This document shows, in pieces, positions 1 through 44,161 of a stretch of DNA of 44,161 nucleotides. Source of the DNA: a virus; IMG/VR virus record IMGVR_UViG_3300030333_004214, positions 1 through 44,161 of that record; one strand, given 5' to 3'. The position numbers and the translations under genes were made by a program. The notes under the pieces were generated by a model. That model was given only the letters and a program-made list of their open reading frames with translations. It was not told where the DNA came from and did not search any database. Position 1 is the stretch's first letter, and each line of letters starts with the position of its first letter.

Positions 1-123
1 AGTGTTCTGCTCGCTTATTTGGCCGGAGAGCCGCTCGCGTGGACTTGCGTCCGTGCGAACAGACTCCCCGGTTGCGTAATCCCAGCCTTGCTTGGACAGT
101 CGTCGGAGGTCTTCAGCGTTCAT
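1..123 (-). CDS. Partial CDS at left edge, unknown small late protein
   Basis: An open frame starts with ATG at 121-123 on the minus strand and runs off the left edge without a stop. The visible 41 residues begin MNAEDLRRLSKQGWDYATG and are polar and probably helical. The start sits 10 bases after the stop of the upstream gene, and a GGTGAG-like ribosome-binding site lies just upstream. Position after a run of small proteins downstream of the capsid gene suggests a head-completion, connector or tail protein, but no family is recognisable from this fragment. Confidence 0.6.
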   Translation of the reverse strand, partial: MNAEDLRRLSKQGWDYATGESVRTDASPRERLSGQISEQNT

Positions 124-133
124 GGTCTCACCA

Positions 134-328
134 CTATGTGGTGACCACCACTACGTATAGGTTTCCACCCACCATGTAACTCGTAACACCTTCCACAGCC
201 TTCCCATTGGTGTAGTCGTCCAGCACCTTCTTGATGCCGTCCGCCGTACTACCGTCTGTGGCGGTGCCCGCGTCAGTGGTATCCGTAGCCTGCTCTGGAG
301 CAAACTCGAAAACTTTTACGTCAGTCAT
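134..328 (-). CDS. Small unknown protein (64 aa) downstream of capsid genes
   Basis: Short acidic protein with a Thr/Asp/Ala-rich stretch (about residues 12-32) followed by a beta-strand-rich C-terminus that ends in a run of valines and threonines (VVVVTT). No family is recognised. It lies in the same orientation between two other small genes, 16 bases after its upstream neighbour's stop, as expected for the series of small head or tail components that follows a major capsid gene. Function is not assignable from sequence alone. Confidence 0.6.
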   Translation of the reverse strand: MTDVKVFEFAPEQATDTTDAGTATDGSTADGIKKVLDDYTNGKAVEGVTSYMVGGNLYVVVVTT

Positions 329-344
329 GGGGTGTTACCCCCAA

Positions 345-587
345 TCAGCGTCGACCTAGGATGATGAACCGGCCACCAACGCTAGCGTTCTCCGTAAAGT
401 GGCACGTGGTTCCCACGTACCCAGTCGGATTAGCCTGTTCAGTGGCGCTATTAGCGGTCACGTCGAAGTGAAGCACTTCAGATAAGTAATCTGATGCGTC
501 CACTTCTGTGTCGCCGTCAGCCCATGTCCCAGTCAGTAGTACTATGCTGCCTATTGTGATAGGTCTATCGTCAAAATCAATTGCCAT
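345..587 (-). CDS. Small beta-rich protein, possible head-decoration or completion protein (80 aa)
   Basis: The start is supported by a strong ribosome-binding site: GAGGAGG lies about 7 bases upstream of the ATG. The 80-residue protein has alternating hydrophobic and polar residues typical of a small beta barrel or sandwich, for example ITIGSIVLLTGTW near the N-terminus and GGRFIILGRR at the C-terminus. It sits in the small-gene series following the major capsid gene. A decoration or head-closure role is inferred from position and predicted fold type only. Confidence 0.65.
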   Translation of the reverse strand: MAIDFDDRPITIGSIVLLTGTWADGDTEVDASDYLSEVLHFDVTANSATEQANPTGYVGTTCHFTENASVGGRFIILGRR

Positions 588-589
588 AT

Positions 590-928
590 CTATTCCTCCT
601 CAGTGACGACCTCAGCCGCGAGCACTTCGTCAACCCTCTCTAGCATCTTCGCTTTCGTGGCGCGGAGGCCGGACATTTCTACTCCTCGCTCGTACAGCCA
701 TTGTTGTATGTCTGCTTTGAGCCAATTCATGTCCGGCAATCCGTCACCATCGTCTACGGTGAAGAGGACACCGGGGTAATCCTCTTCTATCAGCCAGTGT
801 GTGTCTTGAAAGGCATCGCGCCTAGCATCCAACCATTCCTGAGTGACTGTCACACCTTCGTTCATGCTGAACTCCCCGTACTTAGTCCGGGCTCGGCGTT
901 CTGGTCCTCTCCAGTATAGTGTTGGCAT
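590..928 (-). CDS. Probable head-tail connector / head protein with C-terminal HeH/SAP-like motif (112 aa)
   Basis: The N-terminal half contains Trp-rich and acidic segments. The C-terminal 40 residues (about 67-106) read as a helix-extension-helix or SAP-like unit: WLKADIQQWLYERGVEMSG followed by TKAKMLERVDEVL. This matches the usual pattern in which a helix, a short extended segment with Gly, and a Thr-Lys-initiated second helix follow one another. Such motifs are common at the ends of small phage head and connector proteins and may bind nucleic acid. GGTGACC lies 5 bases upstream of the ATG. The family role is inferred. Confidence 0.65.
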   Translation of the reverse strand: MPTLYWRGPERRARTKYGEFSMNEGVTVTQEWLDARRDAFQDTHWLIEEDYPGVLFTVDDGDGLPDMNWLKADIQQWLYERGVEMSGLRATKAKMLERVDEVLAAEVVTEEE

Positions 929-945
929 GCTTGGTCACCCCTTAA

Positions 946-1371
946 TCAGACCACCATTAGCCAGAGTTCCATTGCGGTTAGGTCATCAGTCGTACCATCA
1001 GCGGTGGCTTCCATGTCGAAAGTTAGGACCAAATCACTGGTCTTCACTATTGCCACGTTAGCCGTTGCATCAGCCCTCTGTGCCACGCAGGATATAATCT
1101 TGCTGCACTCACCACTTAGGGTCAGTGTGGCTCCTTCGGATACGCTCGCATCCAGACTTAGCATAACCAGCCTTGGGTTGTGTCTTGCTGCTACCTGAGT
1201 GTTAGTGGCTTGGAAACCATCGAGGTTACCGGGGTAACCAGCAGTCGCCTGCCCGTCAAGCCATAGTGTCTCGTCTTGGTCCACTCCACCCTGCAACTGC
1301 AGGTCTAGGTTCATCGTTGGTGTTCCTGCACTTAGTGTGTAGGTTATTCCTCTGTGTGTTATTGCTGCCAT
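946..1371 (-). CDS. Putative capsid decoration / minor head protein (141 aa)
   Basis: Encoded immediately after the major capsid protein, with a 32-base gap. Its own ribosome-binding site, GAGGTGAT, is a close complement to the 3' end of 16S rRNA and lies about 6 bases before the ATG. The sequence is almost all beta-strand-like, with many Thr, Ala and Val residues and few charges, as in cement or decoration proteins (ITHRGITYTLSAGTP, TLTLSGECSKIISCVA). Two cysteines are present. The function is inferred from position, size and composition; no specific family is claimed. Confidence 0.6.
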   Translation of the reverse strand: MAAITHRGITYTLSAGTPTMNLDLQLQGGVDQDETLWLDGQATAGYPGNLDGFQATNTQVAARHNPRLVMLSLDASVSEGATLTLSGECSKIISCVAQRADATANVAIVKTSDLVLTFDMEATADGTTDDLTAMELWLMVV

Positions 1372-1403
1372 ATCATATCACCTCTATATATCTCTCCTCA
1401 ACC

Positions 1404-2555
1404 TCACTTCAGGTCTCGGATTGAACCTCCTGCACCGAAGAAAGAATCCCACACCTCACCCATGGTTCGGTAGAGTCCTTCCTGTCCTAGCCTGTTGATG
1501 GCGAACGGGTCACCAGTCTCGATACCCGACTCGAAGTACTGAGTTGGGATAGCAGTCTGGAACCATAGGTAGTCCGTATCAAAGTAGTAAATCCTCGAGA
1601 TACCGGAGGTATCTGCCACTACGTCCTTGGATGGAATCAGGGGCACACCGTTGTAGGTAGCCACAATGAATCCAGCCTCGATACCGGGTACACCCTTCAC
1701 GCCGTTGTAGGTTGGGGTGACCCTCTTGGACTCCATGAACCTCTGCTGGCTCTGTAGGAGTTGCTGGACACGCATTAGGGTATCGTACCCTGTTAGCATG
1801 ACCTTGGGGTTACCACCACGCTTCCAAATCTTCTGGAAGAGCCCGTCAAGTTGGTTTAGGCTTAGGTTTCTGTTCGTGTTAGCCGCAGACGAGACATCGA
1901 CCTCAGCAGTGTGCCACTCAGCAGTACCATCTCTGGTAATGGAGTATAGGTCGTGGTCTGTCATTGCGCTGACGTGTCCAGTGGAGTTGGTCATCACACC
2001 AGATGTGGGGTCAGTCGTTAGCCTGTCGAGGGACTCTAGGTCGTTTCCGGCTGGAGTCTCGACGTCAGTCAGAAGCATTCTGTTGATGTGGTCAGCGTGG
2101 TGCTTCCCCATCTCTTCCTTGAGCACTTGGCGCACGTCGCCTAGACCGTCATCCTTGTCAGAAAGGAACATCGACACTTCGCTCAGGTCGAACGAGTGAC
2201 CGATGGTCTTGGGCTTGGAAGCCACGTGTAGGAAGGAAGGCTTGGTCGTGTCAGGCAGTGTGGCGTTCTCAGCCAGACCACCACCAACGTCGAACGAAGG
2301 CTTGTCGGTGATGATTCTCCACCCACTTCGCTCCCAAGGCTTCTTTGGTAGAAGGCTAAACGCATTGAACTCTTGGTTCAATTGCGACCACACCTTGCGT
2401 CCGTAGATTGCTTGGTAGGTACCAGCAGTCGTGGATAGCATTGGTGCGTCAGCCTTCAGGATGTCTCCGCTGCTGTACGTGTATCCAGTAGTTGCAGAGC
2501 CACCGTAATAGTAGCGCTCCATGTCTTGGATTGTCCTTACGTAATTACGTGCCAT
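1404..2555 (-). CDS. Major capsid protein, HK97-fold type (383 aa)
   Basis: Likely the shell protein of the virus head. Length (383 residues) is in the usual range for HK97-type capsid proteins, and the gene directly follows the protease-scaffold gene, the standard order. The N-terminal 100 residues are mixed helix and strand, followed by an E-loop-like segment around GGGLAENATLPDTTKP and a core that includes LKEEMGKHHADHINRML (helical spine) and a long beta segment in the second half. The typical C-terminal pattern FAINRLGQEGLYRTMGEVWD is visible. An excellent ribosome-binding site, GGAGGTGG, lies 8 bases before the ATG, as expected for the most abundant virion protein. Confidence 0.9.
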   Translation of the reverse strand: MARNYVRTIQDMERYYYGGSATTGYTYSSGDILKADAPMLSTTAGTYQAIYGRKVWSQLNQEFNAFSLLPKKPWERSGWRIITDKPSFDVGGGLAENATLPDTTKPSFLHVASKPKTIGHSFDLSEVSMFLSDKDDGLGDVRQVLKEEMGKHHADHINRMLLTDVETPAGNDLESLDRLTTDPTSGVMTNSTGHVSAMTDHDLYSITRDGTAEWHTAEVDVSSAANTNRNLSLNQLDGLFQKIWKRGGNPKVMLTGYDTLMRVQQLLQSQQRFMESKRVTPTYNGVKGVPGIEAGFIVATYNGVPLIPSKDVVADTSGISRIYYFDTDYLWFQTAIPTQYFESGIETGDPFAINRLGQEGLYRTMGEVWDSFFGAGGSIRDLK

Positions 2556-3940
2556 CAGTTCCCACCTCCAAGCGCCTTGTCAGCAATTCGGTGCACATCG
2601 TCCCATGACATCTCTGCCAGTTCCTTGGTCTCAGGCACCGTCATCATATCTACGGAAGCGCTCTTAGTAATAGTCTCTCCGCCTCCGACTGATATGTTCT
2701 CAATCCTCTCAGAAAGGGTTAGGACTGCCTTCTGTAGGTCTGCTAGAGGCCCACGTGCATCGAAAGAAGCCTTAGCCTCTGCGTTCTCTGCCGCTGCGAG
2801 TTCCTTCTGGAACCTCATAGAGAACTCGTTGCCGAGGTCGGTCTTGAACTGCTGCTCCATGGCTGCAGCCTTGTAGACCTGATAGGCTTCCTCTATCTGC
2901 GTGGTAGTCACGCTGTCTGGAGAGATGTAATCATCAGCCTTGATGACGACCTTGTTCCCAGTAGCACCGGGTCCGAAGTTCATCTTTGGCCTCTTACCGG
3001 AATCATCCTCTCCAGCACCCTCGATGCTACCCTGACCCCTGTGGTCAAAGCCGTGCTTCCCCTCTTGCAGGTAAGCCTTCTCGACGCCTTCTTCGTTGTC
3101 GATAGCAGACCTAGCCGCAGTGGGGTCATATCCAGCAGACTTCACGGTGGTTTCTAGCCACTGCAGGTAGTCCGTGGAAATGACGTCATCGAGGTCAGAC
3201 TTGTCCATCTTCTCAGACTTCTCTTTCTTTTCCTCATCATTCTTTTCAGCATCCTCTGCTTTTTCCTTCTTCTCGTCGTCAGACTTCTCAGCGTCAGGGG
3301 CCTTTAAAGTGGCCTCTGCTGCTTCGGCATCATCCAGACGCTTAGACAAGCGGTCCAGCACAGAATGCAATTCATCCATTGTTGTTTCATCACTTTCGTT
3401 TGTCATTGTATCACCTTTATTCGTTGTATCCTCCTTTAGGATTCTAAACTGGGCCTCGGGATTGATGCCCTTCTCGCAAATGGTCACCTCGTGCAACTCC
3501 ATGCGGCTTATCTCACGATAGTCACCTCTGGTGCTATCGCTCTTATTGACACGCTCGAAAGCCTGTCCACCGATGGAGAACGACTTGAGGTTCCCCTTGC
3601 GAATTTCTGCAGCCACTTCTCGGGCCTTCTCTATGTCATCACGTAGTTTAATGACTACGAACATGCCTGTGTCATCCACCTCGGACTTCCACACGCGTCC
3701 TGCTGTGTCTTGGTAGTCAGGGATGACTTCCCCTACCTGTATATTGGAGTGCGCGAGTTGCACGTTTCTGAAGCCGGGACTCTTCATGAATTTACCAAAG
3801 GCATCCCTGAGAGCGTTCTTGGTAATCAAGTCACCCTGCTTGTCAATCATTTCCACTGAGGCATAGCCTGCAACGACGAGGTCGCTGGACCTCGCTTTCA
3901 GCAATATTGGAGACTCAATGGGCGCTTCCATCATGAGCAT
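2555..3940 (-). CDS. XkdF-type prohead protease fused to scaffold (461 aa)
   Basis: Residues about 19-165 match the XkdF-like (peptidase S78_2) prohead serine protease: LVVAGYASVEMIDKQGDLI, the catalytic-type His in VQLAHSNIQVGEVI (His64), Ser in LKSFSIGG (Ser122 or 120) and the end motif HEVTICEKGINPEAQF. After residue 175 the protein becomes a charged Lys/Glu/Asp-rich coiled coil and then a capsid-proximal region, which fits a scaffold. The protease should release itself and trim head proteins during maturation. The last 20 residues contain EMSWDDVHRIADKA, nearly repeated at the end of the 121-residue protein at 12.3 kb. The stop overlaps the capsid gene start by 1 base. The ribosome-binding site is weak. 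Confidence 0.9.
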   Translation of the reverse strand: MLMMEAPIESPILLKARSSDLVVAGYASVEMIDKQGDLITKNALRDAFGKFMKSPGFRNVQLAHSNIQVGEVIPDYQDTAGRVWKSEVDDTGMFVVIKLRDDIEKAREVAAEIRKGNLKSFSIGGQAFERVNKSDSTRGDYREISRMELHEVTICEKGINPEAQFRILKEDTTNKGDTMTNESDETTMDELHSVLDRLSKRLDDAEAAEATLKAPDAEKSDDEKKEKAEDAEKNDEEKKEKSEKMDKSDLDDVISTDYLQWLETTVKSAGYDPTAARSAIDNEEGVEKAYLQEGKHGFDHRGQGSIEGAGEDDSGKRPKMNFGPGATGNKVVIKADDYISPDSVTTTQIEEAYQVYKAAAMEQQFKTDLGNEFSMRFQKELAAAENAEAKASFDARGPLADLQKAVLTLSERIENISVGGGETITKSASVDMMTVPETKELAEMSWDDVHRIADKALGGGN

Positions 3941-3980
3941 TGGCTGTTCAACATCAAGTTATGGTACTTAAATCAGTACT
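3941..3980. other. Short inter-gene spacer with AT-rich hairpin
   Basis: Between the giant gene stop and the protease start there is a small dyad: GTACT (3964-3968) and AGTAC (3975-3979) around an AT-rich centre. On the minus strand this reads ...GATTTAAGTACC, which could resemble a TATA-like element about 30 bases before the protease ATG. This might give extra transcription to the capsid genes, but it could equally be chance. Confidence 0.25.
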
Positions 3981-6900
3981 ATGAAACGTCGATTTTAATG
4001 TGTTTCTTGCCTTTTTCTTTCTTCGGAGGAGAAAATCGAGGGCACTCGTTAATCTTCACCCCAGTACCCTGTTCACACATCTGTCCTTTCTTTGCTCCGC
4101 ACCAGCAATCACCGCCCTTTTCTTGTCTGTGTGCAGGGTCATGGTCAGGTAGGTTGTAAGGCTCCGTATTGTCAGTCGGGCCTGATGGTGACTCCACCGG
4201 GGTTGCGAAATCTATGCCCAAGCCCTTAGGGCCAGTGAAAGTCACCTTCTCCTTGAGTAGATTCTCAGCAGTCTCTAACACAGTCATCAGTTGCTTGACG
4301 AGTTTCGGGTCCTTGAGCAACCTCTCTGATGGCTTCAAGACCTTCTTCGGCTTCTTGTCATGATTGGCTGGTGGCTCTGGCACTACGTTGGCCTTCTTCG
4401 CCTTCTTGGCTTCGACCTCCGCTCTCAGGAAGACTGCAGCCAGAGGCTCCCAATACTCTCTCTGCGACTCAGCAAGCGTGGCCATGTAAGGGCTGGGAGC
4501 ATCAACAGACTTCACAATGAAGGAGTGACCGAAGGGCTCAGTGTCGTACACCACATGACCGATTGGGAATTCGAGATGCACGCTGCCTTTACTGACCCTC
4601 AGTTTGTGAGGCACATTCTCACTGTTCTCACCACTGAGCAACTCCAAGGTCTTGAGACTATCAGCCGCTTGGCTCTCTGAGTCACGAACGTACTTGGCTC
4701 CATGGAGAGTGAATATCTTGAGTCCTTTTCTGACCTTGCATGTCACGTTGGAAGTCTTAACGGTAATGAACTTCCCTTGCTGCAAACCAGATTTAGGAAT
4801 GGTGCCGACATCCATGTAATACTCATCTTTGTACTTCTTGCTTCTATTGCCCATCTTCTTCGCATCCTCATCTACCAAAGGGCCTACTCCAAGCAAAGTC
4901 GCACCACCTGTGGACTCCAAGATGATGACATCGACCTGCTTCTCCTTCGTCATGAGTACCCATTTCGGATGCCTAGTCTCACCTTTCATGTAAGTGGAAT
5001 CCGCATCACGAAGCAATACTTGCTTGACACCCCTCTCCTTGAACAGGTCCTTCACTCCTCTCCTCAAGCCTTCTGTATCTACCCTCTTGGTATTCACAGG
5101 GGCAGGTATGGACACATTCTCAGTCGCGCTGAAATTAGCACGGAGATGTCTGATGCGGTGCTTGGTATGTTCGTTCTCCATGTCCTCATCACCAGTCTTT
5201 AGGATATCCACTATGTGCAGAACCTCCCCATCCCAGATACAATCAATCACGAAATTGGCATCATGAGCAGCCCTCACATCCTTCTTCACCTCATTAGAGA
5301 GAGTGAATGTCTCATTGTGAGAATCCTTCGCTTTCACGAGATTGCTCTTTCGTGTTACCATCAGCCTCTCACCCACAGGCCATGACGACAATACCCAATC
5401 ACCAGAGAAGCCCTTGAAGTACTCCAAGTCATCTATATCGAATATTCGATGCATGGCTTTCACTGGGACAGGCTCCCCCTTCTCTGACTTCAGAAGGAGG
5501 TCAAGGTCTGTAAGCGCATCCATCGAAGTCTTAATCAAATCGCTACCTCTTGCAATATCCTGTGCAGCAGGCGTCTGCTCAAAATTGTTCCCCATGCTTT
5601 GGTCTATAGGCATCCCTACTATGTCATTCAGGACATCAGGATGGAATTCCAGATAGCGATTCTGCTGTAACGTATCAAATGTACCGCTACCTTGCATTGA
5701 CTCAGGGAGTTCTACCCCGAACTGCTTGAGGGTCATGGGGTTGAAGAGATGGCTTGACAGTTTCGCCCTGCTAAAATCGACCTTCGATGGTACTGAAGAG
5801 GTGTCACTATGATGATACCCCACTCTAGGGCGTTGCCCTCCGGGTATGACTTCAGTGTTGCCATAATCATGCACGTCTGAATAGTGACCCTGTGCGAACA
5901 AGAACCTCATGAACCCCTGCATCTGCGATGTATCATCTCTAGCCTCCATGAAAGGTTCCAAAGCGTGGTTATGAACAGCGAAAGCCCTCTGCTTATCTTT
6001 GTCGTACTTGCTCTCCAAGTCTCTCTTGATGATAGGCATTAGCCTGAAGAGGGGGCTAAGGTCATGGATGTAGGAATCCTCATCACCATCTTCTATCTGC
6101 TCCTTGGCCCATTGCATAGCATGCAAGGCCCTACGAGAATGACGACCTCTTTCTATCAATTGGTCTTGGTATCTGAAGCCACCACGACCATACTTCTCTC
6201 GGACTTGAGGTTCTATCTGTGCAGTCTTGCCTTTAATGCCTCTAAACCACATGTCAGGGTGTAAGCCTTTCACGTGCTGCTTGGCATCTGCTACCGCATC
6301 AATATCGCTAATCGCCTTTGAGTACGTGTCAGGCCGTCCCCCTCTAGGGTAGTTGTCATCACCCTTTTCGTCTTCCATGGGGAACTTCTCACTCAGAGAG
6401 CCAATTGCATGCACGATGTCCATTGGGTCATGGCCTTCTTCCCTCAAAGCCTTGGATACCTCAGTATCTCCCAATTTCTCCTCTCTTGGCATTAGATAGG
6501 CTAGGAGAATATCCCTACCTAGGACGTGGTCTTTGTTTTCTGTACCTGTGAACCTAGTCAATGGATGGGTATCTGCATCTTGCTTCCGCGTATGCTTGTA
6601 TGCACCGAGAGGGGCATGTGTTCGGTATGGAACGTAGTTCCAATCTCCATCGTCCTTCAGTGCCACTCCTGCTTTCTCCAGAGTCTCCTTCCACCTCTCA
6701 GTGGATGCAGGGTTGTTCTCCCTCATTATCGCCCTAGATAATGCACTCATCATCAGACGGTTTTGCTCAGGGTGCAAACCAGACATGAAGTCATGTGCGT
6801 GCTTTAATATATAATAGATGAGAGCACGCCTATCTCGAATGTCTGGAGTGCCTTCGTGTATCTGTAGATATTTCTCACGGTAATCTTCCACAGCCTCGGA

Positions 6901-9900
6901 TAGGGGTATGTCTGGGAACTTCTGAGCAGCCATTATCGCTTCTACAATGGGCCACCCCACACGCAAAGCGTGGGCAGCATTCATATGATTACGCACGGAG
7001 AGATGGTGGGCATTGACCTTCACCCCCGCCCGGTACATGATATCAGGGTCATTATCAGGTTGCACTTCAGCAATAGAAAGGACAGAGTGAGCCGCTTCCT
7101 CGTTTAATTTCGCTATTGCCCTCCTCATGTTCTCACTACTTGGTGCGAAGGACATGGCATTGTCCGCCCATTGCGAGACGAGTTGAGCGGGATGTGGTCC
7201 TAGTACCCAATGCTCGCCAGTCTCAGGGTCGATGTCCCTCAATACCTGCTCGCCTGCCAATGTACCAATGTTAGGTAGTTGTGCGTGGTTGTTATGCAAT
7301 AAATGGTAGAGCATGGTCGCTTTGGCATTCTCCGCTCTCACCCACTTCTGCTCATCATCCCTGTCTCTATTTTCATCCAAGACCCATCCAGTCTTCCGTG
7401 TACCATGACAGTCATCACAAACAGGAGCACCATCACTAGGATGAGCACCATTGAGAAAACCAGTAGGCTGGAAATCCTCACCTAGACATGACTGGCAAGA
7501 TTCTGCATGTGATGAGTACTCACTATCCTCCATGGGTATGTAATGCAAATCACCACGTTTCACCCCCGGCCCGATTAGACTGAGGTCGAACATCCTCACA
7601 TCGCCCGGTGCGTTCATATCAGACGCGACTGCAGGATGGTCCCAGCCACCTTCCAGAGGTCGAGTGAGAGAGTAATCATTGAGGAAGTTGAGAGGGCCGT
7701 ATAGACCTGTCCCATCTTCTATCTCCTGCAGGGGTAGATGACCGTTGTCATCCAACTTGTACCAATGAGGGCCGAGTTTGTCCGTCCCACTCAACTGGGG
7801 GGAGTCCAATAGGTCCTTCCAATGAGGCTGGATTCCAATGGGTTGGTCAGAGACCCATCTGTTATCTATGTTGGAATACTTCCTACCTAGTTTCGTCTCA
7901 TGCTCACCACCCTTGCTCTCCCTCGACGCTAGCATGGCGAACAGGTCATTCATCGTCCCACTGGGAGTGTAGAGAGTCCTATGCTCGGTGAAATGGCCGG
8001 GAACCGCTAACGTCCTCCTCCTATTCATCTTGCGTACCATCTGGAGATACGGGTCATTGCTCGTGTCCATATCACCACTCAAGTGCCTTGTCAGGACTGA
8101 CTTCCCATCATGGTCATCGCCGTGTATGGGCCCATATGACAACGGGGGAGTGCCACCAAGGCCCCATAGGCTAGCAGCGTGCTTCGCCTCGAAGTCCTTC
8201 AACCACGCCTCGTTCTGAATCTGGCGTGCTTGCCCCAACTTCCTATGCAGGAAAGATGCAGATAGCATCGCCTCACCTCCCGAACCACCTCGAGGCATGC
8301 CACTACCATCGCCCTCCCCTAGCGACTTCACACCATGCCCATGCTCATGGGAGAGGGCCATCTGAGCGGCTAGCAAGGGATAGAGCGTGGAATTGAGCAT
8401 GGTGTCATGTCGACCCATGTAGAACATGGAGGCCATGTTGAGAACCACTCCCTGCCAATAAGGATGGAAGTGGGGACTGTATATGCTATCTGGGTCTGGC
8501 CTCTCATCCGCTTCTATTTCAGTCCCAAGAGGGGAGCGTGGAGGCGGTACGTCAATAGTGCTGCCGAAACGCTGAGTGAAGGAGCCTTCCTTCATATACT
8601 TCTCCTTCAACTTGACCATGTTCCTCAGACGTTTTTCGATGTTCTCCTTGGCAGTCTTCCCACGGCCATCATGGTCAGGGTCCATACGACGACTAGGTGG
8701 AAGTACATGTTCCAACAGTGCTATGTTGACGGCCACCCAAGGAGGTATGAGCGTAGCGTACTGACCGAAGTGAGCAGGGCTTACGGGCAAATAACCCAAG
8801 GAGCCCTCTGCCACATCGTCAGGGAGTTGTTGCAGGAACAATTCCCTCAGAGCACCTAGTTTCACTGAGTCCATGACTGTGCCCTCCTTATGAGGGGTAT
8901 CAAGCAGGAGGTTTCGAGTATGGTCGATGAGGACGTTCCTGAGTATGTCCTCCACGCTTATGTTGTTCCACGCATCGAGTTCCTCGCCCCTGAGGTCAGC
9001 AGCAGAGCCTACACCTGCAGCGTCAGCGCGAGCCAATTCTCTTTCACTGAAGGTGTCGCGGGTGAAGGAAGGGAAGTTACGTAATACCCATTGATGCAAA
9101 CGAGGGAATCTATCAGGCCGAGTGAGAATGTCTTTTTTGGTAGCAAGAGCGCCGGGTCTCTGAGCCTCTCGGAACTCCATGCCTAGACCGGGGCCTCCCT
9201 TCTCATCCACCTCACCCAGACCTCGGATGAACTCGTCGTAATCACGGTCGCCTTCTCCAGTATCAGGGTCATATGGTCTTAGTATAGGGCGGTAATCGGA
9301 AATGCCAAGCATCTCAGGAGTCACTGCTCTGAACTCATGGATGTTCCTCTGCGCGAAGACGACATGCAGGTCCTGCGCGTGGAAATTCAAACCACCTTCC
9401 TTGGTGAGCCTCTTGTGGGTAGGTGCGAAAGGAGTCGCCTCGAATTCGTTCTCCAAGTTGGTAGCATCCCTGTTTGAAGAGGGAGTGCCCCACACAGAAT
9501 GGAGGAGAGGCGTCGCAGTCTTCAGGTTCATACTTCTCCTCTTGGAACTGAAGTCTCTCTCCCGAACCCCTTGTCTAATGGAATAGGCCCTAGACCCATC
9601 ATGAAGGTGGTCTGCGTATATGAGCATCTTCACCAAGTCGTCATTGCTAATCAGGTTCTTCCTATTAGCCTCGTTCAGGAAGACAATCAAGTCATGGAAA
9701 GTCTCTAGTTTGTTACCCCAAGGCTCATGCGGTATTCCATAAGAAGTGTCCCAGTCATATTCCCCGTCGTCACTATGGTGAGTGGATGCCGCGTAGAGTT
9801 TCCTATGCAGTGGTTGACGGGAAGTGTCCCTCGCCTCCAGACCCTCCTGTTCCCTATCAGGGTGATTCGGGTCTCCGAACGTCTGCCAATCAGCAGTCTT

Positions 9901-11652
9901 CAGCATATGCTGCAAGCACTCCTTAGTCAAGTTGGAGGCTTGTGGGTGGAGGAGAGGTTGGTCAGACTCGTGAGGTGTGTCTGTGGAATTCTTCATGAAT
10001 TTACCCATAGCGGTATTCATCACCAGACGATGGCCTTCCATATAACGAGTCAAGGAGGGGATTAGGAAGGTAGATGCTTCTTTTCCGTCCTGTGTCATCG
10101 CTCCATGGAAGTCGATAACCTTCTCCTCGCCAGTTTCATCGTCAATCAACTCACTGAGGAACATCTCAGCCAAATCACCTTGGACTTTGTCCTTCGCCTG
10201 CTTCCAGAACTCAGGACCTAGAAGGTACTTCTTGACTTCTTTGGGACTCCTCTGGAAGGCTTGCAGCCATTTGTACTGCTGGTCTGCCAGTAGCAAACGG
10301 TCTGCTATCGCAGGAGATACCATCAACAAACCTGCTCTCAAGGCCTCGAAACCCATAGCATTCCTACGGTCCCTCATGAGATGGTAGTCCTTGCCCGAAG
10401 ATATCTGCTTGTAACCAGCCATTCTGTTACGCGCTCCCGGCTTAGGTAAGGCATACTTTGGCGAGCCATCTTCCTTGTAAAGCAAGTCCCAGATGGAGAT
10501 TGGTCCTAGGGTAGACTGCATCCCGGTTTCTGGGTGAGCAGCGGAGGGCATTCCATCTATCTCGAGCATGAGATGGTCCAAGAACATCTTCCTCAAGGCA
10601 TCCTCCGGCATCGGGGACTGGGGATAGAGGTGGTTGTACGCCTTCAACCAGTTCTGATATCTAGACTCATAGAGCCTAGTCCTGCTCTCCACATCCGCTT
10701 GGCCTATTACACCGGGAGCGTAGATGCCGAGATTCTCCCTCATCAGGTTGAGCCTCTCCCTGTCTTCCTTATCGTCCAAATCGAAAAGCGCTTGGCCAGA
10801 GTCAATCAGGTTCTTCACGGCAGGCCTGTCTGCGGCTCGAGAAGTCCGACTAGGTAGGTATTGCTCGGTAATCTCTTTCGCATGATTGTCCAAACGACGG
10901 TCACCGTGGGTCTCGCTCTTCACATAGAAGGGTGAATCGGGATGATAGTAGTCCAATAGGTGGTCATACACCTTAGGGTCCCGACTGGTCTCAATGAACC
11001 AACCCTGCAAAGAGAACTCATCTGGGTTGTTCATGTCTTCTATCGGACGAGGTCGAGAGGCTCTCAACTCTCTGATGGCCCCTATGTTCTCCTTCTTGGC
11101 CAATGGGTGGTCGAGGCTTTCAATAGCCGTATGATAAGGACTGTAAGTCTTACCGGGCTGTCCGAGACCGGGAGCCTGAGTTTTCTTCTCAAGTAGTTTC
11201 TCGAACTCGCCGCCGGGGAAATCAGAGCAGGCTGGTTCAGCGTTGGCTCTCCTCATATCAGTCCCGCTGATATGGCTACGCCACTTCCCGAATGACATCC
11301 AAGGACGCTTTCTATCCCTAGTGTCATCAGCAAGGTGCCCTCCTCTCTCTGTCTCACTGCCTGCAGCAGCAGGATTGAGAGCAGGGTATGCCCTAATCGC
11401 TTGTTGAGCAACTGCTGCAGGGACCGCTATTTCTCTGTAACGTACACCATCTCGCTCTAGTTCACCTTCAGGGTCAGGAACATTAACGAGTTCCTGTTCC
11501 ATCTTCTGCAAGGTGCTATCCCATTCCACCTCATGGCCATGCTCAGCCATGTTCTTTACTGCGAAGTAGAGGTCTGCAGCGTCTTCTATGTCACCAGAGT
11601 TCTGATAGCGAGCCTTAGCACTCAGGAAGTAATCGTGGGCATTCTCGCGCAC
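3979..11652 (-). CDS. Giant late protein (2,557 aa) with degenerate DNA-ligase-like C-terminal region
   Basis: Start is GTG, 18 bases after the upstream stop. Most of the protein is unfamiliar, rich in His, Asp, Pro, Trp and Met. Visible landmarks: an HEHGH (HExxH-type) motif at 1102-1106; a CxxC pair set around 1388-1416 (ESCQSCLGED, VCDDCHG); and residues about 2075-2330 resembling the adenylation and OB-fold domains of ATP-dependent DNA ligases. There motif I is WPVGER (2091-2096) instead of KxDGxR, motif III WDGE (2140-2143) is kept, motif IV is KQVLLR (2210-2215) instead of EGxxxR, then DADSTYMKGE and an OB-like segment. The catalytic Lys and motif IV Glu are missing, so it is probably not an active ligase. 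The C-terminus has CWCGAKKGQMCEQ. It lies between small head genes and the protease; a virion or packaged protein is inferred. Confidence 0.75.
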   Translation of the reverse strand: MRENAHDYFLSAKARYQNSGDIEDAADLYFAVKNMAEHGHEVEWDSTLQKMEQELVNVPDPEGELERDGVRYREIAVPAAVAQQAIRAYPALNPAAAGSETERGGHLADDTRDRKRPWMSFGKWRSHISGTDMRRANAEPACSDFPGGEFEKLLEKKTQAPGLGQPGKTYSPYHTAIESLDHPLAKKENIGAIRELRASRPRPIEDMNNPDEFSLQGWFIETSRDPKVYDHLLDYYHPDSPFYVKSETHGDRRLDNHAKEITEQYLPSRTSRAADRPAVKNLIDSGQALFDLDDKEDRERLNLMRENLGIYAPGVIGQADVESRTRLYESRYQNWLKAYNHLYPQSPMPEDALRKMFLDHLMLEIDGMPSAAHPETGMQSTLGPISIWDLLYKEDGSPKYALPKPGARNRMAGYKQISSGKDYHLMRDRRNAMGFEALRAGLLMVSPAIADRLLLADQQYKWLQAFQRSPKEVKKYLLGPEFWKQAKDKVQGDLAEMFLSELIDDETGEEKVIDFHGAMTQDGKEASTFLIPSLTRYMEGHRLVMNTAMGKFMKNSTDTPHESDQPLLHPQASNLTKECLQHMLKTADWQTFGDPNHPDREQEGLEARDTSRQPLHRKLYAASTHHSDDGEYDWDTSYGIPHEPWGNKLETFHDLIVFLNEANRKNLISNDDLVKMLIYADHLHDGSRAYSIRQGVRERDFSSKRRSMNLKTATPLLHSVWGTPSSNRDATNLENEFEATPFAPTHKRLTKEGGLNFHAQDLHVVFAQRNIHEFRAVTPEMLGISDYRPILRPYDPDTGEGDRDYDEFIRGLGEVDEKGGPGLGMEFREAQRPGALATKKDILTRPDRFPRLHQWVLRNFPSFTRDTFSERELARADAAGVGSAADLRGEELDAWNNISVEDILRNVLIDHTRNLLLDTPHKEGTVMDSVKLGALRELFLQQLPDDVAEGSLGYLPVSPAHFGQYATLIPPWVAVNIALLEHVLPPSRRMDPDHDGRGKTAKENIEKRLRNMVKLKEKYMKEGSFTQRFGSTIDVPPPRSPLGTEIEADERPDPDSIYSPHFHPYWQGVVLNMASMFYMGRHDTMLNSTLYPLLAAQMALSHEHGHGVKSLGEGDGSGMPRGGSGGEAMLSASFLHRKLGQARQIQNEAWLKDFEAKHAASLWGLGGTPPLSYGPIHGDDHDGKSVLTRHLSGDMDTSNDPYLQMVRKMNRRRTLAVPGHFTEHRTLYTPSGTMNDLFAMLASRESKGGEHETKLGRKYSNIDNRWVSDQPIGIQPHWKDLLDSPQLSGTDKLGPHWYKLDDNGHLPLQEIEDGTGLYGPLNFLNDYSLTRPLEGGWDHPAVASDMNAPGDVRMFDLSLIGPGVKRGDLHYIPMEDSEYSSHAESCQSCLGEDFQPTGFLNGAHPSDGAPVCDDCHGTRKTGWVLDENRDRDDEQKWVRAENAKATMLYHLLHNNHAQLPNIGTLAGEQVLRDIDPETGEHWVLGPHPAQLVSQWADNAMSFAPSSENMRRAIAKLNEEAAHSVLSIAEVQPDNDPDIMYRAGVKVNAHHLSVRNHMNAAHALRVGWPIVEAIMAAQKFPDIPLSEAVEDYREKYLQIHEGTPDIRDRRALIYYILKHAHDFMSGLHPEQNRLMMSALSRAIMRENNPASTERWKETLEKAGVALKDDGDWNYVPYRTHAPLGAYKHTRKQDADTHPLTRFTGTENKDHVLGRDILLAYLMPREEKLGDTEVSKALREEGHDPMDIVHAIGSLSEKFPMEDEKGDDNYPRGGRPDTYSKAISDIDAVADAKQHVKGLHPDMWFRGIKGKTAQIEPQVREKYGRGGFRYQDQLIERGRHSRRALHAMQWAKEQIEDGDEDSYIHDLSPLFRLMPIIKRDLESKYDKDKQRAFAVHNHALEPFMEARDDTSQMQGFMRFLFAQGHYSDVHDYGNTEVIPGGQRPRVGYHHSDTSSVPSKVDFSRAKLSSHLFNPMTLKQFGVELPESMQGSGTFDTLQQNRYLEFHPDVLNDIVGMPIDQSMGNNFEQTPAAQDIARGSDLIKTSMDALTDLDLLLKSEKGEPVPVKAMHRIFDIDDLEYFKGFSGDWVLSSWPVGERLMVTRKSNLVKAKDSHNETFTLSNEVKKDVRAAHDANFVIDCIWDGEVLHIVDILKTGDEDMENEHTKHRIRHLRANFSATENVSIPAPVNTKRVDTEGLRRGVKDLFKERGVKQVLLRDADSTYMKGETRHPKWVLMTKEKQVDVIILESTGGATLLGVGPLVDEDAKKMGNRSKKYKDEYYMDVGTIPKSGLQQGKFITVKTSNVTCKVRKGLKIFTLHGAKYVRDSESQAADSLKTLELLSGENSENVPHKLRVSKGSVHLEFPIGHVVYDTEPFGHSFIVKSVDAPSPYMATLAESQREYWEPLAAVFLRAEVEAKKAKKANVVPEPPANHDKKPKKVLKPSERLLKDPKLVKQLMTVLETAENLLKEKVTFTGPKGLGIDFATPVESPSGPTDNTEPYNLPDHDPAHRQEKGGDCWCGAKKGQMCEQGTGVKINECPRFSPPKKEKGKKHIKIDVS

Positions 11653-11670
11653 ACAACCACCACCGCCTCA

Positions 11671-12285
11671 TCACATACCGGGTGCCATAGGCATTGCACC
11701 GCCCTCGCCACCCATATCATCACCACCGGGAGGAGGTGCACCCATGTCATCCATGCCTCCACCGCCTAGTATATCCTGTATCTTCTTACCCATCTGCTCG
11801 ATTTTCTTACCTAGTTCCAATGGGTCATCAGGTAGGTCATCACCACCCTCACCGCCAGCACCGCCTAGCAAAGCAGCAAGGTCCATGTCACCGGGTCCGC
11901 CGCCACCCATGTCTCCACCGGGTGGACCGCCGCCACCCATGTCAGGGGGCATTGGTGGGGCCTTCATGACAGTCTCACCACCAGCAGTGTTCTGGTGCGC
12001 TGAAAGAGTGGAGCCCGTCTGATGGGGGTTCGCCGTCTCGTCGAAATTGATGGTCTCGCTGTGTGCACCCCTATTCGTGACTGCCTCTATGTTACTGTCT
12101 GGTTGCTGCTGGTTGGTCCAGTAGTGACTCATTCGAGCCTCTTCGACGCCAGTGATGTTTCGCATCTGCGAGTTATCGACAGTCTCAGCCACTTTGGCTA
12201 GCATATCATCCATGCTGTTTGCCTTCTCTATTAGTTCCTCGACATCGGGAGCATTCTCCCCTGCTGTTACTTTCATTGGTCTCAT
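11671..12285 (-). CDS. Gly/Pro/Met-rich low-complexity protein (204 aa)
   Basis: The first 120 residues are acidic and helical (VEELIEKANSMDDMLAKVAE). The rest is low-complexity, with repeated Gly-Gly-Gly-Gly, Pro-Pro and Asp-Met segments, interrupted by one helix (DDPLELGKKIEQMGKKIQDI). The start overlaps the upstream gene through ATGA, and GGTGG lies just before it. Low-complexity proteins like this are often disordered linkers or head-internal proteins. Function unknown; its place between portal and protease suggests head assembly. Confidence 0.7.
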   Translation of the reverse strand: MRPMKVTAGENAPDVEELIEKANSMDDMLAKVAETVDNSQMRNITGVEEARMSHYWTNQQQPDSNIEAVTNRGAHSETINFDETANPHQTGSTLSAHQNTAGGETVMKAPPMPPDMGGGGPPGGDMGGGGPGDMDLAALLGGAGGEGGDDLPDDPLELGKKIEQMGKKIQDILGGGGMDDMGAPPPGGDDMGGEGGAMPMAPGM

Positions 12286-12647
12286 ACGTCCACCGGCCTT
12301 CCTTCTGCTTGCGCGGCTTCGTTAGCCATCGCGTGAATCTCATCCCATCCCATCTCATGCCAGTCAGCGTTGTTCTCAGGCATGTCTCCGGTTACCATGA
12401 CACCGTCAATGGCTATGGCAGCCTTCTCAATGACCTCGTTCCTCTCTCCTCTGAGAGGGTCGCCCCACACATCCTCAGTGGATGGTGTGCCGAACTTGAC
12501 GAAACCAGCCTTCTGCAAGAGTACGTCTGGGTTGGAGACCATCTTACGTAGTTCCATGTTTTGTGCTTGTAGCGTGCCTATGTCACCATCCATGCGCTCC
12601 ATCTTGGTGATGAGAGCGTCCACTAGCGTGGTAACGTCGTTGGACAT
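12282..12647 (-). CDS. Small head-assembly protein sharing a C-terminal motif with the scaffold (121 aa)
   Basis: I start the gene at the ATG at 12645-12647 because it overlaps the upstream stop as TGATG and has GAGGG upstream. The N-terminus is a coiled coil (ALITKMERMDGDIGTLQAQN). The C-terminus carries HEMGWDEIHAMANEA, which strongly resembles EMSWDDVHRIADKA at the end of the protease-scaffold protein. The identical spacing of Glu-Met, Trp-Asp, His and Ala in the two proteins suggests that both use this tail to bind the same partner, for example the capsid shell. No named family. Confidence 0.75.
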   Translation of the reverse strand: MSNDVTTLVDALITKMERMDGDIGTLQAQNMELRKMVSNPDVLLQKAGFVKFGTPSTEDVWGDPLRGERNEVIEKAAIAIDGVMVTGDMPENNADWHEMGWDEIHAMANEAAQAEGRPVDV

Positions 12648-13000
12648 CAATCAACCCTCTGTCCGAATCCGTGCTGCGGTTTCCAGTTCGAGGCGACTCC
12701 GTCAGGTCCGATGTAACCCATAGGTCTCTCGCCCTTGATGATGGCCCCTTGGTCTTTGAATTCCATGACAGGCACACCGCCTGCGTAGATGTCATTCACC
12801 CCAACGGCCTTCTCGCCATCTACCTCTGACTTGTATATCTCAGTCACATCCGAAGCGAGGTAATCGCTGGTCTGGGCAATCGACCTGAGAAACTGCTGCG
12901 CTCCCACTAGGTCATTATTCTGCAAGGCGGTCTTGAACTCCCCCACTGCGGTTTCTAGTTTCCTAACCATGGGGTCGAGTTTGATAATCGTGTCCGACAT
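12647..13000 (-). CDS. Small unknown late protein next to portal (117 aa)
   Basis: The preferred start is the ATG at 12998-13000, four codons into a longer GTG-initiated reading; GGGGGTG lies 9 bases upstream. The first 70 residues are helical (PMVRKLETAVGEFKTALQN), the rest is probably extended and ends PQHGFGQRVD. It sits 35 bases downstream of the portal gene and overlaps the following start by one base. No family recognised; association with the portal or connector is inferred from position. Confidence 0.65.
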   Translation of the reverse strand: MSDTIIKLDPMVRKLETAVGEFKTALQNNDLVGAQQFLRSIAQTSDYLASDVTEIYKSEVDGEKAVGVNDIYAGGVPVMEFKDQGAIIKGERPMGYIGPDGVASNWKPQHGFGQRVD

Positions 13001-13035
13001 GTCTTCGCGCACCCCCTACGTCCTCATTAAAGTTC

Positions 13036-14982
13036 TCATCCCGGCAAGTTCGAGTCCTTGGTCTTCTTACTGGGGTCCATCGCCACTTCCTTGGCGTCTT
13101 GAACTGCATCTAATGCCTGTTCCATTGGGGTCTTCTTAGGTCCACGCTGGTTCTTCTTGGGCTTCGGTGCACCCGACGCTGCGGTTGAACTATCAACACC
13201 GGCCACGCTAGCCCTTTGGCCTGTACCCTCAGAGTCTGAACCTGCCCCCAGACTAAGAGGTGCCTTCTCTACCTCATCCTCTGAACGGAGCATCTGTCCG
13301 GGGAACATCTGCTGTGCCGGCCCGCCTCTTACTTGAGCGCCTCTCAGGCCCCTCATGTCAGGAGGCGGGGCTCTTGGAGGTGGTTGTTGCGGTGCGCCCG
13401 CTGCTGGTGGTGGCGTAGGTGGCCCTCTAGGAGGCATGGCTGGCGGCATCTGCTGCGGAGGAGGGGCGGCAGGGGGTGGCCCACCGGGTGGGGGCCCTCC
13501 GGGGGGTGGACCTCCGGGCGGTGGACCACCGCCTCCTTGTTGCGGCGCTTGCTGTTGCTGTTGCTCAGGTTGCTTATAGTAGAAACGTATGTCCCTACCA
13601 GCGTCTTCAGTCAATTCTGGCTTGAAGCCCAGTTGTGCCATCCTCTGTGCGATGTTGACTTCCATCTCGTCTCTTCTAAGTCGCGTTACATCGTCTTCCT
13701 CTTCATTGGGATACAAAGTCATCTCCCAATCTGTCACCCCCATCTCACCGAATAATCTGGGGAATATGTCACGAGCGTAGAGTTTCTGCCCGAACTCCAC
13801 TGCTCTGTTGGTCACGAGAATCTGCATGCCCTCGTTATTCAGGCCACCACCCTTGCCGCTATCCATCATGAAGATGTTCGATACGCCATAGAAGGCTGCT
13901 ATTCTCATACGCAACTCATCACGGACTGCACCGTACTGCATCTCATCCAGTGAGTCCATGAACCTCACGAACTCGACACGGCCCCTACCAGTGGCGGATT
14001 CGATACCGACCTTGGGGATGTAGTTGGGGTCACGCTCCATCTTCTCCTCAGCACCCTTCCAGAAGGAAGCAGTGGATTGGATGTTATCAGTCGTGATGGC
14101 GAGAACCCCTCGAGGTATCCTCCTCTTCTGATATGCCAGATACATGTAGTTGTCCATGGCAGATAGGGTCATGGCCTGTCTCCACAATGTGGCTACGGGG
14201 CTTCTACCATAGAGTTTGGAGGGCTGGTACTTGGAGACATGGACGATTTCCCCCTCTATGTAGTACTGGGTCTTCCCAGACCCTGCTGTATTGATGAAGT
14301 GCACGTCTTGCAACTCCTGAGAACAGGTCTCGCACTTCTTGATGTCACCACCGAAGGGGAAGGTCTTGTCCCTGTGAATCGGACAGACTAGGAAACGGCC
14401 ACCCCTGACACCCTTCTTGTCTGCTACTATACGCATGAAGGTAGGGTCACCCCTCACTATCTCCTTCACTCTGAAGAACTCTATTTCATTGGTCTCCTTG
14501 TTCATGTAGTAGTCTTTCAGTAACACGAAGAAGCCATCATCGACTATGTCCATGTCCCATTCTACTTCCCGAAGGACATCCATGAATGACTGGTCCATTC
14601 CATTTCTCTGCTTGATGAACCACCTAGGATACATTATCTGGTCAGCATCCGGTGTGTCGAACTCTGAGTTACCGCATATCTGGCATTCCTTGATTTCGTG
14701 CTGGTACTCTTCCTCGCACTTCTGGCACTTGAAATGGAACTTCTTCTTCCAGTAATGACCACGTCTGAATATCTCCTGACATAGCGTATTGATGGTGGTT
14801 CGCAGGATGATGCTCTCTTGGACAGTGGCGTAGAGTGCAGGTATGCTGACACCTTGCACCAATACAGGTTCCTGTATGCCAGCCTTCCAGAGAGGCATGA
14901 TTGGCTCAGGAGTCGTTTTGCGTCGGAAGGTAGAAGACAAACGCTCTATGAAACGGCCCACTGGCCCCTTTTCCTCAACCAT
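13036..14982 (-). CDS. Portal protein with two zinc-ribbon-like insertions and Pro/Gly-rich tail (648 aa)
   Basis: The dodecameric portal at the packaging vertex. The central core is typical: VHVSKYQPSKLYGRSPVATL followed by a helix, KRRIPRGVLAITTDN, and IAAFYGVSNIFMMDSG. Unusual are two Cys sets in the N-terminal half: FKCQKCEEEY with ECQICGN (about 83-105) and VCPIHRD with KCETCSQE (about 195-220); each looks like a four-ligand zinc ribbon. The C-terminal 165 residues are disordered, with PPPGG repeats and then a basic-acidic tail. The start overlaps the upstream stop as TGATG, preceded by GAGGTGG. WKAG at 32-35 fits the motif discussed in the findings. Confidence 0.92.
   Translation of the reverse strand: MVEEKGPVGRFIERLSSTFRRKTTPEPIMPLWKAGIQEPVLVQGVSIPALYATVQESIILRTTINTLCQEIFRRGHYWKKKFHFKCQKCEEEYQHEIKECQICGNSEFDTPDADQIMYPRWFIKQRNGMDQSFMDVLREVEWDMDIVDDGFFVLLKDYYMNKETNEIEFFRVKEIVRGDPTFMRIVADKKGVRGGRFLVCPIHRDKTFPFGGDIKKCETCSQELQDVHFINTAGSGKTQYYIEGEIVHVSKYQPSKLYGRSPVATLWRQAMTLSAMDNYMYLAYQKRRIPRGVLAITTDNIQSTASFWKGAEEKMERDPNYIPKVGIESATGRGRVEFVRFMDSLDEMQYGAVRDELRMRIAAFYGVSNIFMMDSGKGGGLNNEGMQILVTNRAVEFGQKLYARDIFPRLFGEMGVTDWEMTLYPNEEEDDVTRLRRDEMEVNIAQRMAQLGFKPELTEDAGRDIRFYYKQPEQQQQQAPQQGGGGPPPGGPPPGGPPPGGPPPAAPPPQQMPPAMPPRGPPTPPPAAGAPQQPPPRAPPPDMRGLRGAQVRGGPAQQMFPGQMLRSEDEVEKAPLSLGAGSDSEGTGQRASVAGVDSSTAASGAPKPKKNQRGPKKTPMEQALDAVQDAKEVAMDPSKKTKDSNLPG
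13470..13540. repeat. Short tandem repeat coding PPPGG units inside portal gene
   Basis: A GC-rich tandem array with a unit near 15 bases encodes successive Pro-Pro-Pro-Gly-Gly units in the portal tail. Units differ at synonymous positions, so the peptide rather than the DNA seems to be maintained. Confidence 0.75.
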
Positions 14983-16376
14983 CAGACCACCTCACTCACT
15001 ATCATCTCAGGGTCACGCCTAGCCCACGAGAGGACCTCTTGTTCATCAACATTCCACTCCTCTAGCAATTCCTCTGCCTGAACATCCTTCCAATTCTCCC
15101 ACTTCACCAAGCGATACAACTCATCCCTGCGCTTGACAATGATATCACCATCCTTGCCTCGCAGATTGAGATGCTCTAGCACATAACGAGCCTGATTCTT
15201 CTTGAGATGTAGGTGTGGTAAAGTCCCCTTCAATAACTTGGAGATGTCAGCCTTGCTGTAGAACTGCAATCTATGTTGGCTCCTCTTGCTAGTCTTATGA
15301 ACCTTCAAATCAAGAGCGAGGACACCACACCCGAGCATCTTATACAGATTCTCACAATGTATCCGCCCCCTCTCACCAGTTGCAACGAATCCCGCTCGTG
15401 GCTCTCCCTTCTTACTGATAGTGACATAACCATCAGCATCTAGGAAGCCAGCAGCGTAAGCCCAAGGGTCCTTCATCAATAAATTCATGTCAACAGTCTG
15501 ACGCTCCCATTGCTTACCATGCTTGTAGATATCATACTCAGGGCCATAGGTCTTCAATAATGCACCTAACTGCTGTACTGAAGGGACACCTCTACTACGA
15601 CCATCCTCACCAGTCATATGTGTGTGAATGGTTCGACTGTCCATCGGGCCATGGAAATCGAGGAGGGTACTAGCCTTCTCCATAGAGAGAAGTTCAGACT
15701 TAGTCAGTTTCTCACTCTGATGGAGAGTATTCTTCCACATCTCACGAGCATCTCTCTTCATCACTTGGGACTCATTCCAGAGTTTTTGCTGAGTTTCGTC
15801 AAAGTCACCTTCTATTTCTGAGAGTTTAGTCAAAACATCGTTAGCAACAGACCATTGGTTACAAGCCTGCGATAACGATACCTTACGCACATCACCGAAA
15901 CGTGACAAGGCTATGAGGTCCTTGTCTCTAAGATTGAAGGACTTGACTGCAGGGAGGTGGTCGTCCAGCCAAGAGAAAGAAGTTAGTACTCTATCAGTCT
16001 CCTCTTCCTTCGCCAAACGTATGGCTGTGATGGCATCATCAATGTCATCTTTGAATTCCTTGTGCACCCTCCTCTTCATCCTCAAGTCTTTGATTAATTC
16101 AGAGGCAGACTTACCAAACTGCTGCGATAGTAGAGGTTGGTTCTCCTTCTCCTTCTTTTTCTTCTCCTTCTCTTCAGGAGTCGGCTGCTCAGTAGCAGCA
16201 GAAGAAAGGGGGTTTATTTTCTCAGGAGTGGGAGAGCCAAAAGCAGGGGCTGCTATTTCTTCGCTTTTGAATACAGGATGCTGCTGCAATTGCTTGATGA
16301 CCCACGCACGGTCTGCGTCCAACTCATCCGTGTAGGCATCGTAATCGTCACCTATGATATTGCTACCCCACGTCAT
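14982..16376 (-). CDS. LAGLIDADG-domain protein between terminase and portal (464 aa)
   Basis: The C-terminal part (about residues 300-410) contains one clear LAGLIDADG homing-endonuclease motif, YAAGFLDADGYVTI, followed by the expected alpha/beta pattern ending in KKNQARYVLEHLNLRGKDG. The preceding segment around RGVPSVQQLGALLKTYG may be a small winged-helix. The first 250 residues are charged and helical with a Lys/Glu-rich linker. I see no intein splice sites. Single-motif LAGLIDADG enzymes act as homodimers; the acidic residue in LDADG is kept, so activity is possible. Start overlaps the upstream stop as ATGA with GGAGGA before it. Whether it is a selfish gene or a domesticated packaging factor is open. 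Confidence 0.85.
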   Translation of the reverse strand: MTWGSNIIGDDYDAYTDELDADRAWVIKQLQQHPVFKSEEIAAPAFGSPTPEKINPLSSAATEQPTPEEKEKKKKEKENQPLLSQQFGKSASELIKDLRMKRRVHKEFKDDIDDAITAIRLAKEEETDRVLTSFSWLDDHLPAVKSFNLRDKDLIALSRFGDVRKVSLSQACNQWSVANDVLTKLSEIEGDFDETQQKLWNESQVMKRDAREMWKNTLHQSEKLTKSELLSMEKASTLLDFHGPMDSRTIHTHMTGEDGRSRGVPSVQQLGALLKTYGPEYDIYKHGKQWERQTVDMNLLMKDPWAYAAGFLDADGYVTISKKGEPRAGFVATGERGRIHCENLYKMLGCGVLALDLKVHKTSKRSQHRLQFYSKADISKLLKGTLPHLHLKKNQARYVLEHLNLRGKDGDIIVKRRDELYRLVKWENWKDVQAEELLEEWNVDEQEVLSWARRDPEMIVSEVV

Positions 16377-16822
16377 TCAAAGTCCTCCGCCCAATGATGG
16401 TCTACTGGTATCCCTGCTTCGTTCTGCGCGTAACGCATGGTCCATTGAGTGCCTCCTCTGGTATTCTCCCAATCTCGACCTATGTGTCGGCCACGGCTAA
16501 ACTCTGAAGGGAATGCGAGGAGGTGAGTAGAGTCATGAACTAATGCCATATTTCTAGCATAATACTTGTTAGGTCGAGCATAGCGATAGCGAGGGTCGTC
16601 ATGGTGGTGCTCGACGAATGGTATGTCATTCTCTTCAGCGAATCTCCTACCAAAGGTATCTGCTCCTGTCTGTCCCCCAGATACCATCTGGTCTGGTCTC
16701 CCATTTTGACGAATCCAATCATTGACTCTGTCTCTGAAGGCTTCGTAATTTCTGAGTGAGCGAGAACCTGAGATACCTAGAGAGATATATCCCTTGCTCT
16801 TAAGGACATTGAACCACGTCAA
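16373..16822 (-). CDS. SLOG-family (DUF2493 / YspA-type Rossmann) protein (149 aa)
   Basis: The sequence follows the SLOG nucleotide-binding fold: GISGSRSL (16-23), MVSGGQTGADTFGRRFAEE (46-64), YARNMALVHDSTHLLAFP, and GTQWTMRYAQNEAGIPV near the end. Known relatives bind nucleotides or nucleotide-derived ligands, and some act in phage-host conflict or nucleic-acid handling. The start appears to be TTG overlapping the terminase stop as TTGA; no in-frame ATG lies before the first motif. It is encoded between the large terminase and the LAGLIDADG protein, so a role in packaging or in a nuclease module is possible but inferred. Confidence 0.85.
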   Translation of the reverse strand: MTWFNVLKSKGYISLGISGSRSLRNYEAFRDRVNDWIRQNGRPDQMVSGGQTGADTFGRRFAEENDIPFVEHHHDDPRYRYARPNKYYARNMALVHDSTHLLAFPSEFSRGRHIGRDWENTRGGTQWTMRYAQNEAGIPVDHHWAEDFE

Positions 16823-18222
16823 TCTATCAACCCCGACATCAATGAATCCAAATCTATGATTCTCTCACGGAACTCAGTAGTAGCCCAATTGCCCAATGCG
16901 AGGGCTATGGCGAAGTCATCGTGACGAGCAATGCTATCTAATTTGCCTTCCTTGCTCATACCAAACATGATTAGTTCGTGCTCCAACTGGCTGATGAGGT
17001 CTCGTGACCTTTCATCTCCCCATGGTAAGCGAATCTGCTCTCGCTCGAACCGAAGGACCAGACCCATAAGAAGGCTTTCACGTCTCTGTTTCGTACTGAT
17101 GAAAGTCTTGATGGGGAGGTCAGTGTCAGCACGTAGTTCAGTAGCGAATACACGTTGGAAGTGATTGGCCTCCAATTCTATCACCTCAGGTCGGAACTTG
17201 TTGTTCAAACGCTGTATCTCTATGATTTGAGTGCGGAAGTCCATACCCTTCCGACGCACTACATGAACGAGTTCCAGAGTCTCAGGTGCATCGGACGGTC
17301 TGCGTAGCACTAGCATTACCGTGAAGTCAGCCTGCCTGTCTGAGGATATAGCAGGGTCCCAGCCTATGAAGTACTGACTGTCATCGTCCTCATGACGCCT
17401 GTCAATGAGAGTGAGATGATTGTCCTTGCATGCATTGACCACTGTGGATGGGAAGAGGCTGGACATATCGTCCATAGGCTCACAGAGATACTCACGAGTG
17501 AAGGCGATTGCGGGCATATCCATCCTCCGAGCATCCAGTGCCTCCAAGGACCAACGCCATGGCCAGAGGGGTTCCCCCTTCTCATTGATAGCAGGGTAAG
17601 TCTCGACTAGATACCCATCTCTCCTTTCTAATTCGGTATAGAGGTCAGTAGGAGTGAACGGCGTACCCACTATGCACAGTTGGGAGGTGTGGTGAAGCGT
17701 AGGTACGAGGACCTCGTAGAACCAAGAGGCGACACGTTGCAGTTCAGTGTCCGTAGTTCCCCAGAGTATGTCGTCTAGCAGAATCAAATCGGGGTGAGCA
17801 CCTCTGACACCACCACCGACTGACTTGGCGTTGATTCTCGAACCGTTGGTGAAGCCGAAGAACGTCTTGGACCAAGCGTCCTTGTCCTTCATCTTCGCTA
17901 GCATGGGACTGGACTCAATCAGGTCATTGAGGCCTCTCATGTGCCTGATGGACTGGTCGAGGCTGTGGCTGAAAATCATCGTATCCAAACGTGGCGTGAA
18001 TATGACCTTCCATAGCAAATAGCCAAGGAACAAAGTAGATTTACCGTGGTCTCGAGATGCTTTCACGCAATACCTGTTGTGAGTATTGAGGTTGTGGAAC
18101 CACTTCTCGTGATGGTCAGCCAACTGCCAGCCGAGTATCTCCTCGAAAAAGAACTTGAAGTCCTTCTTGGCCATCTCCCAGTCGATGTCCTCTATGACTT
18201 CCAATGCTGCTCTATCTACCAT
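16819..18222 (-). CDS. terL: Terminase large subunit (467 aa)
   Basis: DNA-packaging motor and nuclease. The ATPase part has a Walker A-like CVKASRDHGKSTLF (52-65), a Walker B DLILLDD (145-151), and the coupling region after it. The nuclease part begins with the RNase H-fold strand YFIGWDPAISSDRQADFTV (about 278-296), whose Asp is a metal ligand, and continues with a later ELEANHFQ motif. Length is normal for the family. It lies downstream of three large unknown genes and about 5 kb from the putative small terminase, rather than next to it. Confidence 0.96.
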   Translation of the reverse strand: MVDRAALEVIEDIDWEMAKKDFKFFFEEILGWQLADHHEKWFHNLNTHNRYCVKASRDHGKSTLFLGYLLWKVIFTPRLDTMIFSHSLDQSIRHMRGLNDLIESSPMLAKMKDKDAWSKTFFGFTNGSRINAKSVGGGVRGAHPDLILLDDILWGTTDTELQRVASWFYEVLVPTLHHTSQLCIVGTPFTPTDLYTELERRDGYLVETYPAINEKGEPLWPWRWSLEALDARRMDMPAIAFTREYLCEPMDDMSSLFPSTVVNACKDNHLTLIDRRHEDDDSQYFIGWDPAISSDRQADFTVMLVLRRPSDAPETLELVHVVRRKGMDFRTQIIEIQRLNNKFRPEVIELEANHFQRVFATELRADTDLPIKTFISTKQRRESLLMGLVLRFEREQIRLPWGDERSRDLISQLEHELIMFGMSKEGKLDSIARHDDFAIALALGNWATTEFRERIIDLDSLMSGLID

Positions 18223-18225
18223 ACA

Positions 18226-19896
18226 TCATACACCCATATCAGGTTCTTCATCATCTTCATCTACTGAATAGGCTTCTTCTGGTCTATAGCGATATTCAGT
18301 ATTTATGTCGGGTGGCGGGGATTGCAATATCGAAGAAGGACGACCCTCGATGTAATGTGGATATTCAGCGGGGTGTGCCTTTACAGTGGCCGCTAGATAC
18401 TCTGGACTGCCTGCTAGGAAACCCACCATATTGTCAATCGTCTTGTGATGGCCAGCGTCTCCTTCATGCCAACCTGCGACTAGGTGGTGCAATACCTGCT
18501 GCGCTCGCCTCGCTTGAGACGGGTCTGCTTTTTTGACATCTTCTAGGTGTCGCTGCATATCAGAATCCTCATGGAGTAATAACGCTTCTAAGGACCATTT
18601 TGGCAGGTTTAAGTTATGCAAATGTAATTTATGTGTAGGCTCATTTCGATGCAAAGCCTGCTTCATGCGTTGCAAGCCAGCATTAATGTGATGCATCGCA
18701 CGGTCATTCACCTCCCAACCACTTCGAGTACTAGTAGGGTCATCCAATGAAGCAGAACTGACAGGCTCCGTAGAGCCCCACATAGCCTTGAATTCATCAG
18801 GTTCTAAGAAATACTCAATCACGTTGGAGTCTCTCTCTTCCGGCGCTGCTTCTCCACCTTCTGGTGGCATTCTACTCCAATCCATTTCAGGCATAGATTC
18901 GGCCTCAAACTCACTCTTCTTGTTCTTCCTACGCTGTCTCCTGACTCTTGCAACACTCTCTGAGGCCTCTTGAACTAATGCTGCCATTTCCTGCTGATTG
19001 ATTGAATGAGGGAGGGCCCCTCCTACATTCGTCGTGCTTTGCTCACCTATGTGGTCTGCTATGCCCTGATGAATAGCATCCATATGCTCATCATCTAGTT
19101 TGGGGACAGCGTTAGCGACCATTCGTGCCGCGAGAGGTTCCAGACCAGCCGACTCTGTGAAGTAACCGTACATCATTTGGGTCACTAATTTCCTATCATC
19201 ATCTGACATTTGATGAAGAGGGTATTTTGACTTGAGTCGATAGAAACGGTTCAACGCCGCCATACCTAACCTATTAGTCTCCACCTTCGCTCTGACCTGC
19301 TCCCTCGCACTAGTGTCTCTGAGACCCGGTATCAATCCCAGCAAGCGATTCATCCACCCCACAAGGCCTCCTCTCCAACCGAGGAATTTCGGATGACCTG
19401 CTCCACCTTCTTGTATCCCCGCTCTCCCTTGTTGCAGTGGTAGCATACCAAGGACTCCGGGGCGAAGGCTCGACGTGAGATTTGGTGTGGCGTAGGATTT
19501 CTCAGGGGTGTGTATCTGGAAGGGCATCCCCGGCTTCCATAAATAATCGACAGCCCGCTGGTTTTCCTTGCCTGCTATCTTACCGGGTATGATGGGGTCA
19601 CCTGAAGCAATACGGCGTTGCAGGGCCTCTTGCTGACGCCTCCACATCTGATGCATGCGGTGATAGTCCTGCAATCTTTGCATAGTGGAGGCGATAGGAA
19701 CTCTAGTGTATCTCTTGGAGTCACCCTCCTCAGACAAGCCATGCAATGGCTTATTCCACTGCACCCTTCCTTCAGGGTCTGGGGTCAATCTAACATCTTG
19801 AGCACGAAAACCTTGCGCTGGAAAACTGTCTTTCATACCTGCTAGAGTCACTTTCTTCTCCTTGAGGAAGGTGTCCCAATCGTGCATTTCTACCAT
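18226..19896 (-). CDS. Unknown late protein (556 aa)
   Basis: No family recognised. N-terminus MVEMHDWDTFLKEKKV matches the Trp-x-x-x-Leu-Lys motif found near the start of several other late proteins here. The protein is rich in His, Met, Trp and Arg, with long helical stretches, for example around ESVARVRRQRRKNKKSEFE, and an acidic C-terminus. The start is supported by AAGGTGG 8 bases upstream and overlaps the upstream gene by 7 bases; the stop lies 3 bases before the terminase start. Likely co-expressed with packaging genes; virion or head-internal protein is a guess. Confidence 0.7.
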   Translation of the reverse strand: MVEMHDWDTFLKEKKVTLAGMKDSFPAQGFRAQDVRLTPDPEGRVQWNKPLHGLSEEGDSKRYTRVPIASTMQRLQDYHRMHQMWRRQQEALQRRIASGDPIIPGKIAGKENQRAVDYLWKPGMPFQIHTPEKSYATPNLTSSLRPGVLGMLPLQQGRAGIQEGGAGHPKFLGWRGGLVGWMNRLLGLIPGLRDTSAREQVRAKVETNRLGMAALNRFYRLKSKYPLHQMSDDDRKLVTQMMYGYFTESAGLEPLAARMVANAVPKLDDEHMDAIHQGIADHIGEQSTTNVGGALPHSINQQEMAALVQEASESVARVRRQRRKNKKSEFEAESMPEMDWSRMPPEGGEAAPEERDSNVIEYFLEPDEFKAMWGSTEPVSSASLDDPTSTRSGWEVNDRAMHHINAGLQRMKQALHRNEPTHKLHLHNLNLPKWSLEALLLHEDSDMQRHLEDVKKADPSQARRAQQVLHHLVAGWHEGDAGHHKTIDNMVGFLAGSPEYLAATVKAHPAEYPHYIEGRPSSILQSPPPDINTEYRYRPEEAYSVDEDDEEPDMGV

Positions 19897-21875
19897 CTGA
19901 TTGCCACCTTCACCGACTTAACTACATGGGGGTCTACTTTCAAGCGTTCCGCAATATCATCCCAATCCCCCACACTCTGCTCGATATAATGTATATCTGA
20001 CTTAGTAAGGCTATAATGCAGGCATAGTGCTTCCAAATCACGCTCATTCGACACATCATATCTCCTCTCTTCAGGCAATGATTTCATCACATAACTATCC
20101 ATTCGCGCATCTGCGGATTGCAACGATTCCATCAAATCATAGAGGCTATCGTTACTCGTAGCAATGTCGTCATCATCACGATTAGCATAGGCTGGTGGAA
20201 TGAGCCTAGGCAAACGAGGGGTAGGGATGAACTCACTTACTTTTGACGCCATTTGAGGGAAATCAGGAAGTAATGATGGTCTCTCCCATCTACCGACATC
20301 GGCTCGTGGTTGCACGCTCCCTCGCGGTTCTATACCTTGAGGCTCTAGCCATCCATCTGGGGTAGGATGGCGGGCAAAGTCAGCAGCACTCACACTAGGT
20401 GCATCAAAGTGCATTCTCATGAACAATTGCTTCAACTCCCTACCTGTCTCCAAGTTATCCCCCATAGAATAAGGCATCTGGTTGAGTTCTCGTGTAGCCT
20501 TCGCTCTCCAATCCGGTCTTTGCTCAAGCATCATGGACAGCAGCAAACCTTGCCTCAATGTCTTATTAGCAGCAGCGTGGGAATGACCTTGCTGGGCCTC
20601 TCCAAAGTGATTACCGAGCCCCATGTGATTAACATTGATATTGAACTTCCGATTCCAACGTCTCATCTCATTCGGCATATGTCGAGGAAGGTACATCTCC
20701 TCCTTACCAACAGGAGCGCGCCCCCACCTAGGGAGACCTACTGCTTCACGCATCTTATTGTACCAATGAAAAGTCTGACTAGCACTACGAAGAGCATTGT
20801 CACCTGCTCGTGAGTCTTCTAGTATTTGCATCAGGATACTCCGTGAGAAATTCTCCACATGCTCATCGCTCACCATGCCCGGAGGTACGTTTCCGACTCG
20901 CGTCAATATCTGCCTAGCATAGTCACGTCTAGCATCACTCACTTTAGAAGGATGAATAGCAGGTTGGAAGAAACCCTCCCACAGGCTACCTAAGCCGCTC
21001 CTCAAGGATACATGAGGGTGCTTTCGACGATGCGCTGGTATTGGGTTGCTAGCCTCATTTGGGTCTTGATTGGCATGCCAGTACTTCCAGAAGTTGCTCT
21101 GCTTGTCAGTCATGGGGTCAGTGTGAATGACGAATTCCTCTGGTTTGATATATCCATGACGCATAGTAGAAGGCATGTCTTCTACTGTCAGATTCCAATG
21201 ATTCGCTACAAGAGAGAGATATTGCATAATAGCGCCGAAAAACCCACCCTCTGACATGTGCCCCCAGTTCTGATGGTCAGCGTTGCTGTGATTCAATGTG
21301 ACATAATTGCCTTTCGAGTTTTTGATGCGGATGTTCTGCGGCTCTATGTGATTACCCAAACTACCCAGTTTCTGATACTCAGGCACATATACATTGAGTG
21401 ATTTCTCCAAATCGGGATGTAAGGTCCCCCTGTCGGTATCTGTGAATACATGTCCCGAGCCTTCTTGGTAACCCCCATAACCACGCATACCCCGAGTATG
21501 GGGGTACAGATTGTTGGTTTTGCTATCTCGTTGAAGATTAGCCTTGTTGAATTGCTCTGCTGCTTGATTGACATATTCCCGAAGAAGTTTTTTAGTCGAA
21601 TCTGGGTCCATAGGCCCTACTTTCTTAGTGAGATGCCAATACATCCCTTCTACTAACGCCTCATAGACGTTCCTGAGGTCATACCCATCACGAGGGTCCA
21701 AACGACGTCCAGTGAGAGGGTCGATGTGAAAGGGGTTCTCCGACAACGTACCGTCCCGTTGCCCATAATTCTCTAGCATCTGAGCAGGTGAAAGGGCGAG
21801 AAGTTGCCCTCCACGGTCTTCAGCATGCTGGCCTTGAACAAGGACCCCATTGCCCTTCAGAATAATGTCATCCAT
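19890..21875 (-). CDS. Unknown late protein (661 aa)
   Basis: I use the ATG at 21873-21875, not the longer frame, because it has GGAGGGG about 10 bases upstream and overlaps the upstream stop as TGATG. The protein opens MDDIILKGNGVLVQGQ, another hydrophobic-Leu-Lys motif. The body is His, Asn, Arg and Met-rich, with a DPLTGRRLDPRDG turn-like segment near residue 45 and mostly soluble character. The last 60 residues look like a small helical domain (LEALCLHYSLTKSDIHYIEQ ... VDPHVVKSVKVAIRW), possibly helix-turn-helix-like. Function unknown. Confidence 0.7.
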   Translation of the reverse strand: MDDIILKGNGVLVQGQHAEDRGGQLLALSPAQMLENYGQRDGTLSENPFHIDPLTGRRLDPRDGYDLRNVYEALVEGMYWHLTKKVGPMDPDSTKKLLREYVNQAAEQFNKANLQRDSKTNNLYPHTRGMRGYGGYQEGSGHVFTDTDRGTLHPDLEKSLNVYVPEYQKLGSLGNHIEPQNIRIKNSKGNYVTLNHSNADHQNWGHMSEGGFFGAIMQYLSLVANHWNLTVEDMPSTMRHGYIKPEEFVIHTDPMTDKQSNFWKYWHANQDPNEASNPIPAHRRKHPHVSLRSGLGSLWEGFFQPAIHPSKVSDARRDYARQILTRVGNVPPGMVSDEHVENFSRSILMQILEDSRAGDNALRSASQTFHWYNKMREAVGLPRWGRAPVGKEEMYLPRHMPNEMRRWNRKFNINVNHMGLGNHFGEAQQGHSHAAANKTLRQGLLLSMMLEQRPDWRAKATRELNQMPYSMGDNLETGRELKQLFMRMHFDAPSVSAADFARHPTPDGWLEPQGIEPRGSVQPRADVGRWERPSLLPDFPQMASKVSEFIPTPRLPRLIPPAYANRDDDDIATSNDSLYDLMESLQSADARMDSYVMKSLPEERRYDVSNERDLEALCLHYSLTKSDIHYIEQSVGDWDDIAERLKVDPHVVKSVKVAIRW

Positions 21876-23206
21876 CACATATGTCCCCTCCGAGGCAAGA
21901 GTAGACCGATTGGATGAGCACCCCAATATCGCGGGTCATCCTCAGGGTCCACTTCTGTGGCTCCGGTTGGGTGGCTGGTCGTCTGCCTGTGTGAATTCGG
22001 GGTCGGACGCTCATCGTCGTGTTCGGCATCTTCCAGACCGGCCTTCCTCAAGGCTCCCGAGTTCAATAATCTCCTCAATTCACGAACGAGCCACTTAAAC
22101 TCAGTGATGTCTGCACCGCTAATCTTGGCTTTCTGGATTAAAGAGTCCAATTGCTCCATGGACATCTTGAACATACTAGCAGTAGGGCTCTGAGGTATGA
22201 AACCAGTCATACCACTACCAGAAGCAAAACCGCCACTGGTATCAGACAGAGGCATAGCCACACCACCTACATTGTGGGTTCTATCGACTCTAGACTGCTG
22301 TGGCGCTTGGCGAGCGGAAGGGGTCATATCACTAGCAGCGACATGGGGGTCATGTATCCTCACTCCACTGTGAGCACCCAAACCCGCTTCCAGCATCTGT
22401 GTACCTTGCTGGCTTGGTAGATTGGCAGGTGAAGTATGAGCAGGGACATCTCTCTCTACTTGACTCATCTCTGCTGCCTTGTGAATACGACGCGGGTCAG
22501 GGTTCACGGAGCGTCTCATGCCTCGCGCACCACGCCCTCTTTGGGAGTGACCGTGCCGTATGGGTCCTTTGCCAGAAGTACCTACCCTCATGGTAACTTC
22601 ATGACGAGTCTTACTCTGTCCTTTCGGGTCACGAGATTGCGGGTTACCGACATGCCTGCCACTGAACTGCATGTCTAGAGATGTCTTTCCTCGAGACCTA
22701 CGCACCCTCCTAGTGCGATGAGCCCTAGCCTTCGTGCGCTTGGTAGAGATAGTATGCGTCTTACCATGTGTACCACGACCACCTTTCTTCTTGAGAAGGA
22801 GGTCAAAACCGTCTTCCATAGGATAGCCTGTCATGATATTCACAGGTGCTCCACCGAAAGCAGAACCTCCCCCCGTCTTAGCACCAGAAGCCACATCTGC
22901 TGGATAACCAGTGCTACTGGAAGAACCTGTCCTCTCGGATAGTTCCTCATCATTCCTCTGATTATCCCCTGTGGGTCTCTTCTTCTGAGGTATCTTGACT
23001 GAGAGGTGTTGCAAACCAGAGATTTTCTTGTGCCTGTGTTCCTTCTCCTTCTGCTTCTTCTCTTCCAATCGCTGTCGAGACTCCGGGTCGTCATTACCGA
23101 GATTCCTGTCTTCTTCCATCATCTCCGGCCCGTCGCGTGGGTTGAATCTCAACCCATGAGTAGTGCCTGTCCCAGAGGTGTTCTTCACGAATATCTTACC
23201 AGCCAT
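21875..23206 (-). CDS. Protein with very basic protamine-like stretch (443 aa)
   Basis: Start placed at ATG 23204-23206, 5 bases after GGAGGG. The first 60 residues are Glu/Lys/Arg-rich. Residues about 140-245 form an extraordinary Arg/Lys/His/Gly-rich region (KKKGGRGTHGKTHTISTKRT, RTRRVRRSRGKTS), much like protamine or histone tails. It is directly preceded by FDLLLKK. The C-terminal 90 residues are helical (MFKMSMEQLDSLIQKAKISG, ITEFKWLVRELRRLLNSG). A DNA-condensing or DNA-binding role, in the head or with the terminase, is inferred from charge and neighbours. No named family. Confidence 0.75.
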   Translation of the reverse strand: MAGKIFVKNTSGTGTTHGLRFNPRDGPEMMEEDRNLGNDDPESRQRLEEKKQKEKEHRHKKISGLQHLSVKIPQKKRPTGDNQRNDEELSERTGSSSSTGYPADVASGAKTGGGSAFGGAPVNIMTGYPMEDGFDLLLKKKGGRGTHGKTHTISTKRTKARAHRTRRVRRSRGKTSLDMQFSGRHVGNPQSRDPKGQSKTRHEVTMRVGTSGKGPIRHGHSQRGRGARGMRRSVNPDPRRIHKAAEMSQVERDVPAHTSPANLPSQQGTQMLEAGLGAHSGVRIHDPHVAASDMTPSARQAPQQSRVDRTHNVGGVAMPLSDTSGGFASGSGMTGFIPQSPTASMFKMSMEQLDSLIQKAKISGADITEFKWLVRELRRLLNSGALRKAGLEDAEHDDERPTPNSHRQTTSHPTGATEVDPEDDPRYWGAHPIGLLLPRRGHM

Positions 23207-23633
23207 ACTTACCCTCCGGTATGATGTCATGTGTCAGTTCCAACCGTCTCACGATATTACGATAGAACGTGATTAGTTCAGTAGGTGAAGCGAATACGCT
23301 AGAGAAGGACGACAGCATGTCCGCGAACTTGAGAAACAGGAAGTCGAGCCTCTCACGCTCTATCAAGGCATTCTCAGTATCATCTTCCATAATGACCTGA
23401 TAACTGACTTTCAACTCTTGGACCAAGCCGTTATGCAACCCATGACTCGCTGCAATCTCAGGATTGACAGGACCTACAGCCTCATACCAGCGGTCTACTA
23501 CCTCATCAAGCAAGGAAAGGAAGAGTTTCATCTCCTTGAGATGGAGAGGCCTAGGCTCAGTCAGAATACCATTCATGCGGACGTCCTTGCACATCAGACG
23601 ATGCACAGGCACCTCGAAGAACTTAGGACGCAT
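23196..23633 (-). CDS. Unknown helical protein near small terminase (145 aa)
   Basis: Mostly alpha-helical, soluble protein: MKLFLSLLDEVVDRWYEAVG, LIERERLDFLFLKFADML and TFYRNIVRRLELTHDI are clear amphipathic helices. The ribosome-binding site GGAGGAAG lies 8 bases before the ATG. It overlaps both neighbours by 11 bases, indicating coupled translation with the putative small terminase. A packaging-complex role is inferred from position only. Confidence 0.7.
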   Translation of the reverse strand: MRPKFFEVPVHRLMCKDVRMNGILTEPRPLHLKEMKLFLSLLDEVVDRWYEAVGPVNPEIAASHGLHNGLVQELKVSYQVIMEDDTENALIERERLDFLFLKFADMLSSFSSVFASPTELITFYRNIVRRLELTHDIIPEGKYGW

Positions 23634-24306
23634 CTGCTTCTTCCTCCTCTTCTAGCAACTTGGCTCTGACTCGCTTCCAAACCTCAGGAGACTCCTTGGA
23701 AAGTTCCAACTTGAGTATGTTGACTGTGTCAGCCTGTATGTTCTGACTGGTCTCACCCATAGCCTTCTCTTGGAATTTAACCATCGTCGTGAGGGTGTCA
23801 CGGACTTCCTTGTGGAGGCTGACTAGGTTCTTGATATAAGCAGGGTCGTTCCTGTCCGCATCGTCGAGGAACAAGTCCAACTCACCATTGACGCGCTCTA
23901 GATTGCTACGCATCATATCCATTTCCTTCCCTGTTGCAATCGAGACTATCTCAGCAGCGCTCTTCTGGATGAGGGGTTTGAGGTGATGCTTGAGATGGTG
24001 GTAGACTGTGGATTCGCTACAACCGATTATATCCGCTATGGCTTCGCTGTTCATGCCACCTGTGAAGTAGGCTTGCTCCACTTCAGCCCTCTCCGGGTGA
24101 GTGCATACAATGCAATCGCTATTCGAGCCCATATGAAACTCTCCCATGTGGTTTCTGAAGTGGCGGTCTGCCGTCCCTTCTCGCCATCCCATGTCCTTGT
24201 CTAGCAGTTTCGGGATGACTGCCCCTGAAATCAAACCTTCCTCCATGGTATCCCTATCGCCATGCTGACAGAAGGCACAAGATTGACGTGTAACGCGTCC
24301 ACTCAC
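23623..24306 (-). CDS. Putative small terminase / zinc-finger HTH protein (227 aa)
   Basis: Two zinc-finger-like units are visible: SCAFCQHGD with a later HFRNHMGEFH, and DCIVCTHPERAEVEQ. They are followed by a helix-turn-helix, MNSEAIADIIGCSESTVYHH (about residues 79-98), then a coiled-coil region (MDMMRSNLERVNGELDLFL) and an acidic tail. HTH plus coiled-coil oligomerisation is the normal plan of small terminase subunits, which recognise the packaging site; zinc fingers are unusual. The GTG start is needed to keep the first Cys pair. Alternative: a late transcription regulator. It is divergent from the next gene, with only 5 bases between starts. Confidence 0.7.
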   Translation of the reverse strand: MSGRVTRQSCAFCQHGDRDTMEEGLISGAVIPKLLDKDMGWREGTADRHFRNHMGEFHMGSNSDCIVCTHPERAEVEQAYFTGGMNSEAIADIIGCSESTVYHHLKHHLKPLIQKSAAEIVSIATGKEMDMMRSNLERVNGELDLFLDDADRNDPAYIKNLVSLHKEVRDTLTTMVKFQEKAMGETSQNIQADTVNILKLELSKESPEVWKRVRAKLLEEEEEADAS

Positions 24307-24311
24307 GAAGC

Positions 24312-24626
24312 ATGAGAGGGGGGCCGCGCTCTAATGCCTTTCGTTTGGGACGGGCTAGAAAAACAGCGAATGACTTGACTCGTGCGATGATGGATATCGT
24401 CAGTATGAGCCACGCGACACCAGAAGAGAGGGAATTGAGATTAGAGCAATGCGGCCCCTGTGAGCATAGGAAGGGGAGTAAATGCAACCTGTGTGGCTGC
24501 TTCATCAATTACAAGGCTAAGTTGAAGAACAGCGAGTGCCCCATAGGGCGTTGGTCAGGCCTTGTCCCCGAGACGCTTGTAGACAGTCCCAGTGAGGAGC
24601 ATGCTACTGAAGAGGATTCCCATTGA
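24312..24626 (+). CDS. Small zinc-binding protein, lone plus-strand gene in late module (104 aa)
   Basis: The C-terminal half has a well-formed Cys pattern, CGPCEHRKGSKCNLCGCFI then KAKLKNSECPIGRW, seen in many small phage zinc proteins of unknown function; five or six Cys could bind one zinc. The N-terminal region is basic. No ribosome-binding site is clear, and the start lies only 5 bases from the divergent GTG of the putative small terminase. Its 3' end overlaps the convergent 81-residue gene by 72 bases. I consider this frame real because of the Cys pattern; the antisense reading lacks any pattern. It is the only plus-strand gene between base 1 and 42.2 kb. Confidence 0.75.
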   Translation: MRGGPRSNAFRLGRARKTANDLTRAMMDIVSMSHATPEERELRLEQCGPCEHRKGSKCNLCGCFINYKAKLKNSECPIGRWSGLVPETLVDSPSEEHATEEDSH

Positions 24627-24800
24627 GTACATCAACTCAGTCTGACTCATGTCATAGGCAGAGTAGGCGATAAGGATAGTCGCACCTAGAGTCAGGCTGA
24701 TGACTTGAACCATTATCATGTCGATGAGAGAGGATTTCTTTATCTGAGTCATGTCGTACATCCCGTACATCATGTCATTGAAAGTGTCTGTTGGCATCAT
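24555..24800 (-). CDS. Small two-helix membrane protein (81 aa)
   Basis: Two probable transmembrane helices are visible: MIMVQVISLTLGATILIAY (about 28-46) and LMYSMGILFSSMLLTGTVY (about 56-74), separated by a short polar loop, with a Met-rich N-terminus. Size and topology would fit a holin-like or membrane-anchor protein. GGGGGCGAT lies just upstream of the start. It shares its last 72 bases with the opposite-strand zinc-protein gene. It is the last gene of the GTPase group, so a shared role at the membrane is possible. Confidence 0.65.
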   Translation of the reverse strand: MMPTDTFNDMMYGMYDMTQIKKSSLIDMIMVQVISLTLGATILIAYSAYDMSQTELMYSMGILFSSMLLTGTVYKRLGDKA

Positions 24801-25432
24801 ATCGCCCCCGCTGTTGGTGTTGGTGATGGGAGACCCAAGATGCCTCTGAACATGCTACCCATACCTGAACCCATACTCTCCATCATACCGGGGTTAGCCA
24901 TAGCCGCACTGAGAGCACCGCTCATCATGTTCTGCTGAACCATGTTGAGAATGGATTGCTGCTGCTGCATGGCTTGGTCTCGAGTCATCGTCGCTGCATT
25001 CTTGAGGTTGTTGGACTCCATGGTGACGCTGTCTGCTGTAGGTGCGTTTGTGAATGCCGAGAAGTCGAATACCATCTTGCCGTCCGCATCCTCAACGATG
25101 CTGATATTCTTGAGGACATCCACAGTGGCCAAAGCGCTGACCTTGTAGAGGAGGGAGACTAGCATCTCCATATTGGGCCCTGCTAACCATCTATCCATAG
25201 GGACGCTCGTTTGTATCAAAGCAGCCATTACCTCTAGGTCAGAAGGTGGTGCCATTGGCGCAGCCGGGTTCATACCCATGGCGCTCATCATTCCACTACC
25301 GAAGCCCATGCCAGCCTGAGATGGTTGCATGCCATATTGCCCTTGCATCGGGAGGCTCTGCTGATTATTAGGTAGTCCTAGAGACAACGTCCCACTTTGC
25401 TGGGGTGCTGAATTACCGAACAAACCATTCAT
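24797..25432 (-). CDS. Met/Gln/Gly-rich protein of the GTPase group (211 aa)
   Basis: N- and C-terminal thirds are low-complexity (MQGQYGMQPSQAGMGFGSGM near the start, Met/Gly-rich end), with a folded middle part around LEVMAALIQTSVPMDRWLAG and KMVFDFSAFTNAP. The start overlaps the upstream stop as ATGA, with GGAGG upstream. No family recognised. Co-translation with the gene at 25429 and nearness to the GTPase suggest a shared complex. Confidence 0.7.
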   Translation of the reverse strand: MNGLFGNSAPQQSGTLSLGLPNNQQSLPMQGQYGMQPSQAGMGFGSGMMSAMGMNPAAPMAPPSDLEVMAALIQTSVPMDRWLAGPNMEMLVSLLYKVSALATVDVLKNISIVEDADGKMVFDFSAFTNAPTADSVTMESNNLKNAATMTRDQAMQQQQSILNMVQQNMMSGALSAAMANPGMMESMGSGMGSMFRGILGLPSPTPTAGAI

Positions 25433-26403
25433 TCTGTCGCCTCCACAGGTGCCTCGTCTACTACAGGGGGAGGGGCTGTTTGGCTTAACAGTTCCGAGAG
25501 ACCCATACTAGGAAGGTCTTGCTGTACTGGAGGGGCGCTCATCTGGGCATCTGAGAGGTTTCGCGTATTGCCCCCGTTCTGGAATTGGGCTAAGTCAAAG
25601 ATGGGAATTACCATCTTATCCTGCCCTGCAGCATCCTTGATACGCACTACAGGGATGTTATCCTGCTTGAGCATATTGAAGAAAGGCTCGTAAGCGGCTA
25701 ATTGAGGGGGTGTGTTGTCCTTCATGGCGAAACCAGTGACTGGTACAGTAACCATGGAGACCCCTTTGTTGAGTTTGCTCTTGAGGCTGCTAGTACTACC
25801 ACTTTCCTCCTCTTGCTCTGCTCGCTCCCATTTGGTGAGGAGATGGTAGAGGTGGAGGTGCTCAGGGCAGTATGTCCCTCGTAGCAACCTGCCGCTCGTG
25901 ACATGCTCCCTTGCTTGAAAGGCTTGAGGTGCCCCTGTCACTGGGTCCTTGAAGTACAAGTCGTACAAGGACTCTCCAGTATCTTCGTCCTTTATCATCT
26001 CATAGACGTTACCAGCCGCCCGGAGAAGTTCATCTATATCGCAACCATCGACAACGCATCTAGTGGCGTCGCCAACAAAGGCATACTTGCCCCCGAACCA
26101 GTACCTCCTAGGTGAGAGGATACTCCTTTTGGTGGGTGCGAGTAACTTGTAGGCTTGCCGGATGTCTGCCCTTCTAGCCTTCTTGGGGTTAGGATGGTTA
26201 GAAGGGTAGAAGTTCACCTTCGGTATCTCGATGTGTCTCTGCATAGCCGCATCCTGCATCATCGTCTGTGCCTGCGCTATCTGCTGTAACTGAGCGAGGG
26301 GGACCTGCGAGTTCGCTGCTAGGTGCACCATTTCTTGACTCGTCTGAGTCGCTAAGGGCTGTCCGGCTGTTTGTCCAAAGGGGTTTATCGTATTCATTAC
26401 CAT
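25429..26403 (-). CDS. Unknown protein with possible zinc site, GTPase group (324 aa)
   Basis: The start has a good ribosome-binding site, GGTGAT, 5 bases upstream, and lies 5 bases after the GTPase stop. The first 60 residues are Gln/Ala-rich. The middle has Arg-rich and Tyr-rich segments (LSPRRYWFGGKYAFVGD) and Cys/His residues that may bind metal (CVVDGC and TYCPEHLHLYH). The C-terminal third is Pro/Gln-rich and disordered. No family recognised. Possible effector or partner of the GTPase, inferred from adjacency only. Confidence 0.7.
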   Translation of the reverse strand: MVMNTINPFGQTAGQPLATQTSQEMVHLAANSQVPLAQLQQIAQAQTMMQDAAMQRHIEIPKVNFYPSNHPNPKKARRADIRQAYKLLAPTKRSILSPRRYWFGGKYAFVGDATRCVVDGCDIDELLRAAGNVYEMIKDEDTGESLYDLYFKDPVTGAPQAFQAREHVTSGRLLRGTYCPEHLHLYHLLTKWERAEQEEESGSTSSLKSKLNKGVSMVTVPVTGFAMKDNTPPQLAAYEPFFNMLKQDNIPVVRIKDAAGQDKMVIPIFDLAQFQNGGNTRNLSDAQMSAPPVQQDLPSMGLSELLSQTAPPPVVDEAPVEATE

Positions 26404-26408
26404 TTATA

Positions 26409-27128
26409 TCACCAACTGAGCATCTCCAATAGGCTCTGTTCGACGTTCCACCCTATCTTCGTGGCCATCATGTTGACTCGGCAGGGAATGCCTGCTTTTT
26501 GGAGTTTCACCATGGATGCCCTGTAAGGGTCGAATATGTCGTGTTCTCGTAGTCTCTTGGCCTGCCACAGGATGTTGGCGTTCTGGTCCCACCACTTGTC
26601 GGCTTTGTTGGCAACAACCCATATCTGCTTTGGTGCGTACTTGCGCCCCTTCCACCATGTCATGAGGCTTCTGTAACGCCATTTCCTCTCTAGTAAGGAA
26701 TCTACGAGATAATCCAGACCTCCCACTGCGTCTATGATATCGCCGTTCGTGCCAGTTTTCCCCCTGTCGTCTATCATGAATACGACTACCTCTACCTGCC
26801 TTTCTACCATGTCGTCTATCCACAGGTTCCAGAATCTCTGCTGGCCACCCACGTCTGCGGAGTGGATGACTCTTTTCTCCCCATGCCATCTCACTCTCTT
26901 TCTTGTAGCCTTGGGGAGTACGTGACCCCCACCCACGAGACGGCTTACGTGTGTAGTCCTCTCCTCCACGTCTTCCATTTCGCCCGGAGTCGTCATGTAT
27001 CTGTCTAACGTAGTCTTTCCAACCATCGACGGCCCGTACACTCCTATCCTCCGGGGTTTCAGAAAGTTGTAGAGTTCCTTCCCGTAGACAATCGCACCCA
27101 TTAGAACAGAGCCTGCTACTCCCACCAT
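26409..27128 (-). CDS. Small GTPase of the Ras/Arf type with N-terminal membrane-like helix (239 aa)
   Basis: All core GTPase boxes are visible: G1 GPSMVGKTT (32-40), a Thr-rich switch I (ERTTH, 56-60), G3 DVGGQQRFW (92-100, with the catalytic-type Gln96), G4 NKAD (174-177) and G5-like MATKIGWNVEQSLLEML (from 221). DxGGQ is characteristic of Arf/Ras-like enzymes. Residues 3-15 (GVAGSVLMGAIVY) are hydrophobic and may anchor it to a membrane. A Lys/Trp-rich insert lies between G3 and G4. It is preceded by two membrane-protein genes and followed by two unknown genes and another membrane protein. Known relatives are switches in polarity and membrane traffic; the viral role is unknown. Confidence 0.9.
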   Translation of the reverse strand: MVGVAGSVLMGAIVYGKELYNFLKPRRIGVYGPSMVGKTTLDRYMTTPGEMEDVEERTTHVSRLVGGGHVLPKATRKRVRWHGEKRVIHSADVGGQQRFWNLWIDDMVERQVEVVVFMIDDRGKTGTNGDIIDAVGGLDYLVDSLLERKWRYRSLMTWWKGRKYAPKQIWVVANKADKWWDQNANILWQAKRLREHDIFDPYRASMVKLQKAGIPCRVNMMATKIGWNVEQSLLEMLSW

Positions 27129-27136
27129 TCAACAAA

Positions 27137-27382
27137 TCACGTCCATCCATTGACCTTGTCTTGAGCGTATTCGATGAACCACTCCACTGTCCTATCCCAT
27201 ACGCTGACATCCAAGGTCTTCTCCGCATAGGAAGTCACGAAAACAGCGAGAGTGGTGAAAAAGAGAGTCCTAGCCCAGCCCCACCCACGTTCATAGTAGT
27301 TATCGAGAGTGTTCTGCCAGTGCAGGGCCTTCAGTGTCGCTTCTGTTGCATCGTCACTAGGTGTGTGAAATAACCAACCCAT
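27137..27382 (-). CDS. Small single-span membrane protein (81 aa)
   Basis: I start at the ATG at 27380-27382; AAGG lies about 7 bases upstream. One transmembrane helix, ARTLFFTTLAVFVTSYAE (about residues 37-54), with an N-terminal soluble helix (DATEATLKALHWQNTLDNYY) and an amphipathic C-terminus. It ends 8 bases before the GTPase start. Likely a membrane partner of the GTPase group; function unknown. Confidence 0.65.
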   Translation of the reverse strand: MGWLFHTPSDDATEATLKALHWQNTLDNYYERGWGWARTLFFTTLAVFVTSYAEKTLDVSVWDRTVEWFIEYAQDKVNGWT

Positions 27383-27384
27383 AA

Positions 27385-27975
27385 TCAAGCCTTCTTGGAA
27401 GCGAACTTTCCGCCCTTGTCACGAGTCTGGCCTTTATTACTCTGACTCTTTGTCACGGCAGCACTGCCCCCTAGGTCTATACCACCCTTGTCCTCAGGAC
27501 CGTGTTGGGGCAAACCGGAGTCCATATCACTCATCTGCATCTCATTCTGATGCTCCATCATGTTCAATTGCCTCATGAATTGAGCCTCCTGCATCCTCAT
27601 CTCGAGTTCCATCTGCTTGTTTGCCATGGCTTGCTGCATGCCTTGCATCTTGCGAGCCCTGTCCCTGTCCATCCTTGCGAATGTCGCACGATGGTCTAGG
27701 TTCTCCTGCATGAGGAGTTTGTATAGGACGAAGGACATCCCTTGGAGAGTGAAGGCCCCCATGGAGTAAGTAGCCGCGTTGGTTCTCACGTCACCTTCCA
27801 TCTTCAACCACAGACCGGCATCGAAGACGGCTATGGCTGCTCCCACTAAGATGGACACGAAGGTGATGAGTCCTAAGACTCGTATCTCATCTGCATTCGT
27901 TTCACTAGGCGCTAGAGGGGGTAATGTGGACATCGTCATGATAACTTCCCTACGCTTCCGAGATAGGCCTAGCAC
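27385..27975 (-). CDS. Membrane protein with Met/Gln-rich coiled coil (196 aa)
   Basis: Two hydrophobic segments, VLGLITFVSILVGAAIAVFD (about 33-52) and a weaker one around YSMGAFTLQGMSFVLYKLL, are followed by a long Met/Gln/Glu-rich coiled coil (RMDRDRARKMQGMQQAMANK onward) and a basic Lys-rich tail (KGGKFASKKA). The GTG start is decided by AGGAGGG five bases upstream (27981-27987); an internal ATG at 27939 has a weaker site. It opens the membrane/GTPase group downstream of the giant gene, and could act as a scaffold between a membrane and cytosolic partners. Confidence 0.7.
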   Translation of the reverse strand: MLGLSRKRREVIMTMSTLPPLAPSETNADEIRVLGLITFVSILVGAAIAVFDAGLWLKMEGDVRTNAATYSMGAFTLQGMSFVLYKLLMQENLDHRATFARMDRDRARKMQGMQQAMANKQMELEMRMQEAQFMRQLNMMEHQNEMQMSDMDSGLPQHGPEDKGGIDLGGSAAVTKSQSNKGQTRDKGGKFASKKA

Positions 27976-27980
27976 ATATA

Positions 27981-27987
27981 CCCTCCT
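27981..27987 (-). promoter_or_regulatory. Strong Shine-Dalgarno site deciding a GTG start
   Basis: AGGAGGG on the minus strand, five bases before the GTG at 27973-27975. It is stronger than any site before the internal ATG at 27939, so the longer reading is preferred. Confidence 0.6.
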
Positions 27988-28025
27988 GTTGGAAGGCTGA
28001 CCGTCTTCTTGATTTTCTCACCCTT

Positions 28026-28064
28026 TTCTTCAATAAGAAAGATGGGGCTATTATTGTTGAAGAA
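28026..28064. repeat. Inverted repeat after the giant gene
   Basis: Arms TTCTTCAA (28026-28033) and TTGAAGAA (28057-28064) are perfect inverted repeats, and the adjoining TAA/TTA bases can extend the stem imperfectly. It lies just downstream of the stop of the 10.6-kb gene and may form an RNA hairpin for termination, processing or protection of the downstream transcript. Confidence 0.45.
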
Positions 28065-28077
28065 TAACACAAGATTA

Positions 28078-31000
28078 TCAAGAAAGGTCACCAGTGTCAG
28101 TATCATACTGACCTTGGTAATCAGTACTACTGGTGTCACCAAAACCCTCTCTGTAGTCATCAGCACGCCATTCAGACTCAGCAGTCGCTTCTGCTCTCTT
28201 CCTAGCCTCTGTCGACAATTGCCCTGTGTGTATGAACCATTGCTTCTCATCATCTGGGCTGATTTTCGGTAGAGTTTGATTGTCACCTATTACGTCTCGA
28301 TGACTCTTGGCATTCAAAATGGTCATGTTGGTTAAGTGCCCATCTACTGTGTCCATCACCCCTTGCCCTCTGGCTCTTGCTTCCATAGACGCTTGGAAGG
28401 GGAAATGATTGACTTGGAACTCCAAGGCTTTCTCATGAGCCTCTTCGGCATGCTTCTCCAATGCCTCATGATAGTAATCAGGCCTGATTCCAAAAGTGAG
28501 TGGTGCTGGGCGGCCAGAGTCTAGCGCATCCCCAGTAGTGAACTCGACGAGAGAGGGGTCAGCCCCTTCCTTGGTCAACGGAGGCATATTGGGGTTACCT
28601 GAAGACAGAGCCGCCAGCAAGCGTTTGGCAAGTGAGTCTTGGTTCTCGTCTAATTGTGAGAGGGGGACAGTATAAGCAGTCAAGTCATCATCCACTTCGA
28701 GTAATTCTCTCCCTCTAGGGGCTCGTATCATCATCCTCTTATTCTGCTCGCTCATACCATGCGTTGCGAATGCTTGGTGGAGATTACCTTCCGTGTAATC
28801 GGTCATCAACTCCTTACAGATATCTGCATCTAGATTCTTATTCTTATCAGCCTTGCGTTCCAAAGCGGTCACGAAACCCACAAACTCCGAAGAGAATACC
28901 CAGTCACCAGTATCAGGGTTCAACCGACCTATCTTGTGCAACTCAGTGAAAGCCTTATTATTATCCACTGCGGCAATCTTAGCCATTATCTCTTTTCCTG
29001 CAGCATCCGCCTTTGCGCTGGAGATTCTGAGTTTGTCATTCACCTTCCTCACTAGGCTATACAGACTGTGGGGGTTGGTGAAACCTTGGTAACCGTCCTC
29101 TTCCAACTTACCAGAATGTCCTAGGGATGAGCCGAAACCCGGATGCATCACAGGGATTCTGAAATGCAGACTACCTTTCGCCACCAATCGCCCGTCGACA
29201 CCAGTGTCCGCCTCGTAATGAGGGTGGTTAGCATCCGGGGAACTCAATAGGTATGTCAATTGCCAGTAAGTCCTTTCATCTTCCTCGCTGACCTCCTTAT
29301 GCAGTGGGTTTCCGTGTTTATCATAGGGAACAATGGCCTTGTAAAAGGCATCAATGAAAGACTGGCTATCCATTCGACCCCCTATTCTCTCATCGAACTG
29401 CCCATGCAAGGTAGGCACCCCAGTGAATTTGTACCACGTACATAGAGGCTGGTCAACAGGCATTTCCACACTTCGATACACCTCCTGCCCGGCCATTGGA
29501 TGCGAATCAGGGTAATGGATAGGGTTTCCCTTGTGGTCCACGACTTGCACATACTGCCTCTCAGGATAGGCTCGCATTTTGCCTGTCGCGGGGTCTATGG
29601 CAGGGTCCACCCCTGTACTCACTATTGACTCCAATCTATCACGAAGCCGTTCCCTGTGCATTTTCTCAACTATGTGCTCAGGAGGGTCCTGTGCTGTGCG
29701 ACCCACTAGATATTCCCTTGCGAGTCTCTGCTTCGGCCAGTTCCCTATGCCAAATTCTTTCAAGTACTTGAAATCGTAGTTGTGCCCCGGCCAATTGCAT
29801 TGCCCTTCTGTGAGGTGTGGCTTAGTATCATCCAAGTAAGGGCTATCTACCATTTTATTCTTGCAAGGCCGTATGTATTGCTTGCTTTCTTCGTATATCG
29901 GCTCTTCACCATTCGCTCTACATACACAACTAGTTATGTCCGAGAGGAATTCACCATACGTTGGCGAGTCCTTATCCTCGTCTTGCTGCTTACCTGCCCC
30001 GCATCTCGCACATGACCTGTGAGTTACTGCTTTGCGATTGAGAGTTTGCTTGCAACAGGGGCATGACTGCTGTCCATTTTTGACGGCGTATTGGTTCTTG
30101 TCATAGGGATTCCCAGAGTCTTCCCCTACCCCTATGTCATGCAGGTTGTAGTCATCATCCCTCCCCTTGACCTTTATCATTCCCATTGCGTTAGTCGGTA
30201 TCCCATCTGCATCTCCCCAGCCGGGATGGTCGAAGTAATCAATACCACGACCTAGGTAGACACCGTCAGCACCGAAGTGCCTTTGGAAGAGCGGTTGCCG
30301 ACCAAGACCCTGCCAGTCAGAGACATGCCCTTCACCTAAATCGAAGATGCTGAACTTGGAGCCGTTCCTCTCGAACATCGGTATCAAGTACCCTCCCCCG
30401 TCAGGAGACCTGACACCATGGAAGCCGATGAACATCAACCCGCCTAGATGGGAGAGAGACAAACCAGTGTCGTTGTATTCTACATCAGGGAATGCTCCCG
30501 GCCTTCTGCTAGCAATCCTATCCCCTAAATCTGAGGCATTGAGAGTGGTGTACTTGATGAGCCTTCTAGCGAATTCACCTCCTACTATTCTACGGTAGTG
30601 TCCTCGAAGTTTCTGACCTTGGGAATCCTCGAACATGCCTTCCATCTTGGTCATGATGTTGCCATGGTGGTGAGAGCAATAATGACCATGGGGGTTGTAG
30701 AACTCACCCGGCTTATCTGGCCCATATGTGGCTGCAGCAGGCCGTGTTCTTACACCCTCTCCGTCACACACGAAACATTTGATAGGTGAGGCTCCTTCGT
30801 GATTGTGGCTCATATCGCCAGTACCTTCACAGTATTCGCAAGCATGGCCTTCCGTTCTGAAGGTGTCTTCGCAATGAGGGTGCTCGCATGTTGGTAATGA
30901 TTCCCCTGCGTCACCATCACCGAAATGTCCCCTAGGGAATACCATCCCGTATTTATTGAAACCAGATTCATGCATGTCAGTCCACCACGAAGGGCGTAGA

Positions 31001-34000
31001 GGCATGCCCGGCACTAAGGCTCGTGCTCGTGTGGAAAGCGAGTATAACAGAGAAGCAAGAGCCTCAGGCTCTAATTGCGCTTGAAGCGTATTAGTGAGTT
31101 CCTGACGAGGGAGGAAGTCACTTTGCGTTTCCAATGGCATTGATTTTCCAGTCTCTCGGGACATGAACGTATTGAAAGAGCCGCCCGGCCAGCCATGTTG
31201 AGCACCCTTAGCACCCCTGATTGTCCTCAAATAGCCCAACGGGTCATCATGAACCATTCTATCCAATTGCCAGTTTTGGAATGAACCTACGCTATCATCG
31301 GCAGTTTTACGTATCGCCGCTACTATGTCTTTTGCCGCGTTAGGTGATACAGCATCCCTTTCTCCTTTACGACGGAAGTATTCTGTAGCCCAATCTCTCA
31401 GACTATCGTCATCTTTTATCTCCCCTATGGTTCTGAGCATGTCTTGAGCCCACTTTTTATCATCTGATACTATAGATAGATTGTTCTCGTCTTTCACAGG
31501 TTTGCCTTCTTCGTCTCTCTCTATCTCAGGGGCCAATTGGTCTCTAGCCCACTTCGTTGCAATTCTATGCCATGCTTCTTCCTGTTCCTGATGCCAGTCA
31601 TCGACGCTGCCTATCTCGAATGGCCTATCATCAGGCCCTATAGGGTCCATAGGGACATAGTCCTCAATCTCGGGCTCAAACTCTCTTTTCTGTCCTTCAG
31701 CGAAACTGGAGACGAACCTACCAACTGCACCATCATCGCTTTTGAGCCAATGAGCAGCACGTGGTTGGTATTGCACTTTGCCGTTTTCGTCGGCTATGAT
31801 ACCCACACCTAGGTTCTTCATGAAGACCAAAGCCATGTTGATGTCTTGTATGGCCTTACTTACACCTCTCTCATGCTCCTGTTGACCTGCCCCATCACAA
31901 GAACCGCAATGCCCAGTACCTTGACATGCTATACAAGCAAACTCATGCGCTGGGAGAATGTTGTCCATCCCGCCGAATTCAGGGTCTGCTAGAGAAGGAT
32001 AATGTCGTGTTAATTCATCTATGTACTTGTCCCATTCCGATTCATCCCAGTCATCACCTACATGCCCTAAATGGCGCGGTCGTAACTCTTCTCGTATGAA
32101 CCTCATGGAATCCGGGTGTGCCCAATTGACATCGTGCGTAGTCCCTGCTTTCATGGGTAATGGTACCCTCTTGTCTCGAGTCGTGCCATCCAGTTCTACT
32201 ATCTGGACTGGCTTGCCTTCCGCATCCCTCTCTACTACGGTAGGGACATCCAAAAAGCGACCTTCTTCATCATGATACTGTAGTTTTGCAGCATGCCATT
32301 TAGCAGCCTCATCCACAGTATGATGAATACCATGTCCATGACATGATAAGCACCTTGTCGCTGTACCGAGTGTGTTCAGCCCTATAGGTGCTTGATTGTG
32401 CCCTGCTCGCTGCATGCTTTGCTTACTGAACTCGGGGAAACTCGCCCTATTCACTATCTCATTTCGTAGATGGAACCAAGCGCCTTTCAAGGCCGTGCTT
32501 TCATTAGTGGACAGTTTGAGCATCGTATCCATATCAGGGAATTTCTTACCGTCCATTACCTCGGTCATGACTTGATTTACCTTCCAAGACTTATCTGGGT
32601 CTCTCTTTCGCACTAAGCGAGTAATGCCCTTGCCGCCTGTGACTCCCTTCCAGAGAATATCCATTAGGTTATCACCGTTCTCGTCCTTGTCCTCTAGAAT
32701 CTCACCGAGGCTCTTCCCAGTGACATTCCACAGACTGGTGCCTGAATTGGGGCCTTCCATGATGGTATTGTACGAATCATCCAATTCTTCATGTGCGACC
32801 CATTTATGGAACAATTCTGGATTTGGGAGGTTTCTCATCTCGTGCCAGAAGCCCCACACACTAGGATGGTTCTCATAAGGCTGCATGAAACCATGCTCAT
32901 CAGCATCGAAATGGGCTGATGTCTTATCAATGGCGTCATGGACAGCAGAGCGGTTGAGAGCGTCGAATACGAAATCCAAAGGCCCTATCTGCCCTTCTTC
33001 CCCTTCCAAGCCTCTCCAATTCACACCTTCTCCGAAATGAGCGAACAGAGGTGGCTCTTCACCTGCTTTCACTATAGGAGGGAAATGGAAGATGCTATTC
33101 AATACAGGTTCGTCTGGTTGGAGGTTCATCTCCTGCTGTAAGAGTTGCTTCCTGCGTGGCGTCAGGTAATCCTGCCAGTCTTTCTCGAGGGCTAGGAAAG
33201 GCCTGAGTTTCAAATGATGGTGCTGACGAAACTCAGCCTGCTCCTCTGGAGTCAAAGCGACGTTATCTAGATTCTTCCTAAGCACCCTAATAGCCCACAA
33301 GGCCCTACTTACACGAGGGAGGTATTTGCCCTCGTCTATCAATTTACGCAAGTGATGCTGAATACCACCATCCCTGCCGACTGCTGAAAACCAACCTAGG
33401 GGGTTTTTATGGTTGTGAGCAGCGAGATTGGGGTCGATGATATGCATCGCTAGGAGCCTCTTCAATTGCTCCATCCCCTCATCGCTATGAGGCATGGCTT
33501 CTTCTGCGGCACGCAATCGGGCTGTGCTGGCATTGAAGGACTCTGGGAGCATTTGGTTGAGTCTAGCAGTCGGTGACATGGGATGACCACGACCGAATGG
33601 ATTGCCACCACCCATTGTACTGAGACGAGCGCCCATTATGAGAGCAGGGGGTACAGGGGTAATGATGGGAATCCCAAGACTCTGTGATGGTTTCAGAACC
33701 TTCATGATATTCGTGAAAGGGTCATGGCTGACTCTCTTGGCCCACGCTTCATCCATGGAGGGTTCCAGCATATCCATTAGGTTCTCATAGTCTGCCAAAT
33801 GCGGCTCCATCTTTGCAGTGTAAAGCAGGTCTTCTATCATCTCGTTGACCATTTTAATAGGTGGCACTCCCTCCATGACGTTCACATCCCCTCCACAGTC
33901 ATCGTAGATTTTCTGCCAATCCGCTGCTGACACAGGGCATTCTACCTCATAACTCGCTTCTCCCCTCGCTCTCCCTTCTTCCAAGTGGTCTTCCAGTGTG

Positions 34001-37000
34001 GGAATATCCATCGTACCCCCATGGTGCATTGCTTTCCTAGCACAATAGGGGCAAGGATGCTGTGTAATGACATCCTCGGGGATGATTCTAGGGTCATAAA
34101 GGCCGAGTTCCGACTTGATGTTCGGACTCACCATCCCAAGACCGCTGACTACATGCCTCCAATCGACTTGATAAGTACGCTCATCTTCAGGTACCTCTTC
34201 ACCTTTCGGTTGACCTGCTTTCTCATGGTCCGGGGGGTAGACTGCAGGAAGAGTGAGATTGAGGTCAGGTAAAGCACCCTTGCGTCCCATGCGCTCGTTC
34301 CAAGCATCTCTGACATCTTGATTGCGTATCTTATCCACTAATTCGTCTATCTTAGCGTCCATCTCATCTCTAGAGAGTTCTACTGGTTGCCTAGTTATGG
34401 GGTCTATGCCCTTCCCATATTTTCCAATATCCCCCCCGCTACCTAGAGCCTTGACTTCATTCATCAACTCGAAGAGTTCAGTATAGAGGGCATTCTGCCT
34501 ATCGAGTTGTTCTCTATTACGACGCCTTGTCGGTATCAAGAACCTATCACGTGAGAAGACAGGGGACATGGTAGGGGCTCTCAACTTGGTTCTATCTTGA
34601 ACTTCTACCACCCTACCGTCTGGGAGGTGATAACTCCTCTTCGGTGGAGTGTGGCTACGTCCCTTCATCATCATCGAGAGAGTGGTATGGTCACCTTCAC
34701 GAATGACATCGTGATGTCCGCATTGGCAAACCTCACACATCTTCCCGCTAGGGCTGAGATGAGCGTTGTCCAGAATGCTCCTAGTGCCTCGATGCTCATA
34801 ATCCAAATCTCCCCTAGCGTGCATGATGCGTATATCCTCATCAGAGAAGTCCTCGAACATCTCAGGCCGACGCGCTATCTGCTTTCTCACACCTTCGCTT
34901 TTCGTCCCCTTGCAGTCCGGGCATAGTTTGCTTTCATTCATCCGACCATCAGGCCAATGTGCGTAACCACTACCATTGCAAGTAGAGCACGCGCCCATCT
35001 CCATGAGCCCTTCATCTAGCATCATGTTCCTATTGTCAGTGTCTCCTTGGTATATCTGACCAACTAGAGTGTCAATGGAGGGAATGTCATTGTCGTTCAG
35101 AGCATGTACTACCCTTTGGAACCATGTAGAATCGACTGCGTTCACAGGCTCCAAGGCTCGTATCAGACCAGCACCAAAACCACCGGGCAATGACCCTTCT
35201 AGGGCATCTGGTATCTTCTGGAAGAGCCTGCGATACCTATCTATGAAAGCATCAGCGTTCCCTGCTTTGTGCCATTCTTCCAACAGACGCCCTCGTGTCA
35301 GGAAGCCACCTGCATTAGTGAGTTCCGGCAAAAAGAAGATAGGGTGGACTTCAACGGGGTTCACTCCCTCATCGACAGGTATCATTCTCTTGAGCAGAGA
35401 ACTTCGCAAACTCGCCCCATATATGCTCTCTCTCCCATCATATGCGAAAGACTCCCTTATTCTATCATTTGCTCTTTCCTTTGCTTCTAACTGTACTAAG
35501 GACTGGAAGTCAGAGATGCCACTAGACCTGAAATTAGCATCACGGAGTATGCGGGTATCAGCGACGTAACTTTTCCCACCTTCCTCTTTAGAGAAGGGGT
35601 CATCACCACCTTTGCACATCTCGCATTGGGGGTCAGCACTGCCATGGCAAGCGGGGCAGAGAACCATGTGCCCGATACGCATAGCGAACTTCTTATCGTA
35701 CTCATCCGCTTGCTGTAACAGGCCTTTTTCATGCTCTATCCCATAACCTGCATTAAACCAACTATGACTTCGGTCAGGAGCACCTACCTCTACCTTGCTT
35801 TCACCTTCGTCGTTGGTGTACGTTGTCTTGCCTAGCAGTTCATGCTGGAGTTTCTCGAAAAGCATCTTTGCCTCGATAGTCCCCGGCTTCCTTGGGTGCA
35901 TGTATGTGAGCATCCCTGCCATCTTACTGGCACCCACTTGGTTCGTGCCTGAGCACTGTACTGCTTCTGGGCTCCCCAATTCCCCTTCGACATGCCGGCA
36001 GGATTTGCCAGTAGCGAAAGACCTACCCGCATCATCGCACTGGTCACACTTCTGAAGAGTGCCCTTGTGATACTCCTCAGTGGCTAAGGATTCTGACAAC
36101 TGCTCTTTCTCTTTCGCAGTGAGCCCCTTCATGGCATGCCTTCTCAAATCGCTATCCACTAATCTCTGGAAAGACGGATGGTTAGCAACCTCCATGAGAT
36201 TCCTGACACTCCGAGTTTTGGGGTCCAATAGGATATCCGTTAATAGCGCCATTCTCTGATAATCGCGGAAGTTGCTCTCTTGCTTACCAAATCGCACTCT
36301 TGGTTTCACCCCTGTCGCAAAGCGAGTCCCGCGGAGCAGCCTGTCCACCCAGAATCTCCTATCCGGTCCTTCTTCAGGCAAACCACTCAATTGCCTGAGT
36401 AACTCATCCGCTTGCTGCTTGTTCAATTCCCCTTGCCTTTGGCTGGTGTATATGCTCTCTCGCGTTCCCGGTTTCTTCTTCAATACTGCTTGTAATAGTT
36501 CTAGATAGACCCCGTCTCTCACAGGACGTAAGAAGGGGTGCATCTCCATGCGTCCCATATGAGTATCCCATTTCTGATTCAGTGCGGTAAGGTCATCTCC
36601 TCGAATATCTATGATATGGGGGGAACCCGTTGGGATAGCCATAGGGTCCAACCCCTTCAAAGTACGTTCACCCTCTTCTATACGAGGCGCTGCCCCTGTA
36701 TCTTCTTCATACATCTCGTCATGTATATCACCCAGAGGGCCGTCATCGTAGAACTCATCCTCATCCACATCATACCTTTCCTCAGCCTCTGCTTCGTCAA
36801 TGGCACCTTCACCGCCGATGTCCTGAGTCTGCTCGATATAGCGATGCCTACGCCCTTCGGCATGTTTCTGAGATAAATAATTCTCGATGGACGATATGCT
36901 ATTCTGAGACCCTATTAAGCCCGTACCATTAGCATATATCGCACTTGCCATCTGAGCCATGCTATTCCTAGGAAAGTTACCGGCTTTGGCCCCTCTCTGT

Positions 37001-38688
37001 AGCAAATGACCTAAGAGGGTCAAACGGTCCCCATGTCGATTCTCGAATTTGATATCAAGTACTGCTTTCTGCACTTTCTCACTCAACCCTTCCCAACTGT
37101 TGAGAATGGGGTCAAAGTGGTTCTGCTTCCAGTCTACATCTTCTTCCCTCATCTCTTCATCTATCGCAGTGAGTGCTGCGCTTCGCTCTGGCTCTGTCGC
37201 TGACCTATGCACTACATCGAGCATCCACTCCTTAGCCATATTCAGCATATGCAACTCCCCGGCCCTCTTCTCTCTGTGACCTACTGGTAAGTCCAATCCT
37301 TCTTGAGTGAGATATTCGGCATTCGTCTTGAATATCTCATGGTCGTTGACCAATTCACGGACGTATCCCCTGAAATAATTGTATAGGGGGATTTCCATCT
37401 TCCTCTCAAGGAAGTCTTCCATGGCTCTTTGCCTGACTTCCTCCATCGGTATTTCCAAAGTCCCGTCTGCTTCTGTATGATAGGATATTCGGTCTTGTAA
37501 GATTTGTTCGTAGTTCCACCTGTCATAGTGGTCACCGCTTTCTAAATCCATAGAGTTTATCTCTTCCAAGACATTCTGACGAATCTCGCCCACATTGTCC
37601 TCGTGCAACTCTTTCTCCTCTCTGTTCGGTTCTACTGCATCTTGCCATTTGTTCGCCGGCACTGGATAGATGAACTTCTCTATCATACCCCAAGTCAAGA
37701 TATCAATAACCTTCGCTCTGAATTTCATCAATTCTAGCCTTCTCTCTGGTAGAGACATGTCATGAGGGTCTCCCAACAAACGCTTGCGTCCAGCGATGTG
37801 CTTGGCTATCCCTTCTAGAGCCTCTATGCTCGGAATATGGGGCGCATTTCCTTCCATCTCTGGAAAATCATCTGGGAAGGCCCTCTTCACTAGTCTCGCG
37901 TGGTTGCGGTTTTGTGTGTCTGGGTTTCTAGGGTTTCTGAGATTATACATCTCCCTCTCTATCTCACGAGGGGTAGGGTCAGATTTCCAGCCCATGTCAT
38001 CAGCATCTACGAGCCAACGATGAAGCATGGCAGCCTTCTGTCGTCCCATTGTAGCACCACCGAATCGGAGATATCCCTCCCCTTTGCAAGAATTGCACAC
38101 TTTATGCACTCCAGTACCTTCTATCTGGTCCCCGTTCGCGCGGTAGCGTGCAGGTGTGAAAGTCTCACCATCTCCACGGCACACATGGCAGGTCACTCCC
38201 TCTTCCCCGTCAACGAGCAGTGCAGTATCACGCTGCCTAGTAGCGAAGTCGTACTCAGCCTCCCCTTGCTCATACAAGTGATGAGTGGCTTCAGTGTAAA
38301 TGGCATCTATAGCACTGGAGAGTATGCTTTCGAGATTTGGTGACCCTACCCCTTGAGGACCTCCTGAATGAGCATGCAAGATGCTGTCCTTCGGGTCATC
38401 CGTCCGTGCGATGCTCCCATCATTCATCAACTGGTATTCAGAGCAGGCTTTCAACAAGGCATTGAATTTCGGCATGTTCCTCTTGTAATTACGACGCAAG
38501 AAGTCTTCCACAGCCGCTTCTATTCGCTCTTCTCCGTCTTCCCCTTCAATTGTGATATCGGGGTCCATCACCCTATGCACTAGTTGTCGGACTCTCTTCC
38601 TCGCTGTACGAGCAGACCACTCGTCCATCTTGAAGAGCATGTAGTCATCGAAGAGGTGATGCCATGCATCTTCCAACGGGCCAGACAT
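28078..38688 (-). CDS. Giant zinc-bead late protein (3,536 aa)
   Basis: I start at the ATG at 38686-38688 (AGGA 8 bases upstream), two codons inside a GTG reading. N-terminus MSGPLEDAWHHLFDDY resembles those of four nearby genes. Zinc-binding Cys clusters recur along the chain at roughly residues 168-206, 883-905, 1012-1025, 1235-1265, 1320, 1550, 2115, 2255-2268, 2600-2642, 2878-2900 and 2922-2965. Many are DnaJ-like CxxCxGxG units, for example CHVCRGDGE with CNSCKGEGY, CSTCNGSGY with CPDCKGT, and CIACQGTGHCGSCDGAG. Between them lie long His/Asp/Trp-rich segments of unknown fold. No polymerase, protease or helicase motif was seen. Role likely structural, in the virion or as an injected protein; this is inference. 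Confidence 0.75.
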   Translation of the reverse strand: MSGPLEDAWHHLFDDYMLFKMDEWSARTARKRVRQLVHRVMDPDITIEGEDGEERIEAAVEDFLRRNYKRNMPKFNALLKACSEYQLMNDGSIARTDDPKDSILHAHSGGPQGVGSPNLESILSSAIDAIYTEATHHLYEQGEAEYDFATRQRDTALLVDGEEGVTCHVCRGDGETFTPARYRANGDQIEGTGVHKVCNSCKGEGYLRFGGATMGRQKAAMLHRWLVDADDMGWKSDPTPREIEREMYNLRNPRNPDTQNRNHARLVKRAFPDDFPEMEGNAPHIPSIEALEGIAKHIAGRKRLLGDPHDMSLPERRLELMKFRAKVIDILTWGMIEKFIYPVPANKWQDAVEPNREEKELHEDNVGEIRQNVLEEINSMDLESGDHYDRWNYEQILQDRISYHTEADGTLEIPMEEVRQRAMEDFLERKMEIPLYNYFRGYVRELVNDHEIFKTNAEYLTQEGLDLPVGHREKRAGELHMLNMAKEWMLDVVHRSATEPERSAALTAIDEEMREEDVDWKQNHFDPILNSWEGLSEKVQKAVLDIKFENRHGDRLTLLGHLLQRGAKAGNFPRNSMAQMASAIYANGTGLIGSQNSISSIENYLSQKHAEGRRHRYIEQTQDIGGEGAIDEAEAEERYDVDEDEFYDDGPLGDIHDEMYEEDTGAAPRIEEGERTLKGLDPMAIPTGSPHIIDIRGDDLTALNQKWDTHMGRMEMHPFLRPVRDGVYLELLQAVLKKKPGTRESIYTSQRQGELNKQQADELLRQLSGLPEEGPDRRFWVDRLLRGTRFATGVKPRVRFGKQESNFRDYQRMALLTDILLDPKTRSVRNLMEVANHPSFQRLVDSDLRRHAMKGLTAKEKEQLSESLATEEYHKGTLQKCDQCDDAGRSFATGKSCRHVEGELGSPEAVQCSGTNQVGASKMAGMLTYMHPRKPGTIEAKMLFEKLQHELLGKTTYTNDEGESKVEVGAPDRSHSWFNAGYGIEHEKGLLQQADEYDKKFAMRIGHMVLCPACHGSADPQCEMCKGGDDPFSKEEGGKSYVADTRILRDANFRSSGISDFQSLVQLEAKERANDRIRESFAYDGRESIYGASLRSSLLKRMIPVDEGVNPVEVHPIFFLPELTNAGGFLTRGRLLEEWHKAGNADAFIDRYRRLFQKIPDALEGSLPGGFGAGLIRALEPVNAVDSTWFQRVVHALNDNDIPSIDTLVGQIYQGDTDNRNMMLDEGLMEMGACSTCNGSGYAHWPDGRMNESKLCPDCKGTKSEGVRKQIARRPEMFEDFSDEDIRIMHARGDLDYEHRGTRSILDNAHLSPSGKMCEVCQCGHHDVIREGDHTTLSMMMKGRSHTPPKRSYHLPDGRVVEVQDRTKLRAPTMSPVFSRDRFLIPTRRRNREQLDRQNALYTELFELMNEVKALGSGGDIGKYGKGIDPITRQPVELSRDEMDAKIDELVDKIRNQDVRDAWNERMGRKGALPDLNLTLPAVYPPDHEKAGQPKGEEVPEDERTYQVDWRHVVSGLGMVSPNIKSELGLYDPRIIPEDVITQHPCPYCARKAMHHGGTMDIPTLEDHLEEGRARGEASYEVECPVSAADWQKIYDDCGGDVNVMEGVPPIKMVNEMIEDLLYTAKMEPHLADYENLMDMLEPSMDEAWAKRVSHDPFTNIMKVLKPSQSLGIPIITPVPPALIMGARLSTMGGGNPFGRGHPMSPTARLNQMLPESFNASTARLRAAEEAMPHSDEGMEQLKRLLAMHIIDPNLAAHNHKNPLGWFSAVGRDGGIQHHLRKLIDEGKYLPRVSRALWAIRVLRKNLDNVALTPEEQAEFRQHHHLKLRPFLALEKDWQDYLTPRRKQLLQQEMNLQPDEPVLNSIFHFPPIVKAGEEPPLFAHFGEGVNWRGLEGEEGQIGPLDFVFDALNRSAVHDAIDKTSAHFDADEHGFMQPYENHPSVWGFWHEMRNLPNPELFHKWVAHEELDDSYNTIMEGPNSGTSLWNVTGKSLGEILEDKDENGDNLMDILWKGVTGGKGITRLVRKRDPDKSWKVNQVMTEVMDGKKFPDMDTMLKLSTNESTALKGAWFHLRNEIVNRASFPEFSKQSMQRAGHNQAPIGLNTLGTATRCLSCHGHGIHHTVDEAAKWHAAKLQYHDEEGRFLDVPTVVERDAEGKPVQIVELDGTTRDKRVPLPMKAGTTHDVNWAHPDSMRFIREELRPRHLGHVGDDWDESEWDKYIDELTRHYPSLADPEFGGMDNILPAHEFACIACQGTGHCGSCDGAGQQEHERGVSKAIQDINMALVFMKNLGVGIIADENGKVQYQPRAAHWLKSDDGAVGRFVSSFAEGQKREFEPEIEDYVPMDPIGPDDRPFEIGSVDDWHQEQEEAWHRIATKWARDQLAPEIERDEEGKPVKDENNLSIVSDDKKWAQDMLRTIGEIKDDDSLRDWATEYFRRKGERDAVSPNAAKDIVAAIRKTADDSVGSFQNWQLDRMVHDDPLGYLRTIRGAKGAQHGWPGGSFNTFMSRETGKSMPLETQSDFLPRQELTNTLQAQLEPEALASLLYSLSTRARALVPGMPLRPSWWTDMHESGFNKYGMVFPRGHFGDGDAGESLPTCEHPHCEDTFRTEGHACEYCEGTGDMSHNHEGASPIKCFVCDGEGVRTRPAAATYGPDKPGEFYNPHGHYCSHHHGNIMTKMEGMFEDSQGQKLRGHYRRIVGGEFARRLIKYTTLNASDLGDRIASRRPGAFPDVEYNDTGLSLSHLGGLMFIGFHGVRSPDGGGYLIPMFERNGSKFSIFDLGEGHVSDWQGLGRQPLFQRHFGADGVYLGRGIDYFDHPGWGDADGIPTNAMGMIKVKGRDDDYNLHDIGVGEDSGNPYDKNQYAVKNGQQSCPCCKQTLNRKAVTHRSCARCGAGKQQDEDKDSPTYGEFLSDITSCVCRANGEEPIYEESKQYIRPCKNKMVDSPYLDDTKPHLTEGQCNWPGHNYDFKYLKEFGIGNWPKQRLAREYLVGRTAQDPPEHIVEKMHRERLRDRLESIVSTGVDPAIDPATGKMRAYPERQYVQVVDHKGNPIHYPDSHPMAGQEVYRSVEMPVDQPLCTWYKFTGVPTLHGQFDERIGGRMDSQSFIDAFYKAIVPYDKHGNPLHKEVSEEDERTYWQLTYLLSSPDANHPHYEADTGVDGRLVAKGSLHFRIPVMHPGFGSSLGHSGKLEEDGYQGFTNPHSLYSLVRKVNDKLRISSAKADAAGKEIMAKIAAVDNNKAFTELHKIGRLNPDTGDWVFSSEFVGFVTALERKADKNKNLDADICKELMTDYTEGNLHQAFATHGMSEQNKRMMIRAPRGRELLEVDDDLTAYTVPLSQLDENQDSLAKRLLAALSSGNPNMPPLTKEGADPSLVEFTTGDALDSGRPAPLTFGIRPDYYHEALEKHAEEAHEKALEFQVNHFPFQASMEARARGQGVMDTVDGHLTNMTILNAKSHRDVIGDNQTLPKISPDDEKQWFIHTGQLSTEARKRAEATAESEWRADDYREGFGDTSSTDYQGQYDTDTGDLS

Positions 38689-38732
38689 CAGCACGTCCTT
38701 CGCAATAGGCCAGCGGGGATGAAGGTTGTGGA

Positions 38733-39233
38733 CTAGACGAAAGACTCAGGCGCGAAAGAAGAACGAGAAGTTCCTCCTGCATGAGTCGAGTCACCGTGGG
38801 AGGGGAACCCCAGACCATCCGATGTGCCCATCTCCTTTGCTGAGCGGTTTAGAGCATCCCCGCTATCTACGTCACTGAAGCCATTGCCCGGCGTCTCGGG
38901 CAGGTGCGCTCTAGCCATTCTGATAGCGTCAGTGAGTGATTTGATGGCCTTGTCTACTGGGTTGATGACCTTCTTGGCGTTAGGGGCGAGTAGCAACTCA
39001 CCCACATCCTCCTGCAATCGGTGCAAATCGTCCCTAGCCCTTGTCATGACAGGGAGGTTGGTCATAATGTAGTTCTTGATGGAGTCATTGTTGATATTGG
39101 CGTTATGCTGCATCTTGGCATCATTGAACTTCTGCTCATGGTCGGCTATGACCTTCTCAGGGGTGTCAGGGAGTTTCTGCATCCCCTCAGCGCCTTGCTT
39201 CAGGACTTCCCATGACTCCTGCTCTGGAATCAT
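38733..39233 (-). CDS. Unknown late protein (166 aa)
   Basis: The start at ATG 39231-39233 is favoured: it overlaps the upstream stop as ATGA, GGAG lies close upstream, and it places MIPEQESWEVLKQGAEG at the N-terminus, matching the motif of neighbours. A 12-residue longer GTG reading exists. The protein is helical and acidic (DTPEKVIADHEQKFNDAKMQ, TRARDDLHRLQEDVGELLL), with a low-complexity C-terminus. It lies 44 bases upstream of the giant zinc-bead gene. Function unknown. Confidence 0.7.
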   Translation of the reverse strand: MIPEQESWEVLKQGAEGMQKLPDTPEKVIADHEQKFNDAKMQHNANINNDSIKNYIMTNLPVMTRARDDLHRLQEDVGELLLAPNAKKVINPVDKAIKSLTDAIRMARAHLPETPGNGFSDVDSGDALNRSAKEMGTSDGLGFPSHGDSTHAGGTSRSSFAPESFV

Positions 39234-40144
39234 GCATCTCCGCTCCTCATTTGCTGAATTTTCGCCCACTCTGCGTCAGAAAGACCCTCAGGCCTACCAG
39301 CGTCAGAAGCCTGTTCAGCATCTGAGTTTTGCAGATGACTGAAAGAAGAATCTAGAGGACTCTCCGTTGACTCACCCGTTGATTCTGGAGGGGTAGCGGA
39401 TGGCGTTTGTCCACCACCGGACACCACTTCCTTCGTTCCATCCTGATAGTGGTGCGTCACAATCGGGTCCATGCCCTCATCATGAGGGGTTAGGGTGTGA
39501 ACTTTAACGAGCCCTCTCTCTGGGTCTAGGAAGCGTGTCGTTGTCGATGTACCCTTAATTCTCGGTTTCCTTGCTCCATACTTGTTCCCAGTCTCACGCT
39601 CTAGCCTTACCCTAAAATGGTCACCAGTGCCTGCTCCCCAAGGACCGTCGTCGTAGAACCCCAGTTTTTCCCCAGTTTCAGGGTGAAAATGCTTAGACTT
39701 TGATTGTGCTATCCTATGACGAACCCTAAGAGCACTCTTTGCTTTCTGTCCCAATTGAAGCATATGGTTTGTTGCTGCTTCGCCGGGTTGCATTGGGTGC
39801 CCGGTCTCAGGGTCAATGAGACCACCAGCGAAATACCTATCATCAGGATGGCTGCCCTCATCATGGACTCGACTCAAATCATTATCCACGAGGGCGTCAT
39901 GCAAGTGACCTAGCGCTAGTAGTTCGTCTCGGTAGTATCCAGTCCCAGCGTCGCCCTTGACGTTCTCATGGCCTTTGTCGGTGAGGGTCCTCTTCCTCTT
40001 CTTGACGTTCGCCCCTCTCCACATATCGTTGACCAGTTCCCATAGGGACTTGACGGGCCTCCCTTCAGTGTGTTCCTCGTCACGGTCAGCAGCAGCCTTT
40101 ACTAGAACAAGAGAGCCGGGACTACTCCTGACCAGCACTGCCAT
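39230..40144 (-). CDS. Unknown late protein (304 aa)
   Basis: N-terminus has SLVLVKAAADRDEE (hydrophobic-Val-Lys-Ala motif as in other late proteins). The middle part (GTGYYRDELLALGHLHDALV, YFAGGLIDPETGHPM, HFHPETGEKLGFYDDG) looks folded and contains repeated DP/HP-E-T-G turn motifs; a beta-rich segment follows around TTRFLDPERGLVKVHTLTP. The C-terminus is Ser/Thr/Pro-rich and ends with a short helix (LSDAEWAKIQQMRSG). Ribosome-binding site is unclear; a 43-base gap separates it from its upstream neighbour. Function unknown. Confidence 0.65.
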   Translation of the reverse strand: MAVLVRSSPGSLVLVKAAADRDEEHTEGRPVKSLWELVNDMWRGANVKKRKRTLTDKGHENVKGDAGTGYYRDELLALGHLHDALVDNDLSRVHDEGSHPDDRYFAGGLIDPETGHPMQPGEAATNHMLQLGQKAKSALRVRHRIAQSKSKHFHPETGEKLGFYDDGPWGAGTGDHFRVRLERETGNKYGARKPRIKGTSTTTRFLDPERGLVKVHTLTPHDEGMDPIVTHHYQDGTKEVVSGGGQTPSATPPESTGESTESPLDSSFSHLQNSDAEQASDAGRPEGLSDAEWAKIQQMRSGDA

Positions 40145-40187
40145 GTGCCGCGGAAGTAGTAGTAGGTTAAGAGATTTGGGTTCAAAT

Positions 40188-40967
40188 TCAGACCCATCCG
40201 CCTGCAGGTTTGATGTTCAACCCCATTTTGGCTCGGAAGTCCGACATGGACGGGATATTGCTAAACATACTACTAGCGGCATTGCCTAGATTTTGCATGC
40301 CAGTAGCGCTAGGGTCATGAGCCTCAGTTCCGAAACTGGGAGATAGCACGTTACTCGCCTCATTTGCCCCTTCTGGCGTCATAGCATCCCTCCCTATATC
40401 CATTAAGTGCTCGAAACCTGTCTTTGCCTGCTTTGGTGCAGAGGAGACGCTACCAGTCTGTGCTCCAGTCTGCTGCCCATCGTGCATCTCATTTACGTGT
40501 GCATCAAGGCGTCCCTGTATCTCCAATGCTTGATTTTTAGTAGGCTGGGAGGCTGGTTTGGGTGCTGGGCCATGCATAACCCCGACTTTTTTACTGCCCG
40601 ACCCCACTTCGGCAGTTTTTTGGTTAGTAGCACACTGTTGATTCTGGCACTCTCCCCCAGTGCTAGGCGCAGCACAGGTCTCACAACTCTCCCCAGTGCT
40701 GTTCGGACCGATATTCGATGGCTCGGGAGCCTCCATGTGGGTCGATGGGTCGTTGATTTTGAATTTCTTGGCACTGGCTAACTCAGGAATTTTAGCAGGG
40801 GGTCGGTAGTCCTTGTGAGCAACACCTCCCAATTGTCCCGTATGAGGGTCCTTCACGTGACCTGCTGTGGTGTTTGTAACATACTTGAGCAGAATCGAGT
40901 CCTTCATCGTGCGCCAAGCCTGCTCCATGTAGGCCTCGTGGAGTTGGAAGGCTGTCGCTTGAGCCAT
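40188..40967 (-). CDS. Unknown late protein with Cys pairs (259 aa)
   Basis: The start overlaps the upstream stop as TAATG. The N-terminal helix MEQAWRTMKDSILLKY combines the Trp-x-x-Met-Lys motif with an ILLK motif. A Cys-rich central part (ESCETCAAPSTGG and ECQNQQCATNQK, about residues 93-114) may bind zinc. The remainder is Ser/Pro/Asn-rich and probably disordered, with Met/Gly-rich helices near the C-terminus. Function unknown; part of the five-gene group before the giant gene. Confidence 0.65.
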   Translation of the reverse strand: MAQATAFQLHEAYMEQAWRTMKDSILLKYVTNTTAGHVKDPHTGQLGGVAHKDYRPPAKIPELASAKKFKINDPSTHMEAPEPSNIGPNSTGESCETCAAPSTGGECQNQQCATNQKTAEVGSGSKKVGVMHGPAPKPASQPTKNQALEIQGRLDAHVNEMHDGQQTGAQTGSVSSAPKQAKTGFEHLMDIGRDAMTPEGANEASNVLSPSFGTEAHDPSATGMQNLGNAASSMFSNIPSMSDFRAKMGLNIKPAGGWV

Positions 40968-41653
40968 TATGTCCTATCCCCTGCCAATGGCCCTAGTGGG
41001 TTATCTGCAAAGAGGGATGTCGACGTTACACCCACATCAGGGGCTGGTTGTCTCTGGATTATTCTTTTCGTCGGGGTTGGAGACTGAGCCCCTTGGAGTT
41101 TTGCATGTGATTCACTAGCCCTACTACTGGCTTTCTTCTTATCTGCCGCGAGCCTGTCCTGCACACGCTGCCAATGCTCTCGTGCTTTCTTACCTGCTAA
41201 AAACCCCGGTTTCGTTGTTGCAGCCATCAGATTCCCAATAGCATTGGCCCTTGCGTCCATCCTCTCCCCTTCTCTCTGGTGAGCCATGTTATCCAAGGCT
41301 ACATTGCCCTCTATTTGCGCTACTGGGGCATCGCCTTGAGCGACAGCCTTTCCACCGCTCCAATCACCAGCCGGTGCTAAATTCTTCGCAGATGGGGCTG
41401 GCCAAGTTTTGCCGCCTACAGGTGCACTATGTGTGTACTGGTTAGGGTCTGCGACGTTGCTCATGTCTAATTCTCCTTTGGCATCTGGCCCTTGAATAGG
41501 ATAGGTATTTGCTTGCCAGTACTGGCTAGGGTCGTCTTGCACTTGATTCTGCGCTAGAGTCCAAGCAGGGGCAGGCGCATTCTTCAGAATCGACCAAGCA
41601 TCCTCTAGAGCCATGGCTAGCGCAAGGGGGGTCAGGCTAAGAGATTTGCTCAT
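40967..41653 (-). CDS. Unknown late protein with AWSILK N-terminal motif (228 aa)
   Basis: The start at 41651-41653 overlaps the upstream stop as TAATG. Residues 14-24 read MALEDAWSILK, nearly the same as the first residues of the next gene; an internal ATG at 41611-41613 would start exactly there but lacks a ribosome-binding site. The body is Ala/Pro/Asn-rich with a helical Lys/Arg region near residue 150 (KKAREHWQRVQDRLAADKKK). It is probably soluble and partly disordered. Function unknown. Confidence 0.65.
   Translation of the reverse strand: MSKSLSLTPLALAMALEDAWSILKNAPAPAWTLAQNQVQDDPSQYWQANTYPIQGPDAKGELDMSNVADPNQYTHSAPVGGKTWPAPSAKNLAPAGDWSGGKAVAQGDAPVAQIEGNVALDNMAHQREGERMDARANAIGNLMAATTKPGFLAGKKAREHWQRVQDRLAADKKKASSRASESHAKLQGAQSPTPTKRIIQRQPAPDVGVTSTSLFADNPLGPLAGDRT
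41581..41613. repeat. Direct repeat copy 1 (codes MALEDAWSILK)
   Basis: This 33-base segment matches 42163-42195 at 27 of 33 positions. Most differences are silent or conservative, indicating a shared N-terminal coding segment in two adjacent genes. Confidence 0.7.
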
Positions 41654-42195
41654 TAATCTTCCCAGTGATGTACGGGGCGCACACTCCCCTGTAGGTTGAA
41701 GTCATCACTGTCATCCAGCCAGAAGTCCCCACTACCCTGCCCTGCTGTAGCATGAGCGTTGGCAGGAGGGTAACGCACTTGCGGTTTGGTGAATCTCCCT
41801 TGTTTCAAACCACCCTCTATACCCAACTCCCCTTCACCTTTCATCCCATGCTCGTCCCTCAAGTGCTGGTAGGACCTTTCAGGGTCATTCACGTGAGGTG
41901 TCACGTGGTCAGGCACATCGACATACATCAGGACCTTCTTCCCACTCTGCCTCTCGTCTTTTTCATCGCCTGTACCCGGAAAATGTGCGTATTTCGTCGC
42001 TTGTCTCCAATCAGGGTGGAACCATCTCCCCTGATAGCCCCAATCATCCTCGCCCTTAGGCGCTAGGGGATATTTTCCTGCTGTGGACCCTTGATACAGC
42101 CTCTGATGGCCCTCAGGTACGGGTGGGAGGGCGTCAATGTGCTCTTGGGTGGGTCTAGCCATCTTGAGGAACGACCATGCTTCCTCTAGGGCCAT
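41653..42195 (-). CDS. Unknown late protein, first gene of minus-strand module (180 aa)
   Basis: Begins MALEEAWSFLKMARP. The rest looks like one compact domain: VPEGHQRLYQGSTAGKYPL, GYQGRWFHPDWRQATKYAHF, KKVLMYVDVPDHVTPHV and a C-terminal WLDDSDDFNLQGSVRPVHHW. The RLYQG/GRWFHPD/A.KYA arrangement slightly resembles small ADP-ribosyltransferase-like or toxin-like folds, but the evidence is thin and I do not assign it. It is the promoter-proximal gene of the long minus-strand module, downstream of a 270-base non-coding divergent region. Confidence 0.65.
   Translation of the reverse strand: MALEEAWSFLKMARPTQEHIDALPPVPEGHQRLYQGSTAGKYPLAPKGEDDWGYQGRWFHPDWRQATKYAHFPGTGDEKDERQSGKKVLMYVDVPDHVTPHVNDPERSYQHLRDEHGMKGEGELGIEGGLKQGRFTKPQVRYPPANAHATAGQGSGDFWLDDSDDFNLQGSVRPVHHWED
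42163..42195. repeat. Direct repeat copy 2 (codes MALEEAWSFLK)
   Basis: Partner of 41581-41613 (27 of 33 identical). It codes the first eleven residues of the 180-residue protein. Confidence 0.7.
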
Positions 42196-42466
42196 GTCTG
42201 CTGCAAAGGGGTCTCTCGTAAAGATTTTTTCAGCAAAAAATTTTCTGTCGTTCGCGCGCTGCTAGAACCGCAATATAGCGATATTCGATTACGCGAATCC
42301 GGCTAAGGCCCGCAAGTGATAGGCTCGCAGTATCACATCCCGATTCAATGGGGAGTGTGGGCTTATTGCAGATTGAACCCAACATCGAGCCATCCGAGTG
42401 TGGGGCATCCCGAAGACGATGCACCATGATTAGGTGGTAAGTAGGGCTAATACAGGAAGTGAAACA
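42196..42466. promoter_or_regulatory. Divergent promoter/operator region
   Basis: A 270-base non-coding stretch separates the long minus-strand module from the plus-strand gene. It holds overlapping dyads near 42272-42299: AATAT/ATATT (42272-42285), ATTCG/CGAAT (42283-42298) and GATT/AATC (42287-42299). TATATT on the minus strand, about 80 bases before the minus start, could be a promoter element. A hairpin GCATC/GATGC lies at 42405-42422, and AGGA at 42454-42457 is the ribosome-binding site of the plus gene. I found no tRNA: candidate T-arms fail to pair correctly. Confidence 0.5.
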
Positions 42467-43258
42467 ATGGACAAGACAAGCATAACGGAAGCAATAGCCA
42501 TGTTCTTGGTGTCAATCGCCAAGACCGCAGGCAGAACAGCAACAGCCGTGAAGAACCCACACAGCAAGGTTGCCCAGACCATCTCCAAGATGGTTAGGGT
42601 CTACAATGCGGGTATCAAGAACGGATTCGTCGCCATAGCAGTAGGTGACAAGGGGAGCAACGAGGTGTTGGCGAATGCCGGCAACCCGATACAGGTGGAG
42701 TATGAGAGCGCGATAGACGGCTCGAATCGTTCCACCTTGGAGCCTCAGTTGACCGCGATTCTCGGGTCAGCACTGAGGGTCGTGAAGGGTGCAGGAGCCG
42801 GGACAATCGTCGCTTGGAGTGACATCACACACCACGTGGGAGAACTCCTAGGTCGAATAGACCCCAAGTATCTCGTCCCAACACAGAAGGGACAGTCGCA
42901 GGCTGACAACCTGCTCAACATGATGCTACTAGGGTCGACTGAGATTGCAATATCCCCAACAGCAGGGATTGAGCGATACACAGCACCGGGTGACAGGGTG
43001 AAGCAGTTGGAAGTGTTCCACGAATCAGCAAAGGGCTACGCCAAGTTCAAGGCCCTACCATCGTGGGATGACATCGACTTGGGCGCACTAGCCAACCCGA
43101 AGGTCACCGTTGAGGGCGTATCAGCAACGGACTACTACTCAGGGACATCTCTAGCAGATTGGGTCAGGGACTGCGACATCTCAGTCTCGACCATCGGACG
43201 AGTCGAAACACTCCCAGACCTTGAGGACGATGACGACTTCTTCGGCCTCATCGGCTAG
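42467..43258 (+). CDS. Plus-strand protein with acidic C-terminal tail, possible ssDNA-binding protein (263 aa)
   Basis: I choose the ATG at 42467 with AGGAAGTG nine bases upstream; the GTG at 42434 has no ribosome-binding site. The N-terminus is helical (ITEAIAMFLVSIAKTAGRTA), the body alternates helix and strand, and the last 14 residues are PDLEDDDDFFGLIG. Acidic tails with aromatic residues are typical of single-stranded DNA-binding proteins of phages and bacteria, but the core is not a recognisable OB fold, so this is only a suggestion. Opposite orientation to the late module suggests early expression, perhaps in replication. Confidence 0.8.
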   Translation: MDKTSITEAIAMFLVSIAKTAGRTATAVKNPHSKVAQTISKMVRVYNAGIKNGFVAIAVGDKGSNEVLANAGNPIQVEYESAIDGSNRSTLEPQLTAILGSALRVVKGAGAGTIVAWSDITHHVGELLGRIDPKYLVPTQKGQSQADNLLNMMLLGSTEIAISPTAGIERYTAPGDRVKQLEVFHESAKGYAKFKALPSWDDIDLGALANPKVTVEGVSATDYYSGTSLADWVRDCDISVSTIGRVETLPDLEDDDDFFGLIG

Positions 43259-43425
43259 GACAGCACGATTTCGTGAGCAACACGGCAGACATCGCAAGCC
43301 ACAGGGGGGGTCACACTCCCCTGTGGTCGACCATCACACACTCGTTTGTGACAAACACGTAGAACGTGGTAAGAGTGTGTTGCATGGTATTGAACATCAC
43401 AGGATTTGGTGTGTCACACACCTCA
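43259..43425. other. Dense cluster of inverted repeats (possible origin, terminator or structured RNA)
   Basis: Immediately after the plus-strand gene: hairpin CACGA/TCGTG at 43264-43275; a 9-bp stem CCACAGGGG/CCCCTGTGG at 43299-43307 and 43318-43326; palindrome GGTCGACC at 43325-43332; a three-way-junction-like element at 43336-43380 (outer arms ACACACTC/GAGTGTGT enclosing GTTTGT-G-ACAAAC and ACGT-AGA-ACGT hairpins); and dyad GGTGTGT-C-ACACACC at 43408-43422. No coding frame fits. Possible roles: replication origin, transcription end with processing, or regulatory RNA. Confidence 0.65.
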
Positions 43426-43513
43426 TCCATCATATTCGAGCCTTGGATTAGGCATGCAACAGAGCGTAGACTCTCATTTGCGGTCTCGGGATTACCGCTT
43501 CACTTGACAATAG
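43426..43513. other. Non-coding spacer
   Basis: I see no gene, strong repeat or structured element in this short stretch between the inverted-repeat cluster and the weak minus-strand reading frame. Confidence 0.4.
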
Positions 43514-43798
43514 TCATAATCCCTCGACCATATGGTCAGTTTTGGAGAGAATAGCCTCTCGGAGACGCACGGCAAGAGACTGCCACCTTATGAATGTCTC
43601 CTTTGCTACAACCCACTTATCAGTGTGTCCACCATGTTTGACTAGAGACAGGACGCACTTAGGAGGGGAGAGGCAGAGCATCTGTATCCCAACAGTTCTC
43701 TCACATCCGGCTCGGCCTCTCTCCTCACCATTCACACTCAAGATTCTCGGAGGTTTCTCATAAGAGAATAGTAGTATTATTGTAAGAGAATACAACAA
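43514..43798 (-). CDS. Doubtful small minus-strand ORF (94 aa, or 55 aa from inner ATG)
   Basis: Open frame starting at TTG (43796-43798) inside an inverted repeat, without a ribosome-binding site; an inner ATG at 43680-43682 gives 55 residues beginning MLCLSPPKCVLSLVKHGGHT. The segment FIRWQSLAVRLREAILSKTD looks protein-like (amphipathic helix), so a decayed or small regulatory gene is possible. It may equally be non-coding. Listed with low confidence. Confidence 0.3.
   Translation of the reverse strand: MLYSLTIILLFSYEKPPRILSVNGEERGRAGCERTVGIQMLCLSPPKCVLSLVKHGGHTDKWVVAKETFIRWQSLAVRLREAILSKTDHMVEGL
43526..43537. promoter_or_regulatory. Perfect 12-bp palindrome
   Basis: GACCATATGGTC reads the same on both strands. 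Perfect 12-base palindromes are typical operator sites for dimeric regulators, although one could occur by chance. No gene start is close on the plus strand; it lies at the end of the doubtful minus-strand frame. Confidence 0.4.
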
Positions 43799-43803
43799 TA
43801 ATA
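43755..43803. repeat. AT-rich block with direct and inverted repeats
   Basis: Hairpin TTCTC-ATAA-GAGAA at 43755-43768; direct repeats TAAGAGAATA at 43761-43770 and 43783-43792, exactly 22 bases apart (about two helical turns); and inverted repeats TATTATTGT/ACAATAATA at 43775-43783 and 43795-43803. The AT-rich content and phased repeats would fit a protein-binding site at a promoter or an origin. Upstream of the plus-strand gene at 43978. Confidence 0.5.
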
Positions 43804-43839
43804 TCAGTAATTACAGTCGAGTCACTCAGGTGGCATCAG

Positions 43840-43901
43840 TTTTGCTTTGTAGCATACCAAATGATCAACCGTGTGCTACGGTGTACGATACTAAGGCAAA
43901 A
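43840..43901. repeat. Nested inverted repeats upstream of right-edge gene
   Basis: Outer arms TTTTGC (43840-43845) and GCAAAA (43896-43901) enclose inner arms GTAGCA (43849-43854) and TGCTAC (43874-43879). They could form an imperfect stem-loop or be a pair of binding half-sites before the plus-strand gene at 43978. Confidence 0.4.
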
Positions 43902-43977
43902 TGGGAGTGATGACCCTTACTGGCTGAGAAGCCTGAGTGGCTCGGCACCACGAAGTATGGGATACAGACGTGATACA

Positions 43978-44161
43978 ATGACGGATGAAATAGAGCAAGT
44001 AGCAGAAGAATTAACGACGGACGACAAGGCAAAGTGGGACTTCCTGCAAGCCTTCTCAGATGTGCAGGAGGCACACAGGTTTGCCATGACCCACGAGGTA
44101 TGCAACCCCGGCCACTTCACCATCCTCCACCAATTGGGCCTGAATGACTACCATGTGTATG
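43978..44161 (+). CDS. Partial plus-strand CDS at right edge (61 aa visible)
   Basis: Open frame from ATG at 43978-43980 to the window end with no stop. It begins MTDEIEQVAEELTTDDKAKW and continues with a helix (FLQAFSDVQEAHRFAMTHEV) and CNPGHFTILHQLGLNDYHVY. A weak GTGAT sits a few bases upstream. The acidic, soluble start looks like a small regulatory or replication protein, but no family is recognisable. Antisense frames here lack protein-like pattern. Confidence 0.65.
   Translation, partial: MTDEIEQVAEELTTDDKAKWDFLQAFSDVQEAHRFAMTHEVCNPGHFTILHQLGLNDYHVY

Follow-up and report, generated by a model that had tools for sequence, protein, structure and literature searches.

In the window (the whole stretch of DNA analysed, a 44-kb fragment from a record classed as viral), the giant gene is part of an operon whose products are unrelated to one another but have a short tag in common, and the giant protein bears the tag at its own N-terminus. 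The tag, first seen in an alignment of the giant's orthologues, has the motif P-[MLIF]-[DE]-x-A-W-x-[LIV]-L-K and is found in three (weakly, in four) of the five genes just upstream of the giant gene (Table 1). Our working hypothesis, to which we give slightly less than an even chance, is that the giant is a hypervariable multi-zinc protein, expressed late, which is loaded into the capsid by its tag, co-packaged, ejected, and active in the archaeal cell. Late expression is what its strand and gene order would imply.

Table 1. Positions of the giant gene, its putative zinc clusters, tagged neighbours and packaging or capsid genes in the window
Feature	Position (strand)	Remarks
Major capsid protein	1404..2555 (-)	context
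Prohead protease, Peptidase_S78	2555..3940 (-)	context
Portal	13036..14982 (-)	context
Terminase large subunit (TerL)	16819..18222 (-)	context
Basic 451-aa protein upstream of TerL, internal tag MTGYPMEDGFDLLLK	21875..23230 (-)	15.7 bits
Giant, probable multi-zinc protein	28078..38688 (-)	3,536 aa from ATG 38688, 3,538 aa from GTG 38694
Putative zinc cluster, residues 2878-2898	30001..30063 (-)	Cys motif and 4-orthologue alignment
Putative zinc cluster, residues 2603-2643	30766..30888 (-)	C2603 and C2608 invariant
Universal putative zinc core, C2115xxCxGHG ... C2254xxCxGT-x2-C2263xxCxGxG	31897..32352 (-)	near-invariant in 11-13 member alignments
Cys motifs at residues 1320, 1548, C1586	33937..34737 (-)	invariant across 4 orthologues
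Putative zinc cluster, residues 1236-1261	34912..34989 (-)	Cys motif and 4-orthologue alignment
Putative zinc cluster, residues 1013-1027	35614..35658 (-)	Cys motif and 4-orthologue alignment
Putative zinc cluster, residues 883-914	35953..36048 (-)	3/4 Cys invariant across 4 orthologues
Putative zinc cluster, residues 169-203	38086..38190 (-)	window protein only
Giant's N-terminal tag PLEDAWHHLF (M-S-G-PLEDAWHHLFDDYMLFK)	38650..38679 (-)	8.4 bits, shuffle p = 0.003
Operon gene upstream of giant, 178 aa, weak tag IPEQESWEVLK	38733..39269 (-)	3.6 bits, shuffle p = 0.018
Operon gene upstream of giant, 259 aa, N-terminal tag YMEQAWRTMK	40188..40967 (-)	11.1 bits
Operon gene upstream of giant, 228 aa, N-terminal tag MALEDAWSILK	40967..41653 (-)	17.7 bits
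Operon gene upstream of giant, 180 aa, N-terminal tag MALEEAWSFLK	41653..42195 (-)	

The position matrix for the tag was built without window sequences, from relatives found by eye, so that the early counts are partly post hoc; it gave 79 matches, and 6 when the proteins were shuffled. Out-of-sample evidence comes from the N-terminal tags of the window, the remaining full genomes and the controls. Matches per 10,000 positions numbered 12.7 at the N-terminus, 20.6 at the C-terminus and 1.5 internally, a density 8-14 times higher at termini, and internal tags made up 33 of 98 matches. A degenerate DNA pattern of the tag was found in 76 IMG/VR stretches, many of them coding for 5-13 tagged proteins. 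Across eight near-full genomes, six of which had been picked through a match to the tag pattern (the strand comparison itself being made within genomes), 75 of 462 ORFs on the TerL strand were tagged, as against 3 of 401 on the PolB strand (Fisher p = 2.5e-18). With the tag masked, 85 tagged proteins fell into 65 unrelated families with a single within-genome paralogue pair in an all-against-all BLAST, which rules out a duplicated N-terminal domain. The codons of the tag vary freely at synonymous sites; the tag is therefore a protein motif, and a promoter or other DNA element is ruled out. None of the 204 ORFs of four control viruses carried the tag, and a search of 84,980 cellular genomes for its N-terminal form gave just two matches, neither of which belonged to a tagged ORF; given this near absence, an origin of the tag in the host is unsupported. 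A Pfam scan of 20 tagged proteins returned mainly unknowns, and a literature search with the letter strings of the tag found no paper containing them.

The giant's own tag in the window is degenerate at 8.4 bits, compared with 20-26 bits for the aligned N-termini of its orthologues. The tag stands at the N-terminus of the giant in the window and in relatives G006, G007 and G009, and at the C-terminus in G007, G009 and G001; counting either end or both, the tagged giants are those of the window, G006, G007, G009, G001, G005 and G037. One clade of intermediate-size orthologues (G014, G016, G017, G020 and L138) has no recognisable tag, the giants of G016 and G017 beginning at the record end. A second tag-plus-zinc design occurs in a 577-aa protein (L228:2972-4705, G037), in which three internal tags alternate with a zinc motif of the DnaJ type (PF00684, 26 bits), and another tagged protein (L113:3242-4840, G023) also bears a SLOG domain.

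The window encodes a major capsid protein, an S78 prohead protease, a portal and TerL, and its virus appears to be a magrovirus-like tailed archaeal virus. Its TerL has 95 relatives in IMG/VR; the near-full relatives are 90-118 kb long, with PolB opposite in strand to TerL, a layout published for magroviruses of Poseidoniales (PMC10768690, PMC12999244), and so share the features that define Magrovirales (90-120 kb, PolB and structural module on opposite strands, a halovirus-like portal). As this assignment was made by layout and portal, and not against a named magrovirus record, we only infer that the host is archaeal. The window portal shares ~30% identity with those of tailed viruses of Haloarcula, and tailed haloarchaeal viruses (Druskaviridae, HVTV-1) also share a similar gene order (TerL-portal-protease-MCP), but the examined stretch of HVTV-1 has neither a giant gene upstream of TerL nor the tag. 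The portals of the window and of HVTV-1 (L132:22369-24237) each contain several CxxC and are possibly zinc-stabilised.

Several other genes of these viruses deserve mention. A second giant gene (3979-11652 (-), 2,557 aa) lies between portal and protease in the window; its C-terminal part (4393-5535) bears a weak resemblance to the nucleotidyltransferase fold of the snurportin cap-binding / DNA-ligase type, the KxDG motif with its lysine seems to have been replaced, and only ~500 residues are well conserved among relatives. A small SLOG (YAcAr) protein (16373-16822 (-)) between TerL and the next gene has detectable counterparts in just two of the relatives compared, G022 and G023 (27% identity). 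Two frames overlap on the same strand at 26404-27228 and 26409-27128 (-), and we take the 239-aa frame to be the real gene because of the difference in conservation (94% vs 67%). One ORF of 5,100-5,980 aa without CxxC occurs in each of G007, G016, G023, G028, G030, G031, G033, G034 and G037; these ORFs lie downstream of the capsid genes, are unannotated, lack the tag where scanned, and perhaps encode a tail protein or adhesin.

The giant protein (pI 5.4, ~400 kDa) contains no strongly hydrophobic 19-residue stretch. The ATG at 38688 lies two codons inside the GTG ORF and has an SD-like GAAGGA just 5' of it, which makes 3,536 residues a reasonable length. Of its 48 Cys, 32 fall inside a CxxC, and there are 16 CxxC in about ten clusters, with eight exact CxxCxGxG; in 2,000 shuffles the mean was 0.64 CxxC (maximum 4) and 0.005 CxxCxGxG (maximum 1), bearing out an earlier note on this DNA that had described a 3,536-residue protein rich in CxxC clusters, many of them exact CxxCxGxG. 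The self-comparison for repeats that the same note had proposed (self-BLAST) found no internal repeats, and the clusters are therefore not copies of one unit.

A search of IMG/VR with the whole window giant found no relative, and its orthologues were reached through TerL synteny, some by profile and synteny only. They share a locus upstream of the TerS/TerL block in magrovirus-like marine viruses and range from 914 to 3,538 aa, with ORFs of 3,090 aa (G006), 3,040 aa (G007), 2,748 aa (G009), 2,500-2,600 aa (G001, G005, G014, G016, G020) and 914-941 aa (G027, G037). The giants of the window, G006, G007 and G009 align along their length, sharing 23-31% identity and 26 invariant Cys, while more distant orthologue groups match the window giant, by profile, only around one zinc core. 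This three-motif core (about residues 2115-2266) is universal, the other clusters being conserved only within the window's clade, and the invariant columns of 11- and 13-member core alignments are practically only its Cys and Gly. A helical block at residues 1724-1870 is conserved too. Most orthologues get by with four CxxC-type motifs, and in those of G027 and G037 the only Cys are the eight that make up four CxxC, a pattern that supports metal binding and hints at an ancestral element of two sites and four motifs, three of them in the 2115-2266 core. The Cys clusters are probably structural sites, with zinc the likely metal, and the further clusters would stiffen domains gained in the window's clade. 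Compared with the closest relative, G001, most neighbouring genes are 85-98% identical but the giant is not detectable by BLAST, indicating that the giant is hypervariable and that the locus turns over fast. The giant is a member of a family not described before, in which both size and number of clusters are hypervariable. The earlier note's statement that no family has this plan needs qualifying, for related marine viruses carry orthologues of 914-3,090 aa at this locus, and the note had overlooked the tag. In G022 (46251-54780) and G023 (about 100-107 kb) there is no giant upstream of TerL, and 200-600-aa ORFs, mostly tagged, occupy the place instead, as if the cargo had been split or replaced.

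Because the tag is carried by unrelated, fast-evolving proteins on the late strand, near packaging genes and together with a prohead protease, it resembles a capsid-targeting sequence, and on this resemblance and the precedent of P1 DarB we take the giant to be virion cargo, probably ejected. Proteins of the capsid-targeted class are products of late genes in viruses with a prohead protease, and here the giant gene lies on the TerL strand and an S78 protease is encoded in 17 of 17 records long enough; the class also has a short, conserved terminal targeting motif common to its cargo proteins, and the terminal motif shared by the proteins here may have that function. The tag would act as a targeting signal by which cargo attaches to the prohead core; the giant would be co-packaged with DNA, perhaps trimmed by the S78 protease, and ejected with the genome, to serve for protection or takeover within the archaeal cell. 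Reduced Cys4 sites would suit a protein of the cell interior or the capsid lumen.

In a purely morphogenetic role, the tag would bind the prohead scaffold or core and the giant would help in morphogenesis or scaffolding, to be removed or kept, and not ejected for a job in a new cell. Such a role would accord with the late strand, the adjoining packaging genes and the tag within the 451-aa protein upstream of TerL, which is conserved and very basic, but we regard it as unlikely, as cores are usually conserved and here the bodies, their size (914-3,538 aa) and even the gene number vary, and do so between viruses whose TerL are 88-98% identical. We would put at a similarly low level the idea that the tag recruits late proteins to a viral or host hub in the infected cell (virus factory, transcription or translation machinery, or membrane) and that the giant works only there. 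That a genome has many tags, which often lie internally and recur within one protein, does recall short linear motifs that bind hubs, but the tag is almost absent from ORFs of the early/replication strand and essentially so from cellular genomes, a distribution that makes a general ligand of a host hub unlikely. A tail, baseplate or other structural protein of the virion surface is more doubtful still: size and fast evolution recall receptor-binding proteins and the structural module shares the giant gene's strand, but the giant gene is upstream of TerL and at a distance from the genes for the tail, zinc clusters of reduced CxxC would be unlikely on an oxic marine exterior, and the untagged downstream ORFs of 5,100-5,980 aa are better candidates for giant tail proteins.

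Searches for a known fold were consistent with a protein of no described family, as the earlier note had supposed. Pfam and PHROG scans gave nothing above cut-off, PDB profile searches gave only weak matches to zinc motifs (e.g. DnaJ structure 1exk, E = 0.09), and two AlphaFold models of low confidence (pLDDT 49.5 and 61.6) gave no Foldseek match at E < 1. No recognisable catalytic or effector domain and no P-loop of note was found. A virion RNA polymerase of the N4 or crAss type was rejected on a coarse polymerase-motif test, D-x-D-x-D occurring only in acidic stretches (DVDED 642 and DEDKD 2905) outside the invariant columns. The DnaJ-like chaperone or poly-zinc substrate-binding protein envisaged by the earlier note is very improbable, because the likeness, seen in CxxCxGxG motifs, the 1exk match and the four CxxC (8 Cys) of the smallest family members, does not extend beyond the local motif: PF00684 reaches 18.8 bits where the cut-off is 32.7, no Pfam J domain (HPD) was detected, the clusters lie hundreds of residues apart with no repeat unit, and the DnaJ plan of four tandem CxxCxGxG within ~70 residues is never present.

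If the tag does load cargo, its reach would extend well beyond the giant. We consider it plausible, though somewhat less likely than not, that one short code loads proteins by the dozen into capsids for delivery to the cell, proteins that are unrelated, evolve fast and include giants of up to 400 kDa, and hold with the same reserve that this code of magrovirus-like viruses, placed N-terminally, C-terminally or internally, may give archaeal tailed viruses a modular system of cargo loading. Magroviruses have been described as perhaps third in abundance among the virus groups of marine plankton (PMC10160649). Most late genes of the viruses studied here are without assigned function, and a common tag offers a direct handle on them: in each genome it groups some ten unrelated proteins into a single functional cohort, and it predicts which proteins travel in the particle. 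The cargo reading, if true, would reveal the arsenal that an uncultured group of viruses uses for counter-defence or takeover, and provide a portable loading peptide of archaeal-virus origin.

Short loading signals are familiar from other systems. The cargo-loading peptide of encapsulins is short and loads unrelated proteins into an HK97-fold shell; it is like the present tag, by description and not by comparison of tags, in being a short peptide on unrelated proteins, and unlike it in that the shell is non-viral. The internal proteins of T4 have diverse, hypervariable bodies with one conserved short targeting sequence and are packaged in the head (PMC3012670), but the tag is a different one, and mature IPI* has 76 residues and is neither giant nor zinc-rich. 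A close parallel to the mode proposed for the giant is the Dar antirestriction system of P1, in which DarB is huge (250 kDa), has an N-terminal packaging signal whose 30 residues suffice for capsid packaging, and belongs to a cohort of head proteins in a phage with a prohead protease (PMC9024508). We found no sequence relation between the two, a tblastn search with the N-terminal 2,565 residues of the giant giving no match to DarB or any other relative in 50,697 annotated phage records, and DarB is not described as a zinc-cluster protein in PMC9024508. The Dar proteins have no common N-terminal consensus (PMC9024508), whereas the motif described here is explicit and also occurs at C-termini and, unlike in T4 and P1, internally in a third of cases.
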